Assembly: GCA_019321725.1 (NCBI GenBank)
Contig: CM033111.1
Coordinates: forward strand, 9,610,001 to 9,674,000
Origin: Paulownia fortunei
Taxonomy: Eukaryota; Streptophyta; Magnoliopsida; Lamiales; Paulowniaceae
Direction of reading: 5' to 3'
Length of the DNA: 64,000 nt
Part shown: piece after piece, positions 1-64,000 of the stretch
Layout of the letters: each line of letters opens with the position of its first letter
How positions within the stretch are numbered: position 1 is the first letter of the stretch
Notes under the pieces: generated by a model
The model's database searches: none
Seen by the model: only the letters and a program-made list of their open reading frames with translations
What the model was told of the DNA's origin: nothing
Made by a program: the position numbers and the translations under genes

Positions 1-1789
1 TATTTTTTAAGAGGGTTTTGGGCTCTTAATATAAATGAGATCATAACAAAGGTGAAGATGAATTTAAGAAGAACAAACTTAACCACTAAATGAAAAGAAG
101 TGGTATAGGGTTAAAAGTGCTACAATAGCCATATTGTTGGTTGTTTTACTCATGAATTCACTAAGTTGAAAAAATAGCACTTAATGACATTTCTATAAGT
201 TCTATTTACACATGAAATACTATGTTACTAAATCGTATTATGTGGATTATAGATTTATTGTAATTAGAGATTGAGAGGCGTTGTAGAATTTTGTCAAGTT
301 TACTTTAGTACAAAATGGATATATATAGAATTACATTGAAATCAAGTGTGAGAATGATTGACACTTGCATTTTCAGATTGCAAGATGGCCATACTATTAT
401 TCTACAAAGTATTTAATGTACAAGAATTTATAGAATTTTTTTACAATTGTTCTTCTAAGATTATTTCTTTTGCTTGATTTTGAGTAGTAACTTGATTAAT
501 ATTTGACTAAAAGATATATAGCGGTACTAAACATTTTGAATCATTTGTGGTTATGAATTGTGACCATTGTATGTTTGCATACTACAATGATTATTCTGTT
601 ACAATCAATATATGCCCTCTGAGTACTGTAAATATCAATGTATACACTTTGTGTGTTTGATTAGGTCACAATAGATAAGAGACATAAACGAGTAAGAGAA
701 AAATTATTCAGTTTATCTTTTATAGTTGATTGACAACTTGTGCTCTAAGTTCACATTGAAACCATTAAAAAGGCTATAGAGCCGAGCTTTCTTTGCTACA
801 GTTCTTATATATTTTTGTTATCATATTAATGTGAAGGTTATGAAGGCATGGAGTCTCATACTATATTACATTTATAAAATATTCATATGACTTGATCATA
901 TCTATTTGTTATCTCATAATCTGAAATGCTAGAGTGTTTTATAATATGGGAGAGAGAATCAAATTGATATAGCTTTAACACTAAATCTAAGATGTGAATG
1001 ATCTTTTGTTCATTTAGATGATCTATGTAATGAAGAAAGAGTTACAAGGTAAATGAATATTCCTAACACGCCTGCATAAATGGTGTTTTCAAGAGAAATA
1101 ATAAAAAATTATTTGATATAATGAGATCCATAAAGATTCAAGTTAACTTGTTGAATTTTTTTTAGAAAGACTTTTAGGTTAACTAGAGTCTGCATCTTAA
1201 TTACAAACACCTTGATAATCAATATTTTCATCCTATAAGAGTTGTAGATAGGTAAATGATCTGGCCTAAGCTAACTTAGATGTTAAGATTGATTATCTCT
1301 GTTCATAAAGTTTTTCAAATAGATTTGAAAAATTAGATCTGAGAGACAATAAATGCATATCTTGAAGTTATGACAAATAGTCTAAAGGGTATATGTTCAT
1401 AAGTGAACAAGTAGATGAAATATTGATTCACATTATGTTACAGAATATTATATTTTTGGAGAGTGATTTTTCTTGGAGGGAAAATCTTAAAACATTAAAA
1501 CTTACTTAAGTTAAATGATTTAGATGGTAGCTATGTGCCTGACAAATCACTTATGATGCAAAATAGTTATTACTTCCTAAATTTGAGTGGGAGTAATTCT
1601 ATCTAAGTGATCAAGTTTCATCACTTATGATGCAAGAATATTTATTGCTTTCTATTTTGAGTGGGAGTAATTTTATTCAAGTGATCAAGCTAAAATTGAA
1701 TTAGAACTTTGTGCAAGCACAAAATAGTCTCTAGAAGATGATGTAGAGTCTAATATGGTGAGACTCTATCATGTCCTACAAAGGTGATA
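1..1789. other. AT-rich DNA with no recognised gene
   Basis: I find no convincing coding region, RNA gene or element boundary here. Reading frames on both strands are short and full of stops. The only structure I can point to is a short tandem duplication at 1547-1690, listed separately. The stretch could be a heavily decayed transposon, but no protein motif survives to say which. Confidence 0.5.
1547..1690. repeat. Two-copy 74 bp tandem repeat
   Basis: Two adjacent copies begin with TCACTTATGATGCA at 1547 and 1621. Each contains TGAGTGGGAGTAATT and ends near AAGTGATCAAG. The copies differ at scattered bases, so the duplication is old. It lies just before repeat unit T1. No function can be inferred. 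Confidence 0.75.
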
Positions 1790-3640
1790 ATGAAGCCTTA
1801 CTACAAAATTTTTGGCATTATCAAGAATGATGGAAACTCAAGTTGAGGCAATACACAACAAGGATTTTGTTTTGCCTTAGTTCATTGAGTTTGGCAATAA
1901 GAGTGTAGGATAGGTTATGCAAGTAAATATGTCCAATCAACAAACAAATAAGAAAAATTATTGATCTTTCCATTAAGCAATTGAGATGACTTGTCTCATC
2001 AACTACCAGCAAAGACATTTCTTATTATTCTTTCTTATGGTCATGTAATATACATACATGTTAACTTTTTTTTTTAACTTTGTCATAGGAACTCTAAGAG
2101 TAAAGTTTACCATTGGCTCTAAATTATTTATGGAAGTATTGTCCTGTCAAAATGTCCTTTTCACTTTATGTGTTTACTAAATTTTAATGTCTTTGTCATT
2201 TCAGTAATAGGATTTAGCGAAGGAAATTAAAACATCTAATCAATTGTAGCACAAAATATTAAGACTTATGTCGTTGAGAGCAAAAAAACAAAAAACAAAA
2301 ATGGAAAGTGTATGAAGAGAGAAAAATTGTTCTAATGAACATAACCATTCTAAAATTTGCAAAAAGCATAAGTTTCACTAAATGAATCCTCTTAAATAGA
2401 TTATACTGGAGATCACAAGTTGTTTATCCATTTTCTTATTAATGAGAATGTCCAAAATTTATCACATGAGCGTGATATAAGTAACTATTTTAATGATATA
2501 TTAGTTTTTAAGCGCAACACGTTTGCGTTGTTGCTATCTCATGTAATACATATGCAATAATGTACTCAACCCTCACATGAAACATAATATCGATAGCAAA
2601 AATTTATTTTCTTTCCTAGCCTTTTATACCATTAGCAAAATCATCCAAATTGGTCAGTTTCATTCCTTCGTCTACTTTTCGATTTCAATTTCCAGCAAAA
2701 GATTATTTTAGTATTTTTGGTCAACTCAATCCTTTTCAGTTTCAATTTTACCCAGCAAAAATGACATTTTAAGATTATTGCTAACTTTATTTTTCACATA
2801 ACATAAAGAAAAAATATAGAATTCTTGATTCCAAACCCAAATCACCCCATAAATGTGAAATTGGAAGGAAGATAAAGCATGAAAGTTCTAATTGATTTAC
2901 AATTTGTTATAAAGGATTTCTATAGCAATTTGAGTTAATCACTTACGCAAATGAAAATGAATACAAAGTAATTGTTAAATAGATCTAGTCCCTTGCGAGC
3001 TCCACCTCATGGCCCGGAGCTTGACAGAGATGATTGTTGTGATTAATATTTTTCACTAGATTTAGATATTCCTTCTTCTACGACCATGATCCAAATTTAA
3101 TTTTTTTTCACTAAATTTAGTTAATAATAGGCTTACTGTAAAAAGAATTAAAGAATATTTTGAGAGAGAAATAAATAGATTTTCATAAAGAGAGTAAGGT
3201 TATTCCTGTAAATAATACCACTCTAACTTGCTAATAACACAACTTGCAATGAAAGAATTAACAAGATTATAATGAATATTTGTAGTTGTCTAATTAATTT
3301 CTCTCCATCAATAATAAATTAAAAACTCGTTTACCTAGACCTTATATAAGGAGCCATTTTTTACTATACGTTATTGTGTGTGTGCAATTATTATTAAGTG
3401 CAACATAAGTACTTTGCTCAACACTAAAGGAAACATGTTATCAACACCTAAACTTATTTATGTATATATGTATTAAACTAGAAAAGAACCAAAATTTATT
3501 TGGATATGAGACTTGTTAATTTTCTTAGCCAACCAATATATTCTTCTAGAATCGTCAGGAGAAAAATGCCTTAATAATTGTCTATATCTATGTCCTATCC
3601 ATAGAAAAAAAAACTAGTTTAATTTAGGCCTCAATAAAGA
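1790..3640 (+). repeat. Dispersed repeat unit T1
   Basis: First of three diverged direct copies of one unit. Shared landmarks in order are a GAAGCCTTACT block (1794), CAACTACCAGCAAAGACATT (about 2000), ATCACATGAGCGTGATATAA (2461), ACCATTAGCAAAATCATCC (about 2629), CTCCACCTCATGGCCCGGAGC (about 3000) and a cluster of TATA-rich sequence near 3350. The same landmarks recur in T2 and T3 and, reverse-complemented, around 22470-23815. T1 is the longest copy and T2 lacks an internal stretch. Short coding-like fragments exist but no frame survives in all copies. It may be a decayed non-autonomous retroelement, but I saw no LTR or target duplication. Confidence 0.7.
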
Positions 3641-5159
3641 TATGCCAATTGTTGAAGAAGAAGGTCCTATATCTGTGGTCGTTGACCAAGTATAGGATGA
3701 TACACAGATGCTAGTTGAGTTTAGTGCCCAAATTAAACAACGACCGAAGAATGCAAATGAAGCCTTACTCCAAAATATTTGGCACAATCAAGAGTGATGG
3801 AAATCAAGTTGAAGCAATAGATAACAAGGATTTTGTTTTGGCTTTGTGGACCGAGTTTGATGATAAGAATGTAGGATAGTTTATGGATATTAAGATATCT
3901 GATCAACAAACAGATAGAAGATATTGATATGTCTTATCAACTATGAGAATGTTTAAAAGTTATCACATGAGCGTGATATAAATAACTATTTTATTACTAT
4001 ATTAGTGTTTATGTGCAACACATGTGCAGTTTAGCTACCTAATGTAATACAAGTGCATTAATGTACTCAACACTGACATATAATGTACTATCAATAGAAA
4101 AAAAAATATTTTTTTGTAAACTTTTATACCATTAGCAAAATCGTCCTAATTGGTTAGTTCCATCCATTCATCAACTTTTCAATTCCAATTTCCAGCAAAA
4201 GGCTATTTTAGTATTTTTTTGTCAACTTGAACCTTACATCAACTTTTAAGTTTTAATTTACTCGGCAAAAAAGGCATTTTAGGTTTTTTGCTAATTTTAT
4301 TTTTCAATTAATATAAAGAAAAAGCATAGTACTATTGATTCCAGACCAAATCACCACCATAAATAAAGAGATATCCCTGGAAAATAAACTAAGTTTGAGG
4401 GAAGATGAAGCATGAAAGTTCTAATTGATTTAATGGATTTGTATAGCAACTTGAGTTAACCACCTACATAAATAAGAATGAATGGAAAGTAATTACTAAA
4501 TAGAGCCTATTATACTGGAGTTTCCCTTGCGAGCCCCATCGCATAGCCTAGAGCATGACAAAAATGATTGTTATTTTTATAATTTTTCACTAGATCAAGT
4601 TATTTTTTCTTGTACAACCATGATCCAAATTTAGTTATTTTTCACCAAATTTAGTTAATTATAAGCTTACAGTTAAAAAATTAAAGAACTCTTTGAGAGT
4701 TAAATAAATAGGTTTACATGAAGAGAATAAGCTTATTCCATTAAATATAACTACTTTCACTTGCTAACACAACTTGTGACGAATTTTTTTTATTAACTAG
4801 ACTATATTGAAGATTTATTGTTGTCTAATTTGATTTCTCTCCATCAATTATAAACTATAAATTTGCTTACTTAGACTTTATATAAGGAGTCAATTTTTAC
4901 TATACGATGTTGTGTATGTGCAACGTGTGTGCTATTACTATTATGTGCAACACAGGCGCTTTGTTGAACACTAAAGGAAACATTTTATCAAAATACAAAA
5001 CTTATATATATATATATGTATATATATATTAAATTAAAAAAACATAATATATTTGGAGATTTGAGGTGAGTTAATTTTCATAATTGACCTAGGAAAAAAA
5101 TGCCCTCACAATTGTGGACATTTATGTCTTATCAATAGAAAAATAAAAAGACAAGTTAT
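3641..5159 (+). repeat. Dispersed repeat unit T2 (internally deleted)
   Basis: Second copy of the T unit. It starts with a TTGTTGAAGAAGAAGG block (3649) that recurs in T3 at 5189 and, inverted, near 23780. After the GAAGCCTTACTCC block the sequence jumps from the AACAAACAGATAGAAG segment directly to ATCACATGAGCGTGATATAA, so several hundred bases present in T1 and T3 are missing. A TA-rich microsatellite lies at about 5005-5035. No gene is apparent. Confidence 0.7.
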
Positions 5160-6559
5160 TTAATTTGGGCCTCAATAGAGATGTGCCAATTGTTGAAGAA
5201 GAAGGCCCCATATATGTGGTCGTTGACCAAGTATAAGATGAGACACAAATGTTGGTTGAGGTCAGTGCGTAAAATTGAATAACGACAGAAGAATGCAAAT
5301 GAAGCCTCACTCCAAAATATTTGGCACAACAAAGAGTGATAAAAATCAAGTTGAAGCAATAGACAACAATAATTTTGTTTTGGCTTTGTGGACTCAGTTT
5401 GGCGATAAGAGTATAGGATAGCTTGTGCTGATTAAGATATCTAATGAACAAACAAATATAAGATATTTTATCATTATTTCTGTTAAGCAACTGAGATGGC
5501 ATGCTCATCAACTACCAGCAAAGACATTTCTTATTATTCTTTCTTATGCTCATATAATATACATACATGTTATTTTTATTTTTTACTTTGTCAGAGAAAT
5601 TCTAAGAGTTAGTTTACAGTTGGCTTTAAATTATTTATGAAAATATCGTCTTGTGGAAGTGCCCTTTTCACCTTATGTGATTTCTAAATTTTAATGTCTT
5701 TGCCATCTCATTAATAGGACTTAGTAAAGAAAATTAAAATATGTAATCAATTATAACACAAATATTGAGAATTCTGTCGTTAAGAGCGAAGAAATTAGAA
5801 AGTACATGAAGAGAGTAAAATTGTTATAATAAACATAATGGTTCTACATTTGCAAAACGCACAAGTTGTACTAAATGAATCCTCTTAACTAAATTTTACT
5901 AGAGATTACAAGTCGTGTGTTTCATTTTCTTATTACTAAGAATGTCGAAAAGTTATCACATGAGCGTGGTATAAGTAACCATTTTAATAGTATATTAATA
6001 TTTATGTGTAACATATGTGCATTGTTGCTATCTCATGTAATACATGTAGTAATGTATTCAACCCTCACATGAAACCTAATATCAATAGCAAAAATTTATT
6101 TTCATCTTAAACTTTTATATCATTAGCAAAATCATCCAAATTCGTCGGTTCCATCCATTCGTCAACTTTTTGATTTTAGCCAAAGGTTATTTTAGCATTT
6201 TTGGTCAATTCGACTCTTACATCAATTATTCAGTTTCAATTTACTTGACAAAAATGGCATATTATGATTTTTGCTAATTTTATTATTATAGACTGAATCA
6301 CCACCATCAATGTATTCATAACAGAAGAGATACTCTTGGTAAATAAACTAAATTAGAAGGAAAACAAAGAATGAAAGTTCAAAATAATTTATAGTTGGGT
6401 ATTACGAATTCCTTTAACAACTTGGATTAATTATTATCATAAAATGAGAATGAATGTGAAGTAGTTTGCTAAACGAAACTCATTATACCCTTACGAGCCG
6501 CACCTCATTGCGAGGAGCATGACAGAGATGATTATGCGTTCATTATTTTTCACCAATTT
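5160..6559 (+). repeat. Dispersed repeat unit T3
   Basis: Third copy of the T unit, with the same ordered landmarks: TTGTTGAAGAAGAAGG at 5189, GCCTCACTCC near 5303, CAACTACCAGCAAAGACATT near 5510, ATCACATGAGCGTGGTATAA near 5957, and the GAGCCGCACCTC segment near 6495. It has the CTACCAGC segment that T2 lost. Together with 6560-8200 it has an inverted counterpart at 18098-23820, so T3 is the copy from which, or with which, the inverted duplication arose. Confidence 0.7.
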
Positions 6560-6836
6560 TAGTTATCGGTTTCTTAAACAACCATGATCCAAATAATTCC
6601 CAAGTACTATGATACCATTAAAGCTTTGGTAAGTATATTAATACCTAATCATTTTTAAATTTGATACTGAGGTCACACTTAAAATTTAGTTATTGCTTTC
6701 TTATAAAACCATGATCTAAATGATTCCCAAGTACTATGATTTGATAAAGTTTTGGTAAATGTATAAGAAAAATAATAGTACCTAATCTTTGATTAATTCG
6801 ATAACCTTTATTAGGATCACACTTAAGAAATATGAT
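6560..6836. repeat. Two-copy tandem repeat, period about 127 bp
   Basis: ACCATGATC with AATTCCCAAGTACTATGAT begins at 6581 and again at 6708. Each copy ends in a GGATCACACTTAA-type block. An inverted copy of the pair is recognisable at about 22160-22460, so the tandem duplication predates the larger inverted duplication. Confidence 0.75.
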
Positions 6837-7509
6837 AGTGGATTTCATCCATATTCAAATAAATATTAATTAAAGGCAGATAATATATGCTAACTTATTT
6901 ACTTAATCTTTCCCATAAAATTAAATGTAATACATTCACAACTTAATGAATTTTTATTGATGCATTTCTGAATTAGTCATCAAGTTTAATGACAATTTTT
7001 AATATAGACGATATATTGGGAAAATGTTTCCGTAATTATCCCAACTAATATCTTGGTAATGAATTTAAGGACCTACCAAATTAACCCAAATTTGAAATTG
7101 TTACATTTAAAAGATTGTGTCGTGGAGAATTTTTAATTTTTATTGTTCCCCTACTATGGTTAGGTTTTAATAAGACAATTGCTTAAAAATAAGAGTTACA
7201 TAGAACACATAAGGATATATATTTTGGCCCGGAATTTGAAAATGAAGAATTGTCAAGAAATGTAATTAACCCCTTTCAAAACTTGAGGGATGATTTTATG
7301 AAAGGTCACCTATAAAATTGTACCAATACACTAAACTATAGAAGAAGTCCCTTTAGCAGTTTACCTTTAGCTGAATCCAGTGCAAAGAAGTCTTATGGTT
7401 TGTGACGAAAGCTTTACCAAAGAACATGGAGTAGGTTAGCCTAAAATTTGCCCAGCAACTTGTGGACCAGTTTCCAATTCGGAGTTTGCCAATAGTATTT
7501 GTAAAGTAT
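6837..7509. other. Unassigned AT-rich DNA inside the inverted duplication
   Basis: No gene recognised. Parts of it (7020-7130) match the reverse complement of 21850-22130, which places it inside the duplicated block. It contains no long reading frame. Confidence 0.5.
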
Positions 7510-8200
7510 ACAACATATAAGGGGAAACCAACATATAAGGGAGTTCAAGATAGAAGCAACTAACAAGGAAATTGCTTTAGCTATGTAGAATTTGCGGAGG
7601 CAAGTTCTATGTGAAAGGCTCCAAAGGAAGGCGTATCCAGTAATAGTTGCTGGGCGCTTATATCTCTTTCTTTAAGGAGGTCAATAAATTTTCAAAGTAA
7701 TAACATTTAAAAATTTCAATCTACAAGAGGTTTTGTGTTCAAAATGGATGAATTTAAGGGGTGGGAGGGGTTACGATTAGGGATGTGCATTGTATTATAC
7801 TATAATTTATATTTTGGTTGAAAGAATTCAGTATGAAATTTTACTAATCGAATATAGAACTGAATTTAATTGATTCGGTTCTGTAATTAGTAAAAAGAAT
7901 TTTGGTAATTTTGATTCGTTATGCTAAAATCGAATTTAAAAAAAAAATAAAACTTGAATGTTTCAGCTTTAATTATGAACCAAATCTGCTGAAGAAATTT
8001 TGACATGACATTTCGTGAAGAACCAAATTTTAGTCATCAACTCCTTCAGCACCAATCCAGTAATAATTGATAAACAATTTAAAATAAGGAGAAATGGACT
8101 TGAAGAAATCAAGAATTACCTGATTTGGGTGGCTAGGATTTTCAGAATTGGGGATTTTTGGGAAGTACTAATTTTTCAGTCAATCCACAACCAAATCGTT
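7510..8200 (+). repeat. Repeat R, copy 1
   Basis: A roughly 0.7 kb sequence present three times: here, at 11190-11914 in the same orientation, and reverse-complemented at 18098-18361 plus 21452-21790. Landmarks are AAGCAACTAACA, CTTTCTTTAAGGAGGTCAATAAA, a GATTAGGGATGTGCAT block near 7777, a GGTTTGGTAATT-type run rich in CGAATTTAA words, and CAAGAATTACCTGATT near 8112. A 101-codon frame (8015-8320) overlaps the end, but the homologous copies do not keep it open, so I do not call it a gene. The GGGATGTGCATT words resemble ends of hAT-like elements, only weakly. Confidence 0.7.
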
Positions 8201-9780
8201 TTTGAGTGGTTAGATAAGGGGCTAATGGTGGCGACTGGTGAGGCACGACGCCAAGGTGGTGTGAATCAGAGTATAACTGAAGGGAAATCAAAGCAAGGTG
8301 TCACCCAATTCAAGAAATAAAAATATTAAATTATTGGCGAAAGCATGTTTTAATAAATGCCAATGATTTAGAATTCCTATTTAGGATGAAAAAGCGTGGT
8401 TTTAGCAAAAGTCATATATGCTTCATCAACTTCAGGAGGATCGAGGTCTTAACGCATTACTTTCCGTTCAATTTGGGATGACAATAGATTTGAAATTGTT
8501 TAAGCATACTCAATACCTTCCCCATAGGTTTGAGAGGATCTAAAACCAACCCTACCCTGCCTTGATGTGGCCCCGATCCTGCTCCACCCCCAAACCCCAG
8601 CAGGTTCAACCCACTACACTCGCCAATCCTCTGCTAATTTTGAAAGAACATGACAAATTATTAAATGTTTTAAATTTAAAAATTCAGAAATTCCTTCAAA
8701 ATGAAAAATAAAAAAATGAGTTGGCGTACCTGCTCACGAATAGTATTCGGTAGTGAGGGACGATGAACAATGAAGATACTGCCAGCCTGCCATGTGGTGA
8801 TCGATGGGAGGTTGTGATGGCAGTGGAGAAAGTAATGGAATCCCTCACCACAAAGAGGGAGACTATTTGACATGAGCGTAAGAAAGCTTAACAATCGGCG
8901 GCGAGGATCGTGGGCTTCGACGGATAATAGAACGTGTCGCTTGCCCATCTGGACCTCCCGTACGGTGAGTACTCGATGGCCAGGTAGTAGAATTTTTGTG
9001 AGAGACTCGTGTGGTGGAGAGAGAAGAGAGGCGCAAGTTTCTTAAATTAGGTGGTAGTGGAAACCTTAATAAAACACTTAAAAAATAATTTAGAGGGATG
9101 AATCCGAAATGGGTCTAATAAGACTCATTATCTACCCCAAACCTGATCGAGTTGAAAAAATTAAAATTCATTACCTATTCTAAAACCCATTTTAACCGAA
9201 TTTGGACCCGTTCTGAACTGAACGAATTTATTTTAGGTTCGAATTTAAACCCGCTCCATTGTCATCTTTTCGCTCAATCCAAGACCTTGAAGCCAAACTC
9301 AATTGATTTTCTTATTGAAACTGCTAGAGCGATTATGGCAAGATAATAATATTTTAAATACTGATTATTTGCATATTTAATGTTTATGCTTTTAATTATA
9401 TTTCTTTTTTAGTTTTGTATATATTTAGAGTGTAATCAATTTTTTTTTATATATTTATGATTCAAATGTGAGTGTATGTGATATAAATGTATTTTAGCAT
9501 GCATACATACCACATGAATACGGTATATATTTATATATATTTTCTTAATGTATAATTTGTACAAGGCAGGATGATCGAGACCGTAACCTGCCCAAACTTG
9601 CTGCTATTCAAAACATTAAAATCGAGATGTGCCTGTATGCCTTTGTGGACCCAAAACCCACCCATGCTGAGGTAGATTGCATGTTAGATCCGTGCATTGC
9701 CATCTCTAATCTTATTAGTATTGAAATTAAATGCACTGTTGATGTATTAACTTGTGGACTGTATTCTAAAGATTTTGATA

Positions 9781-10190
9781 CTCCCTCCTTCCCATAAACT
9801 AGGTCAAAATTGAATTTTTTTTTCGAAAATGAAAAGTCAACTTTACATCCTTTTTTCTTTTTTCAAAACTACCATTAAGTTACAACATACCAAAAATTAA
9901 AAACAAGTAAATTAGTGAAAATTCCAGATTTTACTTTTAAAATTTTCCATTTGAACAAGGTGCATTTTTAATACCACAAGATTAAATATATCAAGTTTCT
10001 AATATGGAAAAAAACTAGACATTTATTGGTCCAGTGCATTATATCAAGAAATATTTATTTTTTATTTGAATAATTTAGTTTAAGGATATAATTGGAAATT
10101 TAAGACAAAAATGCTTCTAGTTAATGTATAGGATTCGAATTTTTGGATAAATTAGATAGAAATGTAGACATCCTTACCAAACGTACAGAG
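9781..10190. mobile_element. Stowaway-like MITE
   Basis: The sequence begins CTCCCTCCTTCCCATAAA directly after TA (9779-9780) and ends CGTACAGAG directly before TA (10191-10192). TA target duplication with CTCCCTCC-type termini is the signature of Stowaway (Tc1/mariner-derived) MITEs. The right terminus is eroded compared with a perfect inverted repeat. It has no coding capacity. The equivalent element in the inverted arm is at 56638-57067 and also has TA on both sides. Confidence 0.65.
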
Positions 10191-10530
10191 TAACTTTTTT
10201 TTAAAAAAAAATTTGTAATTTGGATTTAGTATACAGAAAACTGAATTATTTAATCAATTACATTACAAAAACACTTCAAATTCCACTGTTGAGAGCGAAA
10301 AAATGGAAAGCGCGTGAAGTGAGAAAGATTGTTCCTATAAATATAGCAACTCTTCATTTTCAATTAACTAAACTTTGCACTGAATAAATCTTTTAACTAG
10401 ATTATACTACGAATACATGTTGTGTCATGCCCCCTATCCACATGCCTACTCATAAATGTAGTTTTATTGCTTACAATAATTTATAGAACACTATAAGCCC
10501 AAAATATATGAGTATTATTACAGGAAAACT

Positions 10531-10891
10531 AGTGTTTGGTTTTGTTTTGGTATTTTGGGAAAGTATGTTGGGGAAAGAATTTGGCAACAAAAGTAATATT
10601 TTGTTTTTATTTGGGAGGGGGGAGATTTTTACTGTATATGTTTTGTCGTGTAACTTTGTATTGGTTAGTAGTGTTACATCAATATTTTTTATTGTTATAT
10701 GTTGTATATTTGAATATAAAAAATTAATATATATATAATGATATAAAATTAAATAATATAATGATGTTGATGTATAGTAGGTCTCATTTTGTTTTAGAAG
10801 AAGAATGAATTTATTTTGAGAAAAAGGAAAAACAATCAAAGATTTATTAGGAGGAAAGAAAATATTCCTCAAAATAAATCCAAACATCACT
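10531..10891. mobile_element. MITE-like element with AGTGTTTGG terminal repeats
   Basis: It starts AGTGTTTGGTTTTGTTTT and ends AAATCCAAACATCACT, which are imperfect inverted repeats of each other. The interior is AT-rich, with a 150-codon minus-strand frame that I regard as chance because the inverted-arm copy (55957-56301) does not keep it. AACT occurs on both outer sides but I am not sure of the target duplication length. Superfamily is unassigned; hAT- or Harbinger-type MITEs are possible. Confidence 0.5.
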
Positions 10892-10960
10892 AACTTTTTC
10901 ACAAAAAATACATCCTTAGACACATGTGAAACTTAGAAGTAGTTATGCCTTAACATTAAT

Positions 10961-11189
10961 AGACTATCAAAATAAAACCCACTCAATTTTCCATATATAT
11001 AAGTCCGCTTTAAGCTTTCCGTATTCTTGAAATTCAATTACTGCTAGTGTGTGCATGTGTCGGGTCATACGTTTAATTTAATTCATTATTCTCATGATGC
11101 ATAGTTTACAGTTACAACAGTCATTCCCAATGAGCATATAATTCAATTGGTAACTAATTCCCAAGTCCTATGACACGATTTAAGTACTC
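10961..11189. other. Unassigned spacer
   Basis: Short AT-rich spacer between block Y and repeat R2. Nothing recognisable. Confidence 0.5.
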
Positions 11190-11914
11190 AATATATACGG
11201 GGAACCAAGAGTAATGGAGTTCAAGATTGAAGCAACTAACATGGAAAATGCTTTAGCTATGTAGAATTTGAAGAGGCAAGATCTATGTGAAAGGCTCCAA
11301 AAGTGTATCGGCTAATAGTTGGTGGGCACTTATGCCTCTTTCTTTAAGGAGGTCAATAAATTCTCAAAGTAATAAAATTTACAAATTTCCGTCTTGAAGA
11401 GGTTCTGGGTTCATAAATGAGTTAGTTTAAGGGATGGGAGAGATTACAATTAGGGACGTGCATTTGATTATACTAAATTGAATTTTGGGTGAAATTTTGC
11501 AAAACTGGGAATTCTAGTTAAACAAAATTTTAGTATGAAATTTTACTAAATAGAATATCCAACCCATTTTAATTAGTTTGGTTTGGTAATTACCAAAAAA
11601 ATATTCACTAATTTTGATTCGGTAAGCTAAAATTGAAATTTTGAAAGAAAAAAAAAAAGAAAGTAGAACTTGAATGTTCCAGCATTTCTTTAAGAACCAA
11701 ATCTGCTGAACAAATTTTGATCTCACATTTCATGAAGAATCAAATTTTACTCACCATCTCCATTAACATCAACCAAGAGATACTTGATAAACAACTTAAA
11801 ATAAGGAGAAATAGACTAGGAAAAATCAAGAATTACCTGATTCGGGTGACTAGGGTTTTTAGAATTGGGAATTCTTAGAAAGTACTGATTTTGGAGTCAA
11901 TTCATAGCCAAATC
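11190..11914 (+). repeat. Repeat R, copy 2
   Basis: Direct copy of 7510-8200 with the same order of landmarks, from the AAGCAACTAACATGGAAAA block to CAAGAATTACCTGATTCGGG near 11825. The similarity stops abruptly at about 11914, where copy 1 continues AAATCGTTTTTGAGTGG and this copy switches into gypsy-derived sequence of E4. The inverted third copy begins on the far side of E4 at 18098. Confidence 0.75.
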
Positions 11915-12787
11915 TTGAATTTACAATATTTTTATTCAATACTTTGCAACTTTTTTTATTTTTTTTGTTTTTTTTTTTTTTTTTTTAAACTCCCTTACAC
12001 TTATCTTCTATTCCAATTTAATTTTTTTTTGTAAGTTTACCTTGTCAATGGAATGTCTCTTAAACTCCAAATCATTTTTAGAACAAGGGTAAGATAATAG
12101 TGTATTTAGGCTAAGTAAGAAAATATGGTTACCATATAAAAAGGCTTATTTATTGAAAGACTTAAAGTAGCTTACTATGGGGATGTTCTCTTGGAACATC
12201 ACATAGGAAACAAGTTGATTTGTCCATGGTGCTAGAAAGTTTAACGCCTTTATTATTTTTCAAGTGGTGCTCAATCAATTGTTCATCTCGATAGACCAAA
12301 CGGAAAAGTTTTAACAATCAACCCCTGTTTATCAAAAATCCAACTGATGATTAAAGCGAGGGCATAAAAACTACTTATTTTGATATGCTTGTCTCCACAC
12401 CGAATAACATAACTATTTGTGCAAAAATATTTGAGTATAATTATCATAAAAATATATTATCAAAGAATAACATCAAGGTCGAAAACAAAACCCATCATCA
12501 TTCACAACCACATCATTCATGCATCATTGAATTTGGAAAAACAACTACAACTTAAAGATAATTGATGATTCACAAACTTTTTGTTAAAAACTTCATAAAT
12601 ATGCCATATTATGTGAAAAAAAATTAGGAATACATCTCAAAAGTTAAAGTTACTCTTTACTCTGTCACACTTTCTCATGGTTTCAACTTACCTAAAAGAA
12701 AAAACAAGCTTGAATTTTTTTTCCTATTGTTTTTCTAAAAAAAACTAGTAAAGCACACATTGAACACACAAGACATGATATCAACTA

Positions 12788-12832
12788 TCCCCTCCCCAAA
12801 CCTAATCAAAACATTGTCTCCAATATCAAAAA
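12788..12832 (-). other. Conserved purine-rich tract downstream of LOG (E4)
   Basis: On the minus strand this reads ATTGGAGACAATGTTTTGATT followed by AGGTTTGGGGAGGGG. The same tract lies at the same place in E3 (43008-43050) and in altered form in E2 (35986-36015). A GGGGACAATGT...GTTGGGGG block after the last ORF is a recurring feature of Athila-type elements in my general knowledge of the group. It marks the end of the coding part of the element. Confidence 0.6.
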
Positions 12833-12957
12833 TAGATAGGAAAGTAAAGTTTAGAAGATATTACCTGAAATGTGACTTATTAAAAAATAAAGCTAAAACA
12901 ACACAATATGCACGCTATTAGTTAAAACCATTAAGGATAAATTTCACATACTGAAAG

Positions 12958-13590
12958 TCAAGTTCATTTTGCATTTTCGACCATTGTCCCTGTTAGACCA
13001 ATCCACACAAGCCAAGACTGGATTAGGTTTTGGCATATATACTAGAAGTTGATCAATTAGTTGGTCAGGTGTTGGAACAGAAATGAGAATTCATCTCACA
13101 GATGATGAGATAAAACCTTTTTCCAAAGCATGATCTACAAAAGATAGCAAACCATCAAAGAAGCCATTAACGTTAAGAATACCTATAGGTTTCTGGTGAA
13201 TGTTGAGTTATATCCAAAAGACAACTTGGAATAACTCTTTTAATGTACCAAAACCACTAGGTAGGGTGATGAATGCATCCATATTGTTTAACATGTTAGG
13301 CATTCTTTCCTAAATATGTGATACTTTTAGTTCATCTCCGATAATCATACCTGTGATACTCTGTATTGTTAAAGGTTTTGAAATAATTTCTAAGACTTGG
13401 ACTCCTCCTATATGAGAAAACGTAGCAACATTCTCCATTAACCCCAGTCTGCCTTCCCTATACACTAAATGAATTTTTGTTTGCTAGAGTTCTACTAAGA
13501 TTATTGGCTAGCTCTATAAACTCACAATTTTTTCCTGGATTGGTTCCACAAAAGACATAAATATATAGATCTTGTGTGCGGAAGAGACTT
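12958..13590 (-). pseudogene. LOG-like: LOG-like cytokinin-activating enzyme, retrotransposon-borne copy in E4
   Basis: LOG enzymes release active cytokinin bases from cytokinin riboside 5'-monophosphates. The minus-strand translation follows the family from the N-terminal YVFCGTNPGK block through the region before the active site (MPNMLNN) to the catalytic-loop motif, here PSGFGTLKE instead of PGGxGTxxE, and on through a C-terminal part. All parts are contiguous without introns, although plant LOG genes normally have several. In-frame stops occur after the N-terminal 60 or so residues and just before MPNMLNN, and frames shift, so it is dead. It retains the bases before MPNMLNN that are deleted in the E3 copy, so the two copies decayed independently. 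It sits between the extra Cys-rich ORF and the purine tract, in sense with pol, as in E3. Confidence 0.85.
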
Positions 13591-13824
13591 CCATTTTTTT
13601 TCTCTTTTTTATTTTGAAAGTGAGTTGTACAAAAATAGAGCAAGTACGTTGCTATTTATTGAAGTGTGAACATGGAATGTATTTACTACACATCTTTTTT
13701 TTTATTAGGAAGGTTGAAAATGAGGACATAAAATTTGAAAATGAGCTACTTACGCATGAATATACATGTAGTTGTAACTGTGGCTTATATATTCATCTGG
13801 TTTTACATCCAGTAATGGCTTAAA

Positions 13825-14420
13825 CTCCCTCTATAGGTTAAGGATATGATTTCTATATTCATCCCAGAAGTGTATTTATAAATCAAAAATTACACAATGC
13901 ATTAATCCATAATAATGTGTCGCAAGAGTCCATAGAATGTCATCTAGAAACTCACTCAATCCATCCATTATTAATTAAATTTTATCTTCTTGATTTTTAG
14001 AAACTATTCCTAAGGAAGACACTTTATATAGCAAGTCCATCAAGCACATTTGGGGCAAGTTTGGATTTTTTTTCGCCCTTCGTTTTTTTGAACATGTGCT
14101 TTTACCTAAGCGAGACATGTATCTAGTAAACAAATTTGAAAACTCACATATTACTCTTGCCTTTGCTTCAATTATCCATCGTATATTTTCTAAGATGCCC
14201 TTGTGCGTAAAGAATTTTAATCTTTCAATTCTGGTTTTATAAATTTTTAAAATTGTATTTTTAGGAAGAAAAGAAAATCACTTCTTGAGAGTTAGAAGGA
14301 CGTTATCTATTTTGAAAAGAATAAGAAAAGAGAATGAGAGCAATTTTGTACAAAGATTTCAGTTGTTTGATAAATTGATAAGTTTAACTTCTATAACCAT
14401 GGAGTATAGTTATCCGCCAC
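13825..14420 (-). pseudogene. Extra ORF upstream of LOG in E4 (Cys-rich protein-like)
   Basis: Homologous along its length to the minus-strand ORF at 44040-44596 in E3. The translation can be followed in pieces: an N-terminal LTLKK block, an IYKTRIERL block, a TRYMSRLGKS block, then a basic KKRRAKK run that is intact here but split by a stop in E3. The Cys cluster seen in E3 is damaged in this copy, and later stops interrupt the C-terminal half. It precedes LOG in the same orientation. I do not recognise the family with certainty; see the E3 entry. Confidence 0.55.
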
Positions 14421-14559
14421 TTAACTAGGAAAAGAAAAAAAACTAAAAGAAATAAACCTTACAAAACAAACAAAGTTAGAGAAAATATATATATATATAC
14501 ACACACATAATAAGGGTTAGAAAGAAAAATAATTTCCTCTTTTGAAAATTGACTCTCTA

Positions 14560-15640
14560 GAAACGGTTTGAGTTTTGTCCATTTACTTTGAATACATTAC
14601 AATTTCTAGGATTTTCAATGTCAATTGTCTCATAAGAATATACTTCTTTTACAACAAAATGATCTCTCCACCTTTATCTCAAATTTTTAGGAAATAAATG
14701 TAATTGAGAATTAAAAAGCAAAGCCTTTTGTCCAACTTCAAATATTTTTCTTAAAATTTTATAATCATGAAATTATTTGATTCTTACTTTATGAATTTTA
14801 AAATTCTCATATGCATCATTTCTCAATTCTTCAAGTTCATTGATTTGCAATTTGCGTAATATTGAAACTTTATCAAGGTTGAAGTTAAACCTTTTGGTTG
14901 CCTAATAAGCTTTATGTTCAAGTTCAATAGATAAATGACAAGGTTTTCCATAAATTATCCTATAAGGAGACATACCTAGTGATGTTTTGAAAATAGTTCT
15001 ATACGACCAAAGTGTATCAGTAAGTCAAAGAGACCAATTTTTGCAATTGGGTTAACTGTCTTTTTCAAAATTTATTTTATCTCTCTATTTGTAAGTTCAA
15101 TTTGTCCATTTATTTTAGGGTGATAAGGGGTGCAACTTTATATATGATTTCATATTTTCTCATTAAAGTTTCAAAAACTTTGTTATGAAAATATTTTCCC
15201 CCATCACATATAATGGATCAAAAAATTTTAAATCAACTTAAAATATTTTCTTTCAAAAAATTTATCACTATTTTGTGATTGTTGTTTCGATAGGGAATTG
15301 CCTCGATCCATTTTGAGACATAATCTATGATGACGATATGTAAATAAAATCAAATGATAAAAATGATCCCATGAAATCAATACCCAAATGGTCGATGGGG
15401 TGTAAAGGCATCATGTTTCGCTTTGAAATGAATAATAATTTGTAACAATTTTCATAATTTTGTAGAAAGTGTAAGTGTCTTTGAAAAGAGTTGGCCAATA
15501 AAATCCACATTGTAAAATCTTTGCAGTAGTTTTCTTTACCGAAAAGTGACCATTACATGCTCTTGATTGAAAAAAATTAAGAATATTACCTTACTCATTG
15601 TTTGACACGCATCTCTGAAAAATTTGATCAGGATAATTTT
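14560..15640 (-). pseudogene. Integrase remnant of E4
   Basis: Minus-strand fragments match the E3 integrase: the C-terminal [13 protein letters not shown] region (about 14880-14980), the HPQ-type core near 15100, HPIDHLGIDFMG (near 15400), which contains the first catalytic Asp region, and the zinc-binding C-x-x-C area near 15450-15480. Frames are broken many times. An integrase of this type inserts element DNA into the chromosome; this one cannot be functional. Confidence 0.75.
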
Positions 15641-15789
15641 TGAATAGAGATAGATCATCCCAATAAAAGTTTTTCACCTCAATCAAAAACTTCTTTTTAT
15701 TTTGAAAATTCAAATGCAGTGACATCTTTTCTGTCACAAGAAAATTAACAATGTCAGCAATCTAAGGTAAAATAAAAATATTGAATAGT

Positions 15790-16255
15790 TTTTCATCAGG
15801 AAAAGTGTCATTAATGGACGTGGTTTGAAATGAGTTATCACAAACAAGTTTCGACAAATGATCAACCACCATATTTTCTACTCCTTTCTCATCTCGAATA
15901 GTAATGTTAAATTCCTAAAGTAAGAGAATCTACCTAATTAGTCTAGGTTTGGCATCTTTTATTGACAAAAGATATTTCAAAACTGCATGATAACTAAAAA
16001 CAACAACTGGTGAGTCAATAAGATAAGATCTAAATTTGTCTAATGCAAAAACTACAGTAAGTAGTTCTTTTCAATAGTTGAATAATTAAATTGAGCACTA
16101 TTCAATGTTTTACTTGCATAGTAAATGACTTATGATTTCTTATTTTTTCTTTGTCCTAAGACAGCTCCAATAGCATATCACTGACATCACATATTATTTC
16201 AAAAAATAAAGTCCAATCGGGAGGCTAGATGATTGGAGCGGACGTAAGCATGCTT
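15790..16255 (-). pseudogene. RNase H remnant of E4
   Basis: Matches the E3 RNase H region (46270-46584) at DNA level on the minus strand, including the ADHLSRL-equivalent segment near 15860. It is frame-disrupted. Its upstream edge is the RT deletion junction at 16252-16256, so RNase H is joined directly to the end of the protease-linker region. Confidence 0.75.
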
Positions 16256-16880
16256 TCAAAACAAGTTTCCAGAGGATCAAAGGAATTAGTGATAGTAAAA
16301 TATTCTTGAACAAGTTTCTCAATTGAATCTACTTTGTGTACTTCAACATTTTCTATAGGTTGCTCACAAAAATTAAACACATTTAGTTCCAAAGTCATAT
16401 TTCCAACAGATAACTTCAAAATACCATTCCTACAATTAATCAAAGTATTTGAAGTTGCAAGAAAAGAAAAACCCAAAATGCTAGGAATCTATGTATGTGT
16501 ATGTGTAATAGGTTGTGTGTTCAAAATAATGAAATCGACTGAAAAGTAAAACTTATTAATTTATACCAACACATTTTCTACTATTTCTTTTGGAACTTTA
16601 ATTGAAAAGTCCACTAGTTGGAGTACAATGGAAGTTGTTTTAAGTTCTCCCAAACCTAACTGTTCATAAACTGGGAAAGGTAGAAGATTTACACTAACAC
16701 CAAGATCAAGCAAAGCACACTCTATTCTAGTGTTCCCTATTGTACATGAAATGGTTGGACAACCTAAATCTTTGTATATGGGATGAGTGAATTGTTGAAT
16801 GATTGAACTAACACTTTCAGTTAAAAATATCTTCTTTTGTATATTATTTTTTATTTTGATTGTACACAAAACTTTCCAAA
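16256..16880 (-). pseudogene. Retropepsin (protease) remnant of E4
   Basis: Two minus-strand frames, 16561-16869 and 16225-16476, cover the aspartic protease and the following linker. The first has TISCTIGN followed by ALLDLGVSVNLLPF, so the catalytic Asp of the D-L-G-A/V-S motif is present. The second has a GFSFLATSNTLINCRNGIL block, equivalent to ILGRPFLAT in functional proteases. A break lies between them at about 16500-16560. The paralogous E3 copy has lost the catalytic Asp, so this decayed copy keeps an ancestral residue. Confidence 0.75.
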
Positions 16881-17490
16881 ATTTAGCATAAGTTGGAACT
16901 TACTTTATTGAATCCAATAATGAAATATTAATCTCGACCTGTTTAAAAAATTCAAATATTTTAGAATTTGGGTTTAATTTTGGATTTAATTTTGGATTCG
17001 ACTATAACCCTTAATGAAAAGGAGCTAGAGGTGAGTAGTTTTCTTTTTCAATATTTTCAAACTCACCTTCATTAAACTTACCTTCATCGTCAACACTATT
17101 TTCATTCTTCATTTCAAAAGGTAGATTAGGAATTTTCTTCTTGGGATGAATAGTCTTGTCAACAACTTTTTCATTTCAAAGAGTTATGATCAAATTAGCC
17201 TCCTTGACTGATTTTTTACCTGAAGAAAAAATATGACACTGAGTAGAAGGATTAAGTTCAGGTTGGCCAGAAAATTTAAATTTTTCACGACTAAGCAAAG
17301 AAGCTGTTAGTGTTAAAAGTGTGCTTTTTGATCTCATTGATGGCTTGTGAAGTCTGGTTATTGATATTTGTTTGTCCATACATAAACGCTTGCAAAGTCT
17401 TCTCAAGAAAGTTCGGTGGCTTTTGTGAATGTAGTGATTGGGCACGGTTATCATCGCGCCAACTAAAATTGGGATGGTTTCTCCATTGTA
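16881..17490 (-). pseudogene. Gag C-terminal remnant of E4
   Basis: Minus-strand sequence equivalent to the linker after the zinc knuckle in E3 gag: a NHPNFSWRDDNRAQ block (near 17460), the QTNINNQT block (near 17370) and the STQCH block. Frames at 17176-17454 and 17291-17518 each hold part of it, so at least one frameshift separates them. The similarity ends at about 17490, where an inverted gag segment begins. Confidence 0.75.
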
Positions 17491-18098
17491 GATTCTTAAA
17501 GAGATAAAGTAAAAACATTGCTTAACTTTTTAAAACATAAGTCAGTTGACACATGGCAAGAAATGCAAGCTGAATTTTTGAAAAAATTCTTTCCAATTCG
17601 TAAAACTAATGCTTTGAAAAGATAAATCCAGATTTTTTCTCAAAATTCTAATGAAGTTTTCTTTCAATATTGGGAAAGATTTAAATACTTGTTGAATTCG
17701 TGCCTATATTATAGTTTTGAAAAATAGCATTTAATTGTTTTTTATATGAAAGTTTAACTCCCGAAACAAAATAGTTTGTTGAAATTATGTATATGTAAGT
17801 TTTAGAATATAGAGAATAAAAAGGCTTTTAAATGTATTAATGACATTTGCTTGTGTTAGAATGTTTAAGTATTCATTGGTGAAGTATCTCACAAGTTCAC
17901 AAATGCTACAAATTTCTTTATCTTTGTAAATCTAATTTTATTTATTTTTTTAAGTTCCATGGCCTCAACTTTTCTTGTTAAACTAGCAATCATAGTATTT
18001 AAATCATTTTCTTGACTAAAATATTATTTTTCTTTATTACTGTTAGCAAGACTAGATATTCTAGGGCTTCATTAAATTCTTTATCAAGATACTCACTT
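17490..18098. pseudogene. Rearranged gag segment of E4 (inverted piece then direct piece)
   Basis: From 17490 to about 17775 the gag core reads on the plus strand (DTWQEMQAEFLKKFF and FSQNSNEVFFQYWERF are visible), opposite to the rest of E4. From about 17775 to 18098 the zinc-knuckle region returns to the minus strand, matching 49108-49480 of E3. Relative to E3 order A-B-C the arrangement is A, inverted C, B. This needs at least two rearrangement steps or a complex template switch. The segment ends at 18098, where inverted repeat R3 starts. Confidence 0.75.
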
Positions 18099-18361
18099 AG
18101 CCACCCAAATAAGGTAATTTTTTTAATAGTTTTTTAGTATATTTATTCTTATTTTCAATTGTTTACAAATTATCAGTTGGTTGGTATTGATGGAGATGGT
18201 GAGTAAAGTATGGTTCTACATAGAATGCCGTATCAAAATTTCTTTATCAAATTTGGTTCTTAATGAAATGCAGGAACATTCAAGTTTTTTTTCTTTTTTC
18301 TTTTTTGAAAAATTCAATTTTACCGTTGTCCAACCAAAATTACTAAAAAGAATTTCGATAA
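18098..18361 (-). repeat. Repeat R, copy 3, first part (inverted)
   Basis: Reverse complement of about 11640-11855: the segment equivalent to AATTACCTGATTCGGGTGACT lies at 18098-18125 and the one equivalent to GAACTTGAATGTTCCAGCA near 18270. It is cut by the solo LTR at 18362 and resumes at 21452. The last five bases, GATAA, are the left target duplication. Confidence 0.75.
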
Positions 18362-18388
18362 TGTGACAACCTCCCAATAATATGTATA

Positions 18389-18421
<33 letters not shown>

Positions 18422-21400
18422 CAACCTGTACAACACAATTTGTGCAAGTATGCATGTGTATAACTTTTTTTTTCTACTCAATTCAACAAAATATTGATAA
18501 AAGTAAAGTGTTTTCATATCCTGTCATACTGTATATACATATGTAGTTATTAAACATTAACCAAATCTATCAAAACCATCACAAACCCAAGCTCACTATC
18601 ACAAAGAAGTTTTGAAAGTGATATATAGGATAACGTTATTAATATAATACAATAACTGTAAAATAAAAAACACAGCCCACAAAATAGCCCAACAGGTCAT
18701 CATCCAAGTACATTGATCTTTGAAAGCCTGTAGGAGCTCCACTGCCAACCAGTAAACCAGAGGTCTTAAGTCTCACCATGATCATTTACAATGCATAAAC
18801 TACATAAGCTAACGCTCAATAAGTAAAAATCATGCATGACAAGAGTATGATGTAAAATCTCATGCAACTCAACTATAAGATATGATGCTATAAATATATT
18901 AAATTGAGTACTCATAAATCAAAGAGTTTTTATAAAAATCACTTCATTTATTAGGCCCTTAGCCTATCTACTATGCACCGGATAGAGCTCTGAATAACAT
19001 CAATAATCACATGGTCATAAATAAATTGACTCAATCCAAGGGCCATCTCCTGGGATCACCATAGATCCACCCCCTATCTTCCCCCGTGATCCTTCAAAAG
19101 TCTTCCCACTGGCGGAGTCAATAAGGGCACAGTCAAGTGGTTCAACCTCTTGTGACCACCAAAGGTACACCCCCTGTCAACCTCTGTAATCCTTCGAGAA
19201 GTAACACTCATGGTGACCCAAAATATCATATAAGCACGCCTCGCATGCCTCGGTATACTAGTAGTGGCCAACCAAAATATTTTCTTTTTGAAAACCATGT
19301 CTCAAATCATATCGTGCATGCAAGAATCTTCACTATTCTCATATACCATGCGCACATATAAATGCTCATGAATGATATGTTTAATATGAAATGCAAGTCA
19401 TCTTGCTCTCAACATGTTTCAATAATCATAAGACTCTCAATCAAATTTAATATCATTAACACATTAGGTATACATGCTTTAAGACATACTATGTTCTTGC
19501 ATTGTAGTTGCAAATAGATCTTTACTTACCTTTCAGTTGGTTGGTGGCTTAGTCTAGATTTGTTTATTGTTTCCTTCCAATCTTAGATGTAAAATAGCTT
19601 GTAATATTACCCAACATCAAGCACCATTCCCAATTTGGCAAGTTGAAAGCATAAAATATCATACTAAGACCTTAAACACCAAGCTATCTAAGTTTTACAA
19701 ACTAGAACCCAATCTAGTCCCTCTAATACCTTAATTTCTCATTTTAAATACATGAAAACATCATATAATTGAAGTATTATAACTCTAATATCATGTACCT
19801 AATTATTAACACTCAATAGCAACATGTCTAGGTTGAAATATGCTAAGTTATCAAATGAGACAGATTCTCACATTTTCATATTTTCTTGCTGTTCAATTTA
19901 GTTGCATGATAATTTTAACATCCCTAAGCATATCTAATCATTCCCAAATTTTTACTACACTTATATAACACGTATATAAATGTAATCATATCATATAATT
20001 ACTAAAACTCATGGATATAGCTTCCCAAGTTAAGCTCTCTTCATAATACACTGAAACAAATTGTTTTCCTACCATGACAGTTTTGCACACTTCAGGACAT
20101 TAATGGTTTTGGCACCCTTAAGTACATTCAATCACTCCCAAATTTTTACCATACTTAGATAATACATATAAAGAGACAACCAGGTCAAAGTGCTACCAAA
20201 ACTAATGGATTTATTGATGTAAAACCAGCACCATTCACATAGGACAAAATCTAAATTTTAAATAAGATAGTTTTGAGCACCTCTTTAATTATCACACTAT
20301 ATTACAATTTATAACCTCTCTAAACTTACATACATCACCTAAACTCATATATAAACACATATGGTGAAATACATAGGTTTAATTCAAGTTATTATACATA
20401 TATAAAGCATAAATATAAAAAATCAGCAAGTATACAGTTTCTGTTCCTAGTGATTTTATTATAATTTTGCAACTAAAAATCCTTCTTTTGTGAACTAAAA
20501 GACCACAAATAACATTTTAACATGATTATAATCAATAATAGAAGCTTTAAAAATCATAAACCCTCAAACAATTCAAGAACTTAAATCAAAACATGAATTA
20601 AAGTTCAACTATGCACAGATTTTAGATTCAACTTGTTCCTCCTTACTTCCTTTTGCTTCCTTCACTTCTTTTTCTTTACTTGGAATTACTTGAGAGCAAT
20701 TTCTAACATTCAATATGAATGTTTTGGAAGTGAAATAGCTCAGAAAATAATTTTTGGTTGTGGCTCAAGGGTAGAAATGAAGAAAGGTTGAGGTGGAAGC
20801 TTGAGGTGGCAAAGCTTGAGGTGGCAAGGTTGAGGTGTCAAGTTGTAGTTCAAATCTAATATTTTTCACACCTTATATAGCTCTTATCTAGTGTTTCTCA
20901 TTTCTTATTTATCTATGCACAACCTACTTTAATCTCCATATGATCGGATAATACATTATGCCCTAATTTCTTAACCGTTCATTCAATCTCCAAACCGATC
21001 GACATTCGATTCTTAAATGATTGTCTAGTTTTCATTTTCTAAAATCACATGCACATATGAACGTTGTATTATGCCACTTAAATTACATTATATCATGTCC
21101 GATATCCCAAGTATGTTAATCTATAGATGTATACCTTTAAAACACCTCGGTTAAATCGAATCGAATCATATAAGCTTACTAGTAACACCTTTAACACTTC
21201 TAAAATTATAACATACAACCTATGAATATCCATTATATTGATCAATATATTCTTTATCTTATCTAAATATAGAATCACTTAATTAGGTTGTAGGATCTCA
21301 ACCACTAACATCAAGTGATAGCATTGGAGGTATATTGATTAAGAATGCTATAAAAGATGCGATGTAGATGTTAATGCAAATTAGTATATAAGTAGTATGT

Positions 21401-21451
21401 AGTGCATGAATCATATTGGCCAAATGAGTAGTGTGAGACTTGGGTATTACA
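18362..21451. mobile_element. Solo LTR, 3090 bp, probably Ty3/gypsy
   Basis: It begins TGTGACAACCTCCCAATA and ends CTTGGGTATTACA, short imperfect inverted termini of TG...CA form. A perfect 5 bp target duplication, GATAA, flanks it at 18357-18361 and 21452-21456, and the host repeat R continues on both sides. The interior has no coding sequence. A TTATATAG box lies near 20873, preceded by a GCTTGAGGTGGCAA microrepeat at about 20795-20845. The TGTAA(C/T)ACCC-type end (minus-strand reading) and the large size suggest a chromovirus of the Tekay/Del type, which is inference. The rest of the element was probably removed by LTR-LTR recombination. Orientation is not certain. Confidence 0.85.
18388..18422. 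repeat. (TA)n(GA)n microsatellite
   Basis: A run of alternating TA followed by about eleven GA dinucleotides inside the solo LTR, close to its left end. Confidence 0.9.
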
Positions 21452-23820
21452 GATAATTACCGAACCAATTAATTGGTTCGATTCTTAATTTTGTAAAATT
21501 CCATATTGAAATTTCGTTTAATCAAAATTTTATTTATAGTATAATCAAGTGCACTCCCCTAATCGTAACTCCTCCCACCCCTTAAACTCACTCATTTTTG
21601 AACCCAGAATCTCTTCTAGATAGAAATTTTTAAATATTATTTCTTTGAGAATTTGTTGACCTCTTAAAGAAAAAGGATATAAGCGCCCACCAATTATTAC
21701 TGGATACACCTCTAGAGCCTTTCACATAAAACTTGCCCCTCAGATTCTACATAGGAAAAACAAAATTCTTTTTCTTAGTTGCTTCTATCTTGAACTCCAT
21801 TGCTCTTGGTTTCCTCACAGTGGAACAATAAAAACTAACCAAAAAAACTCTCCATGATACACAATCTTTTAAATGGTAACAATTCAAAATGGGTTAACTT
21901 GTTAGGTCTTCAAATTCATCACTTGGATATTATTTGGGATAAGTAGGGACATATTTGACAAAATAAGTCAATATTCAAAATTATCATAAAACTCGTAATT
22001 CAGGATTGTATCAATACCAATTCATTAATATTGTGAATGTATTACATTTTTACGTGTATAGCTAGGTATGGAAAAATTATGGGAAGAAGTTAGTATATGT
22101 TATCAATTTTTAATTAATATAACTTTATTGATTTAAGGATAAAATCCGGGAATAATTACTATCATAATTCTCAAGTGTGATACTAATAAAGGTTATCAAC
22201 TTAACCAAAGATTAGGTACTATTATTCTTTGTTGTATATTTACCAAAACTTTAATCATATCATAGCACGTGGGAATCATTTAGATCATGGTTTTATAAGA
22301 AAGCAATAACTAAATCTTAATTGTGAGCTCACAAAGGTTATCGAAGTAAAAGAAGATTAGGTAACATACTTACCAAAACTTAAATGGTGTCATATTACTT
22401 TGGGAATTATTTGGATCATGGTTGTATGAGAAAGCAATGACTAAATTTGGTGAAAAATAACAAACACAGCAATCATCTCTATCATGCTCCGGGCCATGAA
22501 GTAGAGTTTGCTATGGAAACTCCAGTATATTGGGCTCCATTCAGCAATTACTTCACTTTCATTCTAATTTTACCTAAGTGATTAATCCAAATTGTAAGAA
22601 GAATACATTGTACCCCGATTTAATGTTCTATCTTCCTTGCAATTTAGTTTATTTAGTAAGAGTATCTCTTCGTACACATATACGGTGCTGATAAAATCTG
22701 GAATCAATAACTCTATGTTTTTCTTTTTTCTTTTATGTTATTTGATAAATAAAATTAGCCAAAATCTTAAAATGTCGGGTAAATTAAAAATGAAAAGTTG
22801 ATGTAAGTGCCAAGTTGAAAAAAAATACTAAAACAACTTTGTGTGGAATTGACCAATTTGTATGATTTAGCTAATGATATAGAAGGTAAGAAATAAAAAA
22901 GAGTTTATGTTATTACATTTAATATAAGGTTGGAGAACATTACTCCATGCGCATTACATGAGATAGCAATAGCACACATGTGTTGCACATGTACACTAAT
23001 ATACTATTAAAGTATTACTTATATCACGCTCATTTGATAATTTCTGGACCAATAAAGTGTCAATTGGACTAATAAAGTATTGTCATCCATTAAGACAATG
23101 CTTTCATAGATAATTTAAAATCAATTGTAAACCCACTCTTAGAATTACTATGATAAAGTGAAAAAAAATTAGAATAAATTATTTCTTCATGAAGAATCAT
23201 CATCTATGTGTATTATATGACCCTAAGAAAGAATAATAAGAAATGTTCTGGCTGGTAGTTGATGAGACAAGCTACCTCAACAAACGATCGAAAAGAATGA
23301 AAAAATATCTTCTATTTGGTTGTTGATTGGATATCTTACCTGCATAAACAATCCTCCACTCCTATTGTCAAACTCACTCCACAGGGCCCAAAACAAAATC
23401 CTTGTTGTCTATTACTTCAACATGATTTTCATCACTCTTGATTGTTCTATATATGTTAATGTTGGAGTAAGGCTTCAATAGCATTCATTAGAAGGCCCTT
23501 TAAATATTTTTCATAACAATCAACTTCTCACCATCTTGGTTATTTCCATTTAACGGCTAAATTTGAACTTCAAACTGGTTCATAGTTGTTGGGTTTAATG
23601 CTCCATGAATTTTGGTGGATCTTTTGGAGTACTTACTAATGGAGGTTTATAAGAGGTTTATAGTTTTGGAGATCCATCATTTAAGACTTCTTTAGTAGTT
23701 GTTCATTTTGGATATTGGACTTTATCACCACCTATGTATCATCGTAACCTCATATATATGATCTTCTTCTTCAACAATTAGCACATCACTATACTCAGGT
23801 GGGTTACAACTTGACCGTGT
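21452..23820 (-). repeat. Inverted copy of repeat R (rest) and of the T3 region
   Basis: Continuation of repeat R3 after the solo LTR, then a reverse-complement walk back through the block at 5160-7870: the AACTCCTCCCACCCC segment at 21560 (7760), the tandem pair at 22160-22460 (6560-6836), a GCTCCGGGCCATGA segment at 22486 (about 6500, 4530 and 3005), the ACATGAGATAGCAA segment near 22957, the TAGTTGATGAGACAAG segment near 23258 and the CTTCTTCTTCAACAATTAG segment near 23763 (5189). The block therefore lies in inverted orientation to 5160-8200, with E4 and block Y between the arms. No gene found. Confidence 0.75.
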
Positions 23821-24085
23821 GTTATGAGACTCCTCTAGAAGGTATCAAAAAGAATATATTGTGATGTGTGATAAATTACCTGTAATCATTTTGTAAGACG
23901 CCTTTATTTGATGTTAATTTTTATGCCTATCAAATTAGAACTGTCCGTGGAAGTGATTAAATTGATATGTGAGAACGATTGGCCAATTTCTTATGATTTA
24001 TTCATGATCGTTATTTATACCCCCGATTCAAAATTCTTTATCAAATCACCCCATCTCACCATTTCAACTTTTTGATAACAAACCT
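23821..24085 (+). repeat. Upstream part of F-box unit I
   Basis: From about 23890 the sequence matches the end of region A and the F-box upstream sequence seen at 32930-33100 and 54290-54480 (landmarks TTTTATGCCTATCAAATTAG and TTCAAAATTCTTTATCAAATC). No coding frame until the F-box remnant. Confidence 0.6.
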
Positions 24086-24420
24086 AGATCACAGATAGAG
24101 GCAAAAAACTAAAAGTTAAAAAAGAATCAAGCAGAAGAGGAAGAAAGATACGATCTTGATAGGCTTAGCTATTTAGTAAATAGCATTCTGGCTCATTTTC
24201 CTCTTTTCTTAACACAAAAAACCGCCATTACAACATTAGTTCTTTCCAATTGCTGCAAGCTTTTATTGACTTTATTACCATGTCTTGATCTCTAGTTGTC
24301 TGAATTTCTCAGTGAAAGTTTTGATTCATGCGATGGCCATGTTTTTTCCCTAGTCAAGAATTCCAGTGTTGTTGCCTTTTGAGTCATATGTTAACCATGT
24401 TTTTGCAACCCTCTAAGTGC
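24086..24420 (+). pseudogene. F-box protein remnant, unit I
   Basis: An open stretch encodes DLDRLSYLVNSILAHF then PLFLTQKTAITTLVLSNCCK and ends LLLTLLPCLDL before a TAG at 24293. This follows the N-terminal F-box pattern of plant F-box/LRR (FBD) proteins: acidic lead-in, D-R-[IL]-S-x-L-x-x-x-I-L, then T-K-x-A-x-x-x-x-V-L-S-x-x-W and L-W-T-x-x-P-x-L-D. F-box proteins recruit substrates to SCF ubiquitin ligases through Skp1. Here the Arg-Trp of the L-S-R-R-W motif is changed to Cys-Cys, and the likely start (ATAGAGGCA, where unit IV has ATGGAGGGA) is lost, so it is a pseudogene. A few further codons of homology follow to about 24420 before the sequence becomes intron-like. Confidence 0.75.
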
Positions 24421-24689
24421 TGCATATTATTGCTTTTTGGGGTAGTTAGAAAGATGCTCCTATTTATAAGATATGCATCTTTTTTATAGGAGATGTAATT
24501 TTTCTGTATGAGATTTGATAGAACACATATTTTTTCGACAAGATAAATTAAACAATATTTATTTTTCTTGCTTGACTTGGTTCTTAATGGGATTTATCCT
24601 ATCTTTCTCATTTTTAAGAAAAAGCTCAATTATGGGGGTAAGGGAGATTAAATCTGATGGTAATGTGATCATTTTCTGAAGAAAGGCAT

Positions 24690-24754
24690 GAGCTTTCAGC
24701 AAGTGAACCAACTAGGGCAGTGTGTGTCCCATGTTTTATCTGCCATGAATTTCT
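24690..24754 (+). pseudogene. Downstream gene-like fragment of unit I, left part, split by E0
   Basis: A frame reading MSFQQVNQLGQCVSHVLSAM runs up to the E0 insertion; the other half is at 31300-31430. The paralogous uninterrupted copy is at 55062-55259. I do not recognise the protein; its place about 0.4 kb after the F-box suggests it belonged to the same gene or a neighbour. Confidence 0.5.
24750..24754. other. Left target site duplication of E0 (TTTCT)
   Basis: TTTCT precedes the LTR start and is repeated exactly at 31300-31304 after the other LTR. Removing the element and one TTTCT restores continuity with the paralogous sequence at 55120-55200. Confidence 0.9.
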
Positions 24755-25994
24755 TGGTGGGAATTTTGATAGGTATAATATCGAAATTTGCTAAAGTATT
24801 TCTGAAAGAATTTTAGCTATAGTCGAGGCAAGAGTTTAACTTTTTTTCTTTAAGACGAAATTGCCCCAGACATAGTGCTTACGGGATATGGCAATCATCT
24901 CCCAATGTACAACGACTCACTTCTTATGATAGTAGCACTACAAATCACAAGAACATTCGAACTTTAAAAGTATTTTGGAGCTCCTTTATGAACTTGAAAG
25001 AAAGATAAGAATAGATTGAATGAATACAAATAATGAAATCTGGAGGTCTATTTATAGTTTTTGAAGAATTGTGGTAGCAATTCATGAGTGGGTGCAATTT
25101 TAGGTCCGGATCAATTTGAGCAGTATGATTGCATCCCTCTACGAAGATCCATACCCTTATAGTAAACCCCTTGCCAAGGATCAATCTCAACTTTTTGCAA
25201 AGGTCCACACCCCTTACAATAAACTCTTGCCAGATCAATCTCAATTGTCTATTCGGAACTTTCTGCAAAGGTCCACACCTCTTACAGTGAACTCTCGCCA
25301 ACCGAATAGATATGTTAGCGATTTGGTCCACTCATAGCTTTTGGACGCACCTTGTCAGCAACTGTATGTTCGGTCATGCCCATTCAACTTCTAACCGCAT
25401 ATTGTTTTGCCATGCGTACACCAACTGGATGCATCTGCCACATCAGCTCACACTAGCCACATCACTGAGCCACACTGAGCCACTTTGATTCAATTTCTAA
25501 AAAATTTAAGGCCCCTTAGCTCTTCACGATGATGCGTACGTACTAACTGTAAGTGTATCTCTAAAGCGCCTAATGCAACCTTTGTGACATGCACGTGCAT
25601 GCGGATACGGGCTCGGATGGTTCCACACACCATTCTCGTAGCTCCTTGGACTAGCTAAAACTAGCCAAAAGACTACTAGAGTGTACCATAGGAGAGCTCC
25701 ACTTGATTACTCTTTATTAAAGTGAGATTCTATATATGCAAGATAAAGTTGCTCCACTCTTCTAATGCGGAATTGTGACTTTTCACATTTCCAACTTTTC
25801 ATATTCAATTATTTATTTTCAGTGGCTTACTTTATCTATTAATTTTTCATTCACCCGAAATTGATTTGAGAAATTAAATATACTAAACTTATCTACTCAC
25901 GGCATAAATTATGTTTAATCTATAAATTAGAATCCACTTTATTTGTTGGTCAAAATTGGGTCAAAACCTAATTTTTCAAAACTAATTTCTAACA
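24755..25994 (-). repeat. 3' LTR of E0
   Basis: Long terminal repeat matching 30049-31299. It contains three near-repeated segments of the form TCCACACCCCTTACAAT near 25140-25310. It is adjacent to the purine tract at 25995-26006. Confidence 0.9.
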
Positions 25995-26006
25995 ATCCCC
26001 CACATG
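25995..26006 (-). other. Polypurine tract of E0
   Basis: On the minus strand CATGTGGGGGAT lies immediately before the 3' LTR. A G-rich purine run here primes plus-strand DNA synthesis in Ty1/copia elements. Confidence 0.8.
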
Positions 26007-26895
26007 AATGAAATTAAGGCATATGCGGACACTAAAGAGAGTCCATGTGAGAAGCTATTGCATCAGACAAGGTAGCTTGTGGGTTTGAACCTTTCTTAGT
26101 AGAATACTATCGAATTTACTGGGCCGCTCAGTGACGCGATGTCTTGAAATGTTTAGTTGTTTGTGTAAATTAAGACAATAGTATCCAAAAATTAACTTTT
26201 CTAATATTTTTAGTTCTCATGGTTGTGTCCGTTTTGGCCCTGGACAACATGTTGGATTCATAAGTATTTCGTTGAAACAGCCATTCTTCACACTTATAAA
26301 GGTGACCTCTTATTTAGAGTATCCTTCCATACTCTACTTTGTAGTATAGGAGTCATTAAAAGTATATAACTTAACCTCACTACATGTCAGGTAGCACTTT
26401 AACTTTCATAGGAATGGAAGAGAAAGTACTCCTAAGTGCTTGTTTGAATTTTCATAACTTAGTTGTCCCATTGAACCAAGATCTTGGAATCTCCAATTAA
26501 CAAGGTTAGGTTACCACTATAAAAATTCTTTACTTTGTAGGTTTTAGGCCCATTCTCCTTGATAAGCAGTAAACTTGATCTCTACCTAAATCTTTACTTA
26601 ATGGATCATCTAGGTTTTTCTTCGATTTCACGTAATCAATAGAATAACTCCATTTGAGATCAACTGGCTTACGGTATTATGTCTTTGATGTATATGTTGA
26701 GACTTACCATTGTACATACTACTTTGTGATATTCCAATAGTTGACTAGTTATCACAATGTATCATAATTGCAGGCACTAGCTTAAGCCAACAAGGAATAT
26801 CGTCTAAAAAATTATGAAGCCATTATGCTTCTTCTCCAGCTTTATCTAAAGCTATAAACTCTAATTCCATCATGGATCGAGTTATATAAGTTTTT
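26007..26895 (-). other. E0 3' internal sequence between RNase H and the LTR
   Basis: Internal retroelement DNA without a usable frame. Around 26760-26890 the minus strand still shows decayed RNase H C-terminal sequence. The rest is untranslated or too degraded to read. Confidence 0.5.
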
Positions 26896-27204
26896 TTAGA
26901 GGATTTCCATTGTAGACTTTGAGTCTTTTGTGTCAGATATCCAATTTACATCATTGTATCCTTCCAGTATAGCTGGATATCTAGTATAATATAATCCATA
27001 ATTTAAAGTAAATCTTAAGTATTTAAGAACCCTTATCAATGTCTTCCAATGATTATTGCTTGGATTACTTGTAAACCTACTCAACTTGTTGACCGAGTAA
27101 GCAATACCCGGATGTGTGCAGTTCACAATATACATCAAACTACCAATTGTTCGAGAATATTCTAACTGTGATACAGGTTCACCATGGTTTTTAGCTAAAT
27201 GCAA
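26896..27204 (-). pseudogene. E0 RNase H region
   Basis: The 102-residue frame contains [20 protein letters not shown], then [27 protein letters not shown] and [19 protein letters not shown]. This is the usual Ty1/copia connection plus RNase H sequence (compare the Y-x-D-A-D-W-A pattern; here Y-N-D-V-N-W, so the second acidic residue is Asn). RNase H removes the RNA template during reverse transcription. It continues from the RT frame and is truncated by stops at both ends. Confidence 0.85.
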
Positions 27205-27960
27205 ACTTAAGTCTACTGGTGTTTTACTAGGAAAGTATCATACGCATTAAACTTTCTAAGTATTGTCTCAACATAATAAGACTGCAATAGAACAAGCCCC
27301 TCAGATGTTTTATTGATCTTAATTCCCAATATGACATCTATTAATCCGATATCTTTCATATCAAAATATTTATATAATATTTTCTTAGTATTCATGATTA
27401 TATCATGGCTACTACCCATAATTAACATGTCTTCTACATATAGACAGACAATGACATAAGCATCTGGTGTGCCTTTTATATAGAGGCATTTATCATATTC
27501 ATTGATTTTGAAGCCATTTGACATCATTGTCTTGTCAAATTTCTCGTGCCACTATTTTGGTGCTTGTTTAAGTCCATATATGACTTAATAATCTACACAC
27601 CTTTTTCTCTTGACCGAGAGCAACAAACCCTTCGGGATGTTCCATGTAAATTTCTTCTTCTAATTCACCAGTTAGAAAGGGCGTTTTTACATCCATTTGA
27701 TATATCTCAAGGTTATGCAATGCTGCAATTACAATGAGTACTCTAATAGATGTGATCCTTGTCACTGGTGAATATGTGTCAAAGAAATCAAGACCTTCTT
27801 TTTGTTTGGACCCTTTAGCTAATAATATAGCCTTGTACTGATCAATAGATCAATCATCATTGTATTTCCTTTTAAGGATCTATTTATATCCTAAAGGCTG
27901 ACTTCCCGGTGGGAGATCAACTAACTCTTAAGTATGATTTTGCATAATGGATTCTATTTC
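27205..27960 (-). pseudogene. E0 reverse transcriptase
   Basis: Two frames hold the Ty1/copia RT: 27568-27765 with IYQMDVKTPFLTGELEEEIY, which carries the first catalytic Asp (Q-M-D-V-K), and 27213-27527 with CLYVEDMLIMGS. The second motif should be Y-V-D-D; here the second position is YVED, so one of the two catalytic Asp residues is replaced. Between them the fingers/palm link is broken by stops. The enzyme copies element RNA to DNA in cytoplasmic virus-like particles. This copy would be inactive from the motif change alone. Confidence 0.9.
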
Positions 27961-29141
27961 ACTGTTAATAGCTCCTTTTTAGAATGGAGCTTCTGGACTG
28001 GATAGTGCTTCATTGATTGTCCTTGATTCATTTTCTAACATATAAGTTACAAAATCTAGACCAAATGTTTTAGCTGTTTTGGTCATTTTACTGTGTCTTG
28101 GTTCTTCTTCACTTTGATGATTACCATTTGAAGTTTCATAAGTTCTTTTATGAGAACCAACTTTTTTCCTTTCTTGGCAAGGAAAGATATCTTGAAAAAA
28201 ATACAATATTCCTTGATTCTATAATTGTGCCTTCATGTATATCGGGAATTGTTGATTTGTGCATAATAAATTGGTATGCACTACTGTTATTTGCATATCC
28301 AATAAAAATGCAATCGATTGTCTTAGGCCTAATTTTAATTTGTTTTGGTTTAGGTATTTCTACCTTGGCCAAACAACCCCATATTTTAAGATGTTTGTAT
28401 GAAGGCTTATGACCTTTCCATAACTCATAAGGAGTTTCATTCTTACTCTTGTGTAGTATTTTTTTTAAGAATGTGGTTTGCTAAGGGTATAGTTTCCTCC
28501 CAAAAATTCTGAGGTAAACCATAATTTATTAACATAGCATTCATCATCTCCTTAAGAGTACGATTTTTTCGTTCAGCTACACCATTTGATTGAGGTGAGT
28601 AAGGAGTTGTAGTTTGATGAATAATGCTAGATTCTAAGCAAAATTCTTCAAACGAAGCTACATATTCTCCCCCTCTATCACTACGAATAATTTTTTTTCA
28701 TTTGCTAAGTTGATTTTCAACCTCATTCTTATAGTTTTTAAAAGCTTCCACGGCCACATCTTTACTTTTCAAAAGGTACACATAACAGTACCTTGTGCAA
28801 TCATCAATAAAAGTAATGAAATACTTTTTTCCACCTCTAGTTTGCATAAATTTTAAGTCACATATATCTCTATGAATTAATTCTAGAGGTGTTGTACTTC
28901 TTTCTACTGAATGGAATGGTGTTTTGGCCATTTTTCCCTCAACACAAATTTCACACTTATGTTGTGAATCAAACTTAAATGAAGGAAGTAAATTTAAATT
29001 TACTAGTCTTCGCAAAGTGTTAAAATTAATATGTCCTAATCTAACATGCCATAAATTTGAACACTCAATCAAGTAAGAAGAAGATTTAACTTTATTGCTT
29101 TTAAAGTTACGGAGTACATTCAGTACATTCATTTTGAACAA
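27961..29141 (-). pseudogene. E0 integrase
   Basis: The 28698-29141 frame holds the GAG-pre-integrase and zinc-binding part ([16 protein letters not shown] and [14 protein letters not shown]) and the start of the core ([11 protein letters not shown], then [14 protein letters not shown] with catalytic Asp). The DNA from 28500 to 28700 still encodes a P-Y-S-P-Q-S-N-G-V-A-E-R-like stretch with the catalytic Glu region. The frame at 28148-28372 has the C-terminal DCIFIGYANNSSAYQF motif typical of copia. A linker before RT follows at about 27980-28206. At least three frame breaks separate these parts. Confidence 0.85.
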
Positions 29142-29164
29142 TCCTTTTTCTAAGTACCCTTTTC

Positions 29165-29524
29165 CTATGAACTATCCATTTTTAGTAAGTACAACTTTTT
29201 AGACTCAAACACTAGTCTAAAACTAGCTTTAACTAACAAGGAGCCGAACACCAGGTTCTTACGAATGTCTAGGACATGTAGCACATCAACAAGGGTTAGC
29301 TCTTTGCCTGAGGTCATCTTCAACACCAATTTGCCTAGACCGATAATGTTGGAAATTGTAGAGTTTTCCATATACAACTTCCTTCCATTGATTGAAATAT
29401 AAGATGAAAACATCTCTTTGTCGAAGCAGATGTGGCGTGTTGCACCTGTATCGACCCACCACTCTCTCGAGTTATCCATCAAGTTAGCTTCAAACACGAC
29501 AATTGACAAGTCCAGCTCTGTCAT
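29165..29524 (-). pseudogene. E0 aspartic protease
   Basis: A 119-residue frame with [16 protein letters not shown] near residue 20, the standard copia protease active site with the catalytic Asp in D-T-G-A. It is followed by [21 protein letters not shown] and an [15 protein letters not shown] segment. The domain itself looks well kept. Separation from gag (upstream) and integrase (downstream) by stops shows the polyprotein is broken. The protease cuts Gag-Pol into mature proteins. Confidence 0.9.
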
Positions 29525-29566
29525 ATCTACTGGTATTGTCTTGTCCTCGGTTACATATACCTTATT

Positions 29567-30017
29567 TTGATTGCCTTTCTTTGGAAGTCAACAATCTTTG
29601 GCCTTGTGGTTTGGCTTGCCATAGTTGTAGTAGTTCCTTTTGAACTTCTTTGTCTTTCCCTATTTCTGGCCATTTCCCGGGTGCTTCCTCTTCTTGCTAG
29701 AATTTGGTTCCATCAAGTTTGCCCTAGCTTCCATAGGCAGCTTATCGGACTTAACTTTAGATTTGTGGTTATCTTCTTCAATCCACAATCTGACCATCAA
29801 ATCCTCAAGTTCCATCTCCTTTTGCTTGTGCTTCATGTAGTTCTTGAAGTCTTTCCACAGTGGGGGCATCCTCTCTCAAGAACCTTGTCAGGTTCAAGGT
29901 TGACAGGTAGAACAACATCTTCTGTTGCCACCTTTTGAAGTCAGTTCCGGTGAACTTCTCTAGTTTCTCTCTATGAGCTGGAGTTGGTAAAGCAAGTGTT
30001 GCTGATGTTGTAGCCAT
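29567..30017 (-). pseudogene. E0 gag with a large internal deletion
   Basis: The start is MATTSATLALPTPAHREKL at 30017, followed by FTGTDFKRWQQKMLFYLSTL, the N-terminal capsid region of copia gag. At about 29865-29875 the sequence jumps from LREDAP to PLWKDFKNYMKHKQKEME, skipping the roughly 150 residues that normally separate these blocks, and the frame shifts. The zinc knuckle follows near 29600, but reads Y-x-x-Y-G-x-x-x-H-x-x-x-x-C, so the first two Cys of CCHC are Tyr. This gag could not package RNA normally. Confidence 0.85.
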
Positions 30018-30048
30018 TTTGAACTACACAATAATTTCGTCTTAAAAT

Positions 30049-31299
30049 TGTTGGAAATTTTGGTAGGTGTAATATCAAAATGGCTAAAGTATTTTTGGCA
30101 GAATTTCAGCTATAATCAAGGCAAGAGTTTAACTCTTTTTTTTTAGATGAAATTGCCCCGCAGTTGGTGCTTATGAGATATGGCAATCGTCTCCTAAGAT
30201 ACAATGACTCAATTCTTATGATAGTAGCACTACAAATCACAAGAACTTTCGAACTTTAAAAGTATTTTGGAACTCTCTTATGAACTTGAGAGAAAGATAA
30301 GAATAGATTGAATGAATAAAAATAATAAAATCTGGGGGTCTATTTATAATTTTTGAAAAGTTGTGGTAACAATTCATGAGTGGTGTAATTTTAGGTCCGT
30401 ATCAATCTGAGCTATATAATTGTATCTCTCTGTGAAGATCCATACCCTTACAGTGAACCCCTTGCCAATGACCAATCTCAACTGTCCGATCACAACTCTC
30501 TGCAAAGGCCCACACCCCTTATAGTGAGCTCTTGTCAATGATCAATCTCAACTGTCCGATCGCAACTCTCTGCGAAGGTCTATACCCCTTACAATAAGCT
30601 CTTGGAAATCGAATGGACATGTCAGCAATACGCTCCACTCACAGCCTTTGGACGCACCTTGTCAGCAGTTGTGTGTCTGGTCACGCCTATTTAGATTCCA
30701 ACCACACGTTATCTTGGCACGCATATGCTAATCGAATGCATCTGCCACATCAGCTCACACTAGCTACGTCACTGAGCCACACTAAGCCACCTTGGTTCAA
30801 TTTTGAAAAATTTAAAGCCCCTCAGCTTCTCATGATGATGCGTACGTGCTAAATGCAAAGTGCGCCTCTAAAGCGCCCAATATAACCTTTGCGATATGTG
30901 TGTGTGTGCGGGTGCGGGCTCGAATTTTGCGTAGCACCATCCTCGTAGCTCTTTGAGCTAGCTAATGCTAGCCAAAATACCACTAGAGTACACCATAAGA
31001 GAGCTCCACTTGATTACCTTTACTAAAGTGAGATTCTATATATGTAAGACAAAGTTACTCCAATCTTCCAATGTGGGATTCTGATTTTTCACATTCCCAA
31101 CTTCCATATTCAATTAATAATTTTAAGTGGCTTACTTTATCCATTAATTTTTCATTCACCCAAAATTAATTTGAGAAATCAAATATACTAAACTTATCTA
31201 CTCACAGTGTAGATTATGTTTAATCTATAAAATAGAATCTACTTTATTTATTTATCAAAATTAGGTTAAAACCTAATTTTTCAAAACCAATTTCTAACA
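30049..31299 (-). repeat. 5' LTR of E0
   Basis: Matches 24755-25994 along its whole length, with TGTTGGAAATTTT at its left end and TTTCTAACA at its right end. It carries the transcription start for this minus-strand element. The sequence between it and gag (30018-30048) lacks a recognisable initiator-Met primer site. Confidence 0.9.
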
Positions 31300-31430
31300 T
31301 TTCTATGGAGAAACTTTTAGAGTACAAGTATCCTACAGCCTGGATTAAGTTTGAGAAGGGTCTTATTAAGGAGGTTGGATCTCATCAACAGCTCACCAAT
31401 TATGGCTATCCATATTGTCAATGAGCCTTA
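31300..31430 (+). pseudogene. Downstream gene-like fragment of unit I, right part
   Basis: Continues the fragment cut at 24754. The segment GAGAAGGGTCTTATTAAGGA is shared with the uninterrupted copy at 55188. Stops are present in the frame. The first five bases are the right TTTCT target duplication of E0. Confidence 0.55.
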
Positions 31431-31439
31431 AGCTTGACT

Positions 31440-32035
31440 TTTGAATTAATGAACAGTCTGCTCAATTGATTAATGGTGAATGCCTTAAATAAATTTGGAG
31501 CCCGGGAATTGGACCTATAGCAACTATGGAGCAACACCTTAAAAAATTTAGGAGCTTGGGAATTGGACCTCAAGCATCTAAAGGTAAATGCTTGAAAAAT
31601 ATTTGGAGCTCGGGAATCCGACCTCTAGAAACTAAGGGCGAATTCTTTAAATAAATCAGAGGCTTAAGAATCCAATCTCCAATAATTAATGTCTTAAATA
31701 AATTAGGAGCTTGAGAATCTAACCTCCAGCAATTAAAGATGAATTCCTTAAAAAAATTAAGAGCTTAAGAATTCGACTTCGAGCAACTAAAGGTGAATGC
31801 CTTAAATGAATTAGGAGCTCAGGATTCTGACCTACAATAATTAATGGCGAATGCCTTAAATAAATTAGGAGCTCAAGAATTCGACTTCCAGCAACTAAAG
31901 GCCAATGCCTTAAATGAATTTGGAGTTCCAGAATCTGACTTGTATCAACTAAGGCTTTAAATGAATTAGGAGCTTGGAAATCCGACATCTAGCAACTAAG
32001 GACGATTGTCTTAAAATTAGGGCCTTGGGAATCTA
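31440..32035 (+). repeat. 54 bp minisatellite, array 1
   Basis: About eleven imperfect units of 54 bp with a core of GGAGCTCGAGAATCCGACCT, then CCAGCAACTAAAGGTGAATG and CCTTAAATGAATTA. The period is a multiple of three. The plus frame of the consensus is open (repeating A-L-N-E-L-G-A-R-E-S-D-L-Q-Q-L-K-V-N), and two minus frames are also open, which gives an 89-codon minus ORF at 31719-31988 that is probably chance. Individual units carry stops. Related arrays lie at 53114-53510 and 55440-55860, each downstream of F-box unit sequence. Confidence 0.85.
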
Positions 32036-32039
32036 TATG

Positions 32040-32559
32040 AAGGGTTATGAAGTTGACCCCAAATTAGCTTAATCTATTTTAGTGATAATATGCACGGTGG
32101 TTTATACTCGATAAAGACTGGATGCTCTGAGCAATGAAGGATTAAGGATATGGTCTTTAACCGCTTGACGTATTGCAAATCTCGATAGGGAAATCTATAT
32201 TTTGTCAACTTGCAAGTTCAAATAGTAATGAAAGAAAAAAGAGAGAAAAATGAAATATAGTTGGGCTCATCAGACGCTAAGCTCGTGTAGTTGGCTTGAT
32301 CGACAATGAAAAATGGACTAAGCTCTTTGATTACCACAAAGGTCATTAGTTGCTAAGCTGGGGTTCTTTGCTGGCCTTATTGATTATAATTTTAGAGCTC
32401 AATACGAGTTCATTTCTTATTCATTAATCCTCAGATATTGAGAACTTCGACCGAGGTAGACCATAGTTCAGCCAAAAGAAAAAAACTCCACTCTTACTGC
32501 ACATGAAATGAACTACAATAGTAGAGGGACTAATAAATTATCCCTAGTAATGAGCTAAT
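32040..32559 (+). repeat. F-box unit I linker
   Basis: Non-coding segment repeated at 53520-53990, with shared landmarks AATCTATATTTTGTC, GATGAAAAATGGAC, AAGCTCTTTGATTAC, TCCTTTGCTGGCCTTATTGA-like and a GAGGTAGACCA block. No gene is visible. Confidence 0.7.
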
Positions 32560-33097
32560 CCTAGATGGAATATTATGGGCTTAAAGATGAATACAGGCTA
32601 TTTTAGAGCTATAATTACAGTTCTTGAAAAGCGATTGGATATTCCAATGTGATAATTTAAAGAAGATTTGTTACGTAAGCTAACTATCTTATTTTCTTCA
32701 TATAAATAAGTCTTCTCCTCTATGAAATGAGGTACATATTTAACATCCATGTTACTTGAATTGCTTTGATCAATCCTTATCAAATTAATTTATGACTTAA
32801 GTATCGGAGGGGCTACATTGGGGAACCCAACGTCCCTCCTAACGCTTCATTATTTTATAAATTGATGATTATAGGTAAAACCATTGATTCACGATATAAA
32901 AACATGATAAAAAGTAAATTTATTTGAAGTTAAATTTTATGCGCATCAAATTGGTACCGTATGTGGAAACGATAAAGTTTAAATATGAGAAAGATTGGCA
33001 AATTTCTTATGTTTTATACCCCTATTCAAAATTCTTTGTCGAATCGCCCCATCCCACCTTTTAAACTTCTTGATCACAAAACCCAGATCATAGATAG
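32560..33097 (+). repeat. Region A of the F-box units, LTR-like with strong hairpin
   Basis: Repeated at 52640-53110 and 54000-54360. It has a TATAAATAAG box near 32702, and at 32806-32839 a nearly perfect hairpin in which GGAGGG pairs with CCCTCC and ACATTGGG pairs with CCCAACGT around a short loop. A TATA box followed by such a GC-rich hairpin looks like the R-U5 part of an LTR, but I found no boundaries or target duplication, so this is a guess. The last 100 bases are the F-box upstream region. Confidence 0.5.
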
Positions 33098-33150
33098 AGG
33101 CAAAAACCAAAAGTTAAAAAATAATCAAGAAAAAAAAAGAAGAAAGATAT
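33098..33150 (+). pseudogene. F-box unit II, N-terminal stub cut by E1
   Basis: The ATAGAGGCAAAAACC...AAAAATAATCAAGAA...AGAAGAAAGAT segment matches the start of the F-box remnants at 24086 and 54487. The F-box itself is missing because element E1 begins at 33151 and the sequence beyond E1 is not the continuation of this unit. Confidence 0.6.
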
Positions 33151-33207
33151 TGTTAAGTATTTAGAGATACGATTTTAATTAATTAGTAATTTATGGTCAA
33201 AAAACTT
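33151..33207 (+). repeat. E1 left LTR, first 57 bp only
   Basis: Matches the start of the right LTR at 52144 up to TTTATGGT plus an A-rich run, then diverges where E2-related sequence begins. The remainder of this LTR, the primer site and the start of gag are missing. Confidence 0.75.
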
Positions 33208-34607
33208 CAAAGGTTTCATAAGCTTCTCAACTCTATGATTCCTATATTGTATTATCCCTATGATCATGTATAATCTTCCCTCTCTCGAGTGTCGAATCTC
33301 ATACGTCAACCAATCTTAATTAGTGGCCAATTAATCAAGATGAAATACTAAACAAGATAACACAAACAAGATGAATAACTTGAACTAATATTATTTGAAA
33401 TTCAAAATATAGGATCAAATAAGATTACATCATCCTCTAGAAAGAAAAGTTTAGTTCATCATAGATCCATACAACTTCAAGAAATAAATAAGAAAGAAGA
33501 TGGAAATTGTTCACCAATTTATGAAGTACGAGGAATGATTGAAGCTCTCCTTGTCTCCAAGAATGTCTTGCTTCTCTCTAAGAATCGCTGCCTTGGTTCC
33601 AGAAAAATGAATGGGTCTTATCTCCAAGCATCCAATGGCCTTCTTTGGTTCCAAGAACCAATCTCTTCTTTAGTTGATGTTGATCTTCCCCTTTTAAACT
33701 TCTCCCCAATGATTCTTCCTCAATAGTCTTTCAACATAAATCCTAAAATCCTTCCACTTTTCTTAGTTTTTCTTCAAAAGAAACCTAAAATTATTCCCCT
33801 TTTCTTGACCTTTTCTCCTTTTTTTATCTACCAATTTAGTATATCCACTAGAGCATCACATAGGTAATGATACATAGGTGTATCTAATGTGTATATCTCA
33901 TAAAAATGTCAAAATTTATGATCCATTGCCACTTGTCATAAAGAAAATGCATCAGCATCTTTTTAGTTAGCAGGATGGTGCCTAGGCGCCTTGTATTCTA
34001 TTTTGGCAGCCTCAGATGGCGCCTTGGCGCCGTTGTTGTTGTTTTTACCTCTTTCACTTCAGTACTTTTACACTGTTCAACCTCTTACAACTAATTTTTA
34101 ATCTCTTTCAAGAATAAATTGGCTTTTTATGTCTTGTAATAAATTGTATTTATATGTCTTGGATTTCCATAGAAACTTGAATAAACTAAATATGACATAT
34201 GTGGATAGAGTTATAGCTAAAATACTAACATGTGTCATCCCAAAAAATTACAGCCCAGTGTTGACTATTAAAATTGATTTTTCTCATTGAAATAAACATA
34301 ATTGGATATTATGGTAAACATAAACATTATAGATCTATCTTTTTTATTTCCATTGGTTTAAGAATCAAGTCAAAATTATATTTGAGTAGAGAGTTATGAT
34401 TAAAATACGAAAATTATCATCAGTCGCACCACAATTTAGATTCTTTAATATTTCAACAAAGTTTTTGGTTTCTTTCCATTTTTTTCTCCTTTTGTCATTA
34501 CCTACAAGATTTCAAACTAAATGTATAAAAAGTAACAAAAACACTTGAAAACAAACCAAATGTTAATCAAAATGTATATGAATTGTTGGTATAAAATCAA
34601 CTTATCA
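33208..34607 (-). repeat. E2 3' LTR
   Basis: On the minus strand it begins TGATAAGTTGATTTTATACC. Its outer boundary near 33208 is inferred from where E1 LTR similarity stops. It includes the palindromic GGCGCCTTGGCGCC-type words near 33990-34035. The 63-codon plus frame at 33535-33726 is not supported as a gene. Confidence 0.6.
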
Positions 34608-36472
34608 AATACCTCAAAACTTTACCTTTTACTCATCGTCGAGAAAAAACTCAAAATCAAACAATCATAGGCTCATACTTTAATCATGAATTACTAAACT
34701 TGATCAACCAATTCAATTGCCTCATCATTTTTTATTGCACATGAATCCAAAGGTTAGTCACAAAGCTAGTTAAATGACATTACAAAACTTGTGCTTCATT
34801 AATCTAGTCATGAATTCAAAATGTGTGTGTGGAAAGTGTCAAGTTCAAGTTTCATTCATGCATTTTAGGTATGAATTTCACAATCAATAATTCTCATGAT
34901 CTAAGAAAATGAGTTCTAGGTGTTCCATATGCTTGCTTTTCATACAAATTCTCTACTAATATAGACTCTTGCAAACATGGATCCAAAAAGGACTTCAATA
35001 AGCTTTTAACGTAAGGCTTAGGTATTGGCTTACAAAGAAAGGTAGGGATAAACAATGCAAGAGAGTATAAAACGTTGCACATAGAATCTCACTCTTCTCC
35101 TTTATTTTCTCTTTCCAATTTTTTTTTTCTTTAGGATTCATGCTTTTCTTTTATTTTCTTTTTCATAATTTTTTTTATGAATCCCAAGCTTCATTTCTTG
35201 TTCTTTTACTTTCACAACCCCTAAACTTGTTTCTTCATCAACATGAGTTGTCATTTTTTTGCATAGTTTCCTTGCTCATGCCCTTCATTCATCCCTCAAC
35301 ATGTCTCCATATGATCCCTTGATAATATTGTGTACAAAATGTCATACTTTAAGCTCTCTTAGGGACAATCATTGGTTTTCGGGCTATAAAAGGTCGGTAT
35401 AGTGAGCTTCAAGAAATGAAGCCGAATGGTGGTTATTCATATGCCTTGCACATACCATTCTTTGAAAAGCAGCTCAAAAGGGTAACTAGTGAATAAAAGT
35501 GTGATCATGGTAGGCTTGAAAGACACAAACGAGTTAAAGATGGCCTAAATCATTTCCAAGTTTGTGGTTATCTAGAATTTTTCCTAAAGAGTAATCAAGC
35601 AAGTTCTAGAACACCACAAAATGATGAATACAACTCATTGAAAGCAAAATCCAACACCAAGTAGCATATAATTCATAATATTTTGACACGACGTGCTCAA
35701 TGAAAATTCATCATTCATGGAAAGGATCAAACACACAAGAATCCCCATGTCACAAGACTAGCAATCTTTCTTTCCTCTAGACTCTATACAATATTAATTA
35801 GGTATCATCATAAGCAATCAGTAATTAATTTATTCTTTCAATCTCAAAACATGAACTTAACTAAGTTTGTTAATAAAGTTTGCTTGCTCTTAGACTCTTA
35901 TAGCTCAACATAGGTAATTTAAATTGAAAAATTTGGCTCAGTTTTTCATATAAAGCTCAAACACATAAAATACAAATCCCACCCCCAAATTTAAAATTAA
36001 CATTATCCTCAATGTTTAAAGAATTAAAGCACATAAGAGGTGGAAGTAAGAAACTTTCCTTTCCAATAGATGATACACTCGGAGTTTATGGGAGATCTAC
36101 ACATATCAATAAGGAGACATCCATCTACATAAGAAAAGAAAGCATGAAAGTTTATAGGCTAAAGCAACTAAAGCAACGAAAGTGAGAACACAAATATAGA
36201 CAAAGAAATGTAATAGCTAAACATGCTTGAAAGAGAACATATTTAAAAAACTAACTAACAAATTATTAAAAAGCAAAAGAAAAAAGGGCTTAGATTGCCA
36301 CCCAAGTAGTGTTTGGTTTAAAGTCGTCAGCCTGACTATCTTCTTTGCTCATCCTGGATCTAAAAATAAGTGTTTATCATGCCACATCTTTGTGTTCTCT
36401 AAGATTATAGGTGATCCTTTCGGATATGCAAGGTGAGGATGATCCGAAGTAGCATCAAGGGCCTTTTGGACA
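34608..36472 (-). other. E2 3' non-coding region
   Basis: No coding sequence recognised. Contains T-rich stretches (35120-35190) and the Athila-like purine block at 35986-36015. At 36300-36330 the minus strand has a GCTGACGACTTTAAACCAAA segment followed by CACTACTTGGGTGGCAA, again the kind of sequence that follows pol in Athila elements. Confidence 0.5.
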
Positions 36473-36754
36473 TCAAAAAGTGCCTATTACTACGAATGGT
36501 CTTCCAAACATGGTAAAGATGTACCTATGTTTTTCCATATTAAAAATGAAAAAATATATAGAGTACAACAATTGATCACCATTGTCAAGTATATCTTGAG
36601 TCACCCCTGTAGGCCTTGTTTCAGCTAGTGCATGCATTCTGAAATTAAATAATAAAACTGAATTAGTGATTGCATCTAGATCACATAATGCTATTTCATA
36701 AGTAGAGTTTCCAATTGAATAAGGGATAATGGAACTCCCTGAATTGGTTAGCAC
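36473..36754 (-). pseudogene. E2 retropepsin remnant
   Basis: A 93-residue frame has PYSIGNSTYEIALCDLDAIT near residues 11-30, equivalent to I-G-N-x-x-x-x-x-A-L-C-D-L-G-A-S in Athila proteases. The Asp is present but the following Gly-Ala-Ser is Asp-Ala-Ile. The end of the frame, FTMFGRPFVVIGTF, corresponds to the I-L-G-R-P-F-L-A-T block. Between the blocks the sequence is poorly conserved, so it is a shortened, inactive protease. Confidence 0.7.
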
Positions 36755-37332
36755 TTAAGGTGGCTTCTTTTGCAAGATGGCATTGCACTTTTCAATGTTT
36801 CACACTCCTCAATTTGTTGTTGTTGGATGGCTTTGCAATGCACCCTTGGATTGATTTCCATTTCACTTGGAAAGTTTTCATTATGTTTTTGAGCATAAAT
36901 TTTAGTAGCAAGCTGTCCAATTTGATTTTCTATTAAATTCATTTGAGCTCGTAAACTTGAAGCTAGTTGTCATAATTGATTCTCAATGTTGTCTATCTTT
37001 ACTTTATTCTTATTCAATCGGGCTCTTATTTCGCCAATGAAAGTGCATAGCAACTCCTCCAATGATGCCTTTTTCTCACCTTTGTTTTCTATAAATGAAG
37101 TGCTAGTGGATGCCATGGAATTCATTCGTTGAGAAGCTCCATTAGAAGTCCAATTTGTAAATTGATTAGAAAGAAAAGAAATTTCTACAGCTAATTGTGT
37201 AAACAGATCTACCTCAAGAATACCGACAACCTTTTCAATGGAAGACCTATAGGAAGACTCTTGATAACTATTAGTAGCCATCTCCTTCAGACTCCTAGCT
37301 TTATGCATACAAATACGTATAACCTGGTACAA
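36748..37332 (-). pseudogene. E2 gag C-terminal remnant
   Basis: Two minus-strand frames (36970-37332 and 36748-36942). The downstream one reads NLIENQIGQLATKIYAQ then a GEFPSEMEINPR-like stretch and CKAI, the Athila gag-end pattern in which Q-I-G-Q-L-A precedes P-S-x-T-x-x-N-P-[KR]. The upstream one covers a helical linker with FLSNQFTN. The core capsid part of gag is missing. Confidence 0.7.
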
Positions 37333-37433
37333 GGCAAGACAATATCAAAATACACAAAAAAAAAAGTAAAAGCAATCTAAGACTAAAATCAAGACTAAGT
37401 CATAACAATATTAATGCAATTATGATAAAACAA

Positions 37434-37451
37434 TCCGTGGGAACGGCGTCA
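37434..37451 (-). other. E2 primer binding site, degenerate tRNA-Asp type
   Basis: On the minus strand it reads TGACGCCGTTCCCACGGA, with 13 of 18 positions matching the E3 site TGGCGCCGTTGCCGGGGA. It is separated from the LTR end (37458) by AGTTTT, as in E3. Confidence 0.75.
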
Positions 37452-37457
37452 AAAACT

Positions 37458-37808
37458 TGTTCGTGAATTATTTTATAAACCGCAAGTGTACGGTGTTAAG
37501 TTTTAATACAACAGTGAGTTACAAAAGTTATAGATCTATATCTTGGATTTCTAGTGGTTCAAGAATCAAGTAAAAAGTATATTTGAGCAGAGAGTTATGA
37601 TTAAAATATGGAAATTATCCTCAGTCGCACCACAATTTAGATTTTTCAACATTTCAATAAAGTTTTTGATTTCTTTTCATTTTCTTCTCCTTTTGTCATT
37701 ACCTACAAGATTTCAAACTAAATGTATAAAAAGTAATGAAAATACTTGAAAATAAACTAAATATCAATCAAAAGATATATGAATTATTGGTATAATACCA
37801 ACTTATCA
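37458..37808 (-). repeat. E2 5' LTR, internally deleted
   Basis: About 350 bp, from TGTTCGTGAATTATTTT to CCAACTTATCA on the plus strand. Its right two thirds match the corresponding end of the left LTR, but about 1 kb present there is missing. Confidence 0.7.
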
Positions 37809-37955
37809 TTCGTATGTCAAAATTACAAATGCTTGCCTCAAGATTTGAGGATCTTAGGATGCTTGAAAAGTGAAACCATAGCTAACTTTAATGGTAAATT
37901 GTGCAATATAGCAAATGAAGCATATGCTCTTGGTGAAAAATACCCGGACATCAAC
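37809..37955 (+). pseudogene. E1 gag fragment (Ty1/copia)
   Basis: Plus-strand frames read SKLQMLASRFEDLRMLE and, after a one-base shift and a stop, ETIANFNGKLCNIANEAYAL then GEKYPD. This is the copia gag (UBN2-type) motif in which F-N-x-K-L-x-D-I-A-N-E-x-x-x-L-G-E-K is followed by L-R-S-L-P. The motif is cut at 37955 and continues directly into the envelope-like region, so the rest of gag and all of pol were deleted. Upstream gag is missing because E2 lies there. Confidence 0.75.
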
Positions 37956-39412
37956 TGTAGAACCCTTAGGTGCATCACCGAGTGAAACACAAAAAGAATC
38001 AATTGATGCTAGGATGTAGAAAGTTGATGCACCCACTGTTGAAACAAATCTAGCTACAGAATCCCTTGTTGAACAATTTGTGGAACTTTATGTTGAATCA
38101 GATTGAATAGCGAATGTTGAACCTTTAGAAGAAACCCCTGTTGAAGTCTCTGTCGAAACAGGGGGTGGTTCTGAAAATAGAAAGACTGAGGAACATGTTA
38201 TTATGGATGTTGAAACAAACATTGGAACAAGAGTAAATATAGAGCCCTTTTTTGAACCACATGTTGCAGCACATGATGCAGAAGATGATGTTGATCCTGA
38301 ACATAAGCTCGATTCAGATTATAATCTAAGGTCAGCTTACTCTGTTTTTTTCTATGCTGTTGAGAATAAGACACTCTGGAAGTCCATATCTTTGTGAAAA
38401 ATTACATATTCAATGTCCTATTTATGTACCTAATCATGCTCAGTGGGGGATTGATAAACTATTAAAGAAAAGGGGAATTTTGAGTACTGTCACTAAGATT
38501 GAGAGTTTTGCTCCAAAAGTGATTTATGAATTTTGTGCAAATCTATCCTCTAAAATTGGTAAAACTGAGTCCACTAAGTATGGGAAGGTATTCTTAAGGA
38601 AGAAAGTATATGTATTCTCTCTTGCCAAAATTAATGAATATTTTGGGTGCAATGCTGTGGAAACCGAAGCTAGACCAACTGATTTTAATGTCATCATTTC
38701 TGAGCTTACTGGTTGAACAAAGACTATTTGGCCTAGTGTTTTTTATTTTTCAAGTGCTGATCTTACTTTGCGTTATGTAATCCTGCAAAATAGCCATAAG
38801 GGACTGGACTCCAACTTCAAATACAACAGCAGTTCTGAAAGATCAAGTTGTTGTTCTCTTCTGTGTTGGTCCTAGTATTTCTATTGACATGGGTCAAATC
38901 ATGTTTGACTCTATCATCAAACATGTTGAGGTAGATAACTCCAACAATATTTTGCCTTTTCCATCTCTTATATATGGTGTACAAATTGTAGAGGGATTGA
39001 AAAAGCAAAAAGAAGATAAAATAGAACGAAAATTCCACCTATTAAGGTAACTCCAAAGTTCGTTAAAGGACACACTCCACCAGCACCTGTTGATCCTTAT
39101 GCTGTAACAACCAGTGTAGCGAAAAAATATGGATTATAACCAAATTCTAAAACAGGAGGTTCAGGATATTTAGAAACTAATCCAGGATTTGACTAACAAG
39201 GAGAAGCACTACACTGCCAAGATAGCTCAGCTGGAGGCCCAATGTTCAAAGATACTGGCTCTCATTTAACATTTTTGCCCAAAAAGAGAGAGTAAGAATT
39301 CAGTAGATATAGATATATGCAGTGTAGTTTGTTGTGTTTATGTTTTTGACAATTGCATTGATGTTTTGCCCTTGTTGGATTTCTTTTTCCATTTCTGTTT
39401 ATGAACTTGTTT
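37956..39412 (+). pseudogene. E1 envelope-like ORF (Sirevirus type)
   Basis: An acidic, repetitive N-terminal part (37956-38350: several P-V-E, V-E-T and D-V-E runs) leads into a domain at 38354-38716 containing WGIDKLLKKRGILSTVT, FAPKVIYEFCANLSSKIG, then YGKVFLRKKVYVFSLAKINE and YFGC. This matches the plant putative transposon/envelope-like protein domain seen in Sirevirus ORFs and in the ToRTL1 and SIRE1 type of element. A C-terminal part with a PKFVKGHTPPAPVDPYAV segment and a coiled-coil-like KIAQLEAQCSKILAL follows to about 39270. Several stops and shifts are present. Function in transposition is unknown; no clear membrane segment can be seen. E3 interrupts the region after 39417. Confidence 0.65.
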
Positions 39413-39417
39413 GCTCT
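39413..39417. other. Left target site duplication of E3 (GCTCT)
   Basis: GCTCT directly precedes the E3 LTR and is repeated exactly at 51875-51879 after the other LTR. Confidence 0.9.
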
Positions 39418-41395
39418 TGCTACAACTTTAAGGTTGCAAACCCAAGTGCAAGTTGTAGTAAGTAATAAATTTCTCGTGAGTCCGAGGTCGATCCACAGGG
39501 AAATTATTTGAAGAATTCAAGTTTATATTTATAAAAAGATGGAGTTTATGTGAATCAAAAATATATGAACAATTAATGTATGATGTAGTTAAAGAAAAAA
39601 CCGAAGTAATAAAAGTACTAAGGATTAGGGATCCACTCTTGAGTTTTGGATAGATAAATGGTTATTTATTCTTTTTACCTCTATTAATTGCCACAATTGG
39701 AATCCATACATAATGAAGGTTCCAATGGGAAGATATTATCAAGTAACTCATGCAATAAGGTAATCATGATATTGTCTTACTATTGCAAATTATCTTTCAA
39801 CGCCAACACTTATTTATGGGATCAAGCATTTATATACTCTTTCGTCAACAACAAATCAAGGTTTCACATTAGCAGTCGGTGGGGTAAAATCGTACAATAA
39901 GCTAAATGAACCCAAGTATTTGTTGTGCCATTGGAGATACATAAATCAAGAATCACCACAAAAATAAGTAGGGTTTAGATCAAAAATAATAATAATAATA
40001 CAACATACTTAAATAATTTCTACCCTTATAACCATTTATCTTCCTCCATCAAGAGATTCACCCTTTTTCCTCAGCAAAATAAAATTTAGAAAGACATAAT
40101 AAAAGTAACAAAGACTAAAAATATAAGAGAAACTAGAGAATGCATTTTTATTACTACTAGAAAACTTACAATACTAGAAAACATACAAACTAGATAACTT
40201 AGCCTAAAGAAACCCTCTACCCCCCTCCTCTTACAAGCTGAATACATGGCCTATTTATAGTACTTGGAGTAAGCTAGAGGCCAAACAAATAATGGAGGGG
40301 TTAATCAAGTGGTATGCTAGTTGCCAAGAGTTGGTAAGTTGTTACACAAATTTCTCAACCACTGAATTGAATTACATTTTTCGGCTAGATACAGCCAGAG
40401 TTTGAAGATACGTAAAGAATAAACATTATAGATCTTTCAACGCTGATATATTTTCATATATCTTTTGTCAAATTTGGCGATCGGATGAAGGAGATATGGT
40501 CAAATTACCGAGTCATGTCCAAGAGCCGCCCTGTAACATCAGCAGCAACTTGCAGCCTATGGTTTTACCATTTCAATACATTTTCACACCATCTTATCTT
40601 CAGCAAACTTGTTTATTTACTCTTGGATATAACATATCCGAATTTCAGACCAAAATAAATTTGGGCTCAAGATATATAACCGAATTGGTAAAATAAGTCA
40701 ATACTGGGCTGAACTCTGATCTGAATTTTGGTGATCCATTTTGTGTAATTACTTGGACGAATTTTCTGCTATCATCAAAACTGAATTGGCTAAGCCTCCA
40801 ACATAAAAGTTGTACCTCTATCTCTTGGCTTTCAAATGAAACAAACTTCAGGTCCATAGAGCTTTTGATCATGAAGTTATGCTCAAATTACAAAAACTGC
40901 ACAAGTCTGGAAATATGCTTCCATTTATTCCCTAATACAAAACATTAATAAAACAAGAATATTAACAAGAATAAAGCAAGAAAAATATAAAGGATTTGAT
41001 ATAAAAATATGTCAAAATATGATATTCGTCATAATTCCAGCTCAAATTTGGCCCAACTAGGCCCATTAAGAATGGGGCAATGCCATGCCACATTAGTTTA
41101 CATAATACAATTCATGAAATTAAATCAATTTAAAGATTCCCACTTTAAATGAAGACCATCCACTAATTAATTGTTCATGCGAGCTCCTCTCTACTTTAAT
41201 CAGCATTGTTGAACTCCTTTCAACTCTGAACTCCTTCAGATGGTTGATGCAGTCTTCTTGCGAGAACTTCTACCTTCTTCTCCTGAAGAATGTATATGAG
41301 TAATCAGCACTACTCGACTCCCTCCAACTTTGAATTCCTTCAAATGGCTGATGCGATCTTCTCTAGAAGACCTTTCACCTTCTTCTCCTGTATCA
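39418..41395 (-). repeat. E3 3' LTR with about 369 extra bases
   Basis: Matches the 5' LTR from 39418 to 41021. Then 41022-41390 is present only here, in place of CACTT in the 5' LTR. The last bases TATCA (41391-41395) are again shared and lie next to the polypurine tract. The extra segment contains a two-copy repeat (about 41208-41275 and 41325-41390) built around AACTCCTTCAGATGG and CTTCTTCTCCTG. Confidence 0.9.
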
Positions 41396-41410
41396 AATTC
41401 CCCCACACTT
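41396..41410 (-). other. E3 polypurine tract
   Basis: The minus strand reads AAGTGTGGGGGAATT directly before TGATA at the start of the 3' LTR. This primes plus-strand synthesis. Confidence 0.85.
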
Positions 41411-43007
41411 AACCCTTGCTTGTCCTCGAGCAAGCTTAAAACAAACATAAACTAATCCACTTTCGTAGGAAAACACGATTGCATTTAGCATATGCAACAA
41501 GCCTTTAAACTCCTAAGTGGCCCATAGAGGACGAGTTATAGTCTCGTGAAGGTTTCCAGCAGTGATACCTACAAACACCTATAATAACTATCTTCCAACT
41601 TTTATTCTCATGAAGCAACAAAGTAATATGGAAATAAAATCAAACAAGTGTTGAGTTTAACTCTTAGTCATTCAAAAATCAATACATTTCCACAATAATC
41701 ATACTCAAGTGTGTGTGTGGACAGTTAATGTCAATAGTGATGAAACTATGCATGTTTCAAATAAGTGAATTCTCATAAAACCTTACAAAACCATCACTCA
41801 ATCTCTAACAGAAAAGTTAAACATCATAAGCTCTTCCTTTGGTGCAAATCTCCACTACACTGAAGGCACCACACGAAATCAAAAGGTCTTTAACAAAGGT
41901 TGTAATGGGACCAAAGGGTGGTGATGTAGCTAAGAAATAAAAGGATAGGATGCAACAAAGGTTCTAAAAACTTCATGGAATCAGAGACATAAAATTTATC
42001 GATAAAAATTCTCCAACTCCACAAATTTCACACTGGAGTCTATTGTTATTGAATTGGACCCCTCTTATTCATCTTGCAACATCTCATTTTTAGTTGCAAC
42101 TTTTAGCACTTTGCAATTTTTTTTATTGTTTTTTTTCTTTTTTCTTTTTTTTTTTCTTTTTTTTTTTTTAGAGAAACTCCCCCACACTTATCTTCTATCC
42201 CAACCTAAATTTCTTTTGTAAGTCCAAGCTTTCAATTGAATGTCTCTTAAACTCCAATCATTTTTAGAACAAGGGTTGGATAATAGTGTATTTAGGCTAG
42301 GTAAAAAGATATGGTTAAAAAAAAAAATATATTTATTTATTGTAAGGCTCAAAGTGGTTTACTAGGGGGATGTTTTCTTTAAATATTATATAGGGAACAA
42401 GCTGATTTGGCAATGGTGCTAGAAAGCCTAATGCCTTAATCATTTTTCTAGTGGTGCACTATCAGTCGTTCGCCTCGACAGACCAAAAGTAAAAGTTCTA
42501 ATACTTACCCTTACCTACATGTTGAAGATTCAAGTGATGATTAGAGTAAGGGCATAAGAACTATATATTTTGACATGATTGTCTTCACACTAAATAACAT
42601 AACTATTTGTGCAAAATAAAATTTGAGTATAATTATCGCAAAAATATATTAACCAAATAACAACATCAAAGTCCAAAACAACACCCATCATCAATTAAAC
42701 CATATTATTCATGCTTAATTTTAATCATTGAAGTTGGAAGAACCTATACGACTCAAAAAAAAATATTGGTAATTCACAAACACTTGTTAAAAACTTTACA
42801 AACCTGCCATATTATGCAAAAAATAGGGATGCGTCTCAAGAGTGTTACAATTACCCTTTACTCAGCCACCTTTTTTTCATGCTTTCAACGGACCCAACAA
42901 AAAAAAATACGCTTGATTTATATTTTTTTTTTTTTTTTTTATTATTATATTTTTTTAAATACTAAAAAAAAACACACATTGAATATACAAGTCATGATAT
43001 CAATTAT
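41411..43007 (-). other. E3 3' non-coding region
   Basis: No coding sequence seen. It includes long T-rich runs (42118-42170 and 42926-42945 on the plus strand). From about 42050 to 42950 it is collinear with 11930-12760 in E4. The 110-codon plus frame at 42766-43098 is antisense to the element and T/A-rich, so I do not accept it. Confidence 0.6.
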
Positions 43008-43050
43008 CCCTCCCCCCAACCTAATCGAAACATTGTCCCCAATGTCAAAA
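43008..43050 (-). other. Conserved purine-rich block downstream of LOG (E3)
   Basis: The minus strand reads CATTGGGGACAATGTTTCGA, then TTAGG and TTGGGGGGAGGG. The same block follows LOG in E4. It lies about 110 bases after the LOG stop codon and may act as an internal polypurine tract. Confidence 0.65.
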
Positions 43051-43158
43051 ATAGATAGGAAAGTAAAGTTTGAAAGATATCACCTGAAATGCGGCTAATA
43101 AAGCTGAAACAACAAAAAAAACACACATACTATTAGATAAAATCATTAACAATAAGTA

Positions 43159-43787
43159 TCACAGACTGAGAGTCAAATTCAATTTGCGTTTTCGACCATT
43201 GTTCCTATTGGACCAATCCACATTGGCCAAGACTGGATCAGGTTTTGGCACATATGCTAGAAGTTGATCAATCAGCTGGTCAGGTGTTGGAGCAGAAATG
43301 ATGATTCTTCTCGCAGAAGTTGAAATAAACCCTTTTTTCGCAGCATGATCTACAAAAGATAGCAAACCATCATAAAAACCATTAACATTAAGAATACCTA
43401 TAGGTTTTTGGTGAATGTTGAGTTGTGCCCAAAGAACAATTTGGAATAATTCTTCCAGTGTACCAAAATCGCCAGGTAGAATGATGAATGCATCCGCATT
43501 GTTTAACATATTAGGCATTCTGTCCCGAATGTGTGACACTTATCTCCAATGGTCATACCTGTGATATTCTGTACTGTTAAACATTTTGGGATAACTCCCA
43601 AAACTTTAACACCTCCTACATAAGCAGAAATGGCAACACTCCCCATTAACCCCAAACTGCATCCCCCATACACTAAATGAATTTTTCTTTCTGCTAAAGT
43701 TCTACCAAGATTATTGGCTGCCCCTATAAACTCACCATTTTTTCCTAGATTGGATCCACAAAAAACACAAATAGAATTAAATTTGCT

Positions 43788-43790
<3 letters not shown>
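43159..43790 (-). pseudogene. LOG-like: LOG-like cytokinin riboside 5'-monophosphate phosphoribohydrolase carried by E3
   Basis: LOG enzymes convert inactive cytokinin nucleotides directly to active free bases. The minus-strand translation is nearly complete: an N-terminal ICVFCGSNLGKNGEF, then LAERKIHLVYGGCSLGLMGS, VKVLGVIPK, and (after a frameshift) DRMPNMLNNADAFIILPGDF and GTLEELFQIVLWAQL, then [36 protein letters not shown] and a basic tail ending at 43159. The Y-G-G-G and P-G-G-x-G-T-x-x-E loops bind nucleotide; here they are YGGC and PGDFGTLEE. About 8 bases are missing before the DRMPNMLNN part (still present in E4), causing the shift. No introns interrupt it, unlike plant LOG genes, so it derives from mRNA. 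It is in sense with pol. No clear start codon: the N-terminus abuts an A30 tract. Confidence 0.9.

Positions 43791-43820
<30 letters not shown>
43791..43820 (-). other. A30 tract, possible fossil poly(A) tail
   Basis: Thirty consecutive A on the minus strand directly before the LOG N-terminal coding sequence. A minus-strand AATAAA lies at 43860-43865, 39 nt upstream of it. In E4 the same position is A-rich but degenerate (about 13590-13620), also preceded by AATAAA. This is what the 3' end of a polyadenylated transcript of the preceding ORF would look like. Confidence 0.5.
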
Positions 43821-43821
<1 letters not shown>

Positions 43822-44039
43822 AAAATAAGTTGTGCAAAAATAGAGTGAGTACGGTGATATTTATTGAGTTGTGAACAGGGAATACATTTATTGCATGTCT
43901 TTTTCTTTTGTCAAAAAGGTTAAAATAAGGACACATACGAAATTTAAAAATTACCTACTACCACGTGTATGTACATATAGTTGTGATTGTGGCTCACATC
44001 TTCCTCTGGTTTTACGTCCAGTAACGACTTAAACGCCCT

Positions 44040-44596
44040 CTATGGGTCGAGGATATGCTTCCCATCCAGTTTTCTTATAAACTGGCAAACAGGGTCTTTT
44101 AATGTCAGATTCTCAAGACTATAAAGCTCATATTCATTTCGAAAACGATCCCATAAATCAAGAATTGCACGTTGTACCAATCCACATGAATGCGTCTCAA
44201 GAGTCAATATAATGTGATCTAAAGACTCCTTACTCAGTCCATCCATAATGAATTTAAGTTTATCTTCTCGATTTTTAGAGACCATTCCTAAAGAACGACA
44301 CTTTATGTTGCAAGTCCATCTAGCACAAATATGACAAACTTTCATTTTTTTCGCCCTTCATTTTTTTGAATATGTGCTTTTACCAAAACCAGACATGTAT
44401 CTAGTAAGCAAATCTGGAAACTCATGTGAAAACTCACCTGCCCTTACCTTTGCTTCAATTAACCATCGTATGTCCTCCGGAATGCCCTTGTGCATAAGCA
44501 TCCTCAATCTTTCAATCCTAATTTTATAAATTTTCAAAATTGCATTTTTAGGAAAAAAGGAAATCGCTTCTTGAGAGTTAGAAATATGTCACCCAT
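44040..44596 (-). pseudogene. Extra ORF between integrase and LOG in E3 (Cys-rich, basic)
   Basis: Starting from an ATG at 44596, minus-strand homology with E4 runs about 180 codons to a TAG at 44040-44042. It is broken by a frameshift near 44540 and a TGA at 44358-44360, which is intact sequence in E4. In order: a basic LTLKK N-terminus, a helical IYKIRIERLRMLMHKGI part, a basic K-K-x-R-A-K-K run, a Cys cluster C-x2-C-x4-C-x3-C, then an acidic, helical C-terminal half with DHIILTLETHS and LDLWDRFRNEY. A basic run followed at once by a Cys cluster recalls the layout of cysteine-rich nucleic-acid-binding proteins of carlavirus-like plant viruses, but this is only a layout resemblance and the C-terminal half is unexplained. 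Function unknown. It lies in sense between pol and LOG. Confidence 0.5.
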
Positions 44597-44690
44597 TTTG
44601 AAAATAACAAGAAAAGAGAATGAGAAAAACAAAGAAAATTTGTACAAAGATTTCAGTTGTTTGGGAAACTGACAAGTCCGACTTTTATAG

Positions 44691-44701
44691 GCACGGAGTA
44701 T
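44691..44701 (-). promoter_or_regulatory. TATA-like box upstream of the extra ORF in E3
   Basis: The minus strand reads CCTATAAAAGT about 95-105 nt before the ATG at 44596, which would give a short leader. A decayed equivalent exists in E4 near 14395. It suggests that the captured cassette may have brought its own promoter. Inference from one motif. Confidence 0.35.
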
Positions 44702-44793
44702 CGTTATCCGCCATTTAACCGGGAAAAGAAATAAAAAATAAAAGAAGAAGAAGAGAAGAAAAAATAATGTCAGATAAAAAAATATATACAACA

Positions 44794-45906
44794 CTAATCA
44801 TAACAAGGGTTAGAAAGAAAAAGAATTTCCTCTTGTGAAAATTGATTTTCTAGAAATGGTTTAACTCTTTGTCCATTTAATTTGAATATGTTACCATTTC
44901 TAGGATTTTCATTGTCAATTGCCCATAAGGATATACTTTTTTTACAACAAAAGGACCACTCCACCTTGATCTCAATTTCCAGGAAACAAATGCAATCGAG
45001 AATTATAAAGCAAAACCTTTTGACCAACCTCAAATATTTTTCTTGAAATTTTATTATCATGAAAATCTTTGATTCTTACTTTATAAATTTTAGAATTCTC
45101 ATATGCATCATTTCTCAGTTCTTCAAGTTCATTGATTTGCAATTTGCGCAATTTTGAAGCTTCATCAAGGTTGAAGTTAAACATTTTGATTGCCCAATAA
45201 GCTTTATGTTCAAGTTCAACAGGTAAATGACAAGGTTTTCCATAAACTATCCTATAAGGAGACATGCCTAATGATGTTTTGAAAGTAGTTCTATATGCCA
45301 AAGTGTATCGGTAAGTCTAAGAGACCAATCTTTACGGTTTGGGTTAACTGTTTTCTCCAAAATTTATTTTATCTCCCTATTTGCAAGTTCAACTTGTCCA
45401 TTTGTCTGAGGATGATAAGGGGTTGCAACTTTATGTATGATTCCATATTTCTTCATTAAAGTTCCGAAAACTTTGTTACAAAAATGTTTTCCCCCATCTG
45501 ATAATAGATCTAGGAATTCCAAATCGACTTAAAATATTTTCTTTCAAAAATTTTATCACTATTTTGTGATCATTGTTTCGACAAGAAATTGCCTCGATCC
45601 ATTTTAAACATAATCTATGGCACAATAAAGATATAATACCAAAACATAATGGCAAATATGTAAAGAAAACCAAATGATAATGGAAATGGCCCAATAAAAT
45701 CAATAGCCAAGTAAAGAATATCATAGGATAGGGTGTAGGGGCATCATATTTCTCTTTGAAAGGGACCCTAACTTTTGACAATTTTCACAACTTTTGCAGA
45801 AAGTGTAAGTATCTTTGAAAAGAGTTGGCCAATAAAATCCACATTGCAAGATTTTTGCAGTAGTTTTCTTTACAGAAAATGACCACCACATGCTTCTGAA
45901 TGACAA
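44794..45906 (-). pseudogene. E3 integrase
   Basis: Minus-strand pieces in several frames: 45721-45906 with the zinc-binding region (TAKILQCGFYWPTLFKD then CKSCENCQKLG), 45476-45781 with a broken catalytic core, a stretch at 45300-45476 encoding the [12 protein letters not shown] motif with the catalytic Glu, and 44972-45301 with [20 protein letters not shown], then [14 protein letters not shown] and [17 protein letters not shown]. The 44794-45060 frame holds the end with IFKLNGQRVKPFLENQF, typical of the Athila/Tat clade. At least four breaks are present, so no functional integrase can be made. Confidence 0.9.
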
Positions 45907-45922
45907 AATTTGACAATATTAC

Positions 45923-46584
45923 CTATCTCATTGTCAGGCACACATCTTCGAAAGATTTGATCCGGATAATATTTGAATAGGTATGGATCATCCCAATAAA
46001 AATTTTAACCTCAGTCAAAAACTTGTTTTTATCTTGAGAGTTCCAATGTGATGGCATCTTTCCTGTTATAAGAAAATTAACAATGTCAGCAAACCAAGGT
46101 AAAATAGAAACGTTAAATAATTGTTCATCAGGGAAAGTGTCATTAATAGGTGTGGTTTGAAATGAGTCATCACAAACAAGTCTCGACAAATGATCAGCCA
46201 CTACATTCTCTACCCCCTTTTTATCTCGAATAGTAACATTAAATTCCTGGAGTAAGAGAATCCACCTAATCAGTCTTGGTTTAGCATCTTTTTTGACAAA
46301 AGATATTTCAAAGCTGCATGATCACTGAAAACAACAATTGGTGAGCCAACAAGATAAGATCGAAATTTATCCAATGCAAAAACTACAACAAGTAATTCTT
46401 TTTCAGTTGTTGTATAATTCAATTGAGCACCATTTAAAGTTTTACTTGCATAGTAAATAACATATGGTTTTTTATCTTTTCTTTGTCCCAAGACAGCTCC
46501 AACAGCATAATCACTAGCATCACACATTATTTCAAAAGGTAAAGTCCAATCTGGAGGCTGCATGATTGGAGCAGACGTAAGCAT
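45923..46584 (-). pseudogene. E3 RNase H and connection to integrase
   Basis: 46270-46584 encodes a Ty3/gypsy RNase H: PFEIMCDASDYAVGAVLGQR (first catalytic Asp), YYASKTLNGAQLNYTTTEKELLV (catalytic Glu), [20 protein letters not shown] (third acidic residue). A frame break follows; 45923-46201 starts with ADHLSRL, the usual end of the domain, and a linker toward integrase. A frame shift near 46600 separates it from RT. Confidence 0.9.
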
Positions 46585-47705
46585 GCTTTTAAGCTTAACA
46601 AAAGCATTTTCACAGTTTTCAGTCCATTCAAAAATAGTGTCTTTTTTAGAAGATTACACAAAGGTTTAGATATTATACTAAAATCTTTGATAAATCTTCT
46701 ATAAAAACCAGCATGTCCTAAAAATGATCTAATCTCCTTCACAGTCTTTGGTGTTGGCAAATTGGCAATTAACTCAATTTTAGATTTATCAACCTCAATA
46801 CCTTCTGATGATATAATGTGTCCAAGAACAATACCAGTTGTTACCATGAAGTGACATTTCTCCCAATTGAGCACAAGATTCTTTTCTTCACACCTGATCA
46901 AAACCTTTTCTAAATTAGATAAGCAATCATCAAATGAATTATCAAAAATAGAAAAATCATCCATGAAGACTTCAAGAAAACATTCAACCATGTCACTAAA
47001 AATACTAAGCATGCATCGTTGGAATGTAGCTGGTGCATTACATAATCCAAAAGGCATCCTTCGATATGCAAAAGTACCAAAAGGACATGTAAAAGTTGTT
47101 TTCTCTTGATCTTCAAGTGCAATTGCAATTTGGTTATATCCAGAATATCCATCTAAAAAGCAATAAAATTCGTGTCCTGCAACTCTTTCTAAAATTTGAT
47201 CCATGAAAGGTAATGGAAAATGATCTTTTCTAGTGACTGAGTTGAGTTTTCTATAGTCAATGCACATTCGCCAACCAATAACAGTCCTAGTTGGAATTAA
47301 TTCATCATTCTCATTCTTGACTACAGTAACTCCAAATTTCTTAGGTATAACTTGAGTCGGACTTACCCATTTGCTATCAGAAATAGAATAAATGATTCCA
47401 TTATCTAAGAGTTTAATGACTTCATTTCTTACTACTTCTTTCATATTAGGATTTAGCCTTCGTTGCATTTCTCTAGATGGTTTAGCATTTTCCTCTAGAT
47501 AGATGTTATGTGTGCAAATGAAAGGATTAATACCTTTAATATCAGCAATGGTCCATCCTAAAGCATTCTTATGCATTTTCAGAGTTTCGATCAACTTACC
47601 TTCTTGATATGCATCGAGTTTGGAAGAAATTATTACTAGAAAAGTTTCATTCTCACCCAAGAAAGAGTATTTCAAATTAACTGGCAAAGGTTTCAATTCA
47701 ACCAC
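46527..47705 (-). CDS. E3 reverse transcriptase (open frame of 392 codons)
   Basis: The longest well-kept pol domain in the window. Residues about 80-110 give the NPNMKEVVRNEVIKLLDNGI lead-in, 113-121 KWVSPTQVI, 147-153 MCIDYRK, 184-193 LDGYSGYNQI (first catalytic Asp), 218-226 PFGLCNAPA and 247-250 FMDD, the Y-x-D-D equivalent with both catalytic Asp. GIVLGHIISSEGIEVDKSKI and IRSFLGHAGFYRRFIKDF follow as in all Ty3/gypsy RTs. The last 30-40 codons after about residue 355 are out of frame with RNase H, so the frame ends in nonsense residues. F-M-D-D and the sequence around it fit the Athila/Tat clade. It would need suppression of upstream breaks to be made. Confidence 0.92.
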   Translation of the reverse strand: MVELKPLPVNLKYSFLGENETFLVIISSKLDAYQEGKLIETLKMHKNALGWTIADIKGINPFICTHNIYLEENAKPSREMQRRLNPNMKEVVRNEVIKLLDNGIIYSISDSKWVSPTQVIPKKFGVTVVKNENDELIPTRTVIGWRMCIDYRKLNSVTRKDHFPLPFMDQILERVAGHEFYCFLDGYSGYNQIAIALEDQEKTTFTCPFGTFAYRRMPFGLCNAPATFQRCMLSIFSDMVECFLEVFMDDFSIFDNSFDDCLSNLEKVLIRCEEKNLVLNWEKCHFMVTTGIVLGHIISSEGIEVDKSKIELIANLPTPKTVKEIRSFLGHAGFYRRFIKDFSIISKPLCNLLKKTLFLNGLKTVKMLLLSLKACLRLLQSCSLQIGLYLLK

Positions 47706-47734
47706 AGGAACTTTAATACTTGATGGAATAGATT

Positions 47735-48163
47735 TTACTGTTGATGATGAAAGTTCTTCGAACCTTGGCTTCCAAAATATTTTTCTTGTACCTGCAAAAA
47801 TTCAGAGATAGTATTAGTGTGTTCCTTTTTATAAATACTTTCACTTTCAAAACAAGTCTCCAAAGAATCTGAAGAGTTAGTAGTAGTAAAGTATTCATGA
47901 ACAAGTTCTTCAATTGAATCCACTTCATGTACTTCGACATCTTCTGCAGGTTGCATACAAACATTAAACACATTTAGTTCCAAAGTCATATTTCCAAATG
48001 ATAACTTCAAAATACCATTTCTACAATTGATCAAAGCATTTGAAGTTGCAAGAAAAGGACGACCCAAAATGATAGGAATTTGTGTATGTGTTTGTGCAAC
48101 AGGCTCTGTGTCCAAAACAATGAAATCAACTGGAAAGTAAAACTTATCAATTTGTACCAACAC
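47735..48163 (-). pseudogene. E3 protease C-terminal part and linker
   Basis: The frame begins MLVQIDKFYFPVDFIVLDTE and contains IPIILGRPFLATSNALINCR, the conserved flap and I-L-G-R-P-F-L-A-T block of gypsy retropepsins. A linker with an acidic EVHEVDSIEELVHEYF stretch follows toward RT. A small break at 48163-48175 separates it from the gag-protease frame. Confidence 0.85.
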
Positions 48164-48171
48164 ATCTTCTA

Positions 48172-49581
48172 CTATTCCTTTGGAACTTTAATCAAACGGT
48201 CAGCTAATTGGAGTACAACAGAAGTTGTTTTAAGTTCTCCCAAACCTAACTGTTCATAAACTGAGAAAGGTAGAAGATTTACACTAGCACCAAGAAACAA
48301 GCAAGCACGCTCTATTCTAGTGTTTCCTATGATACATGAAATGGTTGGACAACCTGGATCTTTGTACTTGGGTAGAGTGAATTGTTGAATGATTGAACTA
48401 ACACTTTCAGTTAAAAATGCCTTCTTTTGTACATGATGTTTTCTTTTGATTGTACACAAATCTTTCAAAAATTTGGCATAAGGTGGAACTTGCTTGATTG
48501 CATCCAATAATGGAATATTAATCTTGACTTGTTTAAAAATTTCAAAAATTTCAGCATTTGAGTTCAATTTCTGAGTTGCTTGCAATCTTTGAGGAAAGGG
48601 TGCTGGAGGTAAATATTTTTCTTTTTCTTCATTTTCACGCTTACCTTCTTCAAACTTACCTTTATCGTCAAGACTATTTCCATTTTTCATTTCTGGAGGT
48701 GGATTAGAAACTTTCTCCTTGGGATGAATAGTCTTGTCAACAACTTTTCCATTCCGAAGAGTTGTAACTGAATTAGCCTCCTTGACTGCATTTTCACCTG
48801 AAGAAGAAACATGACACTGAGTAGAAGGATTAGGTTGAGGTTGAGCAGGAAATTTACCTTTTTCATGAGTACACAAAGAAGTTGTCAGTGTTGAAAGTGT
48901 GCTTCTGATCTCATTGATAACTTGTAAAGTCTGATTATTGATATTTGTTTGTTCATGCATAAATGCTTGCAAAGTCTCCTCAATGGATTTTGTATGTGGA
49001 GGTGGATAAGAATGAAAGTTTTGTGGTTTTTGTGAATGCGGTGGTTGGGCACGGTTATCATCTCGCCAACTAAAATTGGGATGATTTCTCCATTGTGGAT
49101 TGTAAGTTTCAGAATATGGAGAATGGAAAGGCTTTTTGAATGTGTTCATAAAATTTGCTTGTACTGGAAGGTTTGGACATTCATTGGTGGAGTGCCCCAA
49201 AAGTTCACAATTGCTACAAACTTCTTCCTCTTGCACAGATTTGATTTCCTTTACTTTCTTAAGTTCCATGGCTTCAACTTTTCTTGTTAAACTAGCAAGT
49301 TTAGCATTTAGATCATCTTCTTGACTAAGGTAATATTTTCCTTTATTACTATTAGCAAGATTAGATCTAATAGAACCTTCGGAAGAATTAACACTATGCC
49401 ATGATTGAGAGTTTTCTGCCAAATGATCTAGGTATTCTAGGGCTTCATCAGGTTCCTTATCAAGAAACTCACCATTACACATTGTTTCAACAAATTGTTT
49501 TGTTTCAGGAGTTAAACCTTCATAAAAGAAACTAATTAAGCGCCATTTTTCAAAACCATGATGTGGGCATGAATTCAACAA
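48172..49581 (-). CDS. E3 gag C-terminal half with zinc knuckle and protease N-terminus (469-codon frame)
   Basis: In order: a capsid C-terminal part with ISFFYEGLTPETKQFVETMC (residues 17-36) and EPDEALEYLDHLA; a CCHC zinc knuckle, residues 122-135 (C-x2-C-x4-H-x4-C); a long Gln/Asn/Pro-rich linker with NHPNFSWRDDN; a basic and acidic region; then the protease start with CPTISCIIGN near residue 410. The active site reads CLFLGASVNLLPF, where family members, and the E4 copy, have L-D-L-G-A/V-S, so the catalytic Asp is lost through small changes at 48290-48300. The frame stops after KVPKE, before the rest of the protease. The upstream part of gag is in another frame. Confidence 0.9.
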   Translation of the reverse strand: MLNSCPHHGFEKWRLISFFYEGLTPETKQFVETMCNGEFLDKEPDEALEYLDHLAENSQSWHSVNSSEGSIRSNLANSNKGKYYLSQEDDLNAKLASLTRKVEAMELKKVKEIKSVQEEEVCSNCELLGHSTNECPNLPVQANFMNTFKKPFHSPYSETYNPQWRNHPNFSWRDDNRAQPPHSQKPQNFHSYPPPHTKSIEETLQAFMHEQTNINNQTLQVINEIRSTLSTLTTSLCTHEKGKFPAQPQPNPSTQCHVSSSGENAVKEANSVTTLRNGKVVDKTIHPKEKVSNPPPEMKNGNSLDDKGKFEEGKRENEEKEKYLPPAPFPQRLQATQKLNSNAEIFEIFKQVKINIPLLDAIKQVPPYAKFLKDLCTIKRKHHVQKKAFLTESVSSIIQQFTLPKYKDPGCPTISCIIGNTRIERACLFLGASVNLLPFSVYEQLGLGELKTTSVVLQLADRLIKVPKE

Positions 49582-50062
49582 ATTTTAAATCTTTCCCAAC
49601 ATTGAAAGAAAACTTCATTCGAATTTTGAGAAAAATTTTGAATTTGTCTTTTCAAAGCATTAGTTTTATGAGTTGGAAAGAATTTTTTCAAGAATTCAGC
49701 TTGCATTTCTTGCCAAGTACCAATTGACCTAGGTTTTAAAGAATTAAGCCAATTTTTTGCTTTATCTTTTAAAGAGAAAGGAAATAATTTGAGCTTAACA
49801 ATCTCATTTGTGCAAGTTTGATCATCAAAAGTGGCACATACTTTATCAAATTCTTTTAAATGCAAGTAAGGACTTTCAGAGTCTAAACCATGGAAATTAG
49901 GAAGAAAGTAAGGATCATACCTGACTTGAATCGAAAATTATTTGCATTTAGAGGAAAAATGAAACAAGAAGGAGAAGAATTTCGAGGAGGTTGCAAGTAA
50001 TAACGCATGGTACGCACCTGTTGATTCTCATTTTCATCCTGGACACTTTCATTTTCAGCCAT
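49575..50062 (-). pseudogene. E3 gag N-terminal half
   Basis: The probable start is the ATG at 50062 (MAENESVQDENENQQVRTMR). The reading frame runs to about 49925 (NANNF), is broken there, and continues at 49575-49865 with LHLKEFDKVCATFDDQ and then LKDKAKNWLNSLKP, GTWQEMQAEFLKKFFPTHK and FSQNSNEVFFQCWERF, the retrotransposon gag core. A stop then separates it from the 469-codon frame. Gag forms the virus-like particle. Two breaks make it non-functional here. Confidence 0.88.
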
Positions 50063-50238
50063 GGTGGAAATGTGTGGAGATGATTCAAACAAATTTCCAA
50101 ACAAAGTTTCGGAATTATTTCTTACTAAACGTCGAGAATTATGACTACGATACCATATAACCATATATCCATAAAGAAAATAAACAAACTATATTTACAA
50201 AGGAAAAATATTAACAAACCTGAATACTTACCTTGCCT

Positions 50239-50256
50239 TCCCCGGCAACGGCGCCA
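50239..50256 (-). other. E3 primer binding site (tRNA-Asp type)
   Basis: The minus strand reads TGGCGCCGTTGCCGGGGA, separated from the LTR end (50263) by AGTTTT. This sequence is the usual Asp-tRNA-type primer site of Athila/Tat elements and looks unmutated. Confidence 0.88.
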
Positions 50257-50262
50257 AAAACT

Positions 50263-51874
50263 TGCTACAACTTTAAGGTTGCAAACCCAAGTGCAGGTTG
50301 TAGTAAGTAATAAATTTCTCGTGAGTCCGAGGTCGATCCACAGGGAAGTTATTTGAAGAATTCAAGTTTATATTTATAAAAAGATGGAGTTTATGTGAAT
50401 CAAAAATATATGAACAATTAATGTATGATGTAGTTAAAGAAAAAACCGAAGTAATAAAAGTACTGAGGATTAGGGATCCACTCTTGAGTTTTGGATAGAT
50501 AAATGGTTATTTATTCTTTTTACCTCTATTAATTGCCACAATTGGAATCCATACATAATGAAGGTTCCAATGGGAAGATATTATCAAGTAACTCATGCAA
50601 TAAGGTAATCATGATATTGTCTTACTATTGCAAATTATCTCTCAACGCCAACACTTATTTATGGGATCAAGCATTTATATACTCTTTCGTCAACAACAAA
50701 TCAAGGTTTCACATTAGCAGTTGGTGGGGTAAAACCGTACAATAAGCTAAATGAACCCAAGTATTTGTTGTGCCATTGGAGATACATAAATCAAGAATCA
50801 CCACAAAAATAAGTAGGGTTTAGATCAAAAAATAATAATAATACAACATACTTAAATAATTTCTACCCTTATAACCATTTATCTTCCTCCATCAAGAGAT
50901 TCACCCTTTTTCCTCAGCAAAATAAAATTTAGAAAGACATAATAAAAGTAACAAAGACTAAAAATATAAGAGAAACTAGAGAATGCATTTTTATTACTAC
51001 TAGAAAACTTACAATACTAGAAAACATACAAACTAGATAACTTAGCCTAAAGAAACCCTCTACTCCCCTCCTCTTACAAGCTGAATACATGGCCTATTTA
51101 TAGTACTTGGAGTAAGCTAGAGGCCAAACAAATAATGGAGGGGTTAATCAAGTGGTATGCTAGTTGCCAAGAGTTGGTAAGTTGTTACACAAATTTCTCA
51201 ACCACTGAATTGAATTATATTTTTTGGTCAGATACAGCCAGAGTTTGAAGATACGTAAAGAATAAAAATTGTAGATCTTTCAACGCTGATATATTTTCAT
51301 ATATCTTTTGTCAAATTTGGCAATCGGATGAAGGAGATATGGTCAAATTACCGAGTCATGTCCAAGAGCCGCCCTGTAACATCAGCAGCAACTTGCAGCC
51401 TATGGTTTTACCATTTCAACACATTTTCACACCATCTTATCTTCAGCAAACTTGTTTATTTACCTCTTGGGTATAACATATCCGAATTTCAGACCAAAAT
51501 AAATTTGGGCTCAAGATATATAACCGAATTGGTAAAATAAGTCAATACTGGGCTGAACTCTGATTTGAATTTTGGTGATCCATTTTGTGTAATTACTTGG
51601 ATGAATTTTCTGCTATCATCAAGACTGAATTGGCTGAGCCTCCAACATAAAAGTTGTACCTCTATCTCTTGGCTTTCAAATGAAACAAACTTCAGGTCCA
51701 TAGAGCTTTTGATCATGAAGTTATGCTCAAATTACAAAAACTGCACAAGTCTAGAAACATGCTTCCATTTATTCCCTAACACAAAATATTAATAAAATAA
51801 GAATATTAACAAGAATAAAGCAAGAAAAGTATAAAGGATTTGATATAAAAATATGTCAAAATATGCACTTATCA
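50263..51874 (-). repeat. E3 5' LTR
   Basis: 1612 bp. On the minus strand it starts TGATAAGTGCATATTTTGAC and ends GTTGTAGCA. It matches 39418-41021 with only scattered substitutions and a few short indels. Confidence 0.93.
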
Positions 51875-52143
51875 GCTCTCATTGAACATTCAGTCTTGAA
51901 CTCTACCGCATGTACTTGTTTACTCTGTTTCTTTGGTTGTTGGAACATATGTTGGCTATTGGGTGAGTTTAAGTGCAGTATTACTTGATGAAACAAAATG
52001 TCTATTTCAAGGGAGTCTATTTAACTGAATGTTGAAATAGAATGAGATTTTCAGGGGAGTGTGATTCTATAGTATTTGTTTGAATGTCACTACACAGATA
52101 AGGTAAACCTAAGGTTTTGACCAAAAATGTCAAAGGGAGAGAT
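51875..52143 (+). other. E1 3' internal region with polypurine tract
   Basis: Continues the E1 sequence interrupted at 39417; its first five bases are the right GCTCT duplication of E3. No coding sequence. It ends with GTCAAAGGGAGAGAT, a purine tract directly before TTGTTAAG of the right LTR, as in Sirevirus and other Ty1/copia elements. Confidence 0.7.
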
Positions 52144-52630
52144 TGTTAAGTATCTAGAGATACTATTTTAATTGATCGGCAATTTATGGTAAAAAATATC
52201 TTAGGAAGTTTGTTATGGAAATAAATGCAGATTTGGAAGATAAGTTTGTTAAGGAAATAAATTCTCTTGATTCATTTATTTTGAAATGAACTTATCTTTT
52301 TTCTTGATAAAAGTGAATCCTTGCAGATTTGGAAGATAAGTGAAGAGCCTAAAGATTTGAGAATTCATATCTTAAAGATCTTATTATTAGGAAAGAATCA
52401 TATCTAGCAATATTTTGTTTAATCAAGAAAAGATTTGATAGGTTTTTTCTTATATATGCTAGTTGTTTGAGGCATTTGTTTGACACGGTTTTTAGAGGGA
52501 AAATTCAGACTTGTGATTATTTACTCCTAGGTAGAAAAATGTGAGTTTAAAATATATAGTCATCCAAGAAGATTTGGTCCACGTTACACACATTATTGCA
52601 ACATTTGCATTCAACATCATTCGAGTTGAA
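52144..52630 (+). repeat. E1 right LTR
   Basis: Starts TGTTAAGTATCTAGAGATAC. It has an internal near-duplication around GCAGATTTGGAAGATAAG (52228 and 52325) and a TTATATATGC box near 52451. The end is not certain because the left LTR is truncated and no target duplication is visible; sequence after about 52635 belongs to the F-box unit linker. Confidence 0.65.
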
Positions 52631-52634
52631 GGAG

Positions 52635-53113
52635 GTGAAGTCTTATGGGGAGATGTATTGACTTATTTTCAAATAAGTTAAACCCAAATAGAATATAATG
52701 TGCTTAAATACGAATATGAGCTATAATTAGTAGAGTCTTATTGATATACAATTCTTGGAAAAACAACCCTCTAGGAGATTGGATATTTCAATCTGATAAG
52801 GAAAAAAAGATTTGTTACACAAGGTAACTGTCTTATTCTCCTCATATAAATAAGTCTTCTCCTCCATAGAATGAGTTATGTATTTTTTACTTCAAACTTA
52901 TTTGAATTGCTTTGGTATTTGAATATTCCCACTTGAGCGTTGGAGGGATTACATTGGGGAAAACCAACGTCCTCCTAATGTTTTATTATTTTGTGGATAG
53001 AAGATTATAGGTAAAACCATTGATTTACGGTATAAACATATGGGAAAAGGTAAATTTATTTTATATTAAATTTTATGCCTATCAAATTGGGTGGAAATGA
53101 TTAAGTTGAGATG
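52635..53113 (+). repeat. Region A, copy of F-box unit III
   Basis: Matches 32540-33010, including the TATAAATAAG box (52848) and the GGAGGG...TCCTCC hairpin (about 52945-52980, imperfect). It jumps at 53114 from the GATGTGAGAAAGA segment straight into a 54 bp array, so the F-box part of this unit was deleted. Confidence 0.65.
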
Positions 53114-53510
53114 TGAGAAAGAGGCTTAGGAGCCGACTTCTAATACTATAGGCGAATGCCTTAAACTAATAGAGGCTCAAGAATCCGACCTCTAATAATA
53201 AAAGATGAATGCCTTAACCAAATCAGAAGCTTGAAAATCTGATCTCCAATAATTAAATGTGAATGCCATAAATAAATTAGGAGCTCAAGAATCCAACCTT
53301 CATCAATTAAAGTTGAATGCCTTAAATAAATTAAGAGCTCAATAATTCGACTTCCGACAACTAAAGATGAATGCCTTAAGTGAATTACAAACTTGAAAAT
53401 CTGACCTGCTAAAGCTCTAAATGAATTAAGAGCTTGGAAATTTGACCTCCAGCAACTAAAGGTGAATGCCTTAAGAACTAGGAGCTCGAGAATCTCGATA
53501 AAGGGTTAGG
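53114..53510 (+). repeat. 54 bp minisatellite, array 2
   Basis: About seven imperfect units with the same core as array 1 (GGAGCTCAAGAATCC and GAATGCCTTAAATAAATTA). Confidence 0.8.
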
Positions 53511-54486
53511 AAGTTGATCCCCAATTAGATTAATCTAACTTAGAGATAATGTGCTTGGTTGTTTATATTTATCTAGAGGGGATGCTGTGAGCTAAGATGG
53601 ATTTGGGATCTATCCCCAACTACTTGATGTATTCCAAATCTGGATAGGCAAATCTATATTTTGTCTAGTTTGCAAGTTGAAAAAGTACTAAAAGGAGAAA
53701 GAGAGAAAAAAGAAATATAATTGAGCTCATTGGACGATGAGGTCATATAGTTGGCTCAATCGTCGATGAAAAATGGACGAAGCTCTTTGATTACCTCAAA
53801 GCTCATTGGTTGCTAGTTGGGATCCTTTGCTGGCCTTATTGATGAGTTCATTGCTTATTAATTAACCATCCGATGCTGAGAACATCGGACGAGGTAGACC
53901 ACAGTTTGGCCCTGAGAAAAAAAGACTCCACTCTTATAGATCATGAAGTGAACTACAATAGTGGGAGATGGGACTAGATGATGTCTCATAAATTAGCCCT
54001 ACTAATGAGTAAACCTAGATAGAATATTATGGGTTGAAATATGAATATGTGCTATTTTAGAGTTATAATTAGTAGAGTCCTATAAATATACTGTTTTTGG
54101 AAAAGCAATTGAATATTTTAATGTGATAATGAAAAGAAGATTTGTGACACAAGATTACTTTAATTTATAACTTGAGCACTGTATGGGCTATGTTGGGGAA
54201 CACAATATCCCTCTTAATGCTTTATTATTTTGCAGATTGATGATTATAGGTAAAACCATTGATTCATGATATAAGCACATGATAAATGATAAATTTATTT
54301 GATGCTAAATTTTAGGCACATCAAATTGGCGTTATATGTGGAAATGGTAAAGTTTAGATGTGAAAAAGATTGACAACTTTCTTGTGTTTTATTCATGATT
54401 CTTATTTGTTCCTCCAACTCAAAATTCTTTGTTAAGTCGCCCCATCTCACCTTTTTAACTTTTTCATCACAAAACCTAGATCTCAA
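53511..54486 (+). repeat. Linker and region A, upstream of F-box unit IV
   Basis: Copy of 32040-33097 with the same order of landmarks (AATCTATATTTTGTC at 53651, GATGAAAAATGGAC at 53764, CATCGGACGAGGTAGACCA near 53883). The hairpin near 54190 is degenerate here. No gene in this stretch. Confidence 0.7.
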
Positions 54487-54790
54487 ATGGAGGGAAAGAA
54501 CTAATAGTTAAAAAAGAATCAAGAAGAAGAAGAAGAAATATATGACCTTGATAAGCTTAACGGTTTACCTAACAATATTTTGGCTCATATGCCTCTTTTC
54601 TTGACACAAAAACCACCATTAGATCATCAGTTCTGTCCAAGTGTTGCAGACTTTTGTGGACTTTATTACCATGTCTTTATCTCTAGTTGTCTAAATTTCT
54701 CAGTGAAAGTCTTGATTCAGATGATTGCCATGCTTTTTCCAAGACAAGAATTATAGTGTTGTTTCCTTTAAGTCATATGTCAACCATGTT
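54487..54790 (+). pseudogene. F-box protein remnant, unit IV
   Basis: Starts ATGGAGGGAAAGAAC at 54487, then two stops. Further on it reads DLDKLNGLPNNILAHMPLFL and TQK. One base is lost, and in the shifted frame RSSVLSKCCRLLWTLLPCLY follows. This keeps more of the F-box consensus (G-L-P-N-N-I-L, S-S-V-L-S-K, L-W-T) than unit I. It is the N-terminal F-box of a plant F-box/LRR (FBD)-type gene. The start codon, frame and L-S-x-R-W positions show it is dead. About 300 bases of intron-like sequence follow before the next fragment. Confidence 0.78.
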
Positions 54791-55061
54791 TTTACAATCC
54801 TCTTAGTGCACAATAGCTGCACATATTTGTTTTCTTGGTAGTTAGAAGATAAATATGCACCTATCAATAAGATATGCATCTTTTTGGAAGGATGAGATGT
54901 TAGTTTTCTTAATGAGATTTGACGGAATATATATTTTAACGACCAAATAAATCATAAAATATAATTTTTCTCGCTTGACTTGATTCTTAATAAATATTAT
55001 CTTATCTTTGTCATAATTAAGAAAAAAGAGAGATTAAATCTGATGGTAATGTAATCCTTTT

Positions 55062-55400
55062 TTGAAAAAAGGGATCAACTTTCAGCAAGCAAAGCAGGTG
55101 GGGCAATGTGCATCCTGTGTTTTATCTACCATGATTTGCATGGAGGAAGTTTTTGAATGCAAGCATCCTACTGCCGAGATTGAGTTCGAGAAGGGTCTTA
55201 TTAAGAAGGGCGGATCTACTCGACAACTCCCTGATTACATCCATCGATATTGTCAATGAGCCCGAGCCTTTCAATTTTATAATCCTTAGTTTGAAAAGTA
55301 TGGAATACTTGAAAAGAAGCAACAAATACTATAACTCTATTGAGCTGAATATTCTAGTTCAAGTAGAGTAAGGGGACTAGCCTGAATAACTAGCCCATAA
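55062..55400 (+). pseudogene. Gene-like fragment downstream of F-box unit IV
   Basis: Uninterrupted version of the fragment that E0 split at 24754/31300. One frame reads INFQQAKQVGQCASCVLSTM and continues to 55259; an overlapping frame at 55153-55371 reads LLDNSLITSIDIVNEPEPFN. I do not recognise either. It is shared by units I and IV in the same position between F-box and minisatellite, so it is a real part of the unit. Confidence 0.45.
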
Positions 55401-55439
55401 TTGCTTATTGTCACCTAATACTTGATTAATTAAAGACAA

Positions 55440-55860
55440 ATTCCTTAAATTAAGAATTTGAGAATTCGACCTCCAACAACTTAGGGCAAACATCTTAAAT
55501 AAATTAAAAGCTCAGAAATCTGACCTGTAGCAACTAAAGGTGAATTCGTTAAAAAGATAGGAGCTCATAAACCCAACCACCAGCGACTAAGAGTTAAAGC
55601 CTTAAATAAATTAGGACTTTGGGAATCCCACCTCCAGCAACTAAAGGTGAATTCCTTAAATAAATCAGAAGCTCGAGAATCCAATCTCCAAATATTAAAA
55701 TGTGAATTAAGTAAATAAGAGTATGAATTTGACCTCCAACACCAAAAGGTGAATGCCTTAAGTAAATCTGAGGCTCAAGAATTCAACCTCCAATACTAAA
55801 GGCGAATGCCTTAAACCAACATAGCCTTGGGAATCCAACCTTAAATCAGCTTTTATGGAC
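55440..55860 (+). repeat. 54 bp minisatellite, array 3
   Basis: About eight imperfect units, same core as arrays 1 and 2, more degenerate at the right end. Followed at about 55880 by inverted block Y'. Confidence 0.8.
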
Positions 55861-55956
55861 AATTGAGTAGGTATTATTTTGATGGTCTAGTAATGTTTAA
55901 AGCATAACTACTTCTAATCTTCACGTGTCTGATGATCTATTTTTAGTGAACATTTT

Positions 55957-56301
55957 AGTGTTTGGATTTATTCAAGGGAATGTTTTCTTTACTCCGTAAT
56001 AAATCTCTATTTGTTTTTCTCTTCCTCCAAAACAAATCCACACTCCTTCCAAACCAAAATGTCATCCACTATACATCAACATTATTATATTATATAATTT
56101 TATATTGTTATAAATATATAATCTTTTTTATATCCACTTATAAAATATATAATAAAAAAAAAATGATGTGACAACACTAATCGACAAAAAATTACAAGAC
56201 AAGACATATAAAATAAAAATTATCTCTCCCAAAAATATAAATAAACATTACATTCATTCCAAAACATCTTAACCAAAGCACCCAAAATAAAACCAGACAC
56301 T
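55957..56301. mobile_element. MITE-like element, copy in Y'
   Basis: Starts AGTGTTTGGATTTATT and ends AAAACCAGACACT; counterpart of 10531-10891 in inverted orientation. Confidence 0.5.
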
Positions 56302-56637
56302 CATTTTTCTGTAATAAAAATCATATATTTTGGGCTTATAGTGTTCTACAAATTATTTCAACCCATAAAACTATACTTATGAGTAGGCATGTGAATCGAG
56401 GGCATGACACCACATGTATTCATAGTATAATCTAGTTGAAGCATATATTTACTGCAAAGTTAAGTTAATTGAAAATGAAGAGTGGTTATATTTATAGGAA
56501 CCATCTTTCTCACTGCATGTGCGTTCCATTTATGTTCGCTCTCAACAACGGAATTTGTAGTGTTTTTCTAATTTAATTGATTAAATAATTTAATTTTCTC
56601 TATATAAATCCAAATCAGAAAATTAGAAAAAAAATTA

Positions 56638-57067
56638 CTCCATCCTTTTGGTAATGGATGTCTATATTTCAATCTAATTTATCCAAAAAATTGTGTCCTC
56701 TACATTAACTAGAAGCTTTTTTGTCTTAAATTTCCAATTATATCCTTAAACTAAATTAATGAAACAAAAATTAAATCTTTCTTGATATAATGCACTGACC
56801 AATCAATGTCTAGATTTTCTCCACATTAGAAACTTGGTATGCTCTTTATTTTAGGATTTAATCATGTGGTATTAAGAATACACCTGCTTGAAATGGAAAT
56901 TTTTTAAAAGTAAAATCTGAAATCTCCCTTAATTTAGTTGTTTCTTTTTTATCTTTGGTATGTTGTAATTTATTGGTAATTTTGAAACAAGAAAAAATGG
57001 TGTAAAGTTGACTTTTCATTTTCGTAAAAAAAATTCAATTTTGACATAGTTCATGGAAAGAACAGAG
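56638..57067. mobile_element. Stowaway-like MITE, copy in Y'
   Basis: Starts CTCCATCCTTTTGG after TA (56636-56637) and ends GAACAGAG before TA (57068-57069). Counterpart of 9781-10190 in inverted orientation. Confidence 0.6.
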
Positions 57068-58339
57068 TAGTAATTTTTTTAAAAAAACATAGTTAAAACT
57101 GACACCTCTATAAGGCAATACATCAATAGTATATTTAATTTCAATGACAATAAGATTGAGATGGCAATAAGCAAATCTAACATGCAACTTACCCCGCATG
57201 GGTGGGTTTTGGGTCCGAAAAGGTTTACAAGCACATCTCGAATTTTGATTTTTGAATCAGAGCAAGTTTGGGCAGGTTATAGCTTTCTATCAGCCTGCTT
57301 TCTACAAATTATATATTAAGAATAAATGTATATATGTACGTATATATACACAAAACTAAAAAAGAAATATGATTAAAAGCATTATTATTAAATGTGCTAA
57401 CAATTGGTACTTTTTAAATAATATCATCTTGCCATAATTTTAAAGGTTATGATGATATTTTTTTAAAAATAATCTCTTTAAATATTTTGAAATTAAAAAT
57501 TAACTTTAGCGGTTCTATTAAGAACACCAATTGGTCAAGTCTTGAGTTGAGCGAAGGGAAATATGAGTGAGTTTAAACTCGGACCATAGCGAATTTGTCC
57601 AATTGCGCGGGGGTCCAAATCCGGCAAAACTAGTCTATGACGGGTAGAGGATTTTAATTTTTTTTCAACGCAGTCGGATCCCTAGTGAGTAACGGGTCTC
57701 AATTAATCTGCTCTTCCAATTAAGTGTTTTATTAGGGTTTCCACCACATAATTTAAGAAATTAGTGCCTCTCTTCTTTTTCCAACACATAGGTCTCTTAC
57801 AAAAATTTTGCTACCTAGCCTTCTAAGTACTCACTACATGAGAGGTCCAGACTAGCAAGTGACCGCATTCTGTTATCTGTCGGAGCCCTCGATCCTCATC
57901 AGCGCTCATGCCAAATAGCTTCCCTCTTTGCCTTGAGGGATTCCATTACTTTCTCCACCGCCAGCAAATCCTCCCACCGACCACCACGCGACCGTCAGGC
58001 AGTCGACTGGCCATCCAAATAATTACTATTCATGGGCAGGTACACCAACTAATCTTGTTATTTTTCTATTTGAAGGAATTCCCAAATTTGTGAATTTAGA
58101 ACATCAAGTTCTTCCAAAATTAATACAGGTTGGTGAGTCAGGCGGGTTGGACCCGCCGAAATTTGGGGGCAGAGTGGATTCAGGGCCACATTAAGTTGGA
58201 GTGGATTTTAAATACTTTCAAATCTTGATGAGAAAGGTCTCGAGTTTGATTAAATCGTATCAATACCAAGTTGCCATCCTTAGTTGAGCATAAAGTAATG
58301 CAGGTTAAATCATCTTGGAAGTTGATGAAGCTGATATGA

Positions 58340-58900
58340 TTTTTGCCAAAACCATGAGTTTTCATCCTAAATAGGATTACTAAATCATTGGCATTTATTA
58401 AAACATGCTTTCTTCAACAATTTAATGTTCTTGTTTCTTGCCAATTTAATATGACCGCAGAAACATGAAAATTCTTCAACCTTTATAAATTAATGGCCTT
58501 GGGACTATAAAAATCTATTAAGTAAAAGAGGTTTTAGTTAATCGATAAATTAAGAATTATTAATTTATAAAGTATATTTATAATTCAATAAATTTACATT
58601 TAATCAACCTAAATTTTTTTTTTATCAATCTAATCAATTGAATATAAATTAATCCAAGTGTATTTACAATTCAAAAAGAACATATACTTATACAACTAAA
58701 ACTCATCGTATTCTACCAATTTAATCAATTTAATATAAATTAATGCAAGTATATTTACAATTCAATAAACATACATTTAATCAACTAAAAATAATTTATT
58801 ATTTAATCAATAAAAATCCTAAATGAAACGGATATCAGTTTTTGCCAATGCCACCGTGTTTTCATCCTAAATTAAATTACTAACATTGGCATTTATTAGG
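58340..58900. repeat. Direct duplication around an 88-91 bp tandem repeat
   Basis: The GTTTTCATCCTAAAT...ATTGGCATTTATTA segment at 58360-58400 recurs at 58860-58899. Between them, 58555-58790 holds about three tandem units of 88-91 bp containing GTATATTTACAATTCAATAA and TTTAATCAAC words. The second copy of the duplication is cut at about 58905 by E5. Confidence 0.7.
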
Positions 58901-58909
58901 ACAATATTA

Positions 58910-59201
58910 TGAATATATGTCTAATCAAGTAGGAAAATGTCTAATCAAGTAGAAAAATATATTATCAATATTAAATAAATGTCAAATCAAATATGGATAT
59001 CCAACTCATTTTTCAATTTATCATATTATTATATGAAATATTTATTCATTTTGTATGCCTATAAATAGAGGCAAATTTGTCATGAAAACACACAAGTAAA
59101 AACAAGAGAAAGAAAATATTCTCTCTATTTTCTTTATTATTCATTTCTTACTCTCTATATTCTTAATTTCAAATTAGTAGTATTTCTTTTGTTTCACAAC
59201 A
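58910..59201 (+). repeat. E5 5' LTR
   Basis: About 292 bp, from TGAATATATGTCTAATC to TTTCACAACA. It carries a TATA box (CTATAAATAGAGGC, 59060). Directly after it is CGTTATCAGCAC, which resembles the initiator-Met primer site TGGTATCAGAGC with changes. The boundary at the left is uncertain by a few bases. Confidence 0.7.
59060..59067 (+). promoter_or_regulatory. TATA box of the E5 LTR
   Basis: TATAAATA about 140 bp before the LTR end, the expected spacing for a short copia LTR promoter. Confidence 0.6.
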
Positions 59202-59804
59202 CGTTATCAGCACAATTGCATATTTTGAAATTCTAATCAAGGTAATATTATTAGGTAATATTTCTCTACAAGTTCATTGTGTTATACATGTGTGACATAT
59301 TTGTTATAAATATTAGGTATGAACTAAGATTAGGATAATTAGATGAACATATGTGTATAAATGTATACATATTATGATTGTTATAAATATTATATATATA
59401 ATTAAGATTAGTAGCTTAATTAGATACTAATTTAGTTTACTTTAAATGCTTTGGTTAAATTATTTATTTAATGATATATATATATATTATATCTAGTATA
59501 TACATTATAATTGCTTGATTTTTAGTGTTAAAAACTTTGAAATTATATTGTTTTATAATATAATATATATTGTTTTATAATATACATTTTTACTGTCATT
59601 TACTGTCATCGCTTAAAACCATTTTATATTACTGTCATTTACTTTTTTCTTATTTTTATATGAATACATCAAAGTTACAGGATTATATTCTTTACTTATA
59701 TTCTCTTTTAAAAAAAATATTGATATTTTTAATAATTTACATCTATAATTATGATCATTTATTTAATAATCAGCTTACTAATTTTATATATTTTTATTCT
59801 TAGA
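59202..59804 (+). other. E5 leader between LTR and gag
   Basis: Very AT-rich with long TATATA runs (59390-59400, 59475-59490, 59550-59580). The 77-codon plus frame at 59570-59803 is low-complexity and not accepted as a gene. Confidence 0.6.
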
Positions 59805-60830
59805 ATGTTGAATCTTACAAAGCTCGAATTTATTGCCCTTGATATTTCTGGCAATAATTACTTGGCATGGACACTTGATGCTGAAATCCATGTTGATGCT
59901 ATGAACCTTGGAGAAACAATAAAAGAAGAAAATGCAGCATCCTTATAGGATCGCGCAAAGGCAATTATATTCCTTCATCATCATCTCCATGAGGAATTAA
60001 AAACTGAATATCTGACAGTAAAAATCCATACGTCCTTTGGAAAAATTTGAAAGCAAGGTATGACCACCAAAAGACAATAATACTTTCTAAAGCTCGCTAT
60101 AATTGGATGCACTTGCGATTGCAAAATTTTAAAAGTGTAAGGGAGTATAATTCGATAATGTTTAAAATCACTTTTCAGTTAAAATTATGTGAAGAAAGTA
60201 TTACTGATGAAGACATTTTCTACTTTTCATCATTTTAGTATGCTCCTACAACAGCAGTATTGAGAGCGAGGTTTTAAAAAGTATTCCGAGTTGATATCAT
60301 GTCTTCTAGTTGTCGAATAAAATAATAAATTATTGATGAAAAATCATCAATCCCGCCCAACTGGATCAACGCCATTCCCTGAAATGAATACTGCAATTGT
60401 TAATAATTTTGGGCGTAGTCGATATCGAGGACATGGTTATAGTCGTGGTCATGGCTATAGCCGTGGTCGAGGTTATTATAATCAAAACTTTTTAAATTTC
60501 AAGAGAATTGTACCTCATCACCAGAAGTGGGAGAATAATGGGCCAAAACATGAAGAAAATAGATTGCAAAATAAAACTCTCAAAACTAATGAAAGCAATT
60601 GTCATAGATGTGGCATGAAAGGACATTGGAGACGTACTTGTCGTACATTTAAGCATCTTGTTGATCTATATCAGGCTTCACTGAAAGAAAAGGGAAAAGG
60701 TGTGGAGACAGACCTTATTGAACATTATACTCCAATGAATTTTATGCAATTGGATGTTGCAGATTTCTTTGAGAATTATAATGGAGATTTTGAAAATCTA
60801 AATGGCGATGAGAATATTAATATGGTTTGA
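59805..60830 (+). pseudogene. E5 gag
   Basis: Starts MLNLTKLEFIALDISGNNYL at 59805 and reads WTLDAEIHVDAMNLGETIKE; a TAG at 59946 interrupts. It resumes with RYDHQKTIILSKARYNWMHL and FKSVREYNSIMFKITFQLKL (the UBN2-type gag core), stops at 60236, and resumes at 60333 with MKNHQSRPTGSTPFPEMN, a Gly/Arg/Tyr repeat region (RGHGYSRG), and a CCHC zinc knuckle CHRCGMKGHWRRTC near residue 90 of that frame, followed by KHLVDLYQASLKEK. Gag assembles the particle and packages RNA through the knuckle. The knuckle is intact; the protein as a whole is not. Confidence 0.9.
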
Positions 60831-61029
60831 AAAGATGTCTCAACAATAAGTTATCCTTAATGTATTATTTTTGGTGTGTTTTTCTTTTTAGTATATGTTT
60901 TGAGATTTTCAGTGTGATTTTTGGTGTGTCTTATGTTCTATGTAATTTGAAAAAAAATATTTAGTAAGTTTTTCCTATATATTGATAAGAAATAAAGAAA
61001 TATATTTAGTATTTAATTCTCAATGCTTA

Positions 61030-61600
61030 TTTTTTTTATGAAGAAATATGGATCATGCGATTAGAGTTAAAGTCAAAGGTGAAGCTCTATACATAGCAGA
61101 TAGTGCAACAATACACACAATTCTCAAAGACAAAAAATATTTTTCACATCTCATATTAGGTGAAGCTAATGTTAACACAATATCTGGTGTTGCAAACCTT
61201 ATTGTAGGTTGTGGAAGAGCTAATATTTTATTACCTGGTGGTACAAAATTTATAATTGACGATACTATATTTTCTGGTAGATAAAAAAGAAATCTACTAA
61301 GTTTTAGAGATATACATCGTAATGGTTATCATATTGAGACAACAAATGAAAAAGACGTTGAATATCTATATATTACATCAATTGTCTCAGGGAATGAATA
61401 TATATTGAAAAATCTATCAGCATACTCTTCTGGGTTATATTATACTTTTATAAATTCAATTGAATTATACGCTGTAATGGATGAAGAGTCAATAAATTCA
61501 AAGAATTTTATCATTTGGCATGATCGTTTGGGTCATCCAGGTTTGATAATGATGCGAAGAATTATAGAAAATTCTCATGGACATTTGTTAAAGAACTAAA
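61030..61600 (+). pseudogene. E5 protease and pre-integrase
   Basis: 61048-61284 has YIADSATIHTILKDKKYFSH near residue 16, the copia protease site with Asp in D-S-A-T, and NLIVGCGRANILLPGGTKF. A stop at 61282 is followed in frame by NLLSFRDIHRNGYHIET. From 61405 the GAG-pre-integrase region reads FIIWHDRLGHPGLIMMRRII, with the first His of the HHCC zinc site. The protease active-site residues are intact. Confidence 0.88.
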
Positions 61601-62487
61601 AGATTCTTTTGTCCAAAGATTTTTCATGCGCTGCTTGTTTTCAAGGAAAGATGATTATAAGGCCATCTCTAATGAAAGTTGTCTTTGAATCTCCGGCATT
61701 TTTAGAAATAATTCAAGGAGACATATGTGAGCCTATTATTCCATCATGTAGACCATTTAAATAGTTCATGGTACTAATAGATGCATCAATACGATAGTCA
61801 CATATTTGTTTATTATTTACTCACAATGTTGCATTTGTTAGACTCTTTTCTCAAATAATCCGATTACATGCATAATTTCTGGATTAAACAATCAAGAAAA
61901 TTCGTATGGATAATGTTGGAGAATTTACATCCCAATCTTTTGATGATTATTGTATCTCAACTGGGATTACAGTTGAGCATCATGTTGCTCACATACATAC
62001 ACAGAATGGGTTAATAGAATCTTTTATTAAAAGATTAAAATTAATTGCTAGACTTTTACTTATGAGAACAAAGTTACCCAATTCTGCTTGGGGACATGCC
62101 ATATTGCATGCAGCAACACTGATTCGCATAAGACTAACTGCATATCATAAGTATTCCCCATTATAATTTGCCACTGGTCAAGAACCATAAATCTCTCATC
62201 TAAGAATTTTTGGTTGTGCAGTTTATGTCCCAATTGCTCCACCACAACACACTAAGATGGATCCTCAAAGAAGACTGAGAATTTACGTAGAATTTGAATA
62301 TCTGTCAATTATTAAATATTTCGAACCCTTGACGGGTGATATTTTCATAGCACAATTTGCCGATTGCCATTTTGATGAGGCAATTTTCCCAGCATTAGGG
62401 GGAGAGAAACAACAGTTGGAAAAATAAGAAATTTCATGGAATGCATCATCATTATCTCATTTTGATCCTCGTACAAATCAATGTGAA
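61601..62487 (+). pseudogene. E5 integrase
   Basis: CAACFQGKM (about 61630) completes the HHCC site. ILEIIQGDICEP-like sequence marks the first catalytic Asp, DNVGEFTSQSFDDYC (61906) the second region and the VEHHVAHIHTQNGLIESFIKR stretch the catalytic Glu region (G-L-I-E-S where copia has G-x-A-E). The C-terminal LRIFGCAVYVPIAPPQHTKM follows. Stops occur at about 61764, 61796 and 62164. Confidence 0.85.
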
Positions 62488-64000
62488 TTGAAAGTTCAAA
62501 AAATTATTCACTTGCAAAATATTGCAAATCAATTACTTAATGCATTTACTGATATTAAAAAAGTGACAAAATCACATATACCAGCTATCGATGCTCTTAT
62601 TCGTATTGATGTCCCAACAAGACAAATTACTAATACACTAGTAAATGAGTCTAAGACACGCCAGAAATGTGGTAGACCCATTGGTTCCAAAGATAAAAAT
62701 CCAAGAAAGAAAAAGAAGCAAAATAAGCAAGTTAGCACTTTTAAAGTTATTGGTACTGCTCCTAAAGAATCTAAACCAGAAATAATTGACATAACTGAGG
62801 AAATAACCTCGGAAGAGATTCAGTTATCTGAAAATGATGATGATAAAGAGATTTCAATAAGTTATGTCACTTCAGAAAAAAGATGGAACATAAATAAAAT
62901 TATTGTCGACAACATATTTGCATCTGCAGTAGCTCTTGAAATTATAACATAAAATGAGAATCATGAACCAAAGTCTGTTGATGAATGTCTACAAAGAAAT
63001 GATTGGCCAAAATGGAAAGACGCAATACAGACAGAGTTAAGTTCACTTGAAAAATATCAAGTTTTCGGACCTATCGTCGAAACACCTAAAGGTGTAAAAC
63101 CTATTGGCTACAAGTGGGTATTTGTACGAAAATATAACGAGAAAAATGAAATTGTTAGATACAAAGCACGACTTATAGCACAAGGTTTCTCACAGAGACC
63201 AAATGTTGATTATGAGGAGACATATTCTCTGGTGGTGGATGCAATAACATTTAAATTTTTACTTAGCCTGGCAATTTTAAAAGGACTTCATATACATCTA
63301 ATGGATGTTGTAACAACTTATTTATATTGATCACTTGATAGTGACATTTATATGAAAGTTCCTGAAGGATTAAAACTTCCTAAAGAATATAATTCAAAAT
63401 CTCGGGAAATATATTCAATTAAGTTACAAAGATCTTTGTATGGATTAAAGCAATTTGGACGTATGTGGTATAACCGTCTCAGTGAATATCTTTTAAAAAA
63501 AGGATATATCAACAATCTTATTTGTCTATATGTTTTTATTAAGAAGTCAAAGTCTAGATTTGCTATTGTCGCTGTATATGTTGATGATTTAAATATCATT
63601 GGGACTACTGAAGAGATTATAAAGATGGTAACATTGTTGAAAGATGAATTTGAAATGAAAGATTTAGGAAAAATAAAATTTTACCTTGGGTTGCAGATCG
63701 AGTATTTAACTGGAGGAATTTTTGTTCATCAATCAAATTATACTGAAAAGGTATTAAAATATTTTAACATGGATAAATCCTATCCAATGAGTTCTCCCAT
63801 GGTTGTTCGATCCCTTGATGTGAAAAAAGATCCTTTTCATCCTTGACATGATGATGAAGAAACTCTTGGTTCTGAAGTACCATATCTTAGTGCTATTGGT
63901 GCACTAGCATATCTTGCTAATTGTACAAGACCTAACATAGCATTCTCTGTTAATTTACTAGCAAGATATAGTTTTTTTCCAACTAGAAGATATTGGAACG
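62488..64000 (+). pseudogene. E5 linker and reverse transcriptase (partial at window end)
   Basis: 62488-62952 is a charged linker with RPIGSKDKNPRKKKKQNK. RT starts near 63000 with WPKWKDAIQTELSSLEK, then KPIGYKWVFVRKYNEKNEIV and YKARLIAQGFSQRP. HLMDVVTTYLY carries the first catalytic Asp region, followed by a stop (63328). 63352-63846 has LYGLKQFGRMWYNRLSEYL and AVYVDDLNIIGT with an intact Y-V-D-D, then FEMKDLGKIKFYLGLQIEY. After a stop at 63844 the RNase H connection YLSAIGALAYLANCTRPNIA is visible up to the window edge. Confidence 0.9.

Follow-up and report, generated by a model that had tools for sequence, protein, structure and literature searches.

Why an LTR retrotransposon should carry a gene of the LOG family, and what the encoded protein may do for its carrier, is the question raised by a locus in a 64-kb stretch of Paulownia fortunei DNA (the window, analysed at its full length). 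In this window, a minus-strand LTR retrotransposon, E3, was found, whose LTRs align over 39416-41021 and 50261-51865 with 98.4% identity (26 mismatches in 1604 aligned bases plus three gap positions). A perfect target site duplication, GCTCT, lies at 39413..39417 on the left and 51875..51879 on the right. From the LTR alignment and the duplication, the 5' LTR was placed at 50263..51874 (-); the 3' LTR spans 39418..41033 (-), with an approximate edge at 41033, where the ~12 outermost bases are unlike those of the other LTR. The primer binding site, TGGCGCCGTTGCCGGGGA (50239..50256, -), is presumably complementary to plant tRNA-Asp. At a substitution rate of 0.7-1.3e-8 per site per year, the LTR divergence gives an insertion age of ~0.6-1.2 million years.

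Between the LTRs, a gag piece (49578..49937, -; Pfam Retrotrans_gag, 7.3e-17) is followed by the C-terminal part of gag, open for 470 codons (48175..49584, -), a protease region with only a weak RVP_2 match (47738..48187, -; E 0.089), a reverse transcriptase (RT; 46530..47801, -; RVT_1, 1.1e-28) and an RNase H (46273..46653, -; RT_RNaseH_2, 9.8e-36), the Pfam matches for gag, RT and RNase H all having one orientation. Three broken pieces at 44975..46321 (-) are labelled putative integrase from their position after RNase H and from what we take to be Athila integrase motifs; they gave no integrase match in Pfam. Two accessory genes then follow in sense between pol and the 3' LTR: ORF1 (44040..44596, -), which is carlavirus nucleic-acid-binding-like and has a frameshift and an in-frame stop in E3, and the LOG-derived ORF2 (43159..43790, -), which is also broken and includes a basic LxLxL-type tail and the stop codon. 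We class E3 as an Athila-like LTR retrotransposon that carries a pair of accessory genes in sense, and the first-pass annotation was right that the LOG lies in sense with gag-pol inside an LTR-bounded element. According to the available text on the Athila clade of OTA Ty3/gypsy elements (Neumann 2019, PMC6317226), E3 shares with that clade the order of gag, RT and RNase H and, beyond pol, an additional ORF before the 3' LTR, whereas the extra ORFs of E3 are a LOG and a carlavirus-like protein. A second (archaeal-type, Tat-like) RNase H was not recognised in the E3 pieces scanned, which are broken, nor did the E3 and ORF1 pieces scanned match the Pfam family of Athila ORF-1.

That ORF2 is a chance reading frame was ruled out by tblastn, in which a stop-free relative, P0001, matched E3 at 43790-43539 and 43539-43162 (-) with 95-97% identity (E 5e-113). 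The two pieces of the E3 gene, joined by X, also matched Pfam Lysine_decarbox (1.9e-32). In E3 itself the LOG is a pseudogene: a poly-A run has taken the place of its start, the frame is shifted by a short deletion, and PGG reads PGD. This long run occupies 43791-43830, and the E4 leader is also A-rich there. E4, the remains of a further element (11950..18057, -), retains an internal part with most of RT missing and part of the gag end inverted, and carries a second LOG copy with stops and frameshifts (12944..13562, -), where P0001 matched 13483-12947 (73%) and 13562-13455 (61%). Descent of E3 and E4 from one segmental duplication was ruled out by the 79-86% alignment identity of their internal parts, the lack of any match to the E3 LTR near E4, and the lack of any match between 2 kb of each E3 flank and 9500-20000. 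The second, separately decayed copy reported earlier is therefore upheld, and it is older than that of E3.

Several other features of the window were recorded. An LTR-like repeat lies beside E4 (7504-8197, 11182-11940, 18098-18342 and 21459-21814), in two direct copies and also as inverted fragments, an arrangement that suggests nested or rearranged insertions. Repeats with 54-base spacing are common to distant places (31441-31996, 53116-53462 and 55551-55710), and 60333-63846 (+) holds open pieces with zinc-knuckle gag-like and RT-like ORFs, which we take to resemble a copia-type element. An internal promoter before the accessory ORFs of E3 was also considered: CCTATAAAAG near 44690 reads TATAGAAG in E4, and no case was made for it; a sigma-70 promoter scan is uninformative for plant DNA.

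Searches of the 509-Mb P. fortunei assembly showed that the gene is abundant. All 150 scored places matched, both with PF03641 (2486 first-look candidates) and with P0001 (4377 first-look candidates). The 150 scored rows of the P0001 search were 86 to 100% identical to the query, and by hand count 91 were stop-free in the matched range and 59 had at least one stop. A search with LOG3, aimed at exons of host LOG genes, gave 150 scored rows, all at 44-53% identity, which were taken as element copies. For linkage, 20 rows were picked by hand down the genome LOG list with ~9.6 kb each (one with 5.8 kb, at a contig end); these are best-scoring copies, among which decayed ones are under-represented. 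Upstream on the same strand, ORF1 was found in 19 of the 20, an integrase piece in 18 and RT in 15. Adjacency of pol and LOG is thus a recurrent arrangement in the source genome (18 of the 20 sampled copies have parts derived from pol on the same strand upstream), and the LOG and ORF1 have multiplied with the element family in this host. We call the E3 LOG intronless because the element ORF is contiguous and peanut LOG genes mostly have a 7-exon structure in the available text of PMC13257298. Of the earlier proposal that a LOG was captured and multiplied as hormone-activating cargo, what is borne out is that the LOG lacks introns and sits in an Athila-like element, between pol and the 3' LTR; the hormone-activating role is doubtful (see below).

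Relatives of the element LOG are not confined to Paulownia. A protein search, covered here by its best 120 of 1734 matches, returned 12 proteins with 91-95% identity, of which four are named P. fortunei, and next relatives at ~55-65% from Reevesia, Rehmannia, Orobanche, Diplodiscus, Xanthoceras and Populus, frequently present as numerous copies; a single cluster from Orobanche hederae stands for 244 sequences. Two further protein lists comprised the best 120 of 7990 and the best 120 of 7998. In two Xanthoceras gene models, P0013 and P0242, LOG modules are fused to a segment of the E3-type gag (63-65% identity over 41-43 residues), which lies in the C-terminal gag part given above. The available text of PMC9289625 describes a YgdH (LOG-family) domain inside LTR elements of Citrus sinensis, C. 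clementina and Populus trichocarpa and credits the finding of LOG-family domains in LTR elements to Steinbauerova 2011; a P. trichocarpa protein, P0079, falls in the same tree clade as E3. LOG capture by an LTR element is therefore not new, and the statement of the first-pass annotation that no case had been described does not hold. Besides PMC9289625, no literature linking LOG and retrotransposons was found. For relatives outside Paulownia other than the two Xanthoceras fusions and the cases in PMC9289625, we infer an element origin.

A tree was built from 92 proteins chosen for diversity from the protein lists. Its 65 element-like rows, with E3 and E4 among them, make up a single clade separate from the 26 host rows (support 100/90), and the separation persisted without the pocket and tail columns (48 element-like versus 19 host rows, 100/100). 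Two Xanthoceras proteins and P0275 branch first in the element clade; rows from Paulownia, Rehmannia and Orobanche group with E3 and E4, and those from Reevesia and from Diplodiscus each form their own clade. The one row named as Populus groups with rows that bear no species name. The phylogeny proposed earlier thus sets the element-like rows apart from host LOGs as sampled here, namely LOG1/3-type proteins and one LOG8. The simplest reading is one ancient capture followed by vertical descent, and other host LOG clades, such as LOG5 or LOG7, could be nearer. Judged from these proteins, the LOG part is common to several eudicot orders. Two LOG scans of IMG/VR viral contigs yielded no element relative. 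The only match, L001 (9998-10567), was rejected as an ordinary LOG, which we take to be of bacterial type; its contig presumably also encodes a chloride-channel-like protein.

We then compared the predicted pocket of 158 element-like proteins with that of 120 sampled host proteins of LOG1/3 type, using the numbering of PMC4979012. In the available text of that source, Arg99 and Glu122 are the catalytic residues, Met96, Lys100 and Glu121 form the adenine site, and Met96, His97, Lys100, Glu125 and Trp129 form the likely prenyl site. Among the element-like proteins, the catalytic residues are largely retained (R99 in 148, E122 in 154), as are T119 (155), E121 (151), W129 (142) and M96 (126), with H97 kept in 74. 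K100 is present in only 9 and replaced in 147 (by M in 67, I in 52 and L in 28), and E125 is present in 8 and replaced in 143 (by Q in 92 and H in 51), whereas both residues occur in 120/120 host LOG1/3-type proteins and also in LOG8. The nine K100 keepers comprise seven proteins of Xanthoceras together with P0275 and P0097, of which P0097 has Q125. When mapped onto the tree built without the trait columns, K100 requires two changes and E125 one. Further fixed-block sites differ as well; L118 of the LOG3 core, for example, is F in 150/150 crown proteins. The type-I LOG fold and PGGxGTxxE motif are present in the relatives, E3 itself reading PGD, and the structure model of an ORF2 relative shows a confident LOG fold that matches 2a33, the structure of Arabidopsis LOG3, at 51% identity, with TM scores of 0.96 (normalised by target length) and 0.77 (by query length). 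ORF2 relatives thus resemble plant cytokinin riboside 5'-monophosphate phosphoribohydrolases (PDB 2a33, 1ydh) in predicted fold, PGGxGT loop and catalytic Arg and Glu, and differ from them in being intronless, in mostly lacking the two residues, Lys and Glu, of the pocket proposed for cytokinin, and in their basic LxLxL-type tail. Because K100 and E125 are so widely replaced, ordinary cytokinin activation by the element LOG appears doubtful, and with it the hormone-activating enzyme that had been proposed as cargo. Sequence alone does not decide LOG function, since plant LOGs in which the known residues are conserved can still differ in activity (PMC11593424, available text).

The tail sets the element proteins apart in another way. 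A basic run and an LxLxL end, as in KKRKLDLTLRL, occur together in 122/158 element-like proteins; by a simple pattern that allows I for L, the L/I-x-L/I-x-L/I end is present in 128/158 and the basic run in 143/158, compared with 0/120 and 1/120, respectively, in host LOG proteins. The full tail is missing from the Orobanche and Xanthoceras relatives. On the tree without trait columns the tail requires four changes, and in the predicted structure it is modelled with low confidence and forms no secondary structure. LxLxL is an EAR repression motif in the available text of PMC6479872, and the tail may serve nuclear import and TOPLESS binding. The earlier description of the cargo was accurate as to the LOG and overlooked both this tail and the carlavirus-type ORF directly upstream.

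ORF1 comprises 185 codons between the integrase piece and the LOG; among 40 loci searched, 11 have it open, corresponding to 8 distinct places. Its sequence SKKRRAKK followed by CHICARWTCNTKC has the layout of the carlavirus cysteine-rich nucleic-acid-binding proteins (Carla_C4 and Viral_NABP; PF01623 / PF05515), that is, a basic stretch and then a cysteine cluster. Carla_C4 was matched in 6/6 open copies scanned with 25.1-27.2 bits against a curated cut-off of 20.9 (E 1.3e-5 and 1.8e-5 in two copies, 3.7e-6 to 1.4e-5 in four more), whereas Viral_NABP stayed below its cut-off (18.4-20.4 bits versus 23; E 0.0006-0.002). The viral match spans mainly 34 residues, and ORF1 is unlike the carlavirus proteins in its length of 185 aa, its extra C-terminal half and its place within a retrotransposon. 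Nine shuffled and one reversed ORF1 matched neither family (0/10 each); the only matches they gave were two weak ones to something unrelated (E 0.03 and 0.077). The two halves of E3's own broken ORF1, searched separately, had no Pfam match, and the ORF1 structure model was unusable (pLDDT 48.8). In the Paulownia genome, Carla_C4 gave 23 matches over the cut-off among 150 scored of 485 candidates, compared with none in 14 control genomes, all prokaryotes; no ORF1 relative was found in the viral contigs. A listed LOG copy lies 461-674 bases downstream of 7 of these 23 places, and the other 16, by eye, have no neighbouring LOG copy among the matches listed. At G000:C15:15148061-15148213 and similar places, the Carla_C4 match covers 18-72 of 91, compared with 35-71 in the copies scanned; more diverged versions of ORF1 may exist. 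By its profile matches, ORF1 encodes a protein like the cysteine-rich nucleic-acid-binding proteins of carlaviruses, which are reported to suppress silencing and to regulate transcription in the nucleus.

Together, ORF1 and ORF2 look like a single accessory module whose two proteins are probably both nuclear. We consider it an evenly balanced proposition that in the E3 family ORF1 and the altered LOG form a host-manipulation module in which ORF2 would not, or not mainly, be a cytokinin activator. In this proposal, ORF2 would be a nucleus-targeted nucleotide N-glycosidase with an altered choice of base or, alternatively, a LOG fold reused for recruiting a TOPLESS-type co-repressor; in either role cytokinin activation would be lost or secondary. 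ORF1, by analogy with the carlavirus proteins, would bind nucleic acid and disturb host silencing or transcription, and the two together would promote expression and copying of the element. Expression of both downstream ORFs would need splicing or an internal promoter. In its full form, a plant LTR retrotransposon lineage with a two-gene nuclear module that combines a carlavirus-type protein interfering with silencing or transcription and a LOG shifted to another nucleotide or to TOPLESS recruitment, the proposal is more tentative, and we consider it less likely than not.

It is possible, though in our view unlikely, that the element LOG still activates cytokinin, and that more active cytokinin would enhance the division of meristem or germline precursors and hence transmission of the element. 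The LOG fold modelled on 2a33, the mostly kept catalytic residues and PGGxGT loop, and the retention of both K100 and E125 in seven Xanthoceras relatives and P0275 are consistent with this reading; the replacement of these two residues in most of the 158 proteins argues against it, as does the finding, in the available text of PMC4979012, that alanine changes of AMP-site residues almost completely abolish activity, S19A excepted. The view that the Paulownia copies are an amplified host LOG family merely often situated near retroelements is very improbable. It could draw on one sampled copy (L031) without any element part within 5.5 kb upstream, but the same order and similar spacing to ORF1 and the integrase piece in nearly all other copies, the LTRs and target duplication around E3 and the absence of introns speak against it, and the same-strand linkage in the 20 sampled copies brings it close to refuted.

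Finally, the LOG and ORF1 could be passengers, captured once, carried along and decaying without function, which we regard as quite unlikely. Selection signals within Paulownia are weak and would suit such passengers: changes between the E3 and E4 LOG copies show no codon-position bias (41/209, 29/210 and 37/208; p 0.27), and stops occur in the 59 of 150 scored genome rows counted above. Within Paulownia, 26 distinct copies of the LOG gave a pN/pS of 0.47, in a set whose search favours intact copies and from which 8 of 40 loci had been removed because their matches were incomplete or gapped. Counts were N21/S15 for shared and N65/S31 for single changes, with one stop among the latter; significance without transition bias (p 0.011 and 0.028) was lost when transition bias was included (0.10 and 0.39). 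In 16 copies of ORF1, no N/S constraint was detected (shared N13/S5, single N52/S16). Against passengers stands the recurrence of the tail, as well as a median pairwise divergence that, among 33 copies (two of 35 dropped), is lower in ORF1 (0.027) than in its flanks (0.073 before it, 0.036 in the leader), with 0.035 in the LOG and 0.046 downstream. Moreover, full-length open frames with mostly retained catalytic residues are still seen in plants from several orders whose proteins are 55-69% identical, which would be unexpected after long neutral copying. This persistence between plants appears to make a stronger case for function than the signals internal to Paulownia.

What appears to be new here is the altered pocket, the basic LxLxL-type tail and the carlavirus-type ORF between pol and the LOG, none of which is mentioned in the available text of PMC9289625; our literature search covered LOG and retrotransposons. 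The same source reports Phalaenopsis Gypsy elements with a 2-ODD m6A demethylase ORF, which resemble E3 in having a captured enzyme as an extra ORF but carry another enzyme, reported active in vitro, whereas ORF2 of the E3 family is known from sequence. In the present family, relatives can be recognised for both extra ORFs, open copies of each exist in a sequenced tree, and predictions can be made at the level of single residues. To our knowledge, the extra ORFs of plant LTR elements mostly have no known function. If the proposal is true, retrotransposons and plant RNA viruses would have accessory proteins in common, and retrotransposons would have repurposed a hormone enzyme. Genome annotations that name numerous 'LOG' genes in plants of this kind may for the most part be counting a mobile element.
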